Below, one piece after another: positions 1 through 64,000 of a stretch of 64,000 nt of DNA. The DNA is taken from NCBI GenBank assembly GCA_959606905.1, contig CAUHML010000012.1:1-64000 (forward strand). Reading direction: 5' to 3'. Source of the stretch: an uncultured Bacteroides sp. Its GTDB lineage: Bacteria > Bacteroidota > Bacteroidia > Bacteroidales > Bacteroidaceae. The notes beneath the pieces were generated by a model. It searched no databases, was not told the DNA's origin, and worked only from the letters and a program-made list of their open reading frames with translations. Position numbers and translations under genes: made by a program. Within the stretch, counting starts at the first letter, position 1; every line of letters begins with the position of its first letter.

Positions 1-388
1 GTTCCTTTACGATTTGCACCACTACTTCTTGTCCCACCTTGAGTGTGTTGGATACGGTTCCGTCCTTGTCAAGATCGGGAAGTAGGGTTGCTTTGCTGAT
101 AGAAGTCAGCTTCTTCTTGTCGCTTAAAGTCTGCTTTATAAACTTTTCGAGTGAGTTAAATTGAGGACCCAGGTCAAGATAATGAAGGAAAGCGTCTTTC
201 TCGTAACCGACGTCCACGAAACATGCATTCAGACCGGGCATCAATTTCTTGATACGTCCCAAATACATATTGCCCACGGAGAAAGAAATGTTTCTCCCTT
301 CGCTTTGAAGTTCCACCAGACTCTTATCTTCGAGAAGAGCGATAGAGACCTCTTTGGGTTGTACGTCAACTACTAGTTCACTTGTCAC
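1..388 (-). CDS. rng: Ribonuclease G/E family protein, N-terminal part (cut by window edge)
   Basis: The minus strand reads 129 codons from a GTG at 388 to the window edge. The N-terminus (VTSELVVDVQPKEVSIALLE) followed by the RNase E/G S1-type stretch (ISFSVGNMYLGRIKKL, then PGLNACFVDVGYEKDAFLHY) is characteristic of bacterial RNase G. This is the RNA-binding S1 domain; the DNase-I-like catalytic domain would lie outside the window. The family cleaves single-stranded AU-rich RNA in the cytoplasm and matures rRNA. The GTG start is chosen because the homology begins immediately there and an AAGGAA stretch lies 6-11 bases upstream. It follows HU and the small basic ribosomal-type gene on the same strand. 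Two inverted repeats occupy the leader between that gene and this start, and no TAnnTTTG promoter is seen there. Confidence 0.93.
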   Translation of the reverse strand, partial: MTSELVVDVQPKEVSIALLEDKSLVELQSEGRNISFSVGNMYLGRIKKLMPGLNACFVDVGYEKDAFLHYLDLGPQFNSLEKFIKQTLSDKKKLTSISKATLLPDLDKDGTVSNTLKVGQEVVVQIVKE

Positions 389-426
389 TGTTTGTTTCCT
401 TATTATTGATTGAATCTCATTTACTA

Positions 427-520
427 TGAACAACTTTTTTGACAAATTGTTCATTTTGGGTTAGCTACTTAAACAAAGAACAAACTTGAAAGACATCGAG
501 CTTCGCAAGTTTGTTCTTTA
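427..520 (-). promoter_or_regulatory. Two hairpins in the RNase G leader / end of upstream operon
   Basis: Positions 476-489 (AAAGAACAAACTTG) and 507-520 are a perfect 14-bp inverted repeat with a 17-nt loop. Positions 427-434 (ATGAACAA) and 448-455 form a second 8-bp repeat. Both lie between the small basic gene and the RNase G start. The first could terminate the upstream transcript (its 3' arm ends in UUCUUU). Together they could also be a structured RNase G leader. RNase E of enterobacteria controls its own mRNA through its leader, so autoregulation is a reasonable but unproven inference. Confidence 0.5.
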
Positions 521-545
521 TTTCTGTGTGATCCAGACTTAAAAA

Positions 546-638
546 TTATTTTTTGCTTTTATGTCTGTTCTTTCTTAGTCTTTTTTTACGCTTGTGCGTA
601 GACATTTTATGTCTTTTTTTCTTCTTTCCGCTTGGCAT
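546..638 (-). CDS. 30-residue basic ribosomal-type protein (AURKAIP1/COX24 family)
   Basis: A 30-codon reading frame on the minus strand begins MPSGKKKKRHKMSTHKRKKR and ends in KSKK; 18 of its 30 residues are lysine or arginine. Proteins of this size and sequence are conserved across Bacteroidetes and are annotated as the AURKAIP1/COX24 domain, related to a mitochondrial small-subunit ribosomal protein. It is therefore probably a small ribosome-bound protein that contacts rRNA. It sits between HU and RNase G, with 36 bp to HU, and is probably cotranscribed with HU. The frame ends at a TAA at 546. It is easily missed because of its length. Exact ribosomal position is inference. Confidence 0.75.
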   Translation of the reverse strand: MPSGKKKKRHKMSTHKRKKRLRKNRHKSKK

Positions 639-674
639 AGCTTCACATTTTATGGGTTAATACTCTTGTTAAAT

Positions 675-950
675 TTATTTTTTTACTGAGATTGTAAATG
701 TCTTAGCCGGTTTGAAAGCCGGAATGTTGTGCTCGGGGATGATGATAGTAGTATTCTTGGAAATGTTGCGAGCAGTCTTCTGAGCTCTTTTCTTCACCAC
801 GAAGCTACCAAATCCACGAAGGTATACATTCTCATCGTTAGACAACGAATCTTTTACGGCATCCATGAATGCTTCAACTGTTGTAAGAACGGTTGTCTTG
901 TCAATACCGGTTTTCTTTGTAATCTCGTTTACAATATCTGCTTTAGTCAT
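675..950 (-). CDS. hup: HU/IHF-family DNA-binding protein
   Basis: The 91-residue protein has the complete HU fold: MTKADIVNEITKKTGIDKTT helix-turn-helix start, the RGFGSF signature at about residues 45-50, the variable DNA-binding arm, and the PAFKPAKTF C-terminal element. HU dimers bend and compact DNA in the nucleoid. The length matches the family. An AAGGAA motif lies just upstream of the ATG at 950, and a TATATTTG promoter box lies at 1002-1009. It heads a minus-strand group with the small ribosomal-type protein and RNase G, and is divergent from mutY. Confidence 0.95.
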   Translation of the reverse strand: MTKADIVNEITKKTGIDKTTVLTTVEAFMDAVKDSLSNDENVYLRGFGSFVVKKRAQKTARNISKNTTIIIPEHNIPAFKPAKTFTISVKK

Positions 951-1001
951 TTTTCCTTAAAAAAAATATTATTACTAGGTTTTTGCTAATTTTTTGGACT
1001 G

Positions 1002-1009
1002 CAAATATA
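1002..1009 (-). promoter_or_regulatory. HU promoter -7 box
   Basis: TATATTTG on the minus strand matches the Bacteroidetes TAnnTTTG box 52 bases upstream of the HU start. No clear -33 element was found. Confidence 0.6.
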
Positions 1010-1094
1010 TAGCTTTTTGGTCTGCTAAAAAAATATATTCTGCACATTTTTCTAAAAAAGTGGAGGCATTAAGTTTTCTTAGAGTCAAAAGAGT

Positions 1095-1102
1095 TACTTT
1101 TG
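1095..1102 (+). promoter_or_regulatory. mutY promoter -7 box
   Basis: TACTTTTG matches TAnnTTTG. A start of transcription near 1109 would exclude any upstream in-frame start codon and leaves about 45 nt of leader before the ATG at 1153, which decides the MutY start. Confidence 0.6.
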
Positions 1103-1152
1103 TACTGCTTTTGGATAGTATTTGCAAGATAAATGTAAGACGAACAACCGAT

Positions 1153-2211
1153 ATGGGAATGAATATTTTTAGTAAAGCAATTATAGACTGGTATAAGGAG
1201 AATAAACGAGAATTGCCCTGGCGGGAATCTTCGGATCCTTATCTGATATGGATTTCCGAAATTATTCTTCAGCAGACACGCGTGGCGCAAGGCTACGATT
1301 ATTTTCTACGGTTTATCAAGCGTTTTCCTGATGTGCAGAGCCTGGCGGATGCGGACGAGGATGAGGTGATGAAGTTCTGGCAGGGGTTGGGATATTATTC
1401 GCGTGCCCGTAATCTTCATGCGGCGGCGAAAAGCATGAACGGTGTTTTCCCTAAGACATATCCGGAAGTACTTGCTCTGAAAGGGGTGGGAGAGTATACG
1501 GCAGCGGCTATCTGTTCCTTTGCCTATGGAATGCCTTATGCGGTGGTGGACGGCAATGTGTATCGGGTGCTTTCCCGTTATTTCGGTGTTGATACGCCGA
1601 TTGATTCGACGGAAGGGAAGAAGTTGTTTGCTGCCTTGGCGGATGAAATGCTGGACAGGAAGCAGCCGGCTCTTTACAATCAGGGGATTATGGATTTCGG
1701 TGCGGTACAGTGTACGCCACAATCGCCTGACTGCCTGTTTTGCCCGTTGGCGGAGAGTTGTTCGGCACTTTCTGCGGGAAGGGTGGCACAACTGCCGGTG
1801 AAGCAGCACAAGACGAAGACAACGAATCGTTACTTTAATTATATTTATGTACGTGCGGGCGCGTATACCTTTATAAATAAACGGACGGCGGATGATATTT
1901 GGAAGAATTTGTTTGAATTGCCGTTGATAGAGACTTCGGTTGCTTTGTCGGAGGAGGAGTTTCTGGCTTTACCCGAATTTAGGGAGTTAGTGGCAGAGGG
2001 GGAGAAACCGGTCGTGGTGCGTTCGGTTTGCAGAGAGGTGAAGCACGTGCTGTCTCATCGGGTGATTTATGCTAATTTCTATGAGGTGACTCTGCCCGCA
2101 GAGTCGGCTTCTTTCGGTAACTATCGGAAAATAAAGGCGGAGGAACTGGGGCAATATGCCGTCCCCAGATTGGTGCACGCTTTTATTGAGAAGTATGTCG
2201 ATTCGAAATAA
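1153..2211 (+). CDS. mutY: A/G-specific adenine DNA glycosylase MutY
   Basis: The 352-residue protein removes adenine mispaired with 8-oxoguanine. Visible features in order: SEIILQQTRV with the catalytic glutamate, the helix-hairpin-helix LKGVGEYTAAAI, the GPD-type loop ending in AVVDGNVYRVLSRY with the catalytic aspartate, and a [4Fe-4S] cluster motif C-X6-C-X2-C-X5-C (CTPQSPDCLFCPLAESC). The C-terminal about 110 residues form the NUDIX-like 8-oxoG recognition domain. The reading frame is open for 53 codons upstream, but the promoter box at 1095-1102 lies inside that stretch and the MutY homology starts at the ATG at 1153 (a second ATG two codons later is also possible). Divergent from HU. 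Confidence 0.95.
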   Translation: MGMNIFSKAIIDWYKENKRELPWRESSDPYLIWISEIILQQTRVAQGYDYFLRFIKRFPDVQSLADADEDEVMKFWQGLGYYSRARNLHAAAKSMNGVFPKTYPEVLALKGVGEYTAAAICSFAYGMPYAVVDGNVYRVLSRYFGVDTPIDSTEGKKLFAALADEMLDRKQPALYNQGIMDFGAVQCTPQSPDCLFCPLAESCSALSAGRVAQLPVKQHKTKTTNRYFNYIYVRAGAYTFINKRTADDIWKNLFELPLIETSVALSEEEFLALPEFRELVAEGEKPVVVRSVCREVKHVLSHRVIYANFYEVTLPAESASFGNYRKIKAEELGQYAVPRLVHAFIEKYVDSK

Positions 2212-2249
2212 AAGTTACAACAATCCTTGCATTCTATTGTTATTCTGTT

Positions 2250-2257
2250 TAATTTTG
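2250..2257 (+). promoter_or_regulatory. ssb promoter -7 box
   Basis: TAATTTTG matches TAnnTTTG, with a TTG at 2227-2229 exactly 20 nt upstream. It lies inside the upstream in-frame extension of ssb and so supports the start at 2299. Confidence 0.6.
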
Positions 2258-2298
2258 GCAGCAGATTTGAATTAAAGAATGATAAACTTGATACATAT

Positions 2299-2778
2299 AT
2301 GTCAGTGAACAGAGTGATATTGATAGGTAACGTGGGACAAGATCCACGGGTGAAATACTTTGATACGGGGTCGGCAGTGGCAACTTTTCCGTTGGCTACG
2401 ACCGATCGCGGATATACATTGCAAAATGGTACGCAGATTCCCGAAAGAACTGAATGGCATAATATTGTAGCATCCAACCGTCTGGCTGAAATCGTGGATA
2501 AGTATGTACACAAAGGTGACAAACTGTATCTGGAAGGAAAGATCAGAACTCGCTCTTACAGCGACCAGTCGGGAGCTATGCGCTATATCACCGAGATTTA
2601 TGTGGACAATATGGAAATGTTGACCCCGAAAGGGGCCGGCCAAGGTGCGGGCACTTCTGCACAACAGGGGGCTGCAACACCGTCACAACAGCCGCAGCAA
2701 ATGCAACAAAACCAACAGCCGCAGCAGTCGCAGGCGCAACCTGTACAAGATAACCCGGCAGATGATTTGCCGTTCTAA
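2299..2778 (+). CDS. ssb: Single-stranded DNA-binding protein
   Basis: The 159-residue protein starts MSVNRVILIGNVGQDPRVKY, the standard start of the SSB OB fold, which runs to about residue 110. A glutamine/proline-rich flexible linker follows, then the acidic tip DDLPF, the docking site for SSB-interacting proteins such as replication and repair enzymes. The protein coats single-stranded DNA as a tetramer. An in-frame start 24 codons earlier exists, but it lies upstream of the promoter box and adds residues foreign to the family. A 13-bp hairpin downstream closes the gene. Confidence 0.96.
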   Translation: MSVNRVILIGNVGQDPRVKYFDTGSAVATFPLATTDRGYTLQNGTQIPERTEWHNIVASNRLAEIVDKYVHKGDKLYLEGKIRTRSYSDQSGAMRYITEIYVDNMEMLTPKGAGQGAGTSAQQGAATPSQQPQQMQQNQQPQQSQAQPVQDNPADDLPF

Positions 2779-2785
2779 ATACTGT

Positions 2786-2834
2786 GACAGTGTGCCAACT
2801 GGTTTATAAAAGCTGATTGGCACATTGTCTTTTG
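2786..2834 (+). terminator. Terminator after ssb
   Basis: Positions 2786-2798 (GACAGTGTGCCAA) pair with 2817-2829, a 13-bp stem with one G-U pair and an 18-nt loop, followed by TTTTG. It lies 7 bases after the ssb stop. Confidence 0.75.
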
Positions 2835-2855
2835 TTTAACTAAAATATATACTCT

Positions 2856-4211
2856 TTGGACTCAGATGGTTATTTAAGCCAATTGGCTGACATTTTCAAC
2901 GGTATTACCGTAAACACTCCTTCTATCTCTGCTATTATTGCCATAGTGCTGGCTGGTGTGCTCCTGCTTGCTTCCGGCTTTGCTTCGGCTTCAGAAATAG
3001 CTTTTTTCTCGCTTTCTCCCTCGGACAAGAATGATATTGACGAACGCAAACATCCTGCTGACGAAAAGATAAGCTTTCTTCTGGATGATTCCGAACGTTT
3101 GTTGGCAACGATATTGATTACTAATAATTTTGTGAACGTAACCATTATCATGCTCTGCAATTTCTTCTTTATGAATGTGTTTGTATTCCATTCTCCGTTG
3201 GCAGAGTTCCTGATATTGACTGTTATTCTTACTTTCTTACTGCTGTTGTTCGGTGAAATCATGCCGAAGATTTATTCGGCGCAGAAGACGTTGGCTTTCT
3301 GCCGTTTCTCCGCACCGGGGATTTATGCCTTGGAAAAGGTATTCTATCCGATTGCTTCTGTCTTGGTGCGCTCTACTACTTTCCTGAACAAGCACTTCGC
3401 CAAGAAGAATCATAATATTTCCGTAGATGAACTGTCGCATGCACTGGAGTTGACGGATAAGGCGGAAATCTCCGAGGAGAATAATATTCTGGAAGGGATT
3501 ATCCGTTTTGGTGGCGAAACGGTAAAGGAGGTAATGACGTCGCGCCTGGATATGGTCGATCTGGATATCCGTACCCCTTTCAAGGAGGTGATGCAGTGTA
3601 TCATTGAAAATGCTTATTCGCGTATTCCTATTTATTCCGGTTCGCGGGATAATATAAAAGGGGTGTTGTATATTAAAGACCTTCTGCCGCATGTGAACAA
3701 AGGAGATAACTTCCGTTGGCAATCATTGATCCGGCCTGCTTATTTTGTGCCGGAGACAAAGATGATTGATGATTTGCTTCGTGATTTTCAGGCGAACAAG
3801 ATTCATATTGCTATCGTTGTGGATGAGTTCGGAGGTACTTCCGGACTGGTGACAATGGAGGATATCATTGAAGAAATTGTTGGTGAGATACATGATGAAT
3901 ATGATGATGAGGAACGCACGTATGTCGTGTTGAATGACCATACTTGGATATTTGAAGCTAAGACTCAGCTTACGGACTTTTACAAGATTGCGAAAGTGGA
4001 CGAAGATGAGTTTGAGAGAGTGGTAGGGGATGCCGATACACTGGCAGGGATGTTGCTTGAGATTAAAGGTGAATTTCCCGCATTGCATGAGAAGGTGACT
4101 TATCATAATTATGAGTTTGAAGTGCTGGAAATGGACAGCCGCCGTATTTTAAAGGTGAAGTTTACGATCCTGCCGAAAGAAGAAACGGAAGGGGCGGAAG
4201 ACAAAGAGTAA
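2856..4211 (+). CDS. gldE: GldE-family CNNM/CBS transmembrane protein
   Basis: The 451-residue protein has an N-terminal CNNM (DUF21) membrane domain with hydrophobic segments near residues 25-45, 85-105 and 112-132, a pair of CBS domains from about 205 to 335 (VKEVMTSRLDM, then IHIAIVVDEFGGTSGLVTMED), and a C-terminal CorC/HlyC domain. In Bacteroidetes this family is named gliding motility-associated protein GldE. In non-gliding gut Bacteroides its role is unclear; related proteins take part in divalent-metal efflux or homeostasis. The start is a TTG, as there is no ATG in frame before the first membrane segment. The next gene begins one base after the stop, so the two are coupled. Confidence 0.85.
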   Translation: MDSDGYLSQLADIFNGITVNTPSISAIIAIVLAGVLLLASGFASASEIAFFSLSPSDKNDIDERKHPADEKISFLLDDSERLLATILITNNFVNVTIIMLCNFFFMNVFVFHSPLAEFLILTVILTFLLLLFGEIMPKIYSAQKTLAFCRFSAPGIYALEKVFYPIASVLVRSTTFLNKHFAKKNHNISVDELSHALELTDKAEISEENNILEGIIRFGGETVKEVMTSRLDMVDLDIRTPFKEVMQCIIENAYSRIPIYSGSRDNIKGVLYIKDLLPHVNKGDNFRWQSLIRPAYFVPETKMIDDLLRDFQANKIHIAIVVDEFGGTSGLVTMEDIIEEIVGEIHDEYDDEERTYVVLNDHTWIFEAKTQLTDFYKIAKVDEDEFERVVGDADTLAGMLLEIKGEFPALHEKVTYHNYEFEVLEMDSRRILKVKFTILPKEETEGAEDKE

Positions 4212-4212
4212 A

Positions 4213-4845
4213 ATGGGATTATTTCTACAAGATAAAACGAATGATACACAATGGGCTGTCTGGAAGGTGGAGGAATCACTGGAGGCATTGCTGGCTCTTT
4301 TACCTGATGCGCGCAGGGTCTGTTGTGAACAGGAACTTTTGCAATTTGCTTCCGAACGGAGAAAGATAGAGTGGTTGTCTGTCCGTGTCTTATTGTACTT
4401 TATGTTGAAAGAAGATAAACAAATAGGGTATTCTTCGGAAGGCAAACCGTTTCTGACTGATGATTCCTTTTTTATCAGTATTTCGCATACGAAAGGGTAT
4501 GTGGCGGTGATTCTTAATCCCAAAACTCCTGTTGGCATTGATATTGAACAATATGGCAAACGGGTACATAAAGTTTTCGATCGTTTTATTCGTCCGGATG
4601 AGCAGGTAGAGGCTTATCAGGGAGATACTACGTGGGGGGGGCTGTTGCACTGGTCGGCAAAGGAAACGGTTTTCAAATGCATGAAGAATGCCGATGCTGA
4701 TTTGCGGAAACTTTGTTTATCGCATTTTATTCCTCAAAAGGAAGGCACTTTTCAGGTTAGAGAATATGCGACGGAAGGGCAGTCACTCTTTTCTGTGGGG
4801 TATCGTATCTGTGAGGACTTTGTGTTGACGTGGACTTCGTGTTGA
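4213..4845 (+). CDS. 4'-phosphopantetheinyl transferase (Sfp type)
   Basis: The 210-residue protein carries both signature motifs of the superfamily, VGIDIEQYG (Mg2+ and CoA binding) and WSAKETVFKCM. It transfers phosphopantetheine from CoA to a carrier-protein serine in the cytoplasm. Length fits the single-chain Sfp/AcpT group. The coding region contains a run of eight G at about 4634-4641 (Trp-Gly-Gly), just before the catalytic WSAKE motif. The last codons and stop fall in a 17-bp imperfect tandem duplication (4822-4855), so the present C-terminus may be the product of that duplication. It is translationally coupled to gldE. Confidence 0.92.
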   Translation: MGLFLQDKTNDTQWAVWKVEESLEALLALLPDARRVCCEQELLQFASERRKIEWLSVRVLLYFMLKEDKQIGYSSEGKPFLTDDSFFISISHTKGYVAVILNPKTPVGIDIEQYGKRVHKVFDRFIRPDEQVEAYQGDTTWGGLLHWSAKETVFKCMKNADADLRKLCLSHFIPQKEGTFQVREYATEGQSLFSVGYRICEDFVLTWTSC

Positions 4846-4855
4846 CGCGGACTAT
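4822..4855 (+). repeat. 17-bp imperfect tandem duplication at the transferase C-terminus
   Basis: GTGTTGACGTGGACTTC at 4822-4838 is followed directly by GTGTTGACGCGGACTAT at 4839-4855 (14 of 17 identical). The unit length is not a multiple of three and the stop codon at 4843-4845 lies in the second unit. Confidence 0.8.
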
Positions 4856-4873
4856 GTATTCTATAAAAAATAA

Positions 4874-4912
4874 CGGTGAGCAATGAGTGGAGTCTCCACA
4901 AATTGTTCACCG
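4874..4912. terminator. Bidirectional terminator between transferase and DUF4465 gene
   Basis: CGGTGAGCAAT at 4874-4884 pairs with ATTGTTCACCG at 4902-4912 (11 bp, one G-U). It is flanked by A-rich sequence on the left and TTTATCTTT on the right. It lies between convergent genes and can serve both. Confidence 0.75.
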
Positions 4913-4982
4913 TTTATCTTTGGTCACTTATCTTTCTTGTTAAGTCTGTAACTTAGTGCGCCAGACGGACAGAATGATTGTT

Positions 4983-5726
4983 TTATTTCTCAATTAACGT
5001 GATGCCGTCAAGACAGAAATAGGCAGCAGTTTTTATACCATATTCATTTTTATCACTAGAGTCGGGTATAAATTTAACTTTTACAGCATTTTGGAGCGGG
5101 GTTAGGTCAAACCATATCCATTCTTTAATAGGAAGGTCATTATCGGTCTTATAATTTGCTAATAAGATTTCTGCTTTTCCTGTTTCATTACCAGCTTCAT
5201 CGTATCCTGTTGCTGTAACTTTATACCAATCTCCCGCCTTGAAAGCCCTTGCATAACCGTCTCCTTGTATCATACCCATGTATGCCCATGTACTGTTTGC
5301 TATCCAGGTTCCTTTTAATTTATAGTTAGTATCTAATATGGTCAGAATTGCTGGAGTTCCATATTCTCCGTCGGTACTGTCTACACCAATATACACACTA
5401 CCAATTTTAGCTTTACCTGTTATTGGTGCAGGACTATTGGCTGTTTGATTATCTGTTATATTCATATAAGAAAATCCGGCAAAACTATAACCGGAACCCC
5501 AGTCGGCATAATAGTGGTTGAAATTAATTAAGTTTTTAGGATCTTTGAAATCAGTTTCTTGGAATGCCTGATTGTTGGGGGTACCGTCTGCGATAAATTG
5601 ACTGTTTTCCTCGGTCAATAGATTCTCAAAACTAACGACCACTTCGTTTTTTACATCATCGTCATCATCCCCGCAACTGCAAAATACAAATACTGACAAC
5701 AGTAGTAATAAAGATAATTTCTTCAT
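4983..5726 (-). CDS. DUF4465 surface lipoprotein of the B12 operon
   Basis: The 247-residue protein has a lipoprotein signal peptide with lipid-modified cysteine at about residue 18, followed by GDDDDD, an acidic stretch of the kind that sends Bacteroides lipoproteins to the cell surface. The rest resembles DUF4465: a beta-rich fold with FNHYYADWGSGYSFAGFSY near residues 70-90 and the closing YFCLDGITL. It is the last gene of the riboswitch-controlled btuB-btuG operon (38 bp after btuG), so a role as an accessory corrinoid-binding or uptake lipoprotein is inferred. Other Bacteroides B12 loci also carry variable accessory lipoproteins, of which BtuH is known to bind B12; I cannot say whether this is one. 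Confidence 0.75.
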   Translation of the reverse strand: MKKLSLLLLLSVFVFCSCGDDDDDVKNEVVVSFENLLTEENSQFIADGTPNNQAFQETDFKDPKNLINFNHYYADWGSGYSFAGFSYMNITDNQTANSPAPITGKAKIGSVYIGVDSTDGEYGTPAILTILDTNYKLKGTWIANSTWAYMGMIQGDGYARAFKAGDWYKVTATGYDEAGNETGKAEILLANYKTDNDLPIKEWIWFDLTPLQNAVKVKFIPDSSDKNEYGIKTAAYFCLDGITLIEK

Positions 5727-5764
5727 GTCCTTTTTTAATTTTTAGTTATTAATTGTTTTATTGA

Positions 5765-7747
5765 TTAATTCTTGAAATGCAGGTTTTCGACAGTTGTTAC
5801 TTCTGTCGATATTTCTCCCATTTGCCCTGCGTCTTGATTGACGGCAGTCATGATTTTCACAAAGTCTATACAATCCAAAACGATGGATTCTCCATTGCTG
5901 TCTATTGCCCAGTCTATTTTAAAATTACTGCCTTCTTTATCATTGCGATGATTGTCGGCATATCCCCACGGATAGCAATATCCTACCCATAATCCATTTT
6001 CCGGAACAGCATTGTCCTTTAAGCGTGTTCCCCGGAATGTTATTTCATTTTCCTGTATCCATACAGGATAATAGGACTCTTGATTATGAAAGCTGTTCCG
6101 GAGGATTTCACCTTCGTTTCCTTGATTGTCTTTCCAAGAGACATTCTGGTTTGCCGGTTCCGGTCGATAATAAGTGATCTCATATCCACGTGTCTCCGTA
6201 TCTTTCCCGTATTCGCTTCCGGCCAGCTCATACCACTCATCATCGGGTTCTCCATTACCATTTACATCTTTAGATACAAATACGATACCCGGTTCGGCGC
6301 TTCCCCCTAATTTTCCTGTTTCTGTTTTCAGATTGTAATAAGCATTTCCTTTTATCTTGAAATCATACTCTCCTTCTACGTTCGGGATTGATTGCGGGAA
6401 ACCCAGAACAATGTAACCGCCGAATCCTCCTAAAGTGATGATTGATTTTTGCCGTATTTTGCGGGTTGCTTCTTTCAGTATATCATCATAGGTAAATCCA
6501 TTTTTATAGGCAGATGTAGTAGTATTGATAAATTGTCCCGGAGCCGGCCTGTACTCCCATACCTTATTGGCAAAAGCCAATGAATTTTCTGTTTCTCCGG
6601 TATCATCAATATCGCTTCGGGAAGCCTTGTCGCTGAATACGATTGTATTTGGATTCAGTCCGATATTATTCAGGCGGAACAAGAGTTGTCCTTGTTGATT
6701 GAAACAAAGCAAATCTCCATATACGGTGTAGTCATAAGCGTCTGTGATATATATATTCCCACTGTAGGGATTGACATTGATTCCATAAGGAGTGCTGATA
6801 TTGGTTCCGTCCGTAATGAAATTTTCACGGACGGTTTCTCCTGTTTTTAGATTGAATGTCTTGATAGAAGCGGTTTGTGTACTGTAATTATAGTTATATA
6901 GATAAGCAATCTCTCCGTCAATAGCAAAGTTTTGTACTCTCTCATTATAGTGGGTGACTACCTTTGTCCGGCAGTCTATTTTTGCGAAATTATAATCTCC
7001 GGCTTCTACATCTTCGCCACGGGTGGCTACATAAACGACTTTTTCTTTCGTATCGGCAATGATCTTTCCCGGATTCGGACCTACGATAATTTTATCGGTT
7101 TCCTTGAATGTAGCGATGTCAACCACGGACACTGTATTGTCTACTCCCAATCCCGACGCATGGTCCAATCCGCCGGAGTTGGAAACATATAACTTGTCAT
7201 CCTGTACACAAATTCCGTCAGGATTACGTCCCACTGTTGTCATAGCGTCTATGGCAAGCGAAGCCGTGTCAATACGTGCTACCGTACCGTCATAAGAACA
7301 GACATAGGCTTTTTCTTTATGAAAAGCAATGTATCGCGGTTCCCGGGGATTTCCGTTCTCTGTCAGCATTTGAATCTGTTTCAGCGAGTTTCCCGTTTGG
7401 AAATCCACTATTTCTATCGTACTGGAAACGTTGGCTACAATATATATCTTGCTACCGTAAATTGCCAGATCATTAGCCGTATCTCCCAGTCCCCGGTGAT
7501 TGATCGTCTTGAAATAATTGCGTACCATTCGCTGGTTATTGAAAGAAAAACGCATCAGCGAACTGTTATTCTGATTGAACAATCCTTCGCACAATGCATA
7601 GAGTTCGGCTGTATCCGTCTCTGTCGGGTCACCTGTGATGTCCGATGAGGTGAAGGGCTTGTCCTCCATATCATCGCAAGCGTTGAGTAATAATAGTAGC
7701 GGCAGACAGAACCAGAATATATATGTCAATTTCCTTTTCACGTCCAT
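5765..7747 (-). CDS. btuG: BtuG-like beta-propeller lipoprotein with extra C-terminal domain
   Basis: The 660-residue protein begins with a lipoprotein signal (LLNAC) followed by DDMED, a surface-export type signal. Residues about 45-390 are repeated propeller blades (for example YIVANVSSTIEIVDFQTGN, YVSNSGG, VVYVATRGEDV), as in DUF5074/YVTN-type propellers. BtuG of Bacteroides is such a surface propeller; it binds B12 very tightly and forms a lid on BtuB. Residues about 405-660 are a second domain (GGFGGYIVLGFPQSI, DVNGNGEPDDEWYELAGSEY, TFRGTRLKDN) with an Asp/Asn-rich loop that could bind calcium. That domain occurs in other Bacteroides surface proteins and has no function I can name. The gene begins 15 bp after btuB. 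The BtuG assignment rests on propeller, operon and riboswitch. Confidence 0.82.
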   Translation of the reverse strand: MDVKRKLTYIFWFCLPLLLLLNACDDMEDKPFTSSDITGDPTETDTAELYALCEGLFNQNNSSLMRFSFNNQRMVRNYFKTINHRGLGDTANDLAIYGSKIYIVANVSSTIEIVDFQTGNSLKQIQMLTENGNPREPRYIAFHKEKAYVCSYDGTVARIDTASLAIDAMTTVGRNPDGICVQDDKLYVSNSGGLDHASGLGVDNTVSVVDIATFKETDKIIVGPNPGKIIADTKEKVVYVATRGEDVEAGDYNFAKIDCRTKVVTHYNERVQNFAIDGEIAYLYNYNYSTQTASIKTFNLKTGETVRENFITDGTNISTPYGINVNPYSGNIYITDAYDYTVYGDLLCFNQQGQLLFRLNNIGLNPNTIVFSDKASRSDIDDTGETENSLAFANKVWEYRPAPGQFINTTTSAYKNGFTYDDILKEATRKIRQKSIITLGGFGGYIVLGFPQSIPNVEGEYDFKIKGNAYYNLKTETGKLGGSAEPGIVFVSKDVNGNGEPDDEWYELAGSEYGKDTETRGYEITYYRPEPANQNVSWKDNQGNEGEILRNSFHNQESYYPVWIQENEITFRGTRLKDNAVPENGLWVGYCYPWGYADNHRNDKEGSNFKIDWAIDSNGESIVLDCIDFVKIMTAVNQDAGQMGEISTEVTTVENLHFKN

Positions 7748-7762
7748 AATATCCTTTTAATA

Positions 7763-9829
7763 TTAATATCTTATCTTCAACGTTGCCCTGACTGAACGGC
7801 CGGGCATGGGGAAGAACTGAACAATCTCGTAATTTTTATCCAGCAGATTCAAAACCTCTACGCTAAGAGACGTTGTAACTTTTCTTATCCGGAAGTCTCG
7901 GCCGGCTGAAATACTGTGATCGCTGTAACTGGCCAACCGGTTTTCGGGAATGTTCTGTCCCAACGCATAACGTTTTCCCGAAAAGAGGAACGAATAAGAT
8001 AAATCTATCCAGGGTGTTTCGATGCCCGCTTGTCCCGAAGCGGAGACGCGGGGGGTGTAGGCTATCTGATGTTTATAAGTCGATTTGTTCGAGCTGGCGT
8101 CCGGAGTTGTGACATCTAATGCCCGTTGATAAGTATAGTTCCCGGAAAAATTGATACGGATACTTTCCCGGGGTTGGAGCGATAGGCTTCCTGTGGCGTC
8201 AATACCTTTGATCTCTACACTGCCCAAATTCCTCATGCTCCACACAGCAAGGTTCTTGGTCGGGTAAGCAATGATTTTGTCCGTCACTTTGTTATAATAT
8301 GCGTCAACGGTTGCCGACAGGTAGGGCAGGAATGTACATACATTTCTGCTATACGTCAAACCGATATTGTATTGACGGGCATTTTCGGGTTTCAATTTGC
8401 TGTTACCCACTTCCTGATAATATAAATCATTGAAACTAGGCAAACGGAAAATATCTTTGTAGAAGAAACGGACACGAAATTCTTCATTCCGGAAAGGCTT
8501 GAATGTGGCGCTGACGTAAGGAGTTAATTTGCGGTGATTGCCTGCGCTTCCTCCCTTGTCGGCCTGCTCGTTGATAACGGTTGCCAAGGCGGAAACAGAT
8601 AGAGTGAACCATTCGTTGACGTATTTTCCGGCAATGGCTGTCAACCACGAATAGCGTGTGGGATGTGCAAAGTCTGCCATGTTGGCATTCATCGTGTTGA
8701 TACTGCCGTCGGTAGATAATGAAAACGAAAGATTGTTCAGCAGCCTGTATAACACGGAGGCGGAAAGATAGTATTCCTGCTGGTAATAGCTGTTCTCTGT
8801 TTTGCCTTCATTGTTTTTGATAGCAGGGTCCAGATAATGCTGGTAACTCCAGTTCCATTTGGCAGAAGTCCGGAATACCCATTGCCGGCTGAATTCCTTT
8901 TTATATTGGCTTTGTATAAATGTATTTTTGTCCCAGAGGTGCTGTGCGGAAAAGTCGTTATATAGCGTGGTCGCTTTCGGCAATCCCCTGGAAGACTGGA
9001 AGTAGTAAGCTTTTAGCCGCCATTGCTCTTTGTCGGAGAAGTTGCCGTAAAGCCCGGCTTCGGCACGGAACGTTTCGACATCCGTGTTCTTCCGTTTTTC
9101 ACGTGAAGTCAGGTCGTCTGCTGCGTTTCCATAACGTAGCGTGTACGGATATTGTCCGTCTGACGACATCCATTCACCGTTCGCCGAAACTGTCCATTGG
9201 GGGCTGAGTTGTTGTTCCAATAAGATAGAGGGATTGACAAGTCCCCACGAACCGGTTTTGAAAGCAGCGCTTATATTAGTTCGTTTCCCTTTCTCAAAGC
9301 GGGGAGTGAGCGTCTGTATGTCCAATATTCCTGCAGAAGCGAAGAAACGTGCCGGTTGGAAGATATTGTCACTCTGCCCGTTGCTCAACGAAAGTTGATC
9401 TACATTATCAAGTGAGAAACGGCCGATGTCGATCTGTCCCGTCTGACAGTCCGTTATGGCAATTCCGTCATAGCCTACGGCGGTGTGCTGTGCTCCCAAA
9501 CTGCGTATGGAGACAGTTTTCAGACCTCCTATGCCTCCGTAGTCTTTTACAGTCACACCGGCAAAATGCTTCACCGCATCGGACACTTGCAAGGCGTGCA
9601 GATTCTTCAGGGCTTCTTTGGAAAATAGTTGTAGAGGTGCAGTAGAACGGACCTCACGGGTCTGGTAAATATCAGAAACGGTAACCTCCGGAATAAAATA
9701 GGTATGCGTTGTATCCACTTTCTGCTGTTGTGCAAAAAGCGGTATGGATAGAAATTGGCAGCAGAATGCTGCACAGATACTCATATAAAACGTCACATAT
9801 CTCATCCTTGATTTTCTGGCTGTTTTCAC
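7763..9829 (-). CDS. btuB: TonB-dependent outer-membrane cobalamin transporter BtuB
   Basis: The 688-residue protein has a signal peptide ending near PLFAQQQ, a plug domain (residues about 50-160: VTVSDIYQTREVRSTAPLQL, VKHFAGVTVKDYGGIGGLKT, SIRSLGAQHTAVGYDGI) and a 22-strand-type barrel ending in ATLKIRY with a C-terminal aromatic residue. It lacks the CarboxypepD_reg domain of SusC proteins, as expected for the siderophore/cobalamin class. It imports B12 across the outer membrane with energy from TonB. Start is uncertain: a GTG at 9829 or an ATG at 9805, both giving a good signal peptide. The GTG overlaps an ATG-TGA pair and lies 10 bases from a strong hairpin. The operon is controlled by the cobalamin riboswitch upstream. 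Confidence 0.93.
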   Translation of the reverse strand: MKTARKSRMRYVTFYMSICAAFCCQFLSIPLFAQQQKVDTTHTYFIPEVTVSDIYQTREVRSTAPLQLFSKEALKNLHALQVSDAVKHFAGVTVKDYGGIGGLKTVSIRSLGAQHTAVGYDGIAITDCQTGQIDIGRFSLDNVDQLSLSNGQSDNIFQPARFFASAGILDIQTLTPRFEKGKRTNISAAFKTGSWGLVNPSILLEQQLSPQWTVSANGEWMSSDGQYPYTLRYGNAADDLTSREKRKNTDVETFRAEAGLYGNFSDKEQWRLKAYYFQSSRGLPKATTLYNDFSAQHLWDKNTFIQSQYKKEFSRQWVFRTSAKWNWSYQHYLDPAIKNNEGKTENSYYQQEYYLSASVLYRLLNNLSFSLSTDGSINTMNANMADFAHPTRYSWLTAIAGKYVNEWFTLSVSALATVINEQADKGGSAGNHRKLTPYVSATFKPFRNEEFRVRFFYKDIFRLPSFNDLYYQEVGNSKLKPENARQYNIGLTYSRNVCTFLPYLSATVDAYYNKVTDKIIAYPTKNLAVWSMRNLGSVEIKGIDATGSLSLQPRESIRINFSGNYTYQRALDVTTPDASSNKSTYKHQIAYTPRVSASGQAGIETPWIDLSYSFLFSGKRYALGQNIPENRLASYSDHSISAGRDFRIRKVTTSLSVEVLNLLDKNYEIVQFFPMPGRSVRATLKIRY

Positions 9830-9838
9830 ATTTTAAAA

Positions 9839-9869
9839 GTGTCCGGGCGAAATCCCTTCGACCGGACAC
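9839..9869 (-). promoter_or_regulatory. Hairpin at the btuB start, probable riboswitch expression platform
   Basis: On the minus strand GTGTCCGG (9869-9862) pairs with CCGGACAC (9846-9839), extended by CGAA/TTCG inside, with loop GGGAT. TTTTAAAA follows and the btuB GTG is at 9829. It may work as a weak terminator or by hiding the ribosome-binding region when B12 is bound. The sequence does not decide which. Confidence 0.65.
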
Positions 9870-9997
9870 GCTAAATAAACTTTGGCAGAGTTTATTAATT
9901 TAAACATACTTTCTCTGAATCAGAGTGATGAATGAAATGATAGACGAATTGTCCGGTTCATTAGACTCAACGCTTTTTCCTCGAAAGCAGTGAAATT

Positions 9998-10177
9998 GGT
10001 TGCACGGCAGGTCTTCTGACTTGTTCCTGTTGCGGGCGCCTTCCCGGAAGTTTCTTTCCAGTGGCTAAAAGTAGGTTGCTCGCAACGTAATGTGTGGAAC
10101 TTACAGCAGCGGGACTGTTCAGGATTTACACCTGATTCCCTTTTAATCGCTTCCCTCGTATGTGAGAGTTGCAAACC
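9998..10177 (-). ncRNA. Cobalamin (B12) riboswitch
   Basis: The minus-strand RNA contains the conserved parts in order: P1 5' arm GGTTTGCA, the AATCAGGTGTAAATCC segment, GAACAGTCCCGCTGCTGTAA, GCCACTGG, and the B12 box GTCAGAAGACCTGCC (10020-10006), closed by the P1 3' arm TGCAACC. This is a complete class-I-like cobalamin aptamer. It precedes btuB by about 170 nt and would shut down the btuB-btuG-DUF4465 operon when cobalamin is plentiful. Confidence 0.96.
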
Positions 10178-10186
10178 GATGCGCGA

Positions 10187-10218
10187 CAAAGATAGATAGT
10201 TTATTTGTTTTATGCAAG
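10187..10218 (-). promoter_or_regulatory. Promoter of the B12 operon
   Basis: TATCTTTG (10194-10187) has CTTG (10218-10215) 20 nt upstream on the minus strand. Transcription would start near 10181, just before the riboswitch P1 stem. Confidence 0.75.
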
Positions 10219-10229
10219 AAAGAAGAAGA

Positions 10230-11168
10230 TTATTGATGTATCATCAGGTATTCTTCAATCGCTTGTGTGGTAGCATCTTTCAACAATACGGTTTTCTCTT
10301 TATTTAATAGGTATAAAGTAGGGATCGCTTTCAGGTCATACAGTTGTTTCTCTTTGATTGTGAATTTCTTATCATATCCGTTAATCCATTCTTTGGGAAA
10401 TTCATTCAGATGTTTGCGCCAGTCATCCAACTCTTCATCGGGGTAGATAGAAAGGACGATCAGCTTCTTCTCCTTTATGAGTTGGCTGATGATAGGGGCT
10501 TGCTTTAAACCTTCGATTGTCTCCGTACAAGCGTGGCAACCGGGATTATTGATAAATAGCAGAAGATAATCGGCATTAAGCTGATAGAGGGAGCCTTGAG
10601 CGCCGGAAGCAAGGGTATAGGTGAAGTTTATAGCTTTGGTGCCTATGCGGTTCTTTTGAGCTAATTCCAACCGTGCCTTGGGGCGTACTTTTTCTATCTC
10701 TTCCAATACGGGAGAGGCTGCCATTGCTTCCAATACGGGAATATAAAATTCCTCGTTACGCATCGGAGAGTTGGGGTCATATAAGTATTTATCCGCTAAA
10801 TCGGTGATGTAGGCGAATACTTTCTTGTCTACGTTTGTGCGGTCGATCGTTTTGCGTATAGCTTCCTGTGCGGTTTTGAGGGGGACATGATTCAGAATGT
10901 CGCAGTAATCCACCCACGCCTGTTCGGTTATTTCCGGATGATGAATGTAGTTGGTGTCGGCGAAGTTCACATTATCCCAGTAGTGCTTTACTAAGAACTC
11001 GGCACGTTGTTCCGGTGCTACCATTATTTGAGGGATAGCGGGCAGCGTGAAAGTCTTGATAGTGTCCTGTGACACTTCGTTTTTAGTCTGGCTTGAAGCA
11101 TTCCCGCTTTTGCAGGACCAAAGGAGGAGGAAGCAGAGAATGGGAAGGATATTTAAGTTTGTTTTCAT
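10230..11168 (-). CDS. DUF5106 / thioredoxin-like lipoprotein
   Basis: From the ATG at 11168 the protein has 312 residues, beginning with a lipoprotein signal (MKTNLNILPILCFLLLWSC). The middle (about 40-170) matches the DUF5106 type: helical, with EQRAEFLVKHYWDNVNFAD. The C-terminal half is a thioredoxin-like fold with a redox motif Cys-His-Ala-Cys (NNPGCHACTET) and the cis-proline region KAIPTLYLL. It probably acts in the periplasm as a thiol-disulfide oxidoreductase; the substrate is unknown. A start 12 codons upstream exists, but a promoter box at 11213-11220 would put the transcription start next to it, and the signal peptide fits the 11168 start. It lies just upstream of the B12 operon promoter with no terminator visible. 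Confidence 0.8.
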   Translation of the reverse strand: MKTNLNILPILCFLLLWSCKSGNASSQTKNEVSQDTIKTFTLPAIPQIMVAPEQRAEFLVKHYWDNVNFADTNYIHHPEITEQAWVDYCDILNHVPLKTAQEAIRKTIDRTNVDKKVFAYITDLADKYLYDPNSPMRNEEFYIPVLEAMAASPVLEEIEKVRPKARLELAQKNRIGTKAINFTYTLASGAQGSLYQLNADYLLLFINNPGCHACTETIEGLKQAPIISQLIKEKKLIVLSIYPDEELDDWRKHLNEFPKEWINGYDKKFTIKEKQLYDLKAIPTLYLLNKEKTVLLKDATTQAIEEYLMIHQ

Positions 11169-11212
11169 GACTTGCTGTTCTACATTTATCTGATTATTTT
11201 TCAAGTTGCAGG

Positions 11213-11220
11213 CAAAGATA
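11213..11220 (-). promoter_or_regulatory. Promoter -7 box of the DUF5106 gene
   Basis: TATCTTTG on the minus strand matches TAnnTTTG. The predicted transcript start near 11206 leaves a leader of about 37 nt before the ATG at 11168. Confidence 0.65.
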
Positions 11221-11314
11221 ACTCCCTTTTTATTTTATTCAAAACATTCTTCTTTTTTTGTTCGGCAGGATATTATTTGAAGTTATCAGTTAACTATAAT
11301 TTCGTCGGAGGGAC

Positions 11315-11345
11315 TTGACAAATGCTTTTTTATGTTGTATATTTG
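11315..11345 (+). promoter_or_regulatory. Promoter of the candidate small RNA
   Basis: TTG at 11315-11317 and TATATTTG at 11338-11345 are separated by exactly 20 nt, a very good Bacteroidetes promoter. Confidence 0.8.
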
Positions 11346-11350
11346 TAGAC

Positions 11351-11515
11351 AGAGAACGTGAAATCAATAACAGAAGAATGAAAAAGTATGGAATAAAAGT
11401 AGAAAGTGGTGTAATTTTACAACAAATATAGATTGTCTCCTCCTTTTTTGATGAGGGGAAGGGCGATCAATACTGGCTAAAGGCTGCGAATTTTATAAGG
11501 TTCGCAGCCTTTTTT
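11351..11515 (+). ncRNA. Candidate small RNA or leader-peptide transcript, about 165 nt
   Basis: A strong promoter and a strong intrinsic terminator enclose a unit of about 165 nt with no recognisable gene. Inside are a 17-codon frame (MKKYGIKVESGVILQQI, 11378-11431) and a C/T-rich to G-rich stem at about 11431-11468. The genes on both sides are on the minus strand, so the unit is self-standing. It may be a regulatory RNA, a small-protein mRNA, or an attenuator whose target has been lost. I do not recognise a known RNA family. Confidence 0.6.
11482..11515 (+). terminator. Intrinsic terminator of the candidate small RNA
   Basis: GGCTGCGAA (11482-11490) and TTCGCAGCC (11501-11509) form a perfect 9-bp stem with a 10-nt loop, followed by six T. 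Confidence 0.92.
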
Positions 11516-11558
11516 GTTGTATTATTTCGGATGTTTTTCTATGAATTTTTATTTTAAA

Positions 11559-11594
11559 GTTTATAATAAACGGAGGGGACGTTTATAATAAACG
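11559..11594. repeat. Two copies of a palindromic 14-mer
   Basis: GTTTATAATAAACG occurs at 11559-11572 and 11581-11594, start to start 22 bp, close to two helical turns. Each copy is nearly self-complementary. It could be a paired protein-binding site, but no gene start lies within reach on the plus strand. The rest of 11516-11709 is A+T-rich with nothing else recognisable. Confidence 0.55.
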
Positions 11595-11709
11595 ATCATT
11601 GAATTTATTAATAACGATAAGAACGTTTATGTAGTGGAATGTTCGTTTTTTTATATAACGCTTATTCTAAGTCTCGAGATTTGTATTTTTATGGTAATAA
11701 TAATTGAAG

Positions 11710-11788
11710 TCTTTCTCCGGTAATTTTTTCGGAACGTGTAAGCAGACTCGAATGAGACGAGTAATAATCTATATCTGCCGGAGAAAGA
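11710..11788 (-). terminator. Long-range inverted repeat after the sensor kinase gene
   Basis: TCTTTCTCCGG at 11710-11720 and CCGGAGAAAGA at 11778-11788 are perfect 11-bp complements 57 bp apart, with a smaller ACTCG/CGAGT stem inside. The right arm touches the stop codon of the kinase. It is likely a structured 3' end of the two-component mRNA; there is no strong U tract. Confidence 0.5.
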
Positions 11789-13576
11789 TTATTTCTCTTT
11801 CCCCAGTGTAAACACGAATTCCAGTCCACCGCTTTGACTGCTTTTGGCGGAGATATTGCCGCCATGAATAATCACGGCATTTTTTACGATAGCCAGCCCC
11901 AAACCGGTACCGCCCAGTTTGCGTGAGCGACCTTTATCTACCCGGTAGAAACGCTCGAATAAACGGTTCAGGTGTTCGGCCGGTACGCCTACGCCCGTAT
12001 CGGAGAAACTGAAATAGTAGAAGTTCTCGTCCTCACGGAAACAGTTGATGTTGATTTGAATATTCGTTCCGGCGTAAGCAATCGCATTATCCATTAAATT
12101 GCGGAAAATGGAGTAGAGCAGGGAGTAATTACCCTTGATCTGTATTCCCTTCTTTAATGAGTCGACGATAGTGATATGTTTTTCTTCCAATTCCAAAGCA
12201 ACTTCGTTGATGATGTTACCTACCAATACACTGATGTCCACCCGTTCCATGTCGATCATGTTGGCGGCTTCGTCCATGCGCGTCAATACAGATATGTCAC
12301 GCAACAGCCGGCTCAGACGATTACTTTGTGCATAACAACGTTCAAGGAAAGTGTTCATTTTCTCCCGTGAAATATTATCATTGTTGACGATTGTTTCCAG
12401 ATACCCTTGGATACTGCTGACAGGTGTTTTCAATTCGTGGGCAATGTTCTGCGTCAGTTGGCGTTTCAGGCGCACCTGTTCTTCTTCCTGAGTGACATCG
12501 TTGATAGAAATCTCGAAACTGGCATCTTGGAAGATAATACATTCTACGATAAATGTCCGTCCGTTCTTATTAATAGTAATAGACATCCGCTTCTCATCTT
12601 TACTGAGCGAACGTTGTTGCTGGTTCTTGTTTATAAAATGGATAATCTCTTTCAGCTCACTGATTGCAAAGACCTCTTCCGTCGTTTCCAGGTTAGAGTC
12701 GGAAATCAGATTGCTGTATTGGGTAAAGAGATTGTTGACCAGAATCTCCTTTTTGTCTTTCGTGAATATCCCTAGTCCCTCGTGCGAAATCTGAAGATGG
12801 GTAATCAGTTTTTCACGTTCGATATAGAGTGCTTCTTTCGTTTCGTGCAGACGTTTGTAGATCTGAATGATATGCTGTGAAATTTCTCCCAGTTCGTTGT
12901 GCGGAAAGGCTGACTGCATCGCCATTTCGATAGGCTCATTCCGGTCGGCACGCATGGCAAACTCGCGGAGTTGGCTGATCGAAGTTCCCAGCTTATTGGT
13001 GAATTTATAGAAAATAATCATCAGCAATAAAGAAACAATCACGGTGAACCACAGGTAATGCGGGTCTGCTTTCAGGTTATTGATTAAGCTGACATTATAC
13101 GGCAACGCCGACCGGACAATATAATCCCCGTAACGTGTGGCGGAGTAAAAATAAGGAAGTCCGGTGGTTTCGGAAGTACGGCGTACATCGAATCCGTTTC
13201 CTTCTTTCAAGGCTCTCTGCACTTCGGGACGGTCGCGGTGGTTTTCGTGTTTTATTTCTTGTGTCTTATAACTGTCATAAATGACATTTCCCTGCAAATC
13301 AATCAGCGTCACACGCAAATCCTTCAATGCATGGTTACGGATATATTTGTCGGTAGTTTCTTCGATAGCCGGACTATCGTTCAGTTGTTCGTACAGCCGG
13401 CTGTTATAGTCTTGTAACTGTGTATTCAGCAGTTCGACTTTATATTCCCTTTCCCGTTGGTACTGATAGGCGATGAAACAGATTGCGAATACCAGGAACA
13501 ACGAAATGACCGAAAGAAAGAGTTTCCGGCTGAAAGAGAGGAAATGTTTTTGATTGACAGGTAGGTTCATAATCAA
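11789..13576 (-). CDS. PhoR-like sensor histidine kinase
   Basis: The 595-residue inner-membrane kinase has a membrane segment at about 18-40, a periplasmic region of about 130 residues, a second segment at about 175-192, a HAMP-like linker, a PAS-like stretch (about 255-365), the dimerisation/phosphoacceptor helix with His380 (NIAHELKTPVSSIQGYLE), and the ATPase domain with N (RNLMDNAIAYA), G1 (DTGVGVP) and G2 (GGTGLGLAIVK) boxes. It phosphorylates the OmpR-type regulator encoded 3 bp upstream in the same operon. The signal sensed cannot be read from the sequence; phosphate or envelope stress are possibilities for this type. Confidence 0.92.
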   Translation of the reverse strand: MIMNLPVNQKHFLSFSRKLFLSVISLFLVFAICFIAYQYQREREYKVELLNTQLQDYNSRLYEQLNDSPAIEETTDKYIRNHALKDLRVTLIDLQGNVIYDSYKTQEIKHENHRDRPEVQRALKEGNGFDVRRTSETTGLPYFYSATRYGDYIVRSALPYNVSLINNLKADPHYLWFTVIVSLLLMIIFYKFTNKLGTSISQLREFAMRADRNEPIEMAMQSAFPHNELGEISQHIIQIYKRLHETKEALYIEREKLITHLQISHEGLGIFTKDKKEILVNNLFTQYSNLISDSNLETTEEVFAISELKEIIHFINKNQQQRSLSKDEKRMSITINKNGRTFIVECIIFQDASFEISINDVTQEEEQVRLKRQLTQNIAHELKTPVSSIQGYLETIVNNDNISREKMNTFLERCYAQSNRLSRLLRDISVLTRMDEAANMIDMERVDISVLVGNIINEVALELEEKHITIVDSLKKGIQIKGNYSLLYSIFRNLMDNAIAYAGTNIQININCFREDENFYYFSFSDTGVGVPAEHLNRLFERFYRVDKGRSRKLGGTGLGLAIVKNAVIIHGGNISAKSSQSGGLEFVFTLGKEK

Positions 13577-13579
13577 TAA

Positions 13580-14269
13580 TTATTCTGCTTCGAAACAGTA
13601 TCCGTATCCGAGGCGGGTGACAATGCATTTGCCGTATTCGCCTATCTTTTTCCGCAAGCGGGTGATATTTACGTCGATAGTACGGTCGAGCACGTAAACT
13701 TCATTGCTCCAGATGCGGGTGAGGATATCTTCGCGTGAAAATACACGTCCTTTGTTCTGTACCAATAGAAGCAATATTTCAAATTCTTTTTTAGTAAGCT
13801 GCACTTCTTCGCCGTCGATACTAACCTTTTTCTTGGTAATATCAATGACCAATGACTGATAGACGAGCCGTTCGGGGGCTCTTTCCGTTTCCGCTGTTGC
13901 GGTACGCCGGAGTACGGCCTTCACACGTGCGATCACTTCACGCAGGGAGAAAGGCTTGGAAATATAATCATCCGCTCCCAGGTTAAAGCCTGTGACCGTA
14001 TCGTTTTCCGTATCTTTGGCTGTGATAAAGATAATGGGCACTTTAGCTGTTTTCTTGTCTTTTTTCAACATATTCGCCATTTTGAAGCCGGAGATTTCTC
14101 CCATCATCACATCGAGGAGAATCAGGTGATAACTGCTGATGTCCATTTTTAGCGCTTCTTCGGCAGAATTGGCGGTATCCACTTCATAACCTTCGTTTTC
14201 AAGATTGAATTTCAGAATCTCACAGAGGTCTTCTTCATCGTCGACAACTAAAATACGGGTTTCGTTCAT
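13580..14269 (-). CDS. OmpR/PhoB-type response regulator
   Basis: The 229-residue protein has a receiver domain with acidic pocket DDEED (residues 10-14), phosphoacceptor Asp53 (LILLDVMMGE), conserved Thr in FITAKD and Lys in SKPFSLRE, and a C-terminal winged-helix DNA-binding domain (LTKKEFEILLLL, TRIWSNEVYVLDRTIDVNI, RLGYGYCFEAE). It is the partner of the kinase 3 bp downstream. A consensus promoter lies just upstream. Confidence 0.95.
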   Translation of the reverse strand: MNETRILVVDDEEDLCEILKFNLENEGYEVDTANSAEEALKMDISSYHLILLDVMMGEISGFKMANMLKKDKKTAKVPIIFITAKDTENDTVTGFNLGADDYISKPFSLREVIARVKAVLRRTATAETERAPERLVYQSLVIDITKKKVSIDGEEVQLTKKEFEILLLLVQNKGRVFSREDILTRIWSNEVYVLDRTIDVNITRLRKKIGEYGKCIVTRLGYGYCFEAE

Positions 14270-14295
14270 AAGATATATGTATTAATGTGATATGA

Positions 14296-14327
14296 CAAAG
14301 TTAGTCTTTTTTTTATTTCGGGACAAA
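14296..14327 (-). promoter_or_regulatory. Promoter of the two-component operon
   Basis: TAACTTTG (14303-14296) has TTTG (14327-14324) exactly 20 nt upstream on the minus strand. The remaining sequence to 14510 shows only the promoter box for the next plus-strand gene. Confidence 0.75.
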
Positions 14328-14457
14328 GATGAGGAGACTTTGTTACGGGCGGATGAAACAAATATTACAATCGTATTACATTCGGCGGAATACGGCTGTT
14401 CGGACGAAATTTAATAGTTTTTATTGGCCGGGGGAGGAAAAAACGTTTGTTATTTGT

Positions 14458-14465
14458 TATCTTTG
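14458..14465 (+). promoter_or_regulatory. Promoter -7 box of the transglutaminase-like gene
   Basis: TATCTTTG matches TAnnTTTG, 45 bases before the ATG at 14511. Confidence 0.6.
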
Positions 14466-14510
14466 TTAGAGAAATAGAATAGCAATAGATTAAAATACAA
14501 CTTGCAAGCA

Positions 14511-15704
14511 ATGATAAAATTTGACTTGAAAAATCACAGGCGCGAAGTGATAGGGGCGATCATCGTCCTTTTCCTTCTGATAGGAGGGATTTCCGTTTTT
14601 AAATACACCTCTTTCAATTCCGGTTTCGAGATTGTTGATGATCTGGGAGGGAATATCTTTCCTTCCGCCATACTGTCGGTAGCCACCACGGATGCGCAAG
14701 TAATCACGCCTTCGGACTCTATGTATCTGGGAAATCCGAAGTCATGTATTGCCGTGCGGGTGAAATCAAGAACCGCTTATAGCCGTGTGCGTATCGAGGT
14801 GGCGGAGACGCCTTTCTTCTCCCGTTCCGTGTCGGAGTTCGTTCTAAATAGACCGCGGACTGAGTATACCATTTATCCTGATATAATCTGGAATTATGAA
14901 GCATTGAAAAATAATGTTCAGGCCGAGCCGGTCAGCGTAGCCGTGAAGGTGGAAATGAACGGAGACGACTTAGGCCAGCGGGTGCGTACTTTTTCAGTAC
15001 GCAGCATCAACGAGTGTCTGTTGGGATATGTGGCAAACGGAACAAAATTTTATGATACCAGTATCTTCTTTGCCGCCTATGTCAATGAAGAAAATCCTAT
15101 GATTGACCAATTGCTTCGCGAAGCGTTGAATACCCGTATCGTGAATCGTTTTCTGGGATACCAGAGTAAGGCGAAAGGTGTGGTAGACAAGCAAGTCTAT
15201 GCTCTTTGGAACATCTTGCAGAAACGCAAATTCCGTTACAGTTCGGTTTCCAATACCAGCCTGTCGAGCAATGTTGTTTTCTCGCAACGGGTCCGCACGT
15301 TTGATGATGCACTGGACTCTTCACAAATCAACTGTGTGGACGGTAGTGTGTTGTTTGCGTCGTTGCTTCGTTCTATCAATATAGACCCGATTCTGGTACG
15401 TACTCCGGGACACATGTTCGTGGGGTATTATACCGACAACTCCCATAAAGACATGAACTTCCTTGAAACAACAATGATTGGGGATGTTGACTTGGATGAT
15501 TTCTTCCCCGACGAGCAACTGGATTCCACCATGGTAGGTAAATCACAGAACGAAATGTCTCTGCTCACCTTCGAGAAATCCAAACAATATGCCAACAAGA
15601 AGTACAAAGAGAACGAAGAAGGTATCCATTCCGGAAAGCTGAATTATATGTTTTTGGAGATTTCCAAAGAAGTACGCAGGAAAATACAACCGATAGGGAA
15701 GTAG
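14511..15704 (+). CDS. Membrane-anchored transglutaminase-like protein
   Basis: The 397-residue protein has a single N-terminal membrane segment (about residues 15-35, VIGAIIVLFLLIGGISVF) and an extracytoplasmic remainder. Residues about 265-310 look like a transglutaminase-like active site: INCVDGSVLFASLLRSINID with the Cys, then VRTPGHMFVGYY with the His, and a possible Asp/Glu in NFLETTMIGD. Such folds act as peptidases or transamidases in many bacteria. The N-terminal half (about 55-200) is beta-rich and unrecognised. Function is unknown. A TTG three codons upstream could also be used; the ATG is preferred. It is followed by the DUF3805 gene, which has its own promoter box. Confidence 0.65.
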   Translation: MIKFDLKNHRREVIGAIIVLFLLIGGISVFKYTSFNSGFEIVDDLGGNIFPSAILSVATTDAQVITPSDSMYLGNPKSCIAVRVKSRTAYSRVRIEVAETPFFSRSVSEFVLNRPRTEYTIYPDIIWNYEALKNNVQAEPVSVAVKVEMNGDDLGQRVRTFSVRSINECLLGYVANGTKFYDTSIFFAAYVNEENPMIDQLLREALNTRIVNRFLGYQSKAKGVVDKQVYALWNILQKRKFRYSSVSNTSLSSNVVFSQRVRTFDDALDSSQINCVDGSVLFASLLRSINIDPILVRTPGHMFVGYYTDNSHKDMNFLETTMIGDVDLDDFFPDEQLDSTMVGKSQNEMSLLTFEKSKQYANKKYKENEEGIHSGKLNYMFLEISKEVRRKIQPIGK

Positions 15705-15720
15705 TGAACACTTTTTTTCG

Positions 15721-15728
15721 TATTTTTG
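15721..15728 (+). promoter_or_regulatory. Promoter -7 box of the DUF3805 gene
   Basis: TATTTTTG matches TAnnTTTG, 27 bases before the ATG at 15756. Confidence 0.55.
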
Positions 15729-15755
15729 CCCGAGTAATCATTTTAATGAAAAAGG

Positions 15756-16562
15756 ATGCAAGGCAAGAAATTTATCTCTCCCGGAGCATGGTTTTCTATG
15801 AACTATCCGTCGGACTGGAATGAGTTTGAAGACGGCGAAGGCTCTTTTCTTTTCTATAATCCCGATGTATGGACGGGAAACTTTCGTATATCTGCATTTA
15901 AAGGCAATGCTACTTACGGCAGGGATGCCGTTCGGCAGGAACTGAAAGAGAATGAATCGGCTTCATTGGTGAAGGTCGGGGCATTGGAGAGTGCATATAG
16001 CAAGGAAATGTTTCAGGAGGAAGGAAAATACTATACTTCTCACCTGTGGATTACCGGTATCGGCAATATCGCTTTCGAATGTTCGTTTACCGTTCCCAAA
16101 GGCGGAAGTGTGAAGGAAGCAGAGGAGGTTATCGCCACTCTGGAGATTCGCAAGGAGGGTGAGAAATATCCGGCGGAACTTATTCCTGTCCGTCTCTCCG
16201 AGATTTATCAGATTAATGAAAGCTACGAGTGGGTGGTATCTACCGTGAAAGAGGAACTGAAGAAAGATTTTCAGGGAGTGGAAGACGACTTGGAAAAACT
16301 TCAGCAGGTGATTGACAGTGGCAAGATAGGACCGAAGAAAAAGGACGAATGGCTGGCAATCGGCATAACGGTATGCACCATTCTGGCCAACGAAGTGGAA
16401 GGCATGGAATGGAAGACCTTGATTGACGGCAACCGTGAAGCTCCCGTACTTGACTACAAGGACCGGATTATCGACCCGATGAAGATAGCTTGGAGCAAAG
16501 TAAAAGCAGGGCAGCCTTGCAATGTTATTGAAGAATATAAATCCTTGATTATTAATTACTAA
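15756..16562 (+). CDS. DUF3805/DUF3806 domain protein
   Basis: The 268-residue protein has no signal peptide. Its first about 135 residues (FISPGAWFSMNYPSDWNEFE, then WITGIGNIAFECSFTVP) fit DUF3805 and the rest (about 155-265, with IGPKKKDEWLAIGITVCTIL) fits DUF3806. The first half resembles the PsbP/Mog1-like fold of stress-related cytoplasmic proteins. No reaction is known. It precedes the ABC-F gene by 27 bp and is probably cotranscribed with it. Confidence 0.7.
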   Translation: MQGKKFISPGAWFSMNYPSDWNEFEDGEGSFLFYNPDVWTGNFRISAFKGNATYGRDAVRQELKENESASLVKVGALESAYSKEMFQEEGKYYTSHLWITGIGNIAFECSFTVPKGGSVKEAEEVIATLEIRKEGEKYPAELIPVRLSEIYQINESYEWVVSTVKEELKKDFQGVEDDLEKLQQVIDSGKIGPKKKDEWLAIGITVCTILANEVEGMEWKTLIDGNREAPVLDYKDRIIDPMKIAWSKVKAGQPCNVIEEYKSLIINY

Positions 16563-16589
16563 CCACTACCTAACTAATTACTAAACTAC

Positions 16590-18458
16590 GTGGCAGTACC
16601 TTATTTACAAGTAGACAACCTGACCAAGTCCTTCGGCGACTTGGTTCTTTTTGAAAATATATCTTTTGGCATTGCCGAAGGCCAGCGTGTGGGACTGATC
16701 GCCAAGAACGGTACCGGAAAAACAACCTTGTTGAATGTCATCGCAGGCAAAGAAGGATATGATAACGGAAATATAGTTTTCCGTCGTGACCTTCGTGTCG
16801 ATTATCTGGAGCAAGACCCGCAATATCCTGAAGAATTGACCGTCCTTGAGGCTTGTTTTCATCACGGCAACAGTACCGTGGAACTGATAAAGGAGTACGA
16901 ACGTTGTATGGAAACCGATGGACATCCCGGGATGGATGAGCTTTTGGTGCGTATGGACCAGGAGGAGGCATGGGAATATGAACAGAAAGCCAAGCAAATC
17001 CTTTCTCAACTCAAAATCCGTAACTTCGACCAGAAAGTGAAGCAGCTCTCCGGCGGACAGTTGAAACGTGTCGCCTTGGCTAACGCCCTGATTACTGAAC
17101 CGGACTTGTTGATTCTTGATGAGCCTACCAACCACCTTGATCTGGATATGACCGAATGGCTCGAAGAATATCTCCGCCGTACCAATCTCAGCTTGCTCAT
17201 GGTGACGCACGACCGTTATTTCCTCGACCGTGTCTGCTCGGAGATTATCGAAATAGACAATCGGCAGCTTTATCAATATAAAGGGAATTATAGCTATTAC
17301 CTCGAAAAACGTCAGGAACGCATCGACGCAAAAAGTGTGGAGATAGAACGTGCCAATAACCTCTATCGTACCGAACTTGACTGGATGCGCCGGATGCCGC
17401 AGGCACGCGGACATAAGGCCCGTTATCGGGAAGATGCTTTCTACGAACTTGAAAAGGTGGCGAAGCAACATATCCGCAATGATAATGTGAAACTGGAAGT
17501 AAAAGCCTCTTATATCGGCAGCAAGATATTCGAAGCCGATCATCTTTATAAGAGTTTCGGTGACTTGAAGATTCTGGATGATTTCTCTTATATTTTTGCC
17601 CGTTATGAGAAAATGGGAATTGTAGGTAACAACGGAACGGGAAAGTCTACATTTATCAAGATACTCATGGGGCAGGTACAGCCTGATAGCGGTACGGTGG
17701 ATATCGGCGAAACGGTTCGTTTCGGTTATTATTCGCAGGACGGTCTCCGGTTTGACGAACAGATGAAGGTGATTGATGTGGTACAGGATATTGCCGAGGT
17801 CATAGAACTGGACAACGGCAAGAAACTGACGGCATCCCAATTCCTTCAACATTTCCTGTTTACTCCCGAAACGCAGCATAGCTACGTTTATAAATTGAGT
17901 GGAGGTGAACGTCGCCGTCTGTATCTCTGCACAGTTCTGATGCGTAATCCCAACTTTCTGGTGCTTGACGAGCCTACCAACGACCTGGATATTATAACTT
18001 TGAACGTGCTCGAAGAATATCTTCAGAACTTCAAAGGTTGTGTCATTGTGGTGTCACACGACCGTTACTTTATGGATAAGGTAGTGGATCATTTAATGGT
18101 ATTCAACGGACAGGGAGATATCCGTGACTTTCCCGGAAATTACAGTGATTACCGAGATTGGAAAGATGCGAAAGCGCAACAGGAAAAAGAGGCTGAGAAA
18201 CCGCAGGAGGAGAAGACGGTCCGTGTCCGTCTGAATGATAAGCGGAAGATGAGCTTCAAAGAAAAACGTGAGTTTGAACAACTGGAAAAAGAAATAGCCG
18301 AACTGGAAACGGAGAAGGCGCAGATTGAAGAACAGCTGTGCAGCGGTACGCTCTCTGTGGACGAACTGACCGAGAAGTCAAAACGATTGCCGGAAGTGAA
18401 TGACCTGATTGATGAAAAGACTATGCGCTGGTTGGAACTCAGCGAAATAGAAGGTTGA
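16590..18458 (+). CDS. uup: ABC-F family ATPase, Uup type
   Basis: The 622-residue soluble protein has two ABC domains and no membrane segments. First domain: Walker A AKNGTGKTTL, signature LSGGQLKRVALA, Walker B LLILDEPTNHLD. Then a charged linker (about 240-310) and the second domain: Walker A GNNGTGKSTF, signature LSGGERRRLYL, Walker B FLVLDEPTNDLD. The C-terminal about 85 residues form a charged coiled coil, as in Uup. ABC-F proteins act on the ribosome or on branched DNA; Uup is linked to recombination intermediates and translation. A resistance role is not indicated. The start is a GTG at 16590. Confidence 0.9.
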   Translation: MAVPYLQVDNLTKSFGDLVLFENISFGIAEGQRVGLIAKNGTGKTTLLNVIAGKEGYDNGNIVFRRDLRVDYLEQDPQYPEELTVLEACFHHGNSTVELIKEYERCMETDGHPGMDELLVRMDQEEAWEYEQKAKQILSQLKIRNFDQKVKQLSGGQLKRVALANALITEPDLLILDEPTNHLDLDMTEWLEEYLRRTNLSLLMVTHDRYFLDRVCSEIIEIDNRQLYQYKGNYSYYLEKRQERIDAKSVEIERANNLYRTELDWMRRMPQARGHKARYREDAFYELEKVAKQHIRNDNVKLEVKASYIGSKIFEADHLYKSFGDLKILDDFSYIFARYEKMGIVGNNGTGKSTFIKILMGQVQPDSGTVDIGETVRFGYYSQDGLRFDEQMKVIDVVQDIAEVIELDNGKKLTASQFLQHFLFTPETQHSYVYKLSGGERRRLYLCTVLMRNPNFLVLDEPTNDLDIITLNVLEEYLQNFKGCVIVVSHDRYFMDKVVDHLMVFNGQGDIRDFPGNYSDYRDWKDAKAQQEKEAEKPQEEKTVRVRLNDKRKMSFKEKREFEQLEKEIAELETEKAQIEEQLCSGTLSVDELTEKSKRLPEVNDLIDEKTMRWLELSEIEG

Positions 18459-18521
18459 ATTCCGAATAACAATAAACCCGAAAATTCTGATAACCAGATA
18501 CCCCTGATAACATAAACCTTT

Positions 18522-19370
18522 ATGACAAACCTGACCAATTATCATAGTCATTGCCTGTATTGCGACGGACGGGCTAATATGGAAGATTTTATCCGCTTTG
18601 CTATCAGCGAAGGCTTTACTTCCTATGGCATTTCTTCCCATGCCCCGTTGCCGTTCTCTACTGCATGGACAATGGAATGGGATCGGATGGATGATTACCT
18701 TTCTGAATTCTCCCGTCTCAAAGAAAAGTATGCTGATAAAATAGAATTGGCAATCGGCCTTGAAATAGATTATCTGGATGAGGACAGCAATCCTTCTTTG
18801 CCTCGTTTTCAGGATTTGCCGCTTGATTACCGGATCGGTTCGGTACACATGCTGCATTCTCCGGAGCGGGAAATCGTGGATATTGATACTCCGGCAGATA
18901 CTTTCCGTCAATTAATAGACAAGCATTTCGATGGTGACTTGGATTATGTGGTTCACCTTTATTATAAGAATCTGCTTCGTATGGTAGAATTAGGGGGATT
19001 TGATATTGTAGGTCATGCGGATAAGATGCATTACAATGCTTCCTGCTATCGTCCGGGGTTATTGGATGAACCGTGGTATGATACATTGGTTCGCGGATAC
19101 TTCACGGCCATTGCCGAACACGGCTATATTGTAGAAATCAATACCAAAGCTTATCATGAACTGGGAACATTCTATCCTAATGAACGATATTTCACTTTCT
19201 TGAAAGAATTAGGTGTTCGGGTGCAGGTTAATAGTGATGCTCACTATCCGGAAAGGATAAATAATGCTCGTGCCGAAGCTCTGGCTGCTTTGAAGAAGGC
19301 AGGTTTCACTTCGGTTGTAGAGTGGCATGATAGAAAATGGGAGGACACGGGAATATCAGTTCCTCGGTGA
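18522..19370 (+). CDS. PHP-domain phosphoesterase, histidinol-phosphatase (HisJ/HisK) type
   Basis: The 282-residue protein has the metal-binding motifs of the PHP fold: NYHSHCLYCDGRA at the N-terminus, GLEIDYLDE, DYRIGSVHML, DIVGHADKM and VNSDAHYPE. These match HisJ/HisK-type histidinol phosphatases, which remove phosphate from histidinol phosphate with metal ions. No other his gene is nearby, so the natural substrate is uncertain. It is 63 bp after the ABC-F gene. Its stop is only 4 bp from the stop of the convergent PL8 gene, which leaves no room for a terminator. Confidence 0.88.
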   Translation: MTNLTNYHSHCLYCDGRANMEDFIRFAISEGFTSYGISSHAPLPFSTAWTMEWDRMDDYLSEFSRLKEKYADKIELAIGLEIDYLDEDSNPSLPRFQDLPLDYRIGSVHMLHSPEREIVDIDTPADTFRQLIDKHFDGDLDYVVHLYYKNLLRMVELGGFDIVGHADKMHYNASCYRPGLLDEPWYDTLVRGYFTAIAEHGYIVEINTKAYHELGTFYPNERYFTFLKELGVRVQVNSDAHYPERINNARAEALAALKKAGFTSVVEWHDRKWEDTGISVPR

Positions 19371-19374
19371 CCGG

Positions 19375-21423
19375 TTATTTATTTGTAAGTTGGAGTGCAA
19401 AAGATTCGTGAGACACGATTTCTTTCTTTTTTATATGAATGATATAAGTGCCCGGTTCTGAGATAGCAATCGGATTATCATTGTCTATTAGTAAATTGGT
19501 AGGATGATAAACACTTGCGTAACATAGATCATTGATGACAGCCGCTTGTGCTTTTTTATCATTGCGGATGATATGAACGGAGCGACTGTCGAAATCGCGC
19601 ACTTTTTGTTGTGTGGTGGCTGGAAGTGTCAGATATACATAAGATGCAGGTGCATCTTTACGGTGTTTTAAGTAAACTGAGAATAATTTACTTTTTAGAA
19701 TTTCGGGTTTGTACATTCCCATAAAATCTTTCCATTGTCCTTCTTTATTCTCGGTCAGAGTGATGCAAGTGTCCGCCTGCAAGATGATATATCCGGTATT
19801 ATCATGGAAAATCCGTTTATTGTCATCAGACCATACTTTGCCTTTGCTGAACCGTTGGTCAATAGATGTCATAATAGTGGCTGTGCTGTCAGCATGGATG
19901 TTGCTTCCCATACATAATACATAGTTATCCGTAAATATCCAGGTTTTATTCGCCTCCAGTTTGTTACGTTTCAGCTGCATAGCAGTAATTCCGGTATTTT
20001 GGTAAGTCGTTCCTCCTACATAGGAACTGTGATTTCGCGCATCTGTTTTATTGGGATTAGGAATAGGCGCATTGCTTTCATAAGTAGTAATCCCCGGGAT
20101 TCTTCTCCAATTCCAAAAAGGAAAAATGTTATGGTATTCATCTCCATGCACATACGTATACAATGCACCGTCGGCCATGTAATATCCTTTCAGGTTATCC
20201 TCGTTCACCAGTTCCGTGCCGATTACTCGTTCGGAAGCCATACGTACGGAAGCCAGCCAGGTAGGAGTACGGTGAACGGTATAGTCCGACTCCCGGAAAT
20301 GTTTGTTTCCGGTGAATGAGTTGGGGACTTGTGAAAAAGAAGAATTTCGAAGAATCATTTTCTTTATTTGATCGGCAACTTCCGGTTCGCTGCTTTTCAT
20401 TAATGAATGTGCGGCAAATAGTAAACTAAATCCTTTGTCAATATCTGCGTTGCGGAATAGTTGGCGGTTAAGCGCATTTACATCCCAATATCCCCTCCAG
20501 ATAATCCATTGGTAACCTTCTAGTAGCAGGGAGGTGAGAATTCTTTGTTGTTCCTGTGAAAAAGCAAGGGTAGTGCCGGTAAATAGTTCCGAATAGAAAC
20601 TCATATTGCATATAAAAGACAGGCCGTAATTGCCAAACTGTTGTTGGGGCCCGTGCTGGTGAAAACTCCAGTCAGCTTTGATTCCTTCTTTTTGTCCGAG
20701 AGTTATTTCAGAGGCAATAACTTTCCGTGCTTCTTTTGCCAGTTGCCAGTCATTCTGCAATAAAGCTCTGATTAGTACATTACCTGCCAGCCAAACTTTG
20801 TTCTGTCCTGTCATGCCGAAGGATGAATTCATCATTACTTTGATTGCGCCTTGTTTTTCCGGTTCGCTCATTTCTTGTTCGAACAATAGGAATGCGGGCC
20901 CGAGTGTACGTGGAATGCCGATTTGATTATACCACCAATTTTTGCATACCAGTTTTCTACTGAACCAGAAATTCATTGCTTGATGAATGGCGTTAGTCAG
21001 TCGGGTTCTTTCAGACGGTTTAAGTATCTGCTTTTTCTGGTAATGGTATTTAGTGAGTTTCAATATCCGTTCGGTATGTTTTTTCGGTTCCCACCCGGAA
21101 CGTTTCGTATCTGCGTAGTTGATATCTTCCCATGAACCGTCCGTATGGAGAGTATTTATTAAATGTTTGATTTCTTTAGGGGAGATAGGATATAGTTGTT
21201 GTAACTCAATTACATTCTGGTCCGAAGCTTCCTTCTCTGGAGGGATTGTTGATAATTGCCTAAGAATCACCTCCTTACCTTTATCTTTGCCGACAGTGGC
21301 ATTTATATAGTTTCTTTTGATTAAGGCGACTGAGTCATTGAACGCTTCTTGTGCATCGAGCGGTGCATAGCTTAATAGACAAAGAAGTAACGAGAGATAA
21401 AGGTAAGAGGGTGTGATTTTCAT
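19375..21423 (-). CDS. Polysaccharide lyase family 8 (chondroitin/hyaluronan/xanthan lyase type)
   Basis: The 682-residue secreted protein has a signal peptide ending near PLDAQEA. The alpha-toroid holds the aromatic patch KNWWYNQIGIPR (Trp163-164), catalytic Asn208 (TGQNKVW), His257 and Tyr266 (HGPQQQFGNYG) and Arg320/Arg324. Spacing (His to Tyr 9, His to Arg 63) agrees with known PL8 enzymes, which cleave uronic-acid polymers such as chondroitin or hyaluronan by beta-elimination. The C-terminal beta-domains run to the end. Which substrate is used cannot be told. No SusC/SusD or sulfatase is adjacent; the operon partner is the isomerase-like gene 45 bp upstream. Confidence 0.88.
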   Translation of the reverse strand: MKITPSYLYLSLLLCLLSYAPLDAQEAFNDSVALIKRNYINATVGKDKGKEVILRQLSTIPPEKEASDQNVIELQQLYPISPKEIKHLINTLHTDGSWEDINYADTKRSGWEPKKHTERILKLTKYHYQKKQILKPSERTRLTNAIHQAMNFWFSRKLVCKNWWYNQIGIPRTLGPAFLLFEQEMSEPEKQGAIKVMMNSSFGMTGQNKVWLAGNVLIRALLQNDWQLAKEARKVIASEITLGQKEGIKADWSFHQHGPQQQFGNYGLSFICNMSFYSELFTGTTLAFSQEQQRILTSLLLEGYQWIIWRGYWDVNALNRQLFRNADIDKGFSLLFAAHSLMKSSEPEVADQIKKMILRNSSFSQVPNSFTGNKHFRESDYTVHRTPTWLASVRMASERVIGTELVNEDNLKGYYMADGALYTYVHGDEYHNIFPFWNWRRIPGITTYESNAPIPNPNKTDARNHSSYVGGTTYQNTGITAMQLKRNKLEANKTWIFTDNYVLCMGSNIHADSTATIMTSIDQRFSKGKVWSDDNKRIFHDNTGYIILQADTCITLTENKEGQWKDFMGMYKPEILKSKLFSVYLKHRKDAPASYVYLTLPATTQQKVRDFDSRSVHIIRNDKKAQAAVINDLCYASVYHPTNLLIDNDNPIAISEPGTYIIHIKKKEIVSHESFALQLTNK

Positions 21424-21468
21424 ATTTTCTATTCTAGACTGTTTTCGGATTGCTTTTCTGTATTTTAT

Positions 21469-22704
21469 TTATTCTGTCCGTTTGCAGGCATTCGCCAGGA
21501 AAAACTCATTCAATGCATCTTCGTAATTTCCGTGAATCAGAATATGATGATTGCCCAATGGATTCTTCAGGAAATACTCGGCGGGAGTATTCATACGGAT
21601 ACGTACCTGTGTACGGCACATATTGATATAATTCGTGTTTTCGGATAATGTTCCCGTGGACAAGTAATATTCATCCAGACATTCGCCGCCACATTTAATA
21701 ATAGTCACGTCTCCTGTTGGAAGTAAGCCTTGGATAGCAATACCTTTTTCTGTCTCGAAGTGGTTGCGGATAATGTATCTTTCCGTTTGTTTAAGGCCTA
21801 TGGTACAGTGAGCTAATATAAGCTCGTTGGTGCGGGAATTAATCATGGAAGGATTCGCCATGAATCCGTCTTTTCCGGTTAATGACTTCACGGCCAGCAA
21901 AGTAAATATCGACTGAAGATCCCCTTCACAACCTGCCATTATGCCATCGTCATTCAGCAAAGATAATGCCAGACAACCGGTAGTGTCGATTTGCTCAATC
22001 AGTTTGAAACAACTGAGTGTCAACGCCTCCAACTTTTCTTCTTCGCATACTTTCTTAATAGCCCGATATAATCGCATCGCTTTGATTAAATCTTCGGGAG
22101 TTCCTTCACGGCAAGCAAGAGCTTGTGAAGCAACGGCAGCACAGGAAGCGCCTACCTGTTCATCTGTGATTTGTTGAAAATGTTCATAAATTCGTTCCAA
22201 TGGAATGTCTATGTATTCGATACCCCAACGGCGTTTTGCCAGAAGATAGTCAACATTGCTGGCGACCAACCAGGATGAAGGTGTTCCGATAACTCCGATG
22301 CGTTTGCCGAATAAAGAACGTTGTGCCCGGAAATTATTATAGAGTATATGTACACGTTGTATGATTGCCGGTAATTCACCGTGAAGAATTTCGCTTTTCA
22401 TTCCTCTTCCGCGTAACCATGTAGATATCTCCAGAGCGGCTGCAAGTGAGTTTTGCATACCGTCGGCCAGTAAAATGGCAGGGCGGGGAAGTCGTTCGAA
22501 ATGTTGGATGACCAGTCTTTCTACTCCGCCGGTAGCGATAAAAATAATCTTGAAATCATCACTCGTCAACTTGTCCATATCCTGATAATCGACAAGCTTG
22601 ACAGTATAATATTTTTCGAGTTCGCTTAAAATCGCTTCATGCGAACTGCGCAGCGTGGCTTGTTTATGAAGTAGTGACGCAAATGAGATAAGGTGTATGG
22701 TCAT
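21469..22704 (-). CDS. L-fucose/L-arabinose isomerase-like protein
   Basis: The 411-residue cytoplasmic protein has the fold and motifs of the fucose/arabinose isomerase family: GCEGDLQSIFTLLAVKSL with the metal-ligand acids at about residues 255-275, NPSMI, LAHCTIGL with a conserved His, and a late HHILIHGN. The first part is the Rossmann-like N-terminal domains (KRIGVIGTPSSWLV at about 133-146). It is shorter than FucI (about 590) and AraA (about 500), so it may act on another sugar. It is paired with the PL8 lyase, which might suggest work on a sugar released from a glycosaminoglycan or similar polymer, but that is inference. Confidence 0.72.
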   Translation of the reverse strand: MTIHLISFASLLHKQATLRSSHEAILSELEKYYTVKLVDYQDMDKLTSDDFKIIFIATGGVERLVIQHFERLPRPAILLADGMQNSLAAALEISTWLRGRGMKSEILHGELPAIIQRVHILYNNFRAQRSLFGKRIGVIGTPSSWLVASNVDYLLAKRRWGIEYIDIPLERIYEHFQQITDEQVGASCAAVASQALACREGTPEDLIKAMRLYRAIKKVCEEEKLEALTLSCFKLIEQIDTTGCLALSLLNDDGIMAGCEGDLQSIFTLLAVKSLTGKDGFMANPSMINSRTNELILAHCTIGLKQTERYIIRNHFETEKGIAIQGLLPTGDVTIIKCGGECLDEYYLSTGTLSENTNYINMCRTQVRIRMNTPAEYFLKNPLGNHHILIHGNYEDALNEFFLANACKRTE

Positions 22705-22733
22705 TATGATATTGTTTTAAGTTTTCCGTATGA

Positions 22734-22741
22734 CAAATGTA
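22734..22741 (-). promoter_or_regulatory. Promoter -7 box of the isomerase-PL8 operon
   Basis: TACATTTG on the minus strand matches TAnnTTTG, 30 bases before the start at 22704. A 6-bp inverted repeat (AACCTT-GCT-AAGGTT, 22774-22788) lies between this and the divergent promoter and could be a shared operator. Confidence 0.6.
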
Positions 22742-22825
22742 TAGCTTTATTTTCAAAATCCCATAACGTTTTTAACCTTGCTAAGGTTTTTAAAGTTTTT
22801 ATGTCTCTGTATTCAAATTATTGCG

Positions 22826-22833
22826 TACATTTG
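22826..22833 (+). promoter_or_regulatory. Promoter -7 box of the aminotransferase gene
   Basis: TACATTTG matches TAnnTTTG, 51 bases before the ATG at 22885. Confidence 0.6.
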
Positions 22834-22884
22834 CAGCTCCAAGTAGAAAAAGTAAATAGTAATTAGTAATTTGTAGTTAAAATT

Positions 22885-24084
22885 ATGCCAACCATATCCA
22901 TTCGCGGAAACGAGATGCCTGCATCTCCTATCAGAAAACTGGCTCCTTTGGCAGACGCTGCCAAACAACGCGGAGTTCATGTATTTCACCTGAACATCGG
23001 ACAGCCTGACCTGCCCACGCCTCAGGTCGCGATTGACGCGATACGCAACATTGATCGCAAAGTGCTGGAGTACAGTCCCAGCGCAGGTTATCGTAGCTAT
23101 CGCGAGAAATTAGTAGGATATTATGCAAAGTTCAATATCAATCTTACAGCAGATGATATAATCATTACGTCGGGTGGTTCGGAGGCGGTGCTTTTCTCTT
23201 TCCTTTCCTGTCTGAATCCCGGGGATGAAATTATTGTTCCGGAACCGGCTTATGCCAACTATATGGCATTTGCTATCTCTGCCGGAGCGAAGATCCGCAC
23301 TATCGCCACGACTATCGAAGAGGGTTTCTCACTTCCGAAAGTGGAGAAATTTGAAGAACTGATAAATGAACGTACCAAAGCTATCCTGATTTGTAATCCG
23401 AACAATCCGACCGGTTATCTGTATACCCGTCGTGAGATGAATCAGATTCGTGACTTGGTGAAGAAATACGATTTATTCCTTTTCTCCGATGAAGTATATC
23501 GCGAATTTATCTATACCGGTTCGCCCTATATTTCTGCCTGCCATTTGGAAGGCATCGAGAATAATGTGGTTCTGATTGACTCCGTTTCGAAACGTTATTC
23601 GGAATGTGGAATCCGTATCGGTGCGCTGATTACCAAGAACAAAGAGATACGTGACGCTGTTATGAAGTTCTGTCAGGCTCGTTTGAGTCCCCCTTTGATC
23701 GGACAGATTGCTGCCGAGGCTTCATTGGATGCTCCTGAAGAATATTCACGTGAGACCTATGATGAATATGTGGAACGTCGTAAATGCCTCATTGACGGAT
23801 TGAACCGCATTCCGGGTGTTTATTCTCCGATTCCTATGGGAGCTTTCTACACGGTGGCGAAACTTCCGGTAGATGATTCGGATAAGTTCTGTGCCTGGTG
23901 TCTTTCGGACTTCGAGTACGAAGGGCAGACAGTCTTTATGGCTCCGGCTTCCGGTTTCTATACCACTCCGGGCTCCGGTATCAACGAGGTTCGTATTGCT
24001 TATGTATTGAAAAAAGAAGACTTGACCCGTGCGCTTTTTGTCTTGCAAAAGGCTTTGGAGGCGTATCCGGGAAGAACGGAATAA
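22885..24084 (+). CDS. Class I/II PLP-dependent aminotransferase
   Basis: The 399-residue protein has the fold-type I aminotransferase motifs: NIGQPDLPTP near residue 37, the PLP-phosphate loop TSGGSEAV, AYANY for cofactor stacking, NPNNPTG, the DEVYREF aspartate, and the PLP lysine in SVSKRYSECGIRIG. The sequence is closest in style to aspartate/aromatic aminotransferases. The amino acid used is not decided by the sequence. The LolC/E-like permease gene follows after 3 bp and must be coupled. Confidence 0.92.
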   Translation: MPTISIRGNEMPASPIRKLAPLADAAKQRGVHVFHLNIGQPDLPTPQVAIDAIRNIDRKVLEYSPSAGYRSYREKLVGYYAKFNINLTADDIIITSGGSEAVLFSFLSCLNPGDEIIVPEPAYANYMAFAISAGAKIRTIATTIEEGFSLPKVEKFEELINERTKAILICNPNNPTGYLYTRREMNQIRDLVKKYDLFLFSDEVYREFIYTGSPYISACHLEGIENNVVLIDSVSKRYSECGIRIGALITKNKEIRDAVMKFCQARLSPPLIGQIAAEASLDAPEEYSRETYDEYVERRKCLIDGLNRIPGVYSPIPMGAFYTVAKLPVDDSDKFCAWCLSDFEYEGQTVFMAPASGFYTTPGSGINEVRIAYVLKKEDLTRALFVLQKALEAYPGRTE

Positions 24085-24087
24085 AAG

Positions 24088-25332
24088 ATGTCTCTATCAC
24101 TTTTCATAGCCCGGCGTATCTATCGTGAAAGCGATGGCGGAAAGCAGGTGTCACGTCCTGCGGTCCTCATTGCTATGGCGGGTATTGCTATCGGACTGGC
24201 TGTAATGATTATAGCGGTAGCGGTAGTGATCGGGTTTAAAAGTGAAGTGAGAAATAAGGTCATTGGATTTGGCTCGCATATCCAGATAACGAATCTGGAT
24301 GCGGTCAATTCTTATGAGACACATCCGATTGTTGCTGGCGACAGTTTGATTGCCGCCCTTTCCGATTATCCTGAAGTGAGTCATGTACAACGTTATTCCA
24401 CCAAACCGGGAATGATAAAAACAGACGACGCCTTTCAGGGAATGGTGCTGAAGGGTGTTGGACCGGAATTTGATTCCCGCTTTATGAAGGAATATCTGGT
24501 CGAAGGAGAAATTCCCGTTTTCAGTGATTCTGTATCTTCCAATCAGGTGCTTATTTCCAAGGCTTTGGCTACTAAGATGAAGTTGAAGCTAGGAGATAAA
24601 ATTTATACCTATTATATACAAGATGAGGTTCGTGCCCGTCGTTTGACGATTGCCGGAATCTATCAGACTAACTTCTCCGAGTATGATAATCTTTTTTTAT
24701 TGACTGATCTCAATCTGGTGAACCGCTTGAACGGTTGGCAGCGGGAGCAGGTGAGCGGAGTGGAATTGCAGGTTCGTGATTATGATAAGTTGGAAGACGT
24801 AACTTATGAAATCGCTATTGATACCGATAGTCAGCGGGATAAGTTTGGAGGCATATATTATGTACGGAATATTGAACAACTGAATCCCCAGATATTTGAA
24901 TGGCTTGGCTTATTGGATATGAATGTATGGGTGATTTTGTTCTTAATGATAGGGGTTGCCGGATTTACCATGATTTCCGGTCTATTGATTATTATCATTG
25001 AACGTACTAATATGATAGGAATCCTGAAAGCGTTGGGAGCTGACAATTTCACTATTCGTAAGACGTTTCTTTGGTTCTCTGTTTTTCTTATCGGAAAAGG
25101 AATGCTTTGGGGAAACGTGATCGGTCTGGCATTCTACTTTATTCAATCTCAATTCGGAATTCTCAAACTCGACCCGGAAAGTTATTATGTCGATACAGTA
25201 TCGGTCTCTTTCAATATCTGGCTTTTTCTTTTGATTAATATCGGTACATTGTTGTCGTCGGTGCTGATGTTGATCGGTCCTTCTTTCCTGATAACGAAAA
25301 TCAATCCGGCAAACTCTATGCGATATGAGTAA
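24088..25332 (+). CDS. LolC/LolE-like ABC transporter permease (FtsX/MacB fold)
   Basis: The 414-residue inner-membrane protein has an N-terminal helix (about 27-50, AVLIAMAGIAIGLAVMIIAV), a periplasmic domain of about 220 residues, and three C-terminal helices (about 275-300, 325-350, 370-395), ending NPANSMRYE. This is the architecture of lipoprotein-releasing LolC/LolE permeases, which extract lipoproteins from the inner membrane with the ATPase LolD. No ATPase gene is adjacent. It is coupled to the aminotransferase gene. Confidence 0.85.
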   Translation: MSLSLFIARRIYRESDGGKQVSRPAVLIAMAGIAIGLAVMIIAVAVVIGFKSEVRNKVIGFGSHIQITNLDAVNSYETHPIVAGDSLIAALSDYPEVSHVQRYSTKPGMIKTDDAFQGMVLKGVGPEFDSRFMKEYLVEGEIPVFSDSVSSNQVLISKALATKMKLKLGDKIYTYYIQDEVRARRLTIAGIYQTNFSEYDNLFLLTDLNLVNRLNGWQREQVSGVELQVRDYDKLEDVTYEIAIDTDSQRDKFGGIYYVRNIEQLNPQIFEWLGLLDMNVWVILFLMIGVAGFTMISGLLIIIIERTNMIGILKALGADNFTIRKTFLWFSVFLIGKGMLWGNVIGLAFYFIQSQFGILKLDPESYYVDTVSVSFNIWLFLLINIGTLLSSVLMLIGPSFLITKINPANSMRYE

Positions 25333-25364
25333 GTCTTCCTTCCGGATATAAATAAACAGGTTTA

Positions 25365-26537
25365 TTATCTTCTCATAAAATCACCTTTCCCTCGGAAAAG
25401 GCGGCATAGCTTGAAATTAAGAGATTGTATCGGTTGGAGAATATCGAATATGGGCAATGAGAAATAATATTTTCTACCTCCCCCCATTTCTTTGGCTGTC
25501 CGGTTAATCACAATAGCTTGCGTTATGTAACGAAGCAGCCATATCAATAATGCAATACCTGCTACCAGCCAATGAAAGTTGAGTATGCCGAATACGATAC
25601 CTGCCATACAGGCGACATAGAATAACAGGCGGGAAAATGTTTCGAATCCCGACAGGTAACGTTGTGCTCCACGGTAGAAGCGTGCGGTAGCCATATAACT
25701 AATTTTTTCTTCCTTCCAGTCTTTGTAGCGATAGACGGGCTGTATACGCATCGTAGCGTTGAAGTCAGTTTCTACGCGCGTATTCGTTTTGGTTACTATT
25801 TGATTAATGAACAAGTCATCTTCTCCGCGTTGCAGGTTCAGATATTTGGAATATCCTTTTTGTTTGAAGAATAATTCTTTACGGTAAGCCATGTTACGAC
25901 CGATACCCATATAGGGGTTTCCGGCCAAGGCGAACCCCAGATAACGTAAAGACTGAAATAATGTATCGAATGCGATACGTTTGTGTAACCAGCCTTTGAT
26001 ACGGTCGTATCCGCTGTACCCCAATACGATTTGCGTTTGCGAAGTGAAGTTGCGCGCCATAAGTTTCAGCCATTGGTTACTTGCAGGCATACAGTTGGTT
26101 TCCGTAAATACAAGCCAGTCGTGCTTGCTGGCTTTGATACCTAATGTCAGAGCTAGTTTCTTGTGGCTGATATAGCGGGCGCTGTCCGGTGTAAAACTAT
26201 GGTAGAGATGAGGATATTTTTCTTCCATGTATCCCAGCACATCTTCTGTTTCATCAGTGGAAGCGTCATTGATAACAATGACTTCGAACTGCGGGTAATC
26301 TTGTTCCAGAATAGCAGGCAGAATTTTACGCAGGTTATCAGCTTCATTGCGTGCACAAAGAATGACGGAAAGTGGAGGCAATTCCCGTGAGAAGTGGGTT
26401 TCCTCTTTGCGTACAGTCTTATTGCGAACGTGTATCCGATTGTACAAACCGAAATAGTAAATAAGCTGAATGATAAAAAGAATACCTGCCGCCGATAAAA
26501 GAATCAGTTCGGCAGTATTGAATGTAAATGCTTCCAT
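25365..26537 (-). CDS. Membrane-bound family 2 glycosyltransferase
   Basis: The 390-residue protein has one N-terminal membrane helix (about 10-28), a GT2 catalytic domain (LSVILCARNEADNL, VIVINDASTDET, FTETNCMP, and RGEDDLFINQ as the late acidic motif) and two or three C-terminal membrane helices (about 300-345). It would transfer a sugar from a nucleotide donor at the cytoplasmic face of the inner membrane. Acceptor unknown. It has its own promoter box at 26565-26572 and is convergent with the LolC/E-like gene. Confidence 0.85.
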   Translation of the reverse strand: MEAFTFNTAELILLSAAGILFIIQLIYYFGLYNRIHVRNKTVRKEETHFSRELPPLSVILCARNEADNLRKILPAILEQDYPQFEVIVINDASTDETEDVLGYMEEKYPHLYHSFTPDSARYISHKKLALTLGIKASKHDWLVFTETNCMPASNQWLKLMARNFTSQTQIVLGYSGYDRIKGWLHKRIAFDTLFQSLRYLGFALAGNPYMGIGRNMAYRKELFFKQKGYSKYLNLQRGEDDLFINQIVTKTNTRVETDFNATMRIQPVYRYKDWKEEKISYMATARFYRGAQRYLSGFETFSRLLFYVACMAGIVFGILNFHWLVAGIALLIWLLRYITQAIVINRTAKEMGGGRKYYFSLPIFDILQPIQSLNFKLCRLFRGKGDFMRR

Positions 26538-26564
26538 TGAATTTAAGTGTCGTTTTTACGCCCG

Positions 26565-26572
26565 CAAAAGTA
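26565..26572 (-). promoter_or_regulatory. Promoter -7 box of the glycosyltransferase gene
   Basis: TACTTTTG on the minus strand matches TAnnTTTG, 28 bases before the start at 26537. Confidence 0.6.
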
Positions 26573-26593
26573 CGCATTTTTTCGATAGTTCCC

Positions 26594-27619
26594 TCATCTT
26601 GAAGGAAGGTTATTTCGCAAATCCAGATATTCTTTCTTGAACATATTCACGAAAAGGAAGAATAGCGAGAGTAATAACGGCCCGAAGATGACTCCCATAA
26701 ATCCGAATAACGGCAAACCGATGACAACTCCGAAAATAGTGATGAGCGGATGTGTGTCCGCCATTTTCTTTTGAAGGATAAATCGGATCAGGTTGTCGGA
26801 TTGTGACACGACGATGGCTCCGTATGCAGCGAGCCCGATTGCATGGAACCAGTCTCCGCTAATAGCCAGATAAGCGGCTACGGGAAACCATACCAATGCT
26901 GTACCTACCATTGGAATAATAGTTGCGAAGCAGGTGAGGAAACCTAATAATAGTATATTGGGTGCTCCGAAAATAAGATAGCCTATCATGGCGACGCCTC
27001 CCTGAATGATAGCCAGCAGAGGAATGCCGATAGCATTGGAACGTACAATCATGTTAATCTCACGAATGACTTCCTGCGTATTTGCCTCATTAAAAGGAAG
27101 AATGTCGTTGACGTATGCTTCCATTTTTTTTCCTCCTATCAGCATAAAGTAAAGCACGAATATCATGACGAATAGATTGACTGCAAGGCTGCTGGCGCCT
27201 TCCATAATTATCTGTCCGATACGAGGGAGGATAGATACGATGAATGATAGCGTATCTTTTCCCAATACATCATAACCGGTCTTTTCTTTAATAAATTCTG
27301 CTACTTGCTGAATGGGTTCGATAAAGGTTTGCGGAGCCAGATTTATATCCTGAAGTTTGTTTACCACTAGCCAGATTATTAATCCCAGCGGAACAAGAAA
27401 CACCATAATGGTTTCTGCCGTAATCAGTAATGCACTGATGCTGCGTTTCATTTTCCGCTTTTCTGTCAGATAATTCATGTGTGTGCGTACAAGTATATAC
27501 ATAGTTAATGCTCCCAGTAATCCTCCCAAAAAAGGAGTGATTTGCCGGAAGATGATAACTCCCATAAATAGAATAATGACAATGAGGGAATATTTCCAGT
27601 ATTGTTCTTTGATGCTCAT
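26594..27619 (-). CDS. AI-2E family transporter
   Basis: The 341-residue integral membrane protein has about seven to eight hydrophobic segments, with two close helices at the start (about 12-45), one at 62-85, a cytoplasmic/periplasmic loop, then four or five helices from 150 to 325, including IPMVGTALVWFPVAAYLAI. This fits the AI-2E (PF01594, UPF0118) family, whose members export autoinducer-2 or act as ion/proton antiporters. The actual substrate is unknown. It lies 59 bp after the sensor kinase on the same strand. Confidence 0.85.
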   Translation of the reverse strand: MSIKEQYWKYSLIVIILFMGVIIFRQITPFLGGLLGALTMYILVRTHMNYLTEKRKMKRSISALLITAETIMVFLVPLGLIIWLVVNKLQDINLAPQTFIEPIQQVAEFIKEKTGYDVLGKDTLSFIVSILPRIGQIIMEGASSLAVNLFVMIFVLYFMLIGGKKMEAYVNDILPFNEANTQEVIREINMIVRSNAIGIPLLAIIQGGVAMIGYLIFGAPNILLLGFLTCFATIIPMVGTALVWFPVAAYLAISGDWFHAIGLAAYGAIVVSQSDNLIRFILQKKMADTHPLITIFGVVIGLPLFGFMGVIFGPLLLSLFFLFVNMFKKEYLDLRNNLPSR

Positions 27620-27678
27620 ATCGTGCGATTCGTTCGTTTATATAATAATAAACACGAAAAGCACCGGAAAGGTTTGTT

Positions 27679-28932
27679 TTATAATGGCATATCAATATGA
27701 AAAATTGTTTTGCCGGGATTGCTTTCCTGAATGGTGAGATGCCCGTCGTGAAGGCGGATAATTTGTTTGCATAGGCTTAATCCGATACCGCTGCCTTCTG
27801 ATTTGGTGGTAAAAAAAGGAATAAATATCTTTTCCTGTAATTCAGGCGGAATACCCGGGCCGTTGTCCGCAATGTCAATAGATATGTGTTCGTCTTGTTG
27901 TGCATGGATGCTGATTCTGCCTTTTTCTTTTCCTTCCAGTGCTTGCATGGAGTTTTTCAGAAGGTTGAGCAGGACTTGGGAGAGTTGGTTCTCGTCACCT
28001 TTCATATAAATCGTTTTAGGTTCGCAGGTCAGTGTGAAGATGATATTGCTTTCTTTGAAGTCGCCGGATAAGAGTTCCCGGAGATTTTGCAGGGTTGCCG
28101 TAAGTGAGAAAAGTTTCTTTTCGGGTTTTGGCAGGTAGGAGAGGTGACGGAAGGATTCGGTAAATTGCAATAAACGTTCGCTTTGTGCTTGAATGATGCG
28201 AAGTCCGCGAACTGCTTTTTCGTTGATGTCCGGATAGGTGGACAGTGTTTGTGACAGGGAGATAATGGGAGCAATGGTGTTCATTATTTCATGAGTGAGC
28301 ACGTGGCTTAGTTTGTTCCACGATTCACTTTCTTTGTCGCTAAGCTCGTCACCGATATCCTTGATAGACAAGAGAGTTATTGTTTCATCTTGTAGTTTCA
28401 TCCGGCTTTGTGAAAGACTGAGATGCTCCTTTTTGCCTTTTTCTTGCAGTAAGGATTCCAGTTGTCGGTATCGGGTTAATTGCTGGCAGTCTAATAAGGA
28501 AAGGGCAGTGCTGTTTGCTATGATTATTTTTCCGGTAGAATCCCATGCTAATACACCGCTGGGCACTTCTTCCAAGAGTGAGCGGTAGAAGTGTTCCTGT
28601 TTGGAATATTCTGATTGAGTTTTGGCGAGCAGGAAATTGATGCGGTTGAGAGAGCGGTTCAGTTTTTCCTGTTCTTTACTAACGTTTTGTTCGGGAAAGT
28701 AAAGCATATTATCCTTGTCTTCTATGGCATCGAAAAAGACACGCAACTTTTGGTTGAATGAATTTAGTTTATTTACCAGCCTGCTGATTTGGAAGAGGGA
28801 ACAGGTAATTAGTAATGTGCCTATTACAAATCCGCGTTGTGAGATGATAAGCCAGGCGCCTGTTCCCGAGGTGACGAGGATAAGTATGACGTGTAGTAGT
28901 ATAACCCAATAGATGTGTCGGCTGAATATCAT
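27679..28932 (-). CDS. NtrY/AtoS-type sensor histidine kinase
   Basis: The 417-residue protein has two close membrane segments at the N-terminus (about 8-47), almost no periplasmic part, a PAS-like domain (about 115-195, EEVPSGVLAWDSTGKIIIAN), the phosphoacceptor helix with His in VLTHEIMNTIAPIISLSQ, and an ATPase domain (LLNLLKNSMQAL, DNGPGIPPE, GSGIGLSLCKQI). Because the sensor region is intramembrane or cytoplasmic, it may sense membrane state or a lipid-soluble compound. It begins 5 bp after the NtrC-type regulator gene and is surely its partner. Confidence 0.92.
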   Translation of the reverse strand: MIFSRHIYWVILLHVILILVTSGTGAWLIISQRGFVIGTLLITCSLFQISRLVNKLNSFNQKLRVFFDAIEDKDNMLYFPEQNVSKEQEKLNRSLNRINFLLAKTQSEYSKQEHFYRSLLEEVPSGVLAWDSTGKIIIANSTALSLLDCQQLTRYRQLESLLQEKGKKEHLSLSQSRMKLQDETITLLSIKDIGDELSDKESESWNKLSHVLTHEIMNTIAPIISLSQTLSTYPDINEKAVRGLRIIQAQSERLLQFTESFRHLSYLPKPEKKLFSLTATLQNLRELLSGDFKESNIIFTLTCEPKTIYMKGDENQLSQVLLNLLKNSMQALEGKEKGRISIHAQQDEHISIDIADNGPGIPPELQEKIFIPFFTTKSEGSGIGLSLCKQIIRLHDGHLTIQESNPGKTIFHIDMPL

Positions 28933-28937
28933 GCTGT

Positions 28938-30296
28938 TCAGAGTTTGAAACGTTTTAGTTTGTTATAGAGTGTCTGACGGCTGATTCCCAATTGTTCGGC
29001 GGCGGCAGTCAGGTTGCCATTATTTTGCAGAATGGCTGTTTCAATGGCTTGCCTTTCCACTTCTTCCAAATTGGGGACAGTGCTGGTGGTTTGCGGCTTC
29101 CAGGTTTGTTTTACCAAAATGTCTTTGGGGCGTATCACGTTGCCTTCACACAAGATAATGGCTTTCTCGATAGCGTGCTGCAGTTCCCGGATATTGCCCG
29201 GCCAGTGGTAAGAGCGTAGTTTCTCTATTGTTTGCTCATGCATTCGCATTTCCGGGCGTTGGTATTTCGAAGCGAAACGGTGGAGAAAGGTTTCGACGAA
29301 CAGGAGTATGTCGTCTCCTCGTTCTCGTAATGGAGGAATTTCAAGGTGGATAGTGTTGATACGGTAGAATAAATCTTCGCGGAATAATCCTTGTTTCACC
29401 ATTTCCGGGATGTCTTTATTGGTGGCGGAAATGAGTCGTATATCAACGGGGACGACTTTATTACTTCCGATTCGGGTGATATTCCTGTTTTGTAGTACAG
29501 TCAGTAATTTGGCTTGTAGTGCAAGGGGAAGATTTCCAATCTCATCCATAAAAAGCGAACTGCCGCTGGCAGCTTCGAATTTTCCCGGACGGCTTTCGTA
29601 AGCGTCCGTAAAAGCTCCGCGCTCGTGACCGAAAAGCTCGCTCTCAAAAAGGGATTCACTGATAGCTCCCATGTCAATACTTGACATGGGACGAGTATTG
29701 CGTGGAGACAGGCGGTGTATTTCTCTGGCCAGCATTTCCTTTCCGGTCCCGTTTTCTCCGGTTATTAGAATATTGGCGTCGGTCCCGGCTACTTTATTGA
29801 CTACCTTTATTAATTGTAGCATGGCGGGAGAATGCCCTATCAGCATTTCAGGTTTGTTCGGATTGCCGGATCCTACGATTGAGTTTTTTGATTTTGAGGA
29901 ACTTTTCCTGTTCGATTTATTATTGTATGCTTCCTTTATTTTCTGAACCAGTGTCCGGTTATCCCAAGGTTTGAGAAGAAAGTCGGCAGCTCCGTTCTTC
30001 AAAGCTTTTACGGCTAGTTCCACATCTCCGTAAGCAGTTAACATTACCACAGGAAGTGTGGGGCGGATTTCGTGAATATGTTTCAGCCAGTATAGTCCTT
30101 CGTTGCCGTTATTGATACCAGCCGAAAAATTCATATCGAGAATTACGATATCAATGGAAGTGGTAGTGAGCAGTGTTGTTATTTGATTAGGATTGGCAGC
30201 TGTGCGGACTGTACTGAATTCATTTTCGAGTAAAAGTTCCAGCGAAGCCAACACACTTTTATTATCATCTACTATTAAAATAGTTCCGGTTTCCAT
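28938..30296 (-). CDS. NtrC-family sigma-54-dependent response regulator
   Basis: The 452-residue protein has a receiver domain with phosphoacceptor Asp54 (VILDMNF) and Lys in LLKPWDN, an AAA+ domain with Walker A GENGTGKE, the sigma-54 contact loop GAFTDA (GAFTGA in most relatives), Walker B SLFMDEIG and the arginine-finger region REDLFYRIN, and a C-terminal Fis-type helix-turn-helix (LTAAAEQLGISRQTLYNKLK). Phosphorylated, it should form a hexamer that opens sigma-54 promoters. The only sigma-54 promoter visible nearby is that of the divergent exporter operon, preceded by three matching dyads, so that operon is its likely direct target. Confidence 0.95.
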   Translation of the reverse strand: METGTILIVDDNKSVLASLELLLENEFSTVRTAANPNQITTLLTTTSIDIVILDMNFSAGINNGNEGLYWLKHIHEIRPTLPVVMLTAYGDVELAVKALKNGAADFLLKPWDNRTLVQKIKEAYNNKSNRKSSSKSKNSIVGSGNPNKPEMLIGHSPAMLQLIKVVNKVAGTDANILITGENGTGKEMLAREIHRLSPRNTRPMSSIDMGAISESLFESELFGHERGAFTDAYESRPGKFEAASGSSLFMDEIGNLPLALQAKLLTVLQNRNITRIGSNKVVPVDIRLISATNKDIPEMVKQGLFREDLFYRINTIHLEIPPLRERGDDILLFVETFLHRFASKYQRPEMRMHEQTIEKLRSYHWPGNIRELQHAIEKAIILCEGNVIRPKDILVKQTWKPQTTSTVPNLEEVERQAIETAILQNNGNLTAAAEQLGISRQTLYNKLKRFKL

Positions 30297-30387
30297 ATAT
30301 GTAAGATTGGGGGGATCTGCCTGGGTTGAACGATTCTTTAAGTTTTTGGGTAAAGATATTCGTTTTTACTTTTCCCTGCAAGAGAGT

Positions 30388-30402
30388 GTCCAATAATTAG
30401 AC
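30388..30402. promoter_or_regulatory. Upstream activator dyad 1
   Basis: GTCCAATAATTAGAC is an imperfect 15-bp palindrome of the same pattern as two others nearer the sigma-54 promoter. It lies about 90 bp from the regulator start and may serve autoregulation. Confidence 0.65.
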
Positions 30403-30523
30403 GTTTTATGATACATTTCCTGAAACATGACTTTATTCTATGTTTTGTTTAAGTAATATTTATAGCCTGAACGTTGAATAATGGCTGTTTGCACGCAGGT
30501 CATGGTGGCTTTTTATTGATAAC

Positions 30524-30538
30524 GTCCAATTTTTAGAC
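30524..30538. promoter_or_regulatory. Upstream activator dyad 2
   Basis: GTCCAATTTTTAGAC fits the pattern GTCYAAnnnTTRGAC. Its centre is about 112 bp before the predicted transcription start of the exporter operon. Confidence 0.75.
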
Positions 30539-30546
30539 GTTATAGT

Positions 30547-30561
30547 GTGTAATAATTGGAC
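30547..30561. promoter_or_regulatory. Upstream activator dyad 3
   Basis: GTGTAATAATTGGAC has the same dyad with one arm base changed. Its centre is 23 bp from that of dyad 2, about two helical turns, suited to paired dimers of an NtrC-type protein. Confidence 0.7.
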
Positions 30562-30616
30562 GGGAACGATAAAATAATGTATGTCATCTATCTTGTAATC
30601 AGTGGTTTAAGTATTG

Positions 30617-30631
30617 TGGCATTATGTTTGC
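30617..30631 (+). promoter_or_regulatory. Sigma-54 promoter of the exporter operon
   Basis: TGGCATTATGTTTGC has the -24 GG and -12 GC separated by exactly 10 nt and matches the TGGCAY-N5-TTGC consensus. The transcript would begin near 30643, about 31 nt before the first ATG. Confidence 0.82.
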
Positions 30632-30673
30632 TTTTTTAATTCATATAGAACACAATTGCATATATACTGAAGA

Positions 30674-31975
30674 ATGAGGAACATTTTCTTTTTATTGTTT
30701 TTATTGCCCGTGATTACGTATGCTCAATCTGCAATGAGTTTGGATGAATGTATCCGTTTGGCATGGAAACAGAATCCTTCTATACGGAATAGTGCCATTA
30801 ACATAAAGGAAGCACGAACGGATTATGCTTCCGCTATCGGTACATTTCTTCCCCGCATAGTAGCCAACGCAGAAACAGGAAAGCGTTTCGGGCGTTCGAT
30901 AGACCCGGATACCAATGGTTATACAGAAAAGACTTTTGAAGAAGGAACGATAGGTCTTGATATGACGTTGTCTTTGTTTGAAGGTTTTTCACGTATCAAT
31001 CAGGTTCGTTTTCGGAAAATAAATCGGGAACGCAGCAAGTGGGAACTGAAAGACAGGCAGAATGAACTCGCCTATCAAGTGACGGATGCTTACTACAAAC
31101 TGGTTTTGGAAAGAAAACTCTTGAATTTGGCTTTGGAGCAAAGCCGGTTGAGCGAACGATACCTGAAACAAACCGAGACATTTGTGGAACTGGGCTTGAA
31201 ATCCGTTTCCGACTTGCAAGAGGTAAAAGCCCGCAGGGAAGGGGATATATATCGTTACCAATCCCGTGCTAATAGCTGTCGGTTGTCATTACTGCATCTG
31301 GAACAGTTGATGAACTTTCAGTCGGGTGATACACTTGTCATTCAGGATACGATTGTCGAATTGAATAAACTCCCGTTACTTTCACTCCCCTCTACGGAAA
31401 CATTGTATAGACAATCGTTGGAAGTACTCCCTGCCATGCGTATGATTAGCTTAAAGCAGAAAGCTGCCCGCAAAGAATATGCAATGGCGGGCGGAGCTTT
31501 TTCTCCTTCTGTTTATGCCCGCCTTACGGTAGGTTCTAATTTCTACAACACTGCATTTTCCGCCAGGCAATTGCGGGATAATATAGGAAAATATATCGGT
31601 ATCGGTATCTCTTTCCCTTTGTTGAGCGGTTTTGAACGTTTTACGAATCAAAGGAAGTTGAAATTGAACTTGTATCGCCTGAAGAATGAAGAGGAATTGG
31701 AGAAGCAACAGCTATATACTGAAATTGAGCAAACTCTTCTTTCCCTACGTGCCAGCTATACGGAACATCAACAGGTATTGCAGCAATTGAGCGCGGAAAC
31801 TCTGGTCTTGAAAGAATCCGAACGAAAGTGGGAAGAAGGGCTTATCTCTGTCTTTCAGTTAATGGAAGCCCGTAATCGTTTTATTTCCGCCAAAGCAGAA
31901 CTGGTTCGTGTGCGCTTGCAGGTAGAAATGATGATGAAACTGGAGAAATATTACCGGGAGGGAACTTTCTTATAA
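30674..31975 (+). CDS. TolC-family outer-membrane efflux protein
   Basis: The 433-residue protein has a cleavable signal peptide (ending near TYAQS) and the two-fold repeated long-helix/strand pattern of TolC channels (SLDECIRLAWKQNPSIRNS at the start of the first repeat; YRQSLEVLPAMRMISLKQKA at the start of the second). It forms the outer-membrane and periplasmic tunnel of a tripartite exporter. It is the first gene of the sigma-54-controlled operon with the fusion protein, two permeases and an ATPase. Confidence 0.93.
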   Translation: MRNIFFLLFLLPVITYAQSAMSLDECIRLAWKQNPSIRNSAINIKEARTDYASAIGTFLPRIVANAETGKRFGRSIDPDTNGYTEKTFEEGTIGLDMTLSLFEGFSRINQVRFRKINRERSKWELKDRQNELAYQVTDAYYKLVLERKLLNLALEQSRLSERYLKQTETFVELGLKSVSDLQEVKARREGDIYRYQSRANSCRLSLLHLEQLMNFQSGDTLVIQDTIVELNKLPLLSLPSTETLYRQSLEVLPAMRMISLKQKAARKEYAMAGGAFSPSVYARLTVGSNFYNTAFSARQLRDNIGKYIGIGISFPLLSGFERFTNQRKLKLNLYRLKNEEELEKQQLYTEIEQTLLSLRASYTEHQQVLQQLSAETLVLKESERKWEEGLISVFQLMEARNRFISAKAELVRVRLQVEMMMKLEKYYREGTFL

Positions 31976-32060
31976 AGGCAGAGTTTATATATTTTGAATA
32001 ACAAAGTTGATACTTCTTTAATAACTAATTTATAATAACCCTATTTTTGATTGATTCCTT

Positions 32061-33308
32061 ATGGATACACCTATTGAACGTAAACCCGGCATTACCCGTA
32101 AACATCTATATGTAATAGGTGGTATAGCCTTTGTTATTGCCGTTGTTTTATATTTCATATTCAGAGACACTACCTCTTCCATGATTGTGGAGAAAGAACG
32201 TCTGACGATTGTTACCGTTAACCGTGGTGAGTTTAATGACTATATTCGTGTCATTGGTCAGGTAATGCCTAATCGTATTATTTATATGGATGCCGTGGAA
32301 GGTGGACGTGTGGAAGAACGTCTAAAAGAAGAAGGTGCTATGGTGAAGGCAGGCGACGTGATTTTGCGTCTCAGTAATCCGTTACTAAATATTGGTATTA
32401 TGCAGAGCGAAGCGGATCTGGCTTATCAGGAGAATGAACTTCGTAATACCCGTATTAGCATGGAGCAGGAACGCTTGCGTTTAAAACAAGAGCGTATCGG
32501 GCTAAATAAAGATCGGCTGGTGAAACAGCGCCGTTATGAGCAATACAGTCGCCTGATAAAAGAGCAACTTATTGCAGAAGAAGATTATCGACTTGCCAAA
32601 GAGGAGTATGATGCGGCTAAAGAACAGTTGGATGTCATTGACGAGCGTATTCGTCAGGATAATATTTTCCGTGAAAGTCAGGTAAACAGCTTGGACGAGA
32701 ACATACGTAATATGAAACAGAGTCTCGCGCTGGTACGCGAACGAATTGAGAACCTGAAGGTGAAAGCTCCTATTGACGGGCAGGTAGGTAATCTTGATGC
32801 ACAGATAGGACAATCAATAGCTGCGGGCGAGCACATTGGTCAGATCATCACTTCTGACCTGAAAGTACAAGCGCAGATTGACGAACATTACGTGGAGCGT
32901 GTTGTACCCGGATTGCCGGCTGACTTTACCCGTGACGGTGTCAGTTATAAACTGGAAGTGACGAAGCCGTATCCGGAAGTAAAAGAAGGGCAGTTTCGTA
33001 CCGATTTGCAGTTTACAGCCGGACGACCGGAGAATATACGTGCAGGGCAGACCTATCATATCAATCTACAATTGGGTGACCCTGCACAGGCTATTTTGGT
33101 GCCGCGTGGCGGATTTTTCCAAATAAGCGGTGGACGATGGATGTATGTTGTGGATGAAAGTGGTAAATTTGCTATTCGTCAGCCTATCCGCATCGGACGA
33201 CAAAATCCGCAGTACTATGAGGTTACCGAAGGATTAAAACCTGGTGATCGGGTGATTGTATCCGGATATGAACTGTTTGGCGATAACGAGAAACTGATAC
33301 TGAAATAA
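32061..33308 (+). CDS. HlyD/MacA-type periplasmic adaptor (membrane fusion protein)
   Basis: The 415-residue protein has one N-terminal membrane anchor (about 18-38), a lipoyl-like half motif (GQVMPNRIIYMDAVEGGRVE), a long coiled-coil hairpin (about 115-235), the second lipoyl half (VKAPIDGQVGNLDAQIGQSI), and beta-barrel and membrane-proximal domains to the end (VIVSGYELFGDNEKLILK). It links the inner-membrane ABC permease to the TolC channel. It starts 85 bp after the TolC gene and the first permease follows after 9 bp. Confidence 0.93.
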   Translation: MDTPIERKPGITRKHLYVIGGIAFVIAVVLYFIFRDTTSSMIVEKERLTIVTVNRGEFNDYIRVIGQVMPNRIIYMDAVEGGRVEERLKEEGAMVKAGDVILRLSNPLLNIGIMQSEADLAYQENELRNTRISMEQERLRLKQERIGLNKDRLVKQRRYEQYSRLIKEQLIAEEDYRLAKEEYDAAKEQLDVIDERIRQDNIFRESQVNSLDENIRNMKQSLALVRERIENLKVKAPIDGQVGNLDAQIGQSIAAGEHIGQIITSDLKVQAQIDEHYVERVVPGLPADFTRDGVSYKLEVTKPYPEVKEGQFRTDLQFTAGRPENIRAGQTYHINLQLGDPAQAILVPRGGFFQISGGRWMYVVDESGKFAIRQPIRIGRQNPQYYEVTEGLKPGDRVIVSGYELFGDNEKLILK

Positions 33309-33317
33309 GTCTATGAT

Positions 33318-35726
33318 ATGATAAATTACTTTTCACAAGTGATACGTAGTCAGCGGGTTAAAAAATCTCTGACACTGATAAATATAACGGGATTGTCTGT
33401 TTGTATTGCAACAGCATTGCTTATCATACTTTACGTATGGTCGGAGTTAAGCTACGATTCATTCCACAATACCGAACGTGTATATCGTGTTGAAAGCCGG
33501 TTGTATGAAGGCAAGACGCTGACAGATAACTGGGCGACTACAGCTTACGGCCATGCACCTGCAATGGCTCGTGAAATTGCAGGCATTGAGAAGTATGTCC
33601 GTGTAACAGCACAAGACCGCGAACAAGTGGTGAATTACTTCGACAGGAGATTTGCCGAAGCACATTATTGCTACACCGAACCTGCTTTTTTTGAGATATT
33701 TAATTTCCCGATAATTAGAGGAGATAAGACCGGGCAACTGGTGCGTCCTAATACGGTGGTACTGACCGAAAGTGCGGCAAATCGTTATTTTGATGAAGAA
33801 GACCCGATAGGGAAGGTGCTGACTTTCAGTACGCCTTCATCGCAGCAAAACTTTGAAGTTACCGGCGTGATAGCAGATATGCCTGTTCGTTCCCATCTGC
33901 AATATGATTTTCTACTTTCATATAGTACGATTCCCAAAGAGCGACAGGACATTTGGTACATTCACGGAGTTTATACCTATGTCCGCCTGATGTCCGGAAA
34001 ATGTCCGGAAGAGATTGAAGAGGCTTTTCTCAATATATCCGATAAGTACAAAACTGATGCCTTGAGACATAAGACTTGGGCGGTAGAACTGATACCGCTG
34101 AAAGACATTCATCTCACTCCACAAAAAGCTTATGAGAAAGAAGTGAAAGGGAGTCGGACTGCGGTTCTTATACTATTGGTGATGTCCGTTGCCCTGCTAC
34201 TGATAGGTTGGGCTAATGCCTTGAATCTGACCGTGGCACGTTTCTTGGAACGCGGACGTGAGTTCGGGTTGCGTAAGGCTTTTGGTGCTTCGCGCCGTCA
34301 GATTATTATCCAGGGACTTCTTGAATCAGGTTTCATGAATCTGTTGGCTACGCTGATAGCTCTTGGTTGGCTGGAACTTCTTTTACCCCTTGTTTATCGC
34401 TGGGCAGGGCAAAGCTTTGGGACGGATATACTTATGTTGCCTGCTTTCTGGGGAATTGTAGCCGGAGTGGTTGTTATTGGTACGTTTGTTGTAGGCTTCT
34501 ATCCTTCTTGGCTGATGGTTACTATACGTCCGTCGGAAATTATGAGGGGGAAACTGTTACACGGTAAACGTGGTAACCGGATAAGGAAAGTGCTGATTGT
34601 GGTTCAGTTTCTCGCTTCTTTTGTTCTGATTACTGGCACGTTCACAGTGATTCGGCAAGTGTGTTATATGCAAAGTGAGGCTTCCGTCGATTCTCATTCA
34701 CGTATGTTAGTCATTAAGTACCCCTCTTTCACCGAGGGATTGGCACTACGTCTGGAAAGTTTCACCAAGCGTCTGAAGCAACGGGCAGATGTAAGCCACG
34801 TAACCGTTTCAGGAGCTGTTCCCGGGGTGGAGGTAGCCAATTATTTTACCAATCGTCCTTATGGAAGTGACCCTTCGCAAGTGAAACTGATACAGATGTT
34901 TGCCGTAGATTATGATTATCTATCTGCCTATATGCCCGCTATGATTTGTGGGCGGTACTTCTCTGAGGACTTTGGCGGTGACCTCAACCGGATAGTGCTC
35001 AACGAGGAAGCAGTCAGGTTATTAGGTTATGAGTCGCCCGAAGCCGCATTGGGACAGCAGGTTAAAATGGAGGTGGTAGACGAACCGCTCGAAATTATCG
35101 GAGTGGTGAAAAACTATCACCAGCAATCGCTTTCCGTGGCTTACAAACCTATTATCTTCTTTATGAAAGAGCGAGTACCATTTATTGCAACACCTTATAT
35201 TTCAGTCCGCTTGACAGGCGAAGGAGAAGATAGTGCTTTGACGGAGATCGAGCAGATGTATCATGAATATTTTCCGACTTCTTTATTTTCTTATTTCTTT
35301 TTGAGTGATTTGAATACTTTCCTTTATAAATCAGACCGTAATTTCGGTTGGATATTTGCCAGTGCTTCTTTAATTGCCATATTTGTGGCATGTCTCGGTT
35401 TGTGGATTGTAACATTGTTTTCAACCTTATCGCGCTTGAAAGAAGTGGGTATCCGCAAGGTGCTCGGTGCAAATAAAAGCAGCCTGTTTTTTATCTTGAC
35501 CAAGGAGCTGATGTTGCTCACTATATTGGCATCTGCAATCGGTATACCCGTATCAGCAGTGTTAATGAATGGCTGGTTGGAGACGTATGCTTTCCATATT
35601 TCGCTACCTTGGTGGATATATGCAGTCGTTTTTGCGCTGTTGATGCTGATTGCGTTCCTTACTGTTTTTCAACAAGTGTGGCGCATTATCTGCTTGAAAC
35701 CGATGAGTATTTTAAAATATGAATAA
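33318..35726 (+). CDS. MacB/FtsX-like ABC permease, first copy
   Basis: The 802-residue protein has two repeats of the FtsX/MacB unit: a helix at about 20-42, a large periplasmic (MacB-PCD) domain, helices at about 285-305, 335-360 and 375-400, then a second half with a helix near 430, another periplasmic domain, and three final helices (about 675-700, 715-745, 760-785), ending MSILKYE. Such permeases do not pump across the inner membrane; they drive substrates from the periplasm through TolC. It is a paralogue of the permease two genes downstream (shared EEDPIGK and TEPAFF/AEPSFF motifs). Confidence 0.9.
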   Translation: MINYFSQVIRSQRVKKSLTLINITGLSVCIATALLIILYVWSELSYDSFHNTERVYRVESRLYEGKTLTDNWATTAYGHAPAMAREIAGIEKYVRVTAQDREQVVNYFDRRFAEAHYCYTEPAFFEIFNFPIIRGDKTGQLVRPNTVVLTESAANRYFDEEDPIGKVLTFSTPSSQQNFEVTGVIADMPVRSHLQYDFLLSYSTIPKERQDIWYIHGVYTYVRLMSGKCPEEIEEAFLNISDKYKTDALRHKTWAVELIPLKDIHLTPQKAYEKEVKGSRTAVLILLVMSVALLLIGWANALNLTVARFLERGREFGLRKAFGASRRQIIIQGLLESGFMNLLATLIALGWLELLLPLVYRWAGQSFGTDILMLPAFWGIVAGVVVIGTFVVGFYPSWLMVTIRPSEIMRGKLLHGKRGNRIRKVLIVVQFLASFVLITGTFTVIRQVCYMQSEASVDSHSRMLVIKYPSFTEGLALRLESFTKRLKQRADVSHVTVSGAVPGVEVANYFTNRPYGSDPSQVKLIQMFAVDYDYLSAYMPAMICGRYFSEDFGGDLNRIVLNEEAVRLLGYESPEAALGQQVKMEVVDEPLEIIGVVKNYHQQSLSVAYKPIIFFMKERVPFIATPYISVRLTGEGEDSALTEIEQMYHEYFPTSLFSYFFLSDLNTFLYKSDRNFGWIFASASLIAIFVACLGLWIVTLFSTLSRLKEVGIRKVLGANKSSLFFILTKELMLLTILASAIGIPVSAVLMNGWLETYAFHISLPWWIYAVVFALLMLIAFLTVFQQVWRIICLKPMSILKYE

Positions 35727-35747
35727 CTAATAAATATTGAACTGATT

Positions 35748-36464
35748 ATGATTAAGACTGAAAAACTGACAAAACTCTTCGCAACCGAAGAAGTGCAGAC
35801 AAAGGCATTGAACGAAGTCACTTTACAAGTGGAACAAGGGGAGTTTGTTGCTATAATGGGCCCTTCGGGATGCGGTAAGTCAACACTGCTGAATATTTTG
35901 GGTACACTCGATTCTCCAACTTCCGGCTCTTATTTCTTTGAAGGAAAACAGGTGGATAAAATGAATGAGAACCAATTGACTGCCCTCAGGAAAGGTAATC
36001 TCGGCTTTATCTTTCAGAGTTTCAACTTGATTGACGAGCTGACCGTATGTGAGAATGTAGAATTACCCCTTATCTATATAGGCGTCAAAGCCAATGAACG
36101 TAAAGAAAGAGTAAAGAAAGTACTCGAGAAAGTAAACCTGCTGCATCGTGCCAACCATTATCCACAGCAATTGTCCGGTGGACAGCAACAGCGCGTAGCT
36201 ATTGCTCGTGCCGTAGTGACGGACTGTAAATTGCTTCTCGCTGACGAACCTACCGGAAATTTGGATTCGGTGAACGGTATAGAAGTAATGGAACTATTGA
36301 GTGAACTGAATGCTCAGGGAACTACTATCATCATCGTTACCCACTCTCAACGGGATGCAATGTACGCACACCGCGTCATTCAATTATTAGACGGACAAAT
36401 CGTAGCCGAAAACGTCAACCGCCCGCTGGGAAAAAATATGTCAGCTAAAAATGAAACTGTATGA
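35748..36464 (+). CDS. MacB/LolD-type ABC transporter ATPase
   Basis: The 238-residue protein has Walker [11 protein letters not shown], the Q-loop [14 protein letters not shown], signature [14 protein letters not shown], Walker [13 protein letters not shown] and the switch His in IVTHSQRDA. The [14 protein letters not shown] stretch is typical of the LolD/MacB group. It must power both flanking permeases. Its stop overlaps the start of the next permease by 4 bases (ATGA). Confidence 0.96.
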
Positions 36465-38881
36465 TAGGAAATTACTGGAATAGTGCTTGGCGGAATCTGA
36501 TGAAACGGAAAAGGTTCAGTTTCATTAATATATTCGGACTGGCGATTGGTATGGCATCGGCACTGCTGATTCTTACCTACGTGACTTTTGAATTCAGCTT
36601 TGATAAAATGCACACAAAGTATGACCATATCTACCGTGTGCAAAGTACGTTTCACGAAGGGGAAGTGCTGACCGACTACTGGGCAAGCAGCTCCTTCGGA
36701 TATGGTTCGGCAATGAAAGAGAACCTTGCCGGAATAGAGGATTATACCCGAATCGGCTCCCTACTCCAGCCGGAACAAATAGTGAAATACGGTGAACTGA
36801 CCTTGCGGGAGAATCAGATAGCGTATGCCGAACCCAGCTTTTTTCGCCTTTTTGATTTCGAACTTTTGAAAGGCGATAAGAAAACCTGTCTCTCCATGCC
36901 GGGGCAAGTGGTAATCACCGAACGCATTGCTAGTAAATATTTCAAGGACGAAGACCCTATCGGGAAGATATTCATCTTTACCGGCGCATACGACAAGATA
37001 TCGTGTGAAGTGACCGGAGTGATGAAAGAAATGCCTTCCAACTCGCATATACATTATAGTTTTCTGATTTCGTATAAATCTCTGCCTAAATATATGCAGG
37101 AATATTGGTACAAACACGAGGCTTATACCTACGTCCTGCTTGACTCTCCCGAAAGGAAAGCGGAAATAGAGAGAGAATTTCCTGTAATGGCGGAAAAGTA
37201 CAAGACGGATGAAGCCTTGAAAAACAAGACATGGGGAGTCTTTTTAATCCCTCTGGCAGATATACACCTCACTCCGCAGGTAGGATACGAAGCGGAGACG
37301 AAAGGAAACCGTTCTTCTATGATTGCCTTGATTTTTGCTGCTATTGCTATTTTGGCTATTGCCTGGATAAACTATATAAACCTCACCGTAGCCCGTTCAA
37401 TGGAGCGTGCCAAAGAAGTGGGAGTTAGGCGGGTAGTGGGAGCTTTCCGCAAGCAGTTGATTCATCAATTTTTGTTTGAAGCATTAGTGATGAACCTGAT
37501 AGCTTTTGTACTCGCCGTTGGCTTGATAGAATTGGTTCTTCCGTACTTTAATCAATTGGTAGGCCGTACCGTTACCTTCTCCGTTTGGCTGATAGATTAT
37601 TGGTGGATTTTATTGATTCTTGTTTTCATCATCGGGATATTCCTTTCTGGATATTATCCGGCATTGGCTTTGCTGAATCGGAAACCAATTATGTTGTTGA
37701 AGGGGAAATTCTTGCATAGTAAATCCGGAGAACGGACACGGAAAGTTTTGGTTATCATTCAATATATGGCTTCAATGATATTGTTGTGCGGCACATTGAT
37801 TGTCTTTGCACAGTTGAGCTTTATGCGCAGCCAGTCTTTGGGAGTTAAGACCAATCAGACATTGGTGGTCAAGTTTCCTGGGCATACCGAGGGACTGAAT
37901 ACGAAACTGGAAGCTATGAAAAAAACGATAGCACGTCTTCCGTTGGTATATCAAGTCACTTTCTCCGGCGCTGTGCCGGGCGAGGAAGTAGCGACTTTCC
38001 TTTCCAACCGCCGTACCAATGATGCTCTGAAGCAGAATCGCCTGTATGAGATGCTTGCCTGTGACCCCGATTATGTGGATGCCTATGGATTGCAAGTTGT
38101 GGCCGGAAGAAATTTCTCGGAAGACTATGGAGATGATGTAGACAAACTGGTGATTAACGAAACGGCTGTGCGTAACCTGGGCTTTACATCTAATGATGAG
38201 GCTATAGGGGAGTTGGTGAACGTTGAATGTACTGATGCCCCGATGCAGATTATTGGAGTAGTGAAAGATTATCACCAACAGGCATTGAGCAAGAATTATA
38301 CACCTATCATGTTGATTCATAAAGATAAGATTGCCTGGTTACCACAACGTTATATCTCTATCGTAATGACTTCCGGCGATCCTCGTGAATTGGTATCACA
38401 GGTGCATGAGATTTGGAATCAATATTTTGCGGATTCCAGTTTCGATTACTTTTTCCTCGACCAATTCTTCGACCACCAGTATCGTCAGGATGAGGTGTTT
38501 GGTGTAATGATTGGCGCTTTTACCGGTTTGGCTATTTTCATTTCCTGTTTGGGACTTTGGATACTGGTCATGTTTTCATGTTCCACACGTACCAAAGAAA
38601 TGGGGATACGTAAAGTTCTCGGGGCTTCCCGTTGGACACTCTTCTATCAGTTGGTTAAGGGATTCTTTCTGTTAATTCTGATAGCAGTTGTTATTGCTTT
38701 GCCACTAGCTTGGTTTAGTATGAATGCCTGGTTGAGCCATTATGCTTTCCGCACAGATTTGAAAGCATGGTTCTTTATTATGCCTGTATTGCTAATGTTG
38801 TTTATCTCATTTATAACAGTAGCTTTCCAGACCATAAAGATAATAATGAGCAAACCTGCCCGCTCTTTACGATATGAATAA
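36461..38881 (+). CDS. MacB/FtsX-like ABC permease, second copy
   Basis: The 806-residue protein has the same double FtsX layout as the copy upstream, with matching helices and periplasmic domains (SFINIFGLAIGMASALLIL at the start, GIRKVLGASRWTLFYQLV before the last two helices, ending SLRYE). Two different permeases on either side of one ATPase suggest a heterodimer. Small peptides, lipids or antimicrobial compounds are typical substrates of the class; nothing here decides. A weak hairpin (38900-38917) follows the stop. Confidence 0.92.
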   Translation: MIGNYWNSAWRNLMKRKRFSFINIFGLAIGMASALLILTYVTFEFSFDKMHTKYDHIYRVQSTFHEGEVLTDYWASSSFGYGSAMKENLAGIEDYTRIGSLLQPEQIVKYGELTLRENQIAYAEPSFFRLFDFELLKGDKKTCLSMPGQVVITERIASKYFKDEDPIGKIFIFTGAYDKISCEVTGVMKEMPSNSHIHYSFLISYKSLPKYMQEYWYKHEAYTYVLLDSPERKAEIEREFPVMAEKYKTDEALKNKTWGVFLIPLADIHLTPQVGYEAETKGNRSSMIALIFAAIAILAIAWINYINLTVARSMERAKEVGVRRVVGAFRKQLIHQFLFEALVMNLIAFVLAVGLIELVLPYFNQLVGRTVTFSVWLIDYWWILLILVFIIGIFLSGYYPALALLNRKPIMLLKGKFLHSKSGERTRKVLVIIQYMASMILLCGTLIVFAQLSFMRSQSLGVKTNQTLVVKFPGHTEGLNTKLEAMKKTIARLPLVYQVTFSGAVPGEEVATFLSNRRTNDALKQNRLYEMLACDPDYVDAYGLQVVAGRNFSEDYGDDVDKLVINETAVRNLGFTSNDEAIGELVNVECTDAPMQIIGVVKDYHQQALSKNYTPIMLIHKDKIAWLPQRYISIVMTSGDPRELVSQVHEIWNQYFADSSFDYFFLDQFFDHQYRQDEVFGVMIGAFTGLAIFISCLGLWILVMFSCSTRTKEMGIRKVLGASRWTLFYQLVKGFFLLILIAVVIALPLAWFSMNAWLSHYAFRTDLKAWFFIMPVLLMLFISFITVAFQTIKIIMSKPARSLRYE

Positions 38882-38997
38882 TCTCTGAATCACTCAATAG
38901 GATATTCGTTAATATCCAATTTGATTTATGTTAAATGTTAACGAGACTATTACTTTTATTAAACCATGTTATAAGATGCGTTGCTTTACTCCGAAAA

Positions 38998-39028
38998 TTT
39001 GGAGATATGCTGAAAGTCCGTATCTTTG
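38998..39028 (+). promoter_or_regulatory. Promoter of the second candidate small RNA
   Basis: TTTG at 38998-39001 and TATCTTTG at 39021-39028 are separated by 19 nt, a near-ideal Bacteroidetes promoter with no gene behind it. Confidence 0.75.
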
Positions 39029-39033
39029 AAATA

Positions 39034-39101
39034 TGTTTTTCATAGTATTAGATTTAAGGTTAACAAAAAGATTGGCTATCTGGGATAGATAGCCTTTTTT
39101 T
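39034..39101 (+). ncRNA. Candidate small RNA, about 68 nt
   Basis: The unit runs from a strong promoter to a strong terminator within about 70 nt between the exporter operon and the sialic acid locus. A 19-codon frame starting ATGTTTTTCATAG runs into the terminator stem, so it is unlikely to be a real protein. No known family recognised. From 39102 to 39250 only A+T-rich sequence is seen. Confidence 0.55.
39074..39101 (+). terminator. Intrinsic terminator of the second candidate small RNA
   Basis: GGCTATCT (39074-39081) and AGATAGCC (39087-39094) form a perfect 8-bp stem with a 5-nt loop, followed by seven T. Confidence 0.9.
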
Positions 39102-39250
39102 ATGCTTTTTAGTTTCCTTCTATTTTTCACAAGTATATCTAATTTCCTAATTCTTTTTCGTTTGTGTTCTAAAGTATGTTTTTCAACACATATGCTTATT
39201 TTTCTATTGTTTTCTTCTTGCATTCTAAAAAAAATCTCTTAATATTGCAT

Positions 39251-39279
39251 TTGTATTATTTGTCGGACAAATAATACAA
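39251..39279. promoter_or_regulatory. Perfect 29-bp palindrome, likely operator of the GntR regulator
   Basis: The two 14-bp arms (left arm TTGTATTATTTGTC) are exact complements around a single G. The centre TTGTCGGACAA fits the TNGTnnnACNA operator pattern of FadR-type GntR proteins. It ends 19 bp before the regulator ATG. Confidence 0.8.
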
Positions 39280-39298
39280 ATAATAAAAATCTAATGAT

Positions 39299-40051
39299 AT
39301 GAAGATAGAAATCAATCAAACAACGTTAATTGATCAGGTAGAAGACAGCCTGCTTACCTATTTCAAAAAGAATGATTTAGGACGCGGGGATTCTATTCCT
39401 AATGAGAATAGTCTGGCTGCAGAACTGGGAGTTGCAAGGAGTGTTGTCAGAGAGGCACTGAGCCGTCTGAAGATGATGGGGTTGATTCACGCACGTCCTC
39501 GTAAGGGGATGGTTCTGACAGAGCCTTCCATTTTGGGAGGAATGAAAAGAGTGATAGATCCCCGTGTTTTAAGTGAAGAAACAATTTTGGATTTGTTGGA
39601 TTTCAGAATTGCACTTGAAATAGGAATATCAACTGATATTTTCCGTAAGATAACTCCTAAAGATATTGAGGAACTGAGCGAAATCGTAAAAATGGGAATC
39701 GTTTTTGAAAATAACGAATACGCGTTAATTAGTGAATCGGCTTTTCATACGAAACTATATAAAATAACCGGGAATAAAATCATATCTGAATTTCAGGAAA
39801 TCATTCATCCTATACTTGTCTATGTGAAAGAGAAATTCAAAGATTATTTGAAACCTATAAATATAGAAATGAGCAAAAGCGGTCGGATAGCTACTCATGC
39901 TGATTTGCTGGACTTTATCAAGAAAGGGGACGAGAAGGGTTACCGGGATGCTATCGAAAGACATTTTGAGGTCTATAAAATTTTCAAGGTAAACCGAAGT
40001 CAGGAATTGATGGCTGAGAAGGCAGAAAGTGAAAAGGTAGAAGGTATATGA
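39299..40051 (+). CDS. FadR-subfamily GntR transcriptional regulator of the sialic acid locus
   Basis: The 250-residue protein has an N-terminal winged helix (about 12-80, SLAAELGVARSVVREALSRL then GLIHARPRKGMVL) and an all-helical FCD ligand domain (about 95-235) with metal-site histidines in FHTKLY, THADLLD and RHFEVY. NanR of E. coli is of this subfamily and responds to sialic acid, so it is likely to repress or control the following genes with N-acetylneuraminate as ligand. The mutarotase gene overlaps its stop by 4 bases. A perfect palindrome lies in front of it. Confidence 0.9.
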   Translation: MKIEINQTTLIDQVEDSLLTYFKKNDLGRGDSIPNENSLAAELGVARSVVREALSRLKMMGLIHARPRKGMVLTEPSILGGMKRVIDPRVLSEETILDLLDFRIALEIGISTDIFRKITPKDIEELSEIVKMGIVFENNEYALISESAFHTKLYKITGNKIISEFQEIIHPILVYVKEKFKDYLKPINIEMSKSGRIATHADLLDFIKKGDEKGYRDAIERHFEVYKIFKVNRSQELMAEKAESEKVEGI

Positions 40052-41121
40052 AAAGGCGGCATCTGATAATTTTATGTTTATCCTTAATTTTATTGCTAAT
40101 GAATACATCTTGTTTTAGAAAAGAAGAAAAGAGGATAGAGGCACAATGGGAAAATACATTGTTGCTTCCGGGATGTGCCGGCATGCCGGAGAACGTCGGA
40201 TTAGCAGGTGCATATTCCGGGATAGTGGAAGGCAAGTTGCTTGTGTTGGGTGGAGCTAACTTTCCTGATAAGTATCCTTGGGAGGGAGGTCTTAAGACTT
40301 GGTGGGCTACTTTATATAGCTACAACTTGGATACAGAGGAATGGACTGTATATGATGATTTCCTTGACCGTCCGCTTGCTTATGGGGTTTCAATAAGTTT
40401 GCCGGAAGGTTTATTGTGTATCGGTGGATGTGACCATGCGCGGTGTAGCGATAAAGTATTTCTGATAAAAAAAGAAATAGATTCATTTGTGATAGATTCT
40501 GTCAGTTATCCTTCTTTACCGGTTCCATTGGCTAATGCAGCGGGGGCTATTTGTGATAATTGCATTTATATTGCTGGGGGGCAGGAGTCTATGGTAAATG
40601 AACGGTCAACTCATCATTTCTATATGCTTGATTTGCATCATAAGGAGCAAGGATGGCAGGTAATGCCGGGTTGGGATGGTCCTTCTCTTTCTTATGCGGT
40701 AGGCGTCGCTCAAAGAGGACGGTTTTACCTCTTTAGTGGAAGAAGCTATGCACCGGATGAGTTGATGACGGAATATACGGAAGGATATGTATTTGAACCG
40801 GGTACTGGGAAATGGAATAAAATGACCGGTTCTTTCCCGGTGATGGCGGGTACGGCCATACCTTATGGAGAAGACAAGATTTTGATACTGGGAGGAGTGG
40901 AGGAAATTTTGCCGACATCTCCCAAGCACCCGGGATTTAGCCGTAAACTTCGGGTGGTCAGTACGGACATGAATGCTTTGGTAGCTTTGTTCGATTGTTC
41001 ATACCCTATTCCCGTTACAACGAATGCTGTTTCTATTGGAAATCAGGTATTTGTAGTAAGTGGCGAGATACAACCCGGCATACGAACACCGTTAATTTTG
41101 AAAGGAACTTTCCGAAAGTGA
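40048..41121 (+). CDS. nanM: Cyclically permuted mutarotase family protein, NanM-like lipoprotein
   Basis: The 357-residue protein has a lipoprotein-type signal (LLLMNTSC at about 15-22) and a kelch-type beta-propeller: repeated GG turns followed by Y/W positions (KLLVLGGANFPD, GLLCIGGCDHARCSD, CIYIAGGQES, ILILGGVEE). The family includes NanM, the N-acetylneuraminate mutarotase that speeds alpha to beta conversion of free sialic acid in the periplasm. Placement between the NanR-like regulator and nanA supports this role. It overlaps the regulator gene by 4 bases. Confidence 0.88.
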   Translation: MKRRHLIILCLSLILLLMNTSCFRKEEKRIEAQWENTLLLPGCAGMPENVGLAGAYSGIVEGKLLVLGGANFPDKYPWEGGLKTWWATLYSYNLDTEEWTVYDDFLDRPLAYGVSISLPEGLLCIGGCDHARCSDKVFLIKKEIDSFVIDSVSYPSLPVPLANAAGAICDNCIYIAGGQESMVNERSTHHFYMLDLHHKEQGWQVMPGWDGPSLSYAVGVAQRGRFYLFSGRSYAPDELMTEYTEGYVFEPGTGKWNKMTGSFPVMAGTAIPYGEDKILILGGVEEILPTSPKHPGFSRKLRVVSTDMNALVALFDCSYPIPVTTNAVSIGNQVFVVSGEIQPGIRTPLILKGTFRK

Positions 41122-41147
41122 AATATAATAATCTAATTAAATGCATT

Positions 41148-42059
41148 ATGAACAATTATGAAAGACTGGAAGGTATGGTTGCGGCCACCTTCACCCCAAT
41201 GGATGAAAATGGGGACGTGAATTTATCTGTTATTGATAAATATGCTGATTGGATAGCATCAACTCCTGTAAAAGGGGTATTTGTGTGTGGTACGACTGGT
41301 GAATTTTCTTCGTTGACTATTGACGAGCGTAAGGCGGTTCTTGAAAAATGGGTAGCCTCTGCTGCTAAACGTTTTAAAGTGATTGCACATGTCGGTTCAA
41401 ACTGTCAACGAGACGCAATGGAACTGGCAAGCCACGCGGCACAAACTGGAGCTGATGCTATCGCTTCAATAGCACCTTCTTTTTTCAAGCCGGGAACGGT
41501 AGATGAACTGGTCGATTTTTTTGCACCGATTTGCCGGGCCGCCAGTGAGTTGCCTTTCTATTATTATAATATGCCGTCAATCACAGGGGTTAACTTGCCG
41601 GTAGATAAATTTTTGATAGAAGGCAAGAAGAAAATACCAAATTTGGTAGGAACGAAGTTTACTCATAATAACCTGATGGAGATGGGGGCTTGTATCGATT
41701 TGGAGCAGCATAAGTTTGAAGTATTACATGGCTTTGATGAGATTCTGATTGCCGGTTTATCTATGGGAGCAGTGGCAGGTGTGGGAAGTACATATAATTA
41801 TATCCCTAATGTCTATCATGCCATTTTCGAATCAATGAAGAAAAATGAGGTGGAAACAGCACGTGCCTGGCAGATGAAATCGATACGTACAGTGGAAGTG
41901 ATTATTAAATATGGTGGCGGCGTACGTGGTGGTAAAGCTATCATGAAACTTATAGGTCTTGATTGCGGCAGTTGCCGGTTACCGATAAAAGCTTTTTCAA
42001 CGGAAGAGTATGAAAAACTAAAAGGTGATTTGGATGCGATAAAATTCTTTGAATTTTAA
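41148..42059 (+). CDS. nanA: N-acetylneuraminate lyase
   Basis: The 303-residue protein is a DapA/NanA-type (beta/alpha)8 aldolase: VAATFTPMDENGDVN, the GTTGEFSSL loop, YYNMPSITGVNLP with the catalytic Tyr, and the Schiff-base Lys in LVGTKFTHNNL. GEFSSL and the TG(V) context are those of NanA rather than of dihydrodipicolinate synthase. It splits N-acetylneuraminate into N-acetylmannosamine and pyruvate in the cytoplasm. The frame is open for 51 codons upstream, inside the mutarotase gene, but homology begins at the ATG at 41148, 26 bp after that gene ends. Confidence 0.94.
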   Translation: MNNYERLEGMVAATFTPMDENGDVNLSVIDKYADWIASTPVKGVFVCGTTGEFSSLTIDERKAVLEKWVASAAKRFKVIAHVGSNCQRDAMELASHAAQTGADAIASIAPSFFKPGTVDELVDFFAPICRAASELPFYYYNMPSITGVNLPVDKFLIEGKKKIPNLVGTKFTHNNLMEMGACIDLEQHKFEVLHGFDEILIAGLSMGAVAGVGSTYNYIPNVYHAIFESMKKNEVETARAWQMKSIRTVEVIIKYGGGVRGGKAIMKLIGLDCGSCRLPIKAFSTEEYEKLKGDLDAIKFFEF

Positions 42060-42071
42060 TGATAAGAAAGA

Positions 42072-42130
42072 GGAGATGACAGTAAAAGTGTATTGCTGGG
42101 GTTTAGCTACTTTACTTCCTGTCTATCTCC
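42072..42130 (+). promoter_or_regulatory. Long hairpin between nanA and the sialidase gene
   Basis: GGAGATGACAG (from 42072) pairs with CTGTCTATCTCC (42119-42130) with one bulge; a second inner segment (AGTAAAAGTG against TACTTTACTT) also pairs in part. About 60 nt in all, with no U tract. It may protect or process the mRNA or lower expression of the genes downstream. Confidence 0.55.
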
Positions 42131-42177
42131 CCCTAATCTAGTTAAATGCGTTCAAATTTACCTAAAATAAAGATACT

Positions 42178-43818
42178 ATGAAAGTAAGTAAGAAAATATT
42201 TATCATATTTTCGATGATTTTGTTATTGATACCGGATATATCTTTGGGTAAAGATATAAGGTTGGAACTGGAAAGACCTGTTATCCCTGTTTTAGTCAAG
42301 AAGCAGATTAATCCGACTATTAAGGCAACTTTGATTCAAACAGACAACAGTCCTTATACCATTCGGCAAATTGATGTTGATTTGCAGGGAAGTACGGATT
42401 TGTCTGATATTGTTTCTGTTGCAGTGTACGGAACTCATAAAAACGGGCTGATAGATGAATCCCGTCTGATATGTAGACCGGTACCTGCTGAACGGAAAAT
42501 TTCTTTTACAGATAATATACAAGTGAAAGATGATTCCTTGTCTTTCTGGGTAGCAGTGACATTGAGAGATACGGTTTCACTGACACATCGTATTAGTGTG
42601 AATTGTAGCCGGATAAAAACGAGCCGGGGAGAGCTGAAAGTTTCGAATAAGGATGTTGTCCCCTTGAGAGTGGGAATGGCGTTAAGACAGAAGGGACAGG
42701 ATGGTATCGTTTCATCACGTATTCCTGGACTGGCTACCAGTAACAACGGAACGTTGTTGGCTATATTTGATGCCCGCTATGATTTGACTCGTGATTTGCA
42801 GGGGAACATAGATATCGCTCTTCATCGTAGCTTTGATAAAGGACTGACGTGGCAACCCATTCAAACGGTATTGGATATGGGAGAATGGGGAGGTTTGCCG
42901 CAAAAGTTTAATGGAGTGAGTGATGCTTGTATCCTTGTGGATAAAAATACAAATGACATTTATATAGCCGGATTGTGGATGCATGGTGCATTGGATGACA
43001 ATGGCAAGTGGATAGAGGGCTTGAATGAAAATAGTACTTACTGGATACACCAGTGGAGGAAGAAAGGATCGCAACCTGGAATCGGTTTGAAAGAAACCTG
43101 TCAATTTCTGATAACTAAAAGTACGGACGACGGACTGACATGGAGTTTTCCTGATAATATAACAGGTAAGACTAAACGCCCTGAATGGTGGTTGTTTGCT
43201 CCGGCTCCCGGACAAGGGATTACATTGGTAGACGGTACTTTGGTTTTTCCTACGCAGGGACGTGATGAGAAAGGAACCGCATTTTCCAATATTACATATA
43301 GTAAAGACCATGGAAAAACTTGGATGACCAGTAATCCGGCATATTTGAATGTGACGGAATGTAATGCAGCACAATTAAGTGACGGTACGGTGATGCTGAA
43401 TATGCGTGATAATAGAAACCGGGGTAATAAAGAAGTAAATGGCCGGAGAATTTGTACGACAACAGACTTGGGTGAGACATGGACAGAGCACTCTACATCA
43501 CGGAAAGCATTGGTGGAACCGACGTGTATGGCAAGTTTGCACCGTCATGATTATACTGTGGGTGGAGAAAAGAGAAGCATATTATTATTTGCCAATCCCA
43601 GCGATTATGAGACACGGGATAAGTTGACTTTGAAAGTTAGTTTTGACGATGGAATGACATGGCCTGAGAAATACTGGATTTTGTTTGACCAGTATCGTAG
43701 TGCCGGTTATTCCAGTATCACGTCAATAGATGAAAATTCAATAGGGATATTATATGAAAGCAGTCAGGCAAATATGGCTTTTATTAAAATTGATTTGACT
43801 GAAATTCTAAACAGGTAA
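42178..43818 (+). CDS. nanH: Exo-sialidase, glycoside hydrolase family 33
   Basis: The 546-residue secreted protein has a signal peptide (ending near ISLGKD), an N-terminal beta-sandwich domain (about 25-165) as in Bacteroides sialidases, and a six-bladed propeller. It shows the RIP motif (SSRIPGLA, first catalytic Arg) and five Asp-boxes (SFDKGLTW, STDDGLTW, SKDHGKTW, TTDLGETW, SFDDGMTW). Further Arg residues of the triad are likely in NMRDNRN and QYRSAGYSS. It frees terminal sialic acid from host glycans. Signal type is SPI, so probably periplasmic or outer, unlike the lipoprotein sialidase later in the operon. Confidence 0.95.
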   Translation: MKVSKKIFIIFSMILLLIPDISLGKDIRLELERPVIPVLVKKQINPTIKATLIQTDNSPYTIRQIDVDLQGSTDLSDIVSVAVYGTHKNGLIDESRLICRPVPAERKISFTDNIQVKDDSLSFWVAVTLRDTVSLTHRISVNCSRIKTSRGELKVSNKDVVPLRVGMALRQKGQDGIVSSRIPGLATSNNGTLLAIFDARYDLTRDLQGNIDIALHRSFDKGLTWQPIQTVLDMGEWGGLPQKFNGVSDACILVDKNTNDIYIAGLWMHGALDDNGKWIEGLNENSTYWIHQWRKKGSQPGIGLKETCQFLITKSTDDGLTWSFPDNITGKTKRPEWWLFAPAPGQGITLVDGTLVFPTQGRDEKGTAFSNITYSKDHGKTWMTSNPAYLNVTECNAAQLSDGTVMLNMRDNRNRGNKEVNGRRICTTTDLGETWTEHSTSRKALVEPTCMASLHRHDYTVGGEKRSILLFANPSDYETRDKLTLKVSFDDGMTWPEKYWILFDQYRSAGYSSITSIDENSIGILYESSQANMAFIKIDLTEILNR

Positions 43819-43821
43819 GCC

Positions 43822-45057
43822 ATGAACAGTAAAACTTCAAATATATATCCATGGGTGATAGTCGGATTACTATGGGGAGTTGCTTTACTCAACTATATGG
43901 ATAGACAAATGCTTTCTACTATGCGGATTCCGATGATGGCAGATGTCCGTGAACTGGAGTCGGCTGCAAATTTTGGCAGATTGATGGCGGTCTTTTTGTG
44001 GGTATATGGGTTGATGAGTCCCATTTCCGGGATTATCGGTGATCGTATGAGTCGTAAATGGTTGATTGTAGGCAGCCTGTGTGTATGGTCTGGAGTGACA
44101 TATTTGATGGGGTATGCCACCACTTTTGACCAGCTTTATTGGCTTCGTGGAATTATGGGAATAAGTGAGGCATTGTATTTGCCCGCCGCTCTGTCTTTGA
44201 TAGCTGATTTTCATCAAGATAAGACACGTTCGTTGGCAGTGGGAATACATATGACAGGGCTCTATGTAGGTCAGGCGATAGGTGGTTTCGGAGCTACTTT
44301 TGCAGCCATGTATTCTTGGCATAGTACCTTCCACTGGTTCGGTATTATTGGGGTAGGATATGGGGTCATTCTGGCCTTTTTCTTACGGGATAAGGAAAGA
44401 GGAACGATCTCTGTTATGCAGGAAAAAGTGACGAAGATACCGGTTCTGAAGAGCTTGGCTATGTTGTTTTCTAATGTCTTTTTCTGGATTATCCTGTTTT
44501 ACTTTTGTGTGCCGGGCACTCCGGGATGGGCGGCAAAAAACTGGTTGCCGACTCTTTTTTCAGAGAGCTTGTCTATTGATATTTCCGTGGCAGGACCGAT
44601 GTCTACTATTTCCATCGCTTTGTCGTCACTGTTCGGAGTGTTAGTCGGTGGATATATATCAGACCGTTGGGTGCTCAGAAATGTACGCGGAAGGGTATAT
44701 ACGGGAGCTTTGGGATTGGGTTTTATCATTCCCTCTTTATTGTTTATCGGATTCGGACATTCCATTTTCGCATTAGTGTTGGGAACAATTTTGTTCGGAG
44801 TGGGATTCGGAATGTTCGACGCAAATAATATGCCGATTCTTTGCCAGTTTGTTTCAGCCCGTTATAGGGCAACGGCATACGGTATAATGAATATGTGCGG
44901 AGTATTTGCGGGGGCGGCAATAACCAGTATTCTGGGAGAATCTACGGATGCCGGACATTTGGGACGTGATTTTGCGCTTCTGGCAGTATTTGTATTAATT
45001 ATGCTGGTCATTCTGGTCACATGTTTGCGACCTAAGACCATTGATATGAAGGATTAA
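43822..45057 (+). CDS. nanT: MFS transporter, probable sialic acid importer (NanT-like)
   Basis: The 411-residue protein has twelve membrane segments and the MFS signature between helices 2 and 3 (GDRMSRKWLI). YMDRQMLSTM near residue 25 is typical of the ACS (anion:cation symporter) branch. Placement directly after the sialidase (3 bp) and before the acetylesterase makes inner-membrane uptake of N-acetylneuraminate its likely job. Substrate is inferred from context. Confidence 0.88.
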   Translation: MNSKTSNIYPWVIVGLLWGVALLNYMDRQMLSTMRIPMMADVRELESAANFGRLMAVFLWVYGLMSPISGIIGDRMSRKWLIVGSLCVWSGVTYLMGYATTFDQLYWLRGIMGISEALYLPAALSLIADFHQDKTRSLAVGIHMTGLYVGQAIGGFGATFAAMYSWHSTFHWFGIIGVGYGVILAFFLRDKERGTISVMQEKVTKIPVLKSLAMLFSNVFFWIILFYFCVPGTPGWAAKNWLPTLFSESLSIDISVAGPMSTISIALSSLFGVLVGGYISDRWVLRNVRGRVYTGALGLGFIIPSLLFIGFGHSIFALVLGTILFGVGFGMFDANNMPILCQFVSARYRATAYGIMNMCGVFAGAAITSILGESTDAGHLGRDFALLAVFVLIMLVILVTCLRPKTIDMKD

Positions 45058-45075
45058 TATTTAAAACTATAGATC

Positions 45076-46500
45076 ATGAAAAAAATACTATGCATAATTG
45101 TCGGTATGCTTTGTCTTTTACCTTTGGGAGCAAAGGTAAAGCTACCGGCAATTATTGGAAATGATATGGTATTGCAACAGAATACCAATGTCAATCTGTG
45201 GGGATGGGCTACACGTTCTCGAAAAATTACAGTTAGAACATCTTGGGATAATAAAAACTATACAACCACTTCCGCATCGGATGGTACGTGGAAAATACAG
45301 GTACAGACACCTTCTGCCGGTGGTCCTTATACCATTACTATATCCGACGGAGAACCCGTAACACTTACTAATGTTCTGATAGGGGAAGTATGGTTATGTT
45401 CGGGACAGTCGAATATGGAAATGCCTGTAAAAGGGTTTAGGGGACAACCGGTGGAGGGCTCATGTGATGCTATTGCAACAGCTCTCCCATCCGATAATAT
45501 TCGTATGATTACGCTTAAAATAAATAGTAGTCAGACTGTTTTAGATGATTGCGTGGCAACTCCTTGGGTGGAGTCTACACCGGCTAATGTCGCGGATTTC
45601 AGTGCCACTGCCTATTTTTTTGCAAGTTATCTGCGTAAAGTTTTGAATGTGCCGGTAGGTGTCATTTGTTCCAGTTGGGGTGGGTCCAAGATTGAGTCAT
45701 GGATTAATAAAGAGGTATATACGGAAAAATTCCCGGAAATATCTTTGTCGGTACTGACCAAAGATCCTAAAGACATTGCCAGACCAAAAGATGAACCCAC
45801 GTTACTATACAATGCGATGATTCATCCGATAAAGCAATTCACCATTAAAGGTACCATTTGGTATCAGGGAGAGAGTAACTTAAATAATCCGCAGGTATAT
45901 AAGCGATTGTTTCCGGCGATGGTAAGGTCTTGGCGGAAAGAATGGAACCAAGGTGAATTTCCTTTTTATTATGTGCAGATAGCACCCTATGATTACGGAC
46001 GGAAAAATGCAGATAAGACGGAAGCGGCTGAAATTCGCCAAGTGCAACTGGAATGTTTGAAGGAGATCCCTAATGCGGGTATGGTTGTCACGGCGGATAT
46101 TGGAAATCGCACCTGCGTACACCCCTCTGATAAGGAGAGTGTAGGGAAGCGACTTGCTCTGTGGGCATTAGCCAAAACTTATCAGCGTAGTGGAACACCT
46201 TATAGTGGTCCTCTCTACAAGTCTTTTACAATAGATAAGGAAAAGATAATTGTGGAGTTCGATTACGCAGAAATGGGGATGACATCTTATGACAGGGAAA
46301 TTGTCGGATTTGAGATTGCAGGAAAAGATGGTATTTATTATCCGGCGAAGGCTGTTCTTTTTGATAATAAAACCAAAGTGATGCTGACTAGCGATCAAGT
46401 TCCCGAACCGGTAGGGGTTAAGTACGGGTTCAGAAATTATCAGCCGTTGAATTTATTTTCAAATTTCGGATTACCGGCTTCTCCTTTTGTTGCAAAATAA
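45076..46500 (+). CDS. Sialate O-acetylesterase (SGNH hydrolase)
   Basis: The 474-residue secreted protein has a signal peptide (ending near LPLGAKV), a small beta domain, and the SGNH catalytic domain: WLCSGQSNMEMPV with the nucleophile Ser, the Gly/Asn positions in GSKIESWINKE and WYQGESNLN, and the late His in CVHPSDKESVGKRLALWA. Enzymes of this type (EstA/NanS of Bacteroides and Tannerella) remove acetyl groups from O-acetylated sialic acids so that sialidase and lyase can act. Neighbours agree. Confidence 0.92.
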   Translation: MKKILCIIVGMLCLLPLGAKVKLPAIIGNDMVLQQNTNVNLWGWATRSRKITVRTSWDNKNYTTTSASDGTWKIQVQTPSAGGPYTITISDGEPVTLTNVLIGEVWLCSGQSNMEMPVKGFRGQPVEGSCDAIATALPSDNIRMITLKINSSQTVLDDCVATPWVESTPANVADFSATAYFFASYLRKVLNVPVGVICSSWGGSKIESWINKEVYTEKFPEISLSVLTKDPKDIARPKDEPTLLYNAMIHPIKQFTIKGTIWYQGESNLNNPQVYKRLFPAMVRSWRKEWNQGEFPFYYVQIAPYDYGRKNADKTEAAEIRQVQLECLKEIPNAGMVVTADIGNRTCVHPSDKESVGKRLALWALAKTYQRSGTPYSGPLYKSFTIDKEKIIVEFDYAEMGMTSYDREIVGFEIAGKDGIYYPAKAVLFDNKTKVMLTSDQVPEPVGVKYGFRNYQPLNLFSNFGLPASPFVAK

Positions 46501-46570
46501 TTTTATAATATATGAAACAAGAAAATAGAAAAACCTGAAATTAGAGTTATTAACTTGTAATCTACAATTT

Positions 46571-49500
46571 ATGTTAAATGCATTTTTTTTAAAGAGTAAG
46601 CTACTCCGCATGTCGGGTATCTTATTGGTTATCCTCTCTTTTTGTATACCTGCATTCTCGGCTTCGCTCGAGGCTTTGGGTATAGAACAAAAGAAGGTAA
46701 CAGTAAACGGAGTTGTTTTGGACGATACACGAGAACCGTTAATAGGGGTTTCGGTTTTAGTGAAAGGTTCTCAACAAGGAACAGTAACAGATTTGGATGG
46801 AAAATATTCCATCACTGCTCCGGCAGACGGTATTTTGGTATTCTCATTTGTAGGAATGGAAAAACAGGAAATACCGGTAAAGGGGCGGAACAATATCCTG
46901 GTGACGATGAGAAGCAGTTCGGTAGCTTTATCAGATGTTGTTGTTATCGGGTATGGTAAACAGTCCAAGGCAGCATTGACCAGTGCCATTACTAAAGTGG
47001 ATTCAAAAGATATGGCAATTTCGCCGACAGGAAATCCGATGTCAATGTTACAGGGAAAAGTGCCGGGTATGGAAATCCGTGTAAATTCCGGCCAACCGGG
47101 GGCTGACCCTCAGATTATAGTACGTGGCGGAACGACTACTGCGCCCGAAAGTGATTCTCCTATGGTAATCATTGACGGCGTGATTCGTACTATGAAGGAT
47201 ATTAATTATGCGGATATAGAAACCATACAAGTATTGAAAGATGCAGCTTCAACAGCCATTTATGGTTCAAAGGCTTCTCGTGGCATTGTTATGATTACAA
47301 CCAAACAAGGAAAAGCCGGTAAAGGGAGTATCTCTTTCAGTTATGGATTGTCTGTAGACCACCAGCCGAAAAGAATGCCGTTGTCCGGTGCCCGTGAATA
47401 TCTGACCGCAACTCGTACGGCTGCACTGCATGCAACCGATCCGGATAAATATCTGTCAGGTACGTTTGCAATGAGTACCGCTAATAAACGAAATGCTTTG
47501 AATACGACCGCTTTTCTGGATGATTACATTGCCAATTATGGTCAAGGATATGTAGAAGACCTGTTGTATAATCAGGGGTGGGAGATGATGGAAGACCCGG
47601 CAAATCCCGGTAAGATGTTGATTTTTAAGGAAACGGACTTTCAGGATAATCTCTTTCAAACGCCAGTCAACCATGATTTTAATATAAACTTCAGTGGCGG
47701 CAACGAGAAAGCGACTTACTATATGAGTTTGGGATATCTCACTCAAGATGGTATTGTTGTAGGTACTCATTATAATCGTTGGAGTTTTCTTACAAATGCT
47801 TCTTACAAGATTCGTAAGAACCTTACTGTAAAAGGTATGGTAAACTACTCTATGAGAACGACTGCGGGCATTAATGAAAATAATGTAATGTCAAGGGCTG
47901 CCAAAATGCCGCCTACAGTGCGCCAGTATTATGAAGACGGAACTCCGGCACCGGGTGAATTGACAAGTTCGTTCCGTACTCGTCTGCACGAAGTTTATTA
48001 TCAGGAGAAAGAAAACAGAGTGAGCCGAATCAATCTTTCTGCCGAACTGGATTGGGAGATTATTCCCGGGCTACATCTCAAACCTATGTTCTCGTATACC
48101 AATAATGAGGGTAAAGACCATAACTTCGAGAGGTATAATGAAGTGGTGAAGAATAGACCGGTGTCCGAAGCGCATAATATGGATCTACATTATCAATATG
48201 ATCTTATTTTGAATTATGCGAAGACAATAAAGGATAAGCATAACTTGGATTTGATGGTCGGTGGCAACTATATTTATGATAACTGGTATCGTTTCAGTGG
48301 TTCCGGTTATGGCGGAACATCAGATTATATCGAAACGCTGAACGGTATTGCGACGGAATCTGCCAAGACTACTTCCACTTTTGAAGAGAAGAAGATGAAT
48401 AGTTACTTCGGGCGTGTCAATTACAATTATGATATGAAATACTTGTTTTCTGCAAGTATTCGTTATGACGGTTCTTCTCACTTTGCCGCCAATCATAAGT
48501 TTGCTGCTTTTCCGGGTGTATCTGCTGGATGGAATATGCATCGTGAGGCTTTCTTTGAACCCTTATCGAAAGTAGTCAGCAATTTGAAACTTAGAGCCAG
48601 CTGGGGAAAAACGGGATATGACAACCTTGCTCTGGAAAATACGGAAGGCTCTTATGAAGCCGGTAAAAACTATGCAGGGGAAGCCGGTATTTTGAATACA
48701 GTGCTTATGAACCGCAATTTGTTATGGGAAGAAACAACCTCTACCGATTTGGGACTTGAAGCCGGTTTCCTGAATAACCGTATTAATCTGTCTTTCGACG
48801 CTTATTATAAAAAGACAACGAACCGTTTACTGAACGAGAATTTGTGGTCGGAAACGGGATTTGCTTCAATCAAGTCCAATTTCGGCTCCTTGAACACGAA
48901 AGGGGTGGAAATAGCCATTAATGCGATTCCCATACAAACCCATGATTTCCGTTGGAATATAGATGCCAATTTTTCGATTTGGAGAACAACTATCGGCAAG
49001 TTACCCAATAATGGCGCAGATAAGAATCGTACCGGCGGCGGAATCATTTTTGACCCGAAACTGGGAAAATATGTTGAAGTAGGTGGATTTGCGGAAGGAG
49101 AGCGTTTCGGTTCCCGTTTTGCTTATCAGTTGGACGGGGTTTATGCAACAGATGAAGATGCAGCCAACGCTCCTTATGATGAAGGAGTATCTTCCGGTTG
49201 GTTGGGTAAAGGGAAATGTGCAGGTGATGCCATTTGGCGTGATGTGGATGGAAACGGTATCATCAATTCCAAAGACATGGTGTTTGTAGGATATATTCAC
49301 CCTGATAAGATGGGGTCTTTCAACAATACTTTCACTTACAAGAATTTTACTTTACGGATTGCCACGGACTTCTCATTGGGAAATGTGATTGATAACCATT
49401 TCAGGGCACAGGCGAACGCAAATTCACGGAATAACTTTGCAACGATTCATGATGTAGCCAGTAGCAAGATGTGGCACAAACCGGGTGATATAGCTTCTAT

Positions 49501-49834
49501 TCCTCGTTATGATGTAGAGTCTGACTGGGATAACGGAAAGCGTAATCATGGTCGTCCGAGCAGTTCTACCATTGGTTTTAGTGGTGGCAGTGCCAACACC
49601 TTGTATATAAAGAAAGGTGATTATCTGGCATTTCGTGAAGTCTCCCTATCATATCCCTTGCGTACCAAGTGGCTGCGTGCCGCTAAGATTGAAACGCTGG
49701 ACTTGACGGCAGCTGTCTATAATTTAGGATATTGGACTGCTTATGACGGACTTACTCCTGAAGTAATTGGTGCTGATGCCGGTAAATATTCCCGTCCGCG
49801 TCAGTTTATATTCTCTGTAAAATTTACAATGTAA
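46571..49834 (+). CDS. SusC/RagA TonB-linked outer-membrane transporter of the sialic acid locus
   Basis: The 1087-residue protein has a signal peptide (ending near FSASLEA), a CarboxypepD_reg-like domain (about 42-115, VNGVVLDDTREPLIGVSVLV), a TonB box-like segment (ALSDVVVIGYG), a plug with PGMEIRVNSGQPGADPQIIV and VLKDAASTAIYGSKASRGIV, and a large barrel ending QFIFSVKFTM. It imports oligosaccharides or sialic acid with its SusD partner (14 bp downstream). No STN domain, so it is not an ECF-signalling transducer, in agreement with control by the GntR regulator. Confidence 0.95.
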   Translation: MLNAFFLKSKLLRMSGILLVILSFCIPAFSASLEALGIEQKKVTVNGVVLDDTREPLIGVSVLVKGSQQGTVTDLDGKYSITAPADGILVFSFVGMEKQEIPVKGRNNILVTMRSSSVALSDVVVIGYGKQSKAALTSAITKVDSKDMAISPTGNPMSMLQGKVPGMEIRVNSGQPGADPQIIVRGGTTTAPESDSPMVIIDGVIRTMKDINYADIETIQVLKDAASTAIYGSKASRGIVMITTKQGKAGKGSISFSYGLSVDHQPKRMPLSGAREYLTATRTAALHATDPDKYLSGTFAMSTANKRNALNTTAFLDDYIANYGQGYVEDLLYNQGWEMMEDPANPGKMLIFKETDFQDNLFQTPVNHDFNINFSGGNEKATYYMSLGYLTQDGIVVGTHYNRWSFLTNASYKIRKNLTVKGMVNYSMRTTAGINENNVMSRAAKMPPTVRQYYEDGTPAPGELTSSFRTRLHEVYYQEKENRVSRINLSAELDWEIIPGLHLKPMFSYTNNEGKDHNFERYNEVVKNRPVSEAHNMDLHYQYDLILNYAKTIKDKHNLDLMVGGNYIYDNWYRFSGSGYGGTSDYIETLNGIATESAKTTSTFEEKKMNSYFGRVNYNYDMKYLFSASIRYDGSSHFAANHKFAAFPGVSAGWNMHREAFFEPLSKVVSNLKLRASWGKTGYDNLALENTEGSYEAGKNYAGEAGILNTVLMNRNLLWEETTSTDLGLEAGFLNNRINLSFDAYYKKTTNRLLNENLWSETGFASIKSNFGSLNTKGVEIAINAIPIQTHDFRWNIDANFSIWRTTIGKLPNNGADKNRTGGGIIFDPKLGKYVEVGGFAEGERFGSRFAYQLDGVYATDEDAANAPYDEGVSSGWLGKGKCAGDAIWRDVDGNGIINSKDMVFVGYIHPDKMGSFNNTFTYKNFTLRIATDFSLGNVIDNHFRAQANANSRNNFATIHDVASSKMWHKPGDIASIPRYDVESDWDNGKRNHGRPSSSTIGFSGGSANTLYIKKGDYLAFREVSLSYPLRTKWLRAAKIETLDLTAAVYNLGYWTAYDGLTPEVIGADAGKYSRPRQFIFSVKFTM

Positions 49835-49848
49835 CATTAAAGTAAACG

Positions 49849-51309
49849 ATGATGAGAGCTAAATTAATAATGTTTAGTATAATGACTGCCTGTACCTTAG
49901 GTAGTTGTGAATCTATATTGGAGATAGATCCTATTTCTGAAATAACTATGGCAAATTACTGGAAATCGGAATCTGACGTGAAAGGCTACCTGAATGGTCT
50001 TTATTCGGATTATAGAGGAATGACCAGTACTACCCTGTATGGAGAAGATCGTGGAGATGCTATGGTATCGGGAGTGATTGGCGGTGTTTCACGTTCGCAT
50101 CAGCATGAACTGAATGAAGAATATGGATTGGACTGGCGTACTTTCTATGAGAACATTCATCATTGCAATATGATAATCAAATATGCTCCGGGAATTGACT
50201 TTACACTGGAAAATGAAAAGAAACGTATCTTGGCACAGGCATATACTTTTAGGGCAAAAGCCTATCTTACTTTAACTCAGATGTGGGGAGACGTGCCTGT
50301 TGTTTTAAATCCGACAGAATCTTATGATAAGGAGTCACGCCCGACGCGTAGTACGGCTTCAGAAGTGATGAAACAGATTCTTTCAGATGTTCAGACTGCC
50401 ATCGATCTTTTCCCGGAAACGAATATTTTGGATAAGAATCGGATTTCAAGACCTGCTGCGTTATGTCTGAAAGCGGAAGCGCTGGCATGGAAATATACGG
50501 TTCAGCGGAGTAATGACAAGAATGACTTGACAGATGCGATTTCTGCATTGGAAGAAGTGGAAAAGTGCGGTGTGAGTATGATGGATAAATATGCGGATAT
50601 TTTCGATGTGGCAAACAAGAAAAACAGCGAAATCATTTTCTCTATTTATCTGAAGAAAGATGAATATAACAATATGTATATGTCTACGTTGTCCATGTCT
50701 GCCGCAGCCGGACTGCTGACTAACGATATTGTGAACAAAGAAGACATTCCATACACTAACTCCACAATCGCACGTCACGTGTATGCTCCGTCTCCCCGTC
50801 TGATATCGCTTTTCAGTGACAAGGACAACCGGGCTTCGTCAGCTTATATCAATGCTATAAATTCAAAAGGGGCGGTAGTTTTCACTTCACAGAACAAATT
50901 TCGGGGGACAGCTTATACCGATGACCGTTATTATGATAATGATATCGTGGTTTATCGTTTGGGCGAAGTCAAATTGTTGAAAGCGGAATTGTTGTGTTAT
51001 CTGGGTGGTGACAATGTACAAAAAGCCATTGATGCTATGTTCGCTACCCGTAATCGTGCCGGAATCGGAGCGTATACCGGGAGTACGGTCCAGAAAGTGG
51101 TCCAGAAAGAGATATTGGACGAACGCGGCAGGGAATTGTGTTTCGAGTTGAAGCGTTGGCCTGATCTGATGCGGGCACATCACGCGGGTACCATTGATAT
51201 TTATAGTTATATTCCTAATTTGGTTGGTAAATCTACTCCATTGTATTTCCCGATTTTGAGGAAGATGATTGATTTGAATCCTAATTTGGAACAAACTGAG
51301 GGTTATTAA
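49849..51309 (+). CDS. SusD/RagB glycan-binding lipoprotein of the sialic acid locus
   Basis: The 486-residue protein has a lipoprotein signal (TACTLGSC) and the SusD fold: ANYWKSESDVKGYLNGLY, the TPR-like helices, AQAYTFRAKAYLTLTQMWGDVPVVLNP, and LDERGRELCFELKRWPDLMR near the C-terminus. It binds the glycan at the cell surface and closes over the SusC barrel. The paired sialidase gene begins 12 bp after it. Confidence 0.95.
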   Translation: MMRAKLIMFSIMTACTLGSCESILEIDPISEITMANYWKSESDVKGYLNGLYSDYRGMTSTTLYGEDRGDAMVSGVIGGVSRSHQHELNEEYGLDWRTFYENIHHCNMIIKYAPGIDFTLENEKKRILAQAYTFRAKAYLTLTQMWGDVPVVLNPTESYDKESRPTRSTASEVMKQILSDVQTAIDLFPETNILDKNRISRPAALCLKAEALAWKYTVQRSNDKNDLTDAISALEEVEKCGVSMMDKYADIFDVANKKNSEIIFSIYLKKDEYNNMYMSTLSMSAAAGLLTNDIVNKEDIPYTNSTIARHVYAPSPRLISLFSDKDNRASSAYINAINSKGAVVFTSQNKFRGTAYTDDRYYDNDIVVYRLGEVKLLKAELLCYLGGDNVQKAIDAMFATRNRAGIGAYTGSTVQKVVQKEILDERGRELCFELKRWPDLMRAHHAGTIDIYSYIPNLVGKSTPLYFPILRKMIDLNPNLEQTEGY

Positions 51310-51321
51310 AAAATAGAAACA

Positions 51322-52431
51322 ATGAAAAATTTAAACTTAATATTTGCATGGGTATGCCTGTTGTTTATATCGACGGCATGTAATGATGTGGAGCCGAGCA
51401 TATCTTCTTTACCGGTTCCCACGAGCAAGCCTTATTCCATCAATAGGGAAGGATATGCCTATTTTAGAATCCCCACGATGGTAATTACTAACAGCGGTAC
51501 AATATTGGCATTTGCCGAGGGACGTCGCAATGGTCCTGAAGATGAAGGGGACATCGACATCGTGTTAAAGCGTTCCACTGATAAAGGAAAAACTTGGGGG
51601 CCGTTAATAACAGTCAAGGATGATGGAGAAAATCGTTGTCGTAATCAAGTACCTGTTTATCTTCCGGATATCAATCGTATCATTTTACTATCTTGCTGGA
51701 ATCCGGGTGCAACAGGAACTAATTCAATTTTTGTAACTTATTCGGATGACGAAGGATTGACATGGGCGAAAGAAAAGGACATAACTGCTTCCGTAACTCC
51801 TGACAAATATAGATGGTACGCTACAGGGCCTTGTCATGGAATAGTGAAACAGTTTGAGCCGCATAAAGGGAGAATTGTAGTGCCGTGTAATCATAATACC
51901 ACTACATCCGGTGCGGGACGTTCTCATGTGATATATTCGGATGATAAGGGAGAAACTTGGCATTTGGGTGGTATTATGGACGTGGATTATACGAATGAAA
52001 GCACTGTGACTGAATTAAGTAACGGTGATTTAATGTTGAACATGCGCAAACAGTCTGACACGGAAAAATATAGGATGGTCTCCACCAGTACGGACGGCGG
52101 ACTGACATGGACTTCGTGTAAGTATACTACATTGAAAGAACCTATATGCCAAGGTTCCATACTCTTTTACGGTTTGGGGGATGATGGTAAAGGCATTATT
52201 CTGTTCTCGAATCCTGACAGTCAGACCAATCGTAATAATAACACGTTAAAGATGAGCGAGGATGACGGAGTAACTTGGAAGAAGCAATATTCCTATACAG
52301 GAAGTGATTATGGAGGATACTCGGACATTGCCCGTTATCCTGACGGTACAATTGGAGTATTATATGAATATGGTTTCAAGAATATCGGAGGCATTGCTTT
52401 TCAGAATGTTGAGTTGTCACAGCTACAATAA
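51322..52431 (+). CDS. Lipoprotein sialidase, GH33
   Basis: The 369-residue protein has a lipoprotein signal (FISTAC at about residue 20) and a catalytic six-bladed propeller without extra domains: YFRIPTMVI (RIP motif), and five Asp-boxes (STDKGKTW, SDDEGLTW, SDDKGETW, STDGGLTW, SEDDGVTW). The Glu in LLNMRKQ region and Tyr near VLYEYG complete the active site as expected. Attached beside SusC/SusD, it probably works at the cell surface, while the first sialidase is soluble. The two are not close copies. Confidence 0.93.
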   Translation: MKNLNLIFAWVCLLFISTACNDVEPSISSLPVPTSKPYSINREGYAYFRIPTMVITNSGTILAFAEGRRNGPEDEGDIDIVLKRSTDKGKTWGPLITVKDDGENRCRNQVPVYLPDINRIILLSCWNPGATGTNSIFVTYSDDEGLTWAKEKDITASVTPDKYRWYATGPCHGIVKQFEPHKGRIVVPCNHNTTTSGAGRSHVIYSDDKGETWHLGGIMDVDYTNESTVTELSNGDLMLNMRKQSDTEKYRMVSTSTDGGLTWTSCKYTTLKEPICQGSILFYGLGDDGKGIILFSNPDSQTNRNNNTLKMSEDDGVTWKKQYSYTGSDYGGYSDIARYPDGTIGVLYEYGFKNIGGIAFQNVELSQLQ

Positions 52432-52461
52432 AACATGCGTAGAATTAAAAAATAGATTGAT

Positions 52462-54006
52462 ATGAAAAAGATAATATATTTCTTGTTCGTGTGTGTCGGG
52501 GCCTTTTATGCCTGCAAAGACGAGGAACAAGTACTGTTGAATGCAGATTTTATTTCAGACAAGCAAACCATATCCGCAGGGGAGAAGGTATATTTTATGG
52601 ATAAGTCTGCTGGAGAACCTGTACGTTGGGATTGGGCTTTTGAAGGTGGAGAACCTAGTGTGTCTAATCTGTTCAGCCCGGAAATCGTGTATAATTATCC
52701 GGGAACTTATACCGTAAAATTAAGAGTAGGGCGGGGGACGGAAAATGCGGAGACTGAGATGTTGAAATATATCACAGTTGTATATCCGGATGAAATCACC
52801 GTAGCTTTTAAAGCCAATAAAACTCAGGCATTGAGTGATGAATCTATTAGTTTCACAGATATGTCCGTAGGATTCCCGTCTACTTGGTTGTGGGAATTTA
52901 TTCCTGCAGAAGGCCGTACCGTCACCTCAACGGAACAGAATCCGAGTTTAGTATTTGAGCCGGGAGTTTACTCTGTTAAATTAACAGTTACTAATCCTAA
53001 GACAACGGCTACGCTTACGCAAGAGAATTATTTGAATATTATTGATAAGAATTCAGTTGCTGCAGATATTACGGCAGACCGGCGTATGGTTATAGAAGGG
53101 GGAGTCATATCATTCAAGGATACTAGCTTGGGACGTCCTACCCGTTGGAACTGGACGTTTGAAGGAGGAACACCTTCTACTTCCAATGAGCAGAACCCGA
53201 CTGTTACTTATTCAACTGCCGGTAAGTATAAAGTTACTTTAGTCGCTTCTAATGATATGAATACTTCCACAGCTGAACAGGAAGGATATATCACAGTATT
53301 GCCGGGTAAAGATATTGTTCTTTTCTATCCGTTCGAGGGTGACAGTAAAGATATGGGTCCCAATGCTATTCATCCGGAAATTCTTAAATTGGGAGATAAT
53401 ATGGATGTCAACTTTAATGCACCTGCCCGTAAGGAAGGATTTACTTGTGCTGAGTTCAGAAGTAAGGATAATCAGAATTATGCATTCTTGTCGTTGCCGG
53501 ATAATGATGCATTAGATTTCCAGGCAACTCCGGTGACTACTTCTTTCTGGGTGAAAACTTCGAATAAAACAGCTGCTAATCTGGGGGTATTCCAGCATGG
53601 AGCCGGTCCTAATGCAAGTACAGACGGAAAGAATAAGCAGACTTGGTTTAGATTCCAAAAATCCAGTCCGTTTATAAGATATGTCATTGAGTACTCTGGG
53701 CTTTCCGGAAACTGGACTGATTATAAGACAAAAGCCATGACAGACGGAGAGTGGCATCATTATGTATGTGTTCATACCAATGGAAGCACCTATTTATATA
53801 TTGACGGAGTAAAAGCAGCGGAAGCACTCAATAAAGGTTTGAAACCAATTGATCGGAAGCCTTATTTCATCGGTGCCATGTACAGAGGGGCAGAAGGCTC
53901 CCGTTCTTATGAGAACTTTATGGATGGTTATATAGATGATTATCTGGTGTATAATCGTGCATTCACGGCAGCAGAAGCGAAAGCGCTTTATGATAGCATG
54001 AAATAA
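52462..54006 (+). CDS. PKD-repeat and LamG-type surface lipoprotein, probable glycan-binding protein
   Basis: The 514-residue protein has a lipoprotein signal (GAFYAC), three PKD-type domains (about 30-110, 115-195, 200-285; each with W-x-FEGG or W-x-F and a closing YPGTYTVKL-like strand), and a C-terminal LamG/concanavalin-like domain (about 290-514: FYPFEGDSKDMGPNA, VTTSFWVKTSN, GEWHHYVCVHTNGSTYLYIDG, GYIDDYLVYNRAFTAAEAKALYD). No catalytic motif is seen, so it is likely a surface glycan-binding protein of the locus. A terminator follows 28 bp later. Confidence 0.85.
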   Translation: MKKIIYFLFVCVGAFYACKDEEQVLLNADFISDKQTISAGEKVYFMDKSAGEPVRWDWAFEGGEPSVSNLFSPEIVYNYPGTYTVKLRVGRGTENAETEMLKYITVVYPDEITVAFKANKTQALSDESISFTDMSVGFPSTWLWEFIPAEGRTVTSTEQNPSLVFEPGVYSVKLTVTNPKTTATLTQENYLNIIDKNSVAADITADRRMVIEGGVISFKDTSLGRPTRWNWTFEGGTPSTSNEQNPTVTYSTAGKYKVTLVASNDMNTSTAEQEGYITVLPGKDIVLFYPFEGDSKDMGPNAIHPEILKLGDNMDVNFNAPARKEGFTCAEFRSKDNQNYAFLSLPDNDALDFQATPVTTSFWVKTSNKTAANLGVFQHGAGPNASTDGKNKQTWFRFQKSSPFIRYVIEYSGLSGNWTDYKTKAMTDGEWHHYVCVHTNGSTYLYIDGVKAAEALNKGLKPIDRKPYFIGAMYRGAEGSRSYENFMDGYIDDYLVYNRAFTAAEAKALYDSMK

Positions 54007-54034
54007 GTGATATCATATTCACTGATATAAGTCT

Positions 54035-54079
54035 AAAGGCAACTTGCTCATCGGTATCGGGAGTTAGTTGCCTTTTCTT
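54035..54079 (+). terminator. Terminator closing the sialic acid operon
   Basis: AAGGCAACT (54036-54044) pairs perfectly with AGTTGCCTT (54066-54074), loop 21 nt, followed by TTCTT. Confidence 0.8.
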
Positions 54080-54115
54080 GTACTGTATTTGTCATTAACC
54101 TGAATTTTTTCTTTG

Positions 54116-54123
54116 TATATTTG
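54116..54123 (+). promoter_or_regulatory. Promoter -7 box of the 199-residue membrane protein
   Basis: TATATTTG matches TAnnTTTG. The predicted transcript start near 54129 lies downstream of an in-frame upstream start codon and so decides for the ATG at 54149. Confidence 0.65.
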
Positions 54124-54148
54124 CAAACAGATACATTTTAGTATTATT

Positions 54149-54748
54149 ATGAAAAATATTTTTATTCAAATTCTTCGTGTCCTGATGCTTTTTCTGCTTC
54201 TTATTTCAGGAGTTATTGGCTATATAATTTACGAAGATACATTGTCGGAGTGGTGGATACCTGTCGGAGTGGCATTGATGATAGCTATTGCTACATTTCC
54301 TTTCTACATGAGGTGGGCATGGCTGACAGCCGGAGATAATAAAATAGTTAATTTTTTGTGTCATTTGGTATGTGTGGGAGTTATGAGTTATGCACTGTTT
54401 CTTGTAGGTAACTATTGGTTGGCAGACCCTGCTTCCATGCAGGAAGAAGAAGTTGTAGTGCAGAGGAAGTATCAGGAGACGCATAAGAAAACCCGCCGGG
54501 TAGGTAAGAGGCGTTATGTACCGGACGGTGTACGTAAGGAGTACTATTTGGAAGTAGCTTTTACAAATGGTACTATGAAAACATTGCATGTACCACTCTC
54601 TACTTATAACAAGACACGACAGGGTGCAACAAAGACATTGACTTTGCAGAAAGGATTCTTCGGGTTTCCGGTGATAACAAAAAATGACATTCATATAGAT
54701 AGAGAGTCGGACAACATTATGCACATATCATCAGGTGTTTTAAAATAA
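54149..54748 (+). CDS. Small membrane protein of unknown function
   Basis: The 199-residue protein has three hydrophobic segments (about 10-30, 36-55, 68-92), then a hydrophilic C-terminal half with a basic stretch (HKKTRRVGKRRYVPDGVRK) and a beta-rich end (YYLEVAFTNGTMKTLHVPLS, LQKGFFGFPVITKNDI). I do not recognise a family. It has its own promoter after the sialic acid operon terminator, so it is not part of that operon. An in-frame start 12 codons upstream lies before the predicted transcript start and is rejected. Confidence 0.65.
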   Translation: MKNIFIQILRVLMLFLLLISGVIGYIIYEDTLSEWWIPVGVALMIAIATFPFYMRWAWLTAGDNKIVNFLCHLVCVGVMSYALFLVGNYWLADPASMQEEEVVVQRKYQETHKKTRRVGKRRYVPDGVRKEYYLEVAFTNGTMKTLHVPLSTYNKTRQGATKTLTLQKGFFGFPVITKNDIHIDRESDNIMHISSGVLK

Positions 54749-55625
54749 TAAGGTACTAATATACATATCTACATCGTAAATTATTCCGTTCTCGGAAGGG
54801 GTTCTTTTTAATTATACGTATCTGTAAATTTGTCTGCGGGCACCGTATTGACACTTCCTATCTATGTATATAATATCAGTATTAACTAATAACATATATT
54901 GATATGACAACTAATGATGTATTTTTAGATGTCTGTAAAGGGCTAGTGATGTAAATTGTAACATTTTTATTCTTAATGTGCTAGGCGATTTTAGAGCATA
55001 TATAGCTCCGGAAGTCAGATTAAAAACTAGGGAGTGCCGTTACAATGAAGTTCAGGATGCGCAAGACATTACAAAACAAATCTTGAACCTCGGGCACAAT
55101 TTCGCTCTAGAAATGAATAAATATTCCGAGAAAAGACATAGTACATTCACAAGGAAAATTTCAAGTTTGGTACGGATTATATATGGTTTACAAAAGTTAA
55201 TTTAAACCGCTAATTTGTTGTTTGCATATAGGAAAGTAGTTATATTTGTATAGTTCTTTGAGGACAAGACATTGTTGGAAAATAAAAGAAGTGCCTTGAT
55301 ATTTGGAATCGTCAATTCAATAAAAGGACAAACGAGGTACAGAAGGTAACTCATATCAGGTAGGTTATTCATCTGTGTGTTTGTACAAGCGTTTGACGAT
55401 GCTTTCGAGTTTATACAGGTGATAGTCCACTTTCTTTATTATATAATGTTTTCATAGACTGTCGGGAAGTCAAAAAATTGCGCCATTGTGAAAAAAGTAT
55501 TTCATTTTATCTGTATTAATTATGCTGGCTAGAGCATTTATAAATGTCTAATATTAAAAAATGATAACGCCTAAAAAGGAATCTTAGTTTCCGGAAATGT
55601 ATGTTTTTGATGCGGTTAATCTGGT
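54749..55625. other. A+T-rich interval without a supported gene
   Basis: This 877-bp stretch shows no reading frame with a credible start, codon pattern or family resemblance on either strand. One good promoter-like pair lies at 55218-55248 (TTG, 20 nt, TATATTTG) on the plus strand with no gene and no clear terminator after it. On the minus strand at about 55380-55460 a short frame ends in KLESIVKRLYKHTDE; it is closed by a stop about 30 codons upstream and may be a relic. The interval may be a decayed gene or mobile element remnant. Confidence 0.5.
55218..55248 (+). promoter_or_regulatory. Orphan promoter-like element
   Basis: TTG at 55218-55220 and TATATTTG at 55241-55248, spacing 20 nt. 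It points toward the 3' end of the convergent sigma factor gene and could drive an antisense or small RNA. Confidence 0.5.
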
Positions 55626-56171
55626 TCAAAACAAGTAATAGTACTTTTCTCCTAATTTTTTTCTGATGCTTTTTAGGGCAGCAGTGATATGTGCTTCTAC
55701 TGTTTTGATTGAGATATTCATTTCATCTGCTATTTCTTGATTACTTTTATGCTCCTCCCTGCTTTTTTTAAAAATCGTCTGGCATTTGGTGGGAAGTTGA
55801 CAAACTGCTTCTTTTATTAAATTTTGTAATTCTTTAAATTCCAATTCTTCTTCGCTGTTATAATGTTCGTCTGAATTTTCTTTCAATATATCTATTGATA
55901 CTTTTTGTTTTTTGTCACGTAGATAATTTAGTGCCCTATTCTTTGCCGATTGAAATAGATAAGATTTTAAAGATAAAGAGAAATCAATATTTTCTCTATG
56001 TTCCCAGACATATATAAACAATTCAGCTGTTATTTCTTCAGCTTCAGTTTTGTTTTCGATATAAAGCGATATGAAACGGCATAATGGTGTAAAATAACTT
56101 CTGTATAAATGTTCAAATACTACTTGGTTACCTGATTGGATTAGTCTAATCCATAGAATATCATCTATCAT
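55626..56171 (-). CDS. ECF RNA polymerase sigma factor, Bacteroides expansion type
   Basis: The 181-residue protein has sigma region 2 (about 15-85, FEHLYRSYFTPLCRFISLYI then EITAELFIYVWEHRENID) and region 4 (about 115-175, LPTKCQTIFKKSREEHKSNQEIA, then the helix-turn-helix ISIKTVEAHITAALKSIR). It should be held by the FecR-like protein encoded divergently and released when the STN-type SusC binds its glycan. It has a promoter of its own (56187-56216) just before the start codon. Confidence 0.94.
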   Translation of the reverse strand: MIDDILWIRLIQSGNQVVFEHLYRSYFTPLCRFISLYIENKTEAEEITAELFIYVWEHRENIDFSLSLKSYLFQSAKNRALNYLRDKKQKVSIDILKENSDEHYNSEEELEFKELQNLIKEAVCQLPTKCQTIFKKSREEHKSNQEIADEMNISIKTVEAHITAALKSIRKKLGEKYYYLF

Positions 56172-56186
56172 AAATTATACTTTTTG

Positions 56187-56216
56187 CAAATATATACCAA
56201 AAAAGTAATTCGCAAA
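56187..56216 (-). promoter_or_regulatory. Promoter of the ECF sigma factor gene
   Basis: TATATTTG (56194-56187) has TTTG (56216-56213) 18 nt upstream on the minus strand. The leader would be only about 10 nt. No TAnnTTTG box faces the anti-sigma gene, which fits control of that side by the ECF sigma itself. Confidence 0.65.
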
Positions 56217-56464
56217 TAAAAAAAGAAAAAAAAATCAAAAAGTGGGGATTGTATATTAAGGATTGATGGACTTTATGTGTGAAATAGAACTATAAACAGT
56301 TTATCTCTAAAAACATATTTCTCTTGATTGTTTTTGGGAGTATTAGAAAGGAAATGATTTATTTTTTATAATTTGAAAAAAATAGGTTTTTGATATAGGG
56401 TTGCTCTTGGGTTGTGTGTGTTATTAATAAAGAGACGAAAATTTAATGAAAAAATAGGTGTAGT

Positions 56465-57454
56465 ATGGATAAAATACCTTGGACATTAATTATTGCAAAG
56501 TTAAGTAATACTCTGACAGAAGCTGATAACCGTTTGTTAGAAGAATGGTTACAGAATGATTTGCATAAAGAAATCTATTTATCTGTGGCACATGTCTGGC
56601 ATTCTGTTCAGTCTAAAGTTCGGGATTATGAACCTGATGAAGACTATTATTGGACTTTTATATCTAATCGGATTAATAAAGTAGAAAAGAAAAAGAAAGT
56701 GCGTCATTTCTTAATGAATCGTATGGTGCGGGTAGGCATTGCTGTAAGTTTGCTTTTAATAATAGGATTTTCCTTGCTTGTATATCTAGTACCGATGAAA
56801 AACAATGATATTCAATTGCCTGTATATTCTTCTTTGGAAGGTAAAGCTAAAATTGTTCTCACTGATAGTACAGTGGTGTGGTTGAGAAAGAATAGCACAT
56901 TGGCTTGTTTGTCTGATTTCTCTGGGAAAGAACGTAGGGTAAAATTGAATGGTGCAGCTTTTTTTGAGGTTAAATCAGATAAAAATCATCCTTTTATTGT
57001 GGAGGTACGAGATTTGAATGTGAAAGTGCACGGTACAAAATTTGTGGTATCTGCTTCCCGGTTTCAAGAAGATGTTGTGGTTGGATTGGAGGAAGGTTCG
57101 GTGGAACTGATATCACCTACAGTAAAGAGTCAGTTCATAATTCCCGGTGAAGTTGCTGAATATAATAAAAAAAACGGTCAGCTGAGCGTGAAAAAAGAAG
57201 ATATAGCTATTTATAATTCGTGGATGGCAAATGATATATCTTTTAATAGTAGTACATTAGAATATATCTGTAAAATACTTTCTTTTAGGTTTGGTAAAAA
57301 TATTAAGGTAGATCCTTCTATTGGTACTCGTTATCGTTATATGTTTCATTTGCATGATGAGACTTTAGATGAATTACTTGATATGCTAACTTCTATCAAT
57401 CCAATACAGTATGAATATATGGATTCGAATACTATATTTATTTCTAATCAATGA
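56465..57454 (+). CDS. FecR-family anti-sigma factor
   Basis: The 329-residue protein has a cytoplasmic N-terminal sigma-binding part (about 1-85), one membrane helix (about 92-112, VGIAVSLLLIIGFSLLVYLV), a periplasmic FecR domain (about 125-235, KAKIVLTDSTVVWLRKNSTL, FEVKSDKNHPFIVEV, VKVHGTKFVV), and the C-terminal DUF4974-type domain (ISFNSSTLEYICKILSFRFG) that contacts the STN domain of the transducer. It passes the signal from the SusC protein downstream to the ECF sigma factor encoded divergently. Confidence 0.94.
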   Translation: MDKIPWTLIIAKLSNTLTEADNRLLEEWLQNDLHKEIYLSVAHVWHSVQSKVRDYEPDEDYYWTFISNRINKVEKKKKVRHFLMNRMVRVGIAVSLLLIIGFSLLVYLVPMKNNDIQLPVYSSLEGKAKIVLTDSTVVWLRKNSTLACLSDFSGKERRVKLNGAAFFEVKSDKNHPFIVEVRDLNVKVHGTKFVVSASRFQEDVVVGLEEGSVELISPTVKSQFIIPGEVAEYNKKNGQLSVKKEDIAIYNSWMANDISFNSSTLEYICKILSFRFGKNIKVDPSIGTRYRYMFHLHDETLDELLDMLTSINPIQYEYMDSNTIFISNQ

Positions 57455-57584
57455 TTTAATCTTTTAATTTTTTATTTATGGATACTAGCTGATAGCCATT
57501 GTTATGCTCTTTTTTCTAGAGGATTATGTTCGAATAAATGAATGTTTATGTGCTTTGTTTAATATTTAGTAACTTTTGAAAAAC

Positions 57585-60500
57585 ATGAATTTGAAACAAT
57601 TTTTTTGTGCCTTTTTCTGTACCTTTTGTCTTTTTATTGGTACGGTAGCAGCTCAGTCAGGAGGTGGAATTACTCTTTCTTTAAAAGACGTTTCTTTACA
57701 GGAAGCTATGCAAAGAGTACAAAAAGTAAGTGATTATACTTTTTTTTATGATGTCAATCAGATTGATATCAGTCAAAAAGTGAGTTTCTCAGTTAAAAAA
57801 GCTAATATTCAGACTGCTGTAAGTAAGATGCTGGATAAAACTGCTATTTCATTTGAAATAAAAGGGAAACAAATCATTCTGAAAAGAGGAATCGGAAAAA
57901 CTCCCAAAGGTACGGGGCTTTCACGCAAAATAACAGGTATAGTTGTTGATGATTTGGGAGCCCCTGTTATCGGGGCTACTGTCATTGTGCAGGGAACCGT
58001 TAATGGAGTTTTAACGGACATTGATGGGAAATATGCTATTGAAGCAAAGAAAAATCAGGTGTTGGAATACCGTTTTGTTGGTTACAAAGGAGTGGAAAAA
58101 ACTGTCGGAGATGATGATCGTATTAATGTGACATTGGCCGAAAGCAATGTTAATTTGGATGACGTGGTCGTTATTGGTTATGGTTCACAGAAGAAAGAAA
58201 GCGTTGTTGCTTCTATTAATTCTATAAAACCGGCCGATATTGCTGTTCCTACTCGTAGTTTATCCAATTCGATTGCCGGACGGGTCGCAGGTGTGGTTGC
58301 TATTCAACGCTCGGGAGAACCTGGTAATGATGATGCGTCTTTTTGGATTCGCGGTCAAAGCTCCTATATGGGCGGAACAAATCCTCTTATTTTAGTTGAC
58401 GGCGTGCCCCGTGATATGAATGATATTGATGTGGATGAGATAGAGACATTTACCGTGTTGAAAGATGCTGCTGCTACGGCAGTATACGGTGCGGAAGGTG
58501 CTAATGGGGTAGTGCTTATCACTTCTAAACGTGGTATAGCACAAAAAACCCGAGTGGATATTAACGCTCAGTTTTCCATTATAACTCCCACTAGATTACC
58601 TGAATTGATGGACTCATATAACTTTTTGAATATGTTTACAGAGGCGGAATGGAACGATGTCGGAAATCCGGGAAGGTTTTTGGATTTTGTAGGAACGTAT
58701 GATCGGGATATATTGGAGAAATATCGTACCGGGGCGGATTTGGACTTATACCCTAACTCCGATTGGATGGAATTGTTGTCAGAACATACCACGAATCAAC
58801 GTTATACAATAAATTTCAGAGGAGGTTCGGAAAAAACCAAATTCTTTGCTTCAGGAGCTTACTATAAAGAAGATGGGATTTTTGATTCTAATACTTCCGA
58901 AGGGTATAATGCCAATACAGGGTTACAACGTTTTAATTTGCGTTCCAATGTAGATATGGATATCACAAGCACAACTAAATTGTCCATTGATTTAAGTGGA
59001 CAATATAAAACCCGAAGCCAGTCTGCTAGCAGTTCTGATGCCGTTTTTGGCGCTATAACCGTTTGTCCGGTGTTTATCATTCCTTTCTATTATTCAGATG
59101 GCTCTTTGTCTCAGTTGACAAGGGAAGCGGACCAGAGAACCAATCCTTATAATTTATTGAATCAAAGCGGGTATACGAAAACTTGGTCCGCTTCTGTTCA
59201 GTCTAAAGTACAGTTGGAACAAAAGTTGGATTTTATAACCAAAGGATTATCAGTAAGGGGGGCTGTCAGTTTTGATGCTGATTTTACTTCGTCCATGAAG
59301 CGTACGAAGAAACCGGCTACTTTTTTCTCAAATAAACGTGATGACTTTGGCAATTTGATTATGCAATCAGTAAGTGTAGAAGAAGCTTTATCTGATCCTG
59401 TGAAATCTTCTACTTCTGGTGAAAAGAGAATTTACATTGAAGGAGCGCTGAATTACAAACGTCTGTTTGGAGAAAAACATGACGTAAATGGTATTTTAGT
59501 TTATAGCCAGAAAGAGACGCAATATCAAAATGTGGATGGCTTGAAGCTTTTGCCTTATCGTAAACAGAATCTTGTGGGACGTATCTCTTACGGTTATGAC
59601 AGTCGTTATATGCTGGAAGGAAGTTTTGGTATGACGGGGAGTGAAAATTTTGCAGAAGGGCATCGGTGGGGAATATTTCCTGCAGTAGGTGCTGCTTGGT
59701 ATATCAGTAATGAGAGTTTTATTCGTAACCACAGCGCAGCCAAGTGGCTTTCAAAGTTGAAACTGCGTACTTCTTATGGTATGACTGGTAATGATAATAT
59801 AGGTCCTAGTTCACGATTCCCTTATCGTGAACAATTGAAAACGAATGATTCCGGTTATGCATTTAATATTCCTGTAGGAAGTTCGGGTGGGAATCCTAGT
59901 GGAGGCAATGGTATTGTAGAAAGTACGTTTGCCGCTCCGGTTTTGAGTTGGGAAATAGAAAAAAAATTTAATGTAGGTGTAGACTTGGGATTTTTTGATA
60001 ATCGAATTGATATTACAGCCGATTATTTCTTCAACAGACGTGAAGATATTCTGATTCAGCGAAAGATTGTACCGAAAACATTGGGATTCCGGGTTAATCC
60101 ATGGCAGAATTTTGGTATTGTGGATAATAAGGGCTTGGACGGAAGTCTTACCTTGAATCACCAGTTTGGTGACTTGAAAGTTTCAGCTCGTGGAAATATT
60201 ACATATGTGCGTAATGAAATCGTAGAGTACGATGAAGTCCCTTCTAAATATAATTATCAGAATTATACCGGACAATCTATAGGACAACCTTATTGTTATA
60301 TAGCGGAAGGGCTCTATACGCCGGATGATTTTACTACAACCACTACTTCTACCGAAGGATATCTGTATGAGCTGAAGGCTGATGTGCCTAAACCTGCCGC
60401 TAACGTGGCTCCCGGGGATATCAAATATAAAGATTTGAATGGAGATGGATTGATTAATGAGTATGATATGACTTACGAAAATGGACTGAATTCGACCAAT

Positions 60501-60998
60501 CCGGAATTGGTCTATGGCTTTGGATTGAATCTGGAATATAAAGGCTTTTTTGCGGGCATTTTCTTTCAGGGGGTAGGCAAGACTACTGTCAATCTGATGA
60601 GCAATTCTAACTACTTTATGCCTTTTATCAGAGGTGTAGAAGGTGGGTCGGCTCGTATGGAGGCTTTAAGCCATTGGAGTGCAGACAATCCATATAATCA
60701 GGATGTGTTATATCCTCGTATACATGCGGCCAAGTTTGATCATAACATAGAAAAAAGTACTTGGTGGTATCGTGACGGTAGTTTTTTACGTCTGAAAAAT
60801 GTGGAGTTTGGATATGAATTCAGTAAAGATATGATTAAAAAAATGCGTATGACTAATTTACGCCTGTATGTTCAAGGAACTAATTTGGCTGTATGGGATA
60901 ATATAAAATTGTGGGATCCTGAGTTGGGCAACAGTAATTCAGGGGCAAAATACCCTCTTGGAGCTACTTGGACTGTTGGATTGGAAGTATCATTTTAA
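57585..60998 (+). CDS. SusC/RagA outer-membrane transporter with STN signalling domain
   Basis: The 1137-residue protein has a signal peptide (ending near TVAAQSG), an STN domain (about 28-100: LSLKDVSLQEAMQRVQKVSD, YTFFYDVNQIDISQKVSF), a CarboxypepD_reg-like domain (about 115-190, GIVVDDLGAPVIGATVIVQG), TonB-box-like LDDVVVIGYGSQK, plug and large barrel ending in LEVSF. The STN domain signals to the FecR-like anti-sigma factor. A TTG three codons upstream could also serve as start. It is 130 bp after the anti-sigma gene, with the SusD gene 12 bp further on. Confidence 0.95.
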   Translation: MNLKQFFCAFFCTFCLFIGTVAAQSGGGITLSLKDVSLQEAMQRVQKVSDYTFFYDVNQIDISQKVSFSVKKANIQTAVSKMLDKTAISFEIKGKQIILKRGIGKTPKGTGLSRKITGIVVDDLGAPVIGATVIVQGTVNGVLTDIDGKYAIEAKKNQVLEYRFVGYKGVEKTVGDDDRINVTLAESNVNLDDVVVIGYGSQKKESVVASINSIKPADIAVPTRSLSNSIAGRVAGVVAIQRSGEPGNDDASFWIRGQSSYMGGTNPLILVDGVPRDMNDIDVDEIETFTVLKDAAATAVYGAEGANGVVLITSKRGIAQKTRVDINAQFSIITPTRLPELMDSYNFLNMFTEAEWNDVGNPGRFLDFVGTYDRDILEKYRTGADLDLYPNSDWMELLSEHTTNQRYTINFRGGSEKTKFFASGAYYKEDGIFDSNTSEGYNANTGLQRFNLRSNVDMDITSTTKLSIDLSGQYKTRSQSASSSDAVFGAITVCPVFIIPFYYSDGSLSQLTREADQRTNPYNLLNQSGYTKTWSASVQSKVQLEQKLDFITKGLSVRGAVSFDADFTSSMKRTKKPATFFSNKRDDFGNLIMQSVSVEEALSDPVKSSTSGEKRIYIEGALNYKRLFGEKHDVNGILVYSQKETQYQNVDGLKLLPYRKQNLVGRISYGYDSRYMLEGSFGMTGSENFAEGHRWGIFPAVGAAWYISNESFIRNHSAAKWLSKLKLRTSYGMTGNDNIGPSSRFPYREQLKTNDSGYAFNIPVGSSGGNPSGGNGIVESTFAAPVLSWEIEKKFNVGVDLGFFDNRIDITADYFFNRREDILIQRKIVPKTLGFRVNPWQNFGIVDNKGLDGSLTLNHQFGDLKVSARGNITYVRNEIVEYDEVPSKYNYQNYTGQSIGQPYCYIAEGLYTPDDFTTTTTSTEGYLYELKADVPKPAANVAPGDIKYKDLNGDGLINEYDMTYENGLNSTNPELVYGFGLNLEYKGFFAGIFFQGVGKTTVNLMSNSNYFMPFIRGVEGGSARMEALSHWSADNPYNQDVLYPRIHAAKFDHNIEKSTWWYRDGSFLRLKNVEFGYEFSKDMIKKMRMTNLRLYVQGTNLAVWDNIKLWDPELGNSNSGAKYPLGATWTVGLEVSF

Positions 60999-61010
60999 AA
61001 ACTTAAAGAT

Positions 61011-63005
61011 ATGAAAATATTATTCAAAAAAATACTATATACATTGGTGTTAAGCGTAGGATTGATAAGTGTGTCCTCTTGTGCCGATTATCTGGATGTA
61101 TCAGATGAGATAGCCGACAATTTGTCACTTGAAGATGTGTTTGAAAATAAAGGGTATGTACAGAAATGGCATGCTAATATTTTTAATAGTATTTGTGCAT
61201 ATGAATTTATGGGCGGCGCTGGAGAAGAGAATGGTTTTTCAGGAGTTTGGAATTTGCTGTCGGGTGAAGTTACTGCTAATGGTGGTTCTGCCTATACAAC
61301 AATGATAAATGGCTTTACGGCAGATACGGCTCCATTCCATCGTTGGAGTAGTATTTATGCATATATACGTCAGTCTATGATTCTGTTAGAACATATAAAA
61401 CCTGTTGGAGATCCAAACTCTCTTTCGGACACTTATTTAAGCTCGGTACAAGTGGAGCGTATGAAAATGGAAGCAAAGTTTTTTATTGCTTATAATTATT
61501 TATCATTGTTTGAATTATATGGCCCTGTACCTATTATAAAAGAGATAGCTGATCCGAATGATCCTAATTTTACAGATTATCCGCGTGCTTCAGTGGATGA
61601 GATGGTGGCATATATTGATGGTTTGTTTGGGGAGGTCATCAATTCGGATGCTATACCGGAAACGACGTTTGCTTCCGGTGGGGCTTCCGAAAACAGGGAT
61701 CATTCTGACCATAATAATGCCAAATATGCTTTGAGTGAAGCTGTACGTCCTACTAAAGCGGCTGCTTTGGCGTTGCGTGCTCGTCTGTGGGTATATGCTG
61801 CTTCTCCACTGTTTAATGGCGGATATACAGAGGCTGTCCAGACTGTAAACTACGATGGAACTCCTATTTTTCCGGCTTCTAATCCTGAAAAATGGAAAAC
61901 AGCCAAACAACATTTGGAAACGTTTCTGAATTTTGCAGAGGATATGGGATATGGTTTGTTTGAAGTTGAGGAGGAAGGGATTGTCAATGCAGACAAATCG
62001 GTTTATGAACTTTTTCAATATTACAATGATGAAATTATTTGGGCTACAAATCAGAATGGTTATTATGCTGTAAGTTCTGCAATGGAAAAAAGAAGCAATC
62101 CTCGAGGCGTATATAACGGTTGGGCGAACTTAGGAGTTTTTCAAGAGACGGTTGATGCTTTTTTCATGAGTAATGGATTAGAAATAAACGATTCTGGCAG
62201 TGGATATTCAGAGGAAGGCTTTGCGGATTTGCCTAATCGGATTAATGAAGACAAACGTGTTGATAAAAATGTTTATAATATGTATCACGGTCGGGAACCT
62301 CGTTTTTATGCTGCTATTACTTATGAAGGACGAAGCTGGCATGTACAGCCCCCCGGTAATGCCAATTATGTGACAAGTTTTGCAAAAGGAGGAGATACGG
62401 ATTTGTCAAGACTTGAGAATCCGAAAACGGGATATATGCTTTATAAGTTCAAAAACCGACAAGTGTATGGTACAACTCGTCCGGCTTCCGGTGGAAAATT
62501 GGAATTGTTCAAACAATGGGCTCGTCCAAATATCCTGCTTCGTTTAGCAGATTTTTATTTGTACTATGCGGAAGCTTGTAACGAAGTGGATCCTGGTGAT
62601 CCTAATGTTATCGAATATCTGGATCGGGTACGTCGTCGTGCTGGTATACCAGGTTATAAAGAGTTGAAAGAACAAGGTAAAAAAGATATCATAGGTAATC
62701 AGGAGAAACAACGTTGGGCAATTCAACGCGAGCGTCAGGTTGAATTCCTTTGTGAAGGACAGCGCTATTTTGATGTACGTCGCTGGATGACTGCCAATGA
62801 TGCCAACAATCCTTATGACCAACAGATAACGCGCAGTGGTATGGATATGACGCAGCCTAATCAAGGAGTAGGTGTAGGTTCTTTCTTTAATCGGGTTGTT
62901 TTGGAAAGACGCGCATGGACGCGTGCCATGTTGCTTTATCCGATACCTTATACTGAAATACAGCGTTCTCCTGGAAAGATATTGATACAGAATCCTTTAT
63001 GGTAA
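61011..63005 (+). CDS. SusD/RagB glycan-binding lipoprotein
   Basis: The 664-residue protein has a lipoprotein signal (ISVSSC) and SusD features: the AKFFIAYNYLSLFELYGPVPII helix pair, ALRARLWVYAASPLFNG, WARPNILLRLADFYLYYAEACNEV, and RQVEFLCEGQRYFDVRRWM near the C-terminus. It is longer than usual (about 500-600) because of insertions in the middle (about 225-245 and 340-420). It partners the STN-type SusC directly upstream. Confidence 0.94.
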   Translation: MKILFKKILYTLVLSVGLISVSSCADYLDVSDEIADNLSLEDVFENKGYVQKWHANIFNSICAYEFMGGAGEENGFSGVWNLLSGEVTANGGSAYTTMINGFTADTAPFHRWSSIYAYIRQSMILLEHIKPVGDPNSLSDTYLSSVQVERMKMEAKFFIAYNYLSLFELYGPVPIIKEIADPNDPNFTDYPRASVDEMVAYIDGLFGEVINSDAIPETTFASGGASENRDHSDHNNAKYALSEAVRPTKAAALALRARLWVYAASPLFNGGYTEAVQTVNYDGTPIFPASNPEKWKTAKQHLETFLNFAEDMGYGLFEVEEEGIVNADKSVYELFQYYNDEIIWATNQNGYYAVSSAMEKRSNPRGVYNGWANLGVFQETVDAFFMSNGLEINDSGSGYSEEGFADLPNRINEDKRVDKNVYNMYHGREPRFYAAITYEGRSWHVQPPGNANYVTSFAKGGDTDLSRLENPKTGYMLYKFKNRQVYGTTRPASGGKLELFKQWARPNILLRLADFYLYYAEACNEVDPGDPNVIEYLDRVRRRAGIPGYKELKEQGKKDIIGNQEKQRWAIQRERQVEFLCEGQRYFDVRRWMTANDANNPYDQQITRSGMDMTQPNQGVGVGSFFNRVVLERRAWTRAMLLYPIPYTEIQRSPGKILIQNPLW

Positions 63006-63108
63006 AGTAATGTAGCTTGTTAATGTAAGATATATTGAGATAAGATATTCCTTATATTTTACGTTAATAGTTCTATCATTTTTATAAATAATATCTAATT
63101 AGACAACT

Positions 63109-64000
63109 ATGATAAAACAACAGATATATATATTTTTCTATTTCTTGCTAACTTTTGTCACAATAGCTTGTCAGGAGTCAAATAATGTTTCAGATACAGG
63201 CTGGATTAATGGTTTGAAAGCTTATTTGGAGTTTCCAATGGAGGGAGGAAGTGAATATTGTTCATTTTCCTTACAAAACGGATTGGACGCTTCTTTATTG
63301 GAATGCTATGTTCCGGCAAAAGATGCAGGTTGGTGTGAGGCATCTGTGGAAGGAGGTAAGTTGATAATTCGTGCATTTCGTTCATATACGGATAGTGAAC
63401 GTCATACTAGTGTAACTGTTGAATATGAACGAAGATATTCTTTTGTAATTCAAGTGAAGCAAATGGCAGGATTTAGTGAGAATGATATTCCTATTAAAGT
63501 TGTGTCTGCTACCGCCGATACAGAGAATAATAATAACGAAATGGATAAGAGCTATGATGATGATCTTAATACTTATTTTTGTTCAAAAGGAGGAACAGAT
63601 GTTACCAAAACTTTTCGAATGACTTATACATTGGAAAGTGGGCATACGCTTTATCGAATAATATATACTCCTCGCACAAAAGGCAATAAATGGGGCTCGT
63701 TTAATAAATTTGAAGTAGAAGTAGCTACAGGAGATGCGCCGACACAATTTGTAAAAGTAGCTTCTTTTGAAAGGGGGGATGGAGTGCATACACCACTAGA
63801 CTTTACACTGGACACTCCTGTTCCTGATGCCAAATATGTTCGTTTTGTAGTCCACTCTGCTTATATGAAACGTGTCAGTTGTGCAGAAATGGATTTTTTT
63901 GAACCCAGTAAGAATCGATTTGATTATCGTAGTATATTTGCGGATGACCTTTATACACAATTAAAGGAAGGTGTTACGGATAATCTAATAAAAAATATGC
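63109..64000 (+). CDS. BACON/discoidin lipoprotein, probable front of an M60-like peptidase (cut by window edge)
   Basis: The frame is open from the ATG at 63109 to the window edge (297 codons). It has a lipoprotein signal (VTIAC), a BACON-like domain (about 30-120, with WCEASVEGGKLIIRA and the closing YSFVIQVKQMAG), a discoidin/F5-8C-like carbohydrate-binding domain (about 125-265, MDKSYDDDLNTYF, YVRFVVHSAY), and then FDYRSIFADDLYTQLKEGVT, which resembles the entry into an M60-like metallopeptidase domain. BT4244 of B. thetaiotaomicron, a mucin-directed peptidase, has this build. The HExxH zinc site would lie beyond the edge, so the call is not proven. It is 103 bp after SusD. Confidence 0.6.
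   Translation, partial: MIKQQIYIFFYFLLTFVTIACQESNNVSDTGWINGLKAYLEFPMEGGSEYCSFSLQNGLDASLLECYVPAKDAGWCEASVEGGKLIIRAFRSYTDSERHTSVTVEYERRYSFVIQVKQMAGFSENDIPIKVVSATADTENNNNEMDKSYDDDLNTYFCSKGGTDVTKTFRMTYTLESGHTLYRIIYTPRTKGNKWGSFNKFEVEVATGDAPTQFVKVASFERGDGVHTPLDFTLDTPVPDAKYVRFVVHSAYMKRVSCAEMDFFEPSKNRFDYRSIFADDLYTQLKEGVTDNLIKNM

Follow-up and report, generated by a model that had tools for sequence, protein, structure and literature searches.

How is an exporter operon controlled when it lies back to back with the genes of a two-component system, and from which promoter is it read? We addressed this question in a 64-kb stretch of DNA from an uncultured Bacteroides sp. (here denoted the window). Open reading frames and Pfam matches place the two-component genes on the minus strand and five exporter genes on the plus strand. 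The former encode a sensor histidine kinase of 417 amino acids (27679..28932; HATPase_c, 2.8e-27; H-box at His214) and an NtrC-type response regulator of 452 amino acids (28938..30296; Response_reg, Sigma54_activat at 8.5e-67, and HTH_8). The latter encode a TolC-type outer-membrane protein of 433 amino acids (30674..31975; OEP, 5e-51), an HlyD-type periplasmic adaptor of 415 (32061..33308; HlyD_3, with TIGR01730 above cut-off), MacB_PCD-FtsX permease A of 802 (33318..35726; MacB_PCD 7.5e-31, FtsX 3.1e-24), a stand-alone ABC ATPase of 238 (35748..36464; ABC_tran 2.4e-37; best NCBIfam model DarD, below cut-off) and MacB_PCD-FtsX permease B of 806 (36461..38881; MacB_PCD 1.3e-34, FtsX 3.6e-26). 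The gap between regulator and exporter is 377 bp long, exactly the length given in the original prediction, which had also described a kinase with almost no periplasmic part. Hydropathy bears this out, as the kinase N-terminus has two hydrophobic stretches with nearly no loop separating them; a PAS match stays below threshold (20.2 bits, cut-off 22.6). The adjacent hydrophobic stretches are compatible with sensing within or through the membrane, and our guess is that the signal is membrane-derived.

On the same strand as the kinase and following it (25365-27619) are a gene for an AI-2E-family transporter, identified by Pfam, and a further ORF that we take to be glycosyltransferase-like; the two may be co-transcribed with the two-component genes. 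The transporter gene keeps its place after the kinase in five genomes (G001, G010, G013, G022 and G015). Downstream of the exporter (39299-42059) lies a gene for a GntR/FCD-type regulator (Pfam) followed by two more genes, presumably for a kelch-like and a dihydrodipicolinate-synthase-like protein, so that this group resembles a sialic-acid (nan) cluster.

The genes for the OEP, the HlyD adaptor, the MacB_PCD-FtsX permease and the ABC ATPase are adjacent on one strand, which by its gene content makes the system a tripartite ABC exporter of the MacB_PCD/FtsX class. A TolC-type protein, an HlyD-type adaptor, MacB_PCD-FtsX permeases and an ABC ATPase are shared with MacAB-TolC and DarBCDE, whereas the window exporter differs from both in its separate ATPase protein and two permeases. 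In MacB, ATPase and permease are fused in a single chain; here they are separate ORFs (33318-35726, 35748-36464 and 36461-38881), and PRK10535 scores below cut-off. Measured against the NCBIfam equivalog cut-offs for the darobactin exporter DarBCDE, the scores are 284.7 of 375 for DarD, 174.5 of 450 for DarC, and 132.3 and 84.6 of 700 for DarB. Membership in MacB or Dar was rejected, every matching NCBIfam MacA, MacB or Dar equivalog model being below cut-off; for this reason, and because ATPase and permease are not fused, we call the exporter MacB-like rather than MacB. An amphipathic or peptide-like substrate is a guess. At two related loci (L046 and L047, in G013 and G022), the ORF lists show no permease A between adaptor and ATPase, so the exporter there appears to have one permease, not two.

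The original prediction had placed three dyads of one pattern and a promoter with GG-N10-GC spacing in the regulator-exporter gap, and coordinates and letters of all three dyads proved exact. The 15-bp consensus is GTCYAAT-N-ATTRGAC, with 14 scored positions. The distal dyad GTCCAATAATTAGAC (30388..30402; the dyads are given without strand) matches at 14/14, lies six bases upstream of the regulator's -33 box and is a putative autoregulatory operator. The upstream enhancer dyad GTCCAATTTTTAGAC (30524..30538) and the proximal enhancer dyad GTGTAATAATTGGAC (30547..30561), each 13/14, are 23 bp apart, as had been claimed, with centres near -112 and -89 relative to an exporter transcription start that we infer at about 30643. 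The start of the proximal dyad is 70 bp from the T of TGGCA in TGGCATTATGTTTGCT (30617..30632, plus strand), the predicted sigma-54 -24/-12 promoter of the exporter operon. This element agrees with TGGCAY-N5-TTGCW, a pattern in which GG and GC are 10 bp apart, at all 11 of 11 specified positions; GG occupies 30618-30619 and GC, ten bases on, 30630-30631. The rpoN gene is present in 5 of 5 genomes searched. Another 11/11 match in the window (21956-21971, minus strand) sits inside a coding gene with no dyad nearby in the window and was taken as chance.

Matches to the dyad at 13 or more of the 14 positions occur at these three places only in the whole window, and 18 of 20 Markov-simulated sequences of 64 kb had none and the other 2 had one. 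In the nearest genome compared (G001, 4.57 Mb, with which the window has 78% of sampled words in common), the exact consensus is found at three places, namely the distal dyad of this same locus and a pair at a paralogous locus. One-mismatch dyads are found at four, two of which are this locus's proximal dyads. The other two were set aside: one (3423576) is intergenic, with no TGGCA element within 140 bp shown, and one (1414783) is within an ORF. With up to two mismatches the dyad is found at 25 places in G001 and a reversed-pattern control at 88; the motif as such is therefore not enriched genome-wide, and what counts is the location of its best copies, not their number.

Conservation was followed in relatives, defined as the best 80 of 573 loci from a scan of named genomes. 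The layout of the locus in G001 is near-identical to that of the window. G022 has a regulator with 89% identity and a gap about 50 bp shorter, yet neither the order nor the spacing of its three dyads and promoter has changed. The eight closest named long-flank loci (L099-L106) all combine a -24/-12 element with a dyad close to the regulator and one or more dyads upstream of the promoter (8/8); in none were the dyads or the GG-N10-GC lost while the genes were kept. The proposal that the exporter operon is the probable direct target thus holds in the parts that such a comparison can address. In more distant orthologs (e.g. L110, L111 and L113), simple scans give degenerate sites or none.

We counted as clade A 17 loci (L099-L113, L115 and L116), not all of them independent because L101/L102 and L107/L108 are same-species pairs; L114, at 57% identity and with a 234-bp flank, was not counted. 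By tblastn, a divergent MacB-like permease is encoded at 13 of the 14 clade-A loci for which 8 kb or more of upstream sequence is available, L107, L109 and L112 having short flanks and standing outside this count; at L110 (Parabacteroides massiliensis) no exporter permease was detected within 10 kb upstream. Over all 80 loci the permease is divergent at 38, in another orientation at 2, undetected despite at least 8 kb of upstream sequence at 23 (among them L110, L122 and L172), and 17 have short flanks. Three of the 23 (L117, L120 and L165) have a divergent TolC-type match, so the permease search may have missed some. Judged from these comparisons, regulator-exporter coupling is strong in clade A and patchy or less visible outside it.

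The distance between operator and promoter was examined on both strands of 178 loci and of 25 kb of the window, in a scan for dyads (at least 12/14) located 15-400 bp upstream of sigma-54-like sites (at least 10/11, and at least 400 bp from the locus end); only near-identical copies were removed. The scan gave 85 dyad matches at 143 distinct sigma-54-like sites, 38 of them 69-71 bp and 28 of them 90-93 bp from the T of TGGCA. These two narrow bins together hold 66/85 matches and leave 19/85 for all other distances, and 30 shuffled-palindrome controls gave 0 matches at 68-72 bp. The set includes loci with regulators only 51-56% identical to that of the window, and it extends to genera such as Hallella and Alistipes. 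A scan made independently of the regulator in 60 Bacteroides genomes (TTAGAC or TTGGAC, a gap of 40-70 bp, then TGGCAY-N5-YTGC) gave a similar picture. TTAGAC matched 34 times in 31 of the 60 genomes, and 31 of the 34 matches had a total length of 75-78 out of 31 possible lengths; TTGGAC matched 28 times in 21 genomes, 14 of them with a total length of 75-78 out of the same number of possible lengths. It is the clustering of lengths, not the number of matches, that discriminates, because reversed-pattern controls reach 23 against 34 and 15 against 28, respectively. Order-wide pattern searches, in which 24 and 27 of 247 genomes match, mostly in distant families and with mostly scattered lengths (5 of 25 rows of one search are 77 long), are weak evidence on which the spacing claim does not draw. 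An alignment of 38 promoters, described below, is uninformative on spacing because its members were chosen for a dyad at 69-71 bp; its columns -55 to -40 carry at most 0.2 bit each. Spacer letters thus appear to drift, while spacer length, by the dyad scan, hardly changes. Reported enhancer distances elsewhere are broader than this Bacteroidales frame: most sites are at 100-250 bp in Clostridiales (PMC6615313), and in Desulfovibrio some are less than 100 nt and four more than 300 bp away (PMC4641369).

These distances bear on a different account of the locus, in which most exporter transcripts would come from a sigmaABfr promoter or from read-through, with the dyads as repressor sites. Operators near promoters can indeed repress, but this account offers no ready explanation for the constant distance, in many loci, between dyads and a perfect -24/-12 element, and the gene next to dyads and promoter encodes a sigma-54-type AAA+ regulator. 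We consider this account very improbable.

Activation through sigma-54 also fits the class of the regulator. PF00072, PF00158 and PF02954 all score above cut-off, as in a bEBP of the response-regulator type, and in a seven-sequence alignment a receiver is followed by an AAA+ sigma-54 interaction domain and a Fis-type HTH ending SRQTLYNKLKRF. The GAFTDA loop and Fis-type DNA-binding end ascribed to this protein were both recovered by Pfam and alignment. Its loop reads GAFTDA where the class has GAFTGA; one study lists GAFTDA as a variant compatible with activation (PMC4641369), and another calls GAFTGA invariant (PMC12316311). Among the best 80 of 573 relatives the loop is GAFTDA in 56, GSFTDA in 21, and GSFTNA, GAYTDA and GAFTGA in one each. 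G001 has 13 PF00158 matches, eight of them strong: the four strong ones encoded within ~5 kb of FtsX-type permease genes have GAFTDA or GSFTDA, and the remaining four GAFTGA or GSFTGA. A FastTree phylogeny of 110 proteins, with one GAFTGA protein as the root and one of the two L205 proteins included, groups 106 regulators, nearly all of the D type, with a support of 0.997.

Two elements of the gap were absent from the original prediction, a regulator promoter (30351-30381; see below) and an IHF-like element, AATCAGTGGTTTA, at 30597..30609 on the plus strand (about -46 to -34). This putative bend site lies between enhancer and -24 box and matches the IHF consensus WATCARNNNNTTR exactly, as in an IHF-assisted promoter; HU/IHF-family genes (PF00216) are present in 3 of 3 genomes searched. 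When the 38 promoters, all less than 85% identical, were aligned on TGGCA, a conserved block emerged: TTGATAATCAA-N4-TTA, which spans columns -25 to -8 and includes the IHF consensus. Exact matches to the consensus occur within 55 bp upstream in 13/38 promoters (Markov control: mean 0.41, maximum 3 in 200). Eight are plus-strand matches at -20/-19 and 5 minus-strand matches at -32/-31; the other 25/38 dyad promoters have no exact match. In a held-out test, a matrix made from the 38 promoters was run over 33 other, dyad-less TGGCAY sites upstream of long ORFs; these were unfiltered, several resemble chance matches, and two (L007 and L008) are clade-A relatives with degenerate dyads. The mean score was highest exactly at the trained position (-1.19), the next value (-3.53) was one base off, and the background over positions had a mean of -9.08 (SD 1.70). 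Individually, 9/33 sites ranked the trained position first of 108, and sites of clade C (see below) mostly peaked one base off.

Within the same sigma-54 circuit, the element at 30597-30609 could instead serve RNA polymerase as an AT-rich upstream contact or be recognised by some other factor; the spacing would then be fixed because activator and polymerase touch across a short, stiff spacer. The conserved core TTGATAATCAA comes close to a palindrome, a symmetry not required of an IHF site, the element lies very close to the -24 box, and exact IHF matches are limited to the 13 promoters, with the 5 on the opposite strand among them. On the other hand, the conserved columns -20 to -15 and -9/-8 follow WATCAR-N4-TTR, and published IHF sites in sigma-54 promoters are similarly placed, for instance at -43 in D. 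vulgaris orp2 (PMC3897727). A contact other than a bend site seems to us rather unlikely, though worth keeping in mind. Deletion of ihf-alpha in D. vulgaris, the native host, reportedly left orp expression unchanged (PMC3897727), so that a site of this kind need not be decisive.

The regulator appears to have its own promoter, resembling the published sigmaABfr consensus TTTG / TAnnTTTG (PMC7366714). Its predicted -7 box is TATCTTTA (30351..30358, minus strand), and sequence comparison places the -33 box, TTGC in the window and TTTG in several orthologs, at 30378..30381 (minus strand). In 17/17 clade-A loci a dyad (at least 11/14) lies 52-91 bp from the regulator start. Its distance to the TAnnTTTA-like box is 37-38 bp in all 17, though the distance from box to ATG ranges from 15 to 54 bp, and a TTTG/TTGC-like box lies between the two in most clade-A loci displayed. 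A sigma-54-like GG-N10-GC, TGGACACTCTCTTGCA, overlaps the distal dyad on the regulator strand; with 8/11 positions and a weak -24 box it was rejected, the box at a fixed distance suiting a sigmaABfr promoter better. In G035 the gap has grown to 1.4 kb, and the distal dyad is still 59 bp from the regulator while the exporter dyad pair is still at the exporter promoter; the distal dyad therefore belongs to the regulator promoter. Its conservation relative to this promoter and not to the exporter supports the autoregulatory role that the original prediction had considered possible. Repression would be somewhat likelier than activation, because the psp and orp systems both regulate themselves negatively (PMC3709507, PMC3897727).

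Paralogous regulators offer a view of which parts of this architecture vary. In G001 a third one (clade C, 47% identical) adjoins another TolC/HlyD/permease set, whose promoter carries, by hand count, GTGCGATTACGCAC and GTGCGTATTTGCAC, 21 bp apart, with the centre of the second operator about 63 bp from the T, matching the position of the proximal dyad. Operators of this GTGC type occur at 10/13 clade-C loci with flank and GTC-type operators at 0/13; L189, with a short flank, was left out. Clade-C recognition helices mostly read RFALYRK in place of RQTLYNK, and two of the three clade-C loci that have no GTGC operator (L198 and L199) have deviating helices. Within 3 kb of RQTLYNK-type loci, GTC-type operators were found at 36/76 and GTGC-type at 2/76, the 4 of 80 loci with less than 400 bp upstream being left out. 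Operator letters and recognition helix thus change in parallel between clades. At four Alistipes loci (L132, L137, L141 and L151) a TGTAAA-type palindrome is found at the same place. The -12 box also varies, with GA for GC in clade-C promoters and GT for GC in the G001 clade-B promoter.

A test that ignores operator letters asked for palindromes alone (at least 5/7, at both places) at the 33 dyad-less sites. It found 8/33 at offsets 0 and +1, 3 at -1, 4 at +2 and 0 at -6 to -2 and +3 to +6, 25/33 sites failing; a shift of -22 bp gives 5 because it aliases with the tandem period. At a laxer 4/7 the peak is 16/33 over a background of 2-11/33. We lean, by a narrow measure, to the view that Bacteroidales exporters share a fixed sigma-54 'docking frame', in which, counted upstream from the T of TGGCA, two operators are centred at ~63 and ~85 bp and a bend site lies at 20 bp; paralogous activators with different recognition helices would fit into it through changes in the operator letters alone. 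Two clade-C loci (L083 and L194) have a second TGGCAY site upstream of another ORF, accompanied at roughly the usual spacing by GTGC-like palindromic DNA; this is perhaps an extra sigma-54 promoter under the same regulator.

Where the operator letters do not change, regulators might cross-talk: a shared GTCYAAT operator would let the window regulator and its 53%-identical clade-B paralog act on each other's exporters, making the circuit a node of a shared envelope response. The HTH of both regulators contains RQTLYNK, and the exact dyads of G001 are confined to these two loci. Against this, each regulator adjoins its own exporter, and clade A leans by eye to GTCC/TTGGAC half-sites and clade B to GTCT/TTAGAC. 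We regard such cross-talk as unlikely. At L069 (4062-5649) and similar clade-B loci, genes for a calcineurin-like phosphoesterase and a protein with no Pfam match lie between regulator and exporter. An atlas of B. thetaiotaomicron expression lists as bile-salt induced both the pair BT_0691-0692, an outer-membrane protein and a calcineurin-like phosphohydrolase, and the efflux system BT_2685-2689 (PMC10994844). The similarity of the clade-B gene to this pair is a possible clue to the signal, only a lead.

Taken together, we hold with good confidence, on comparative sequence evidence, that the MacB-like exporter is driven from a sigma-54 promoter by an NtrC-type two-component activator bound to an enhancer at a short, fixed distance, probably with the help of DNA bending, and that a third site serves autoregulation. 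The membrane-embedded histidine kinase would phosphorylate the regulator, which would bind the tandem dyads near -112 and -89, assemble there and contact the sigma-54 RNA polymerase positioned at 30617-30632. Bound at 30597-30609, a protein of the IHF/HU family would bend the short spacer and thereby bring activator and polymerase together in a defined orientation; this would account for the constant spacing. ATP hydrolysis by the AAA+ domain with its GAFTDA loop would then open the promoter and the TolC-HlyD-permease-ATPase-permease exporter would be made, while the third dyad, adjoining the sigmaABfr-type -33 box, would adjust the level of the regulator.

PspF, the activator of the E. coli psp system, is not known as a response regulator, and psp differs from the window circuit in its target genes and in the sequence of its operators. 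The exact IHF match of E. coli K-12 is 34 bp upstream of the -24 T, 14 bp further out than the 20 bp of the window, and a palindrome is, by eye, ~73 bp away as against 63 bp. The plan is nevertheless alike: PspF acts from two UAS at pspA with the help of IHF on a -24/-12 promoter, its gene is divergent with an autorepressed sigma-70 promoter, and the theme is membrane stress (PMC3709507). The orp system of D. vulgaris likewise has a GAFTDA activator, DVU2106 (PMC4641369), sigma-54, palindromic sites and a negative loop on the activator's own sigma-70 promoter, and at orp2 the activator site at -88 and the IHF site at -43 are at nearly the distances of the window (PMC3897727). It differs in its single-component regulator, in its two divergent operons, thought to act in septum placement, and in the activator site of orp1 at -131 (PMC3897727). 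Each part of the circuit is therefore already known, because psp shares the plan and orp2 nearly the distances.

For gamma-Proteobacteria, Opitutia and Bacteroidia, a 2025 computational study reports an enrichment of MacB-type permeases (COG0577) under predicted sigma-54 promoters; it terms its FtsX-family link first evidence (PMC12316311). Its Bacteroidia MacB/FtsX predictions concern the same promoter, transporter and bacterial class as the window circuit; the study uses promoter matrices, and its main text does not contain 'operator', 'IHF' or 'upstream activat' (PMC12316311). The original prediction had known of no description of this exact circuit. This stands for the circuit as a whole, in that a full-text literature search, partly aimed at comparators, gave no description of circuit or operator in titles or abstract starts among the matches listed; it does not stand for sigma-54 control of MacB-type permeases in Bacteroidia, which the 2025 study already has, without operators. 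'RpoN' was not matched in the main text of two B. thetaiotaomicron expression papers (PMC10994844, PMC12596196). The apparent novelty lies in the operator, in its place in Bacteroidales and in a frame that stays constant across paralogs whose operators differ.

To judge from that literature search, the dyad gives the first operator consensus for a Bacteroidales sigma-54 activator, and the rule of spacing and operator lets one predict, for the export pumps of gut commensals, the two-component system to which each of them responds. MacB-like exporters of this kind are, to go by their family names, plausible envelope-stress or antimicrobial-peptide pumps, and knowing their switch may therefore help to explain how these bacteria tolerate gut conditions. 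Related gut bacteria seem to retain the spacing even where the DNA code of the regulator has changed, which makes these loci a broad natural experiment on the limits of enhancer geometry. If the docking frame is true, the operator code evolves and the geometry does not.
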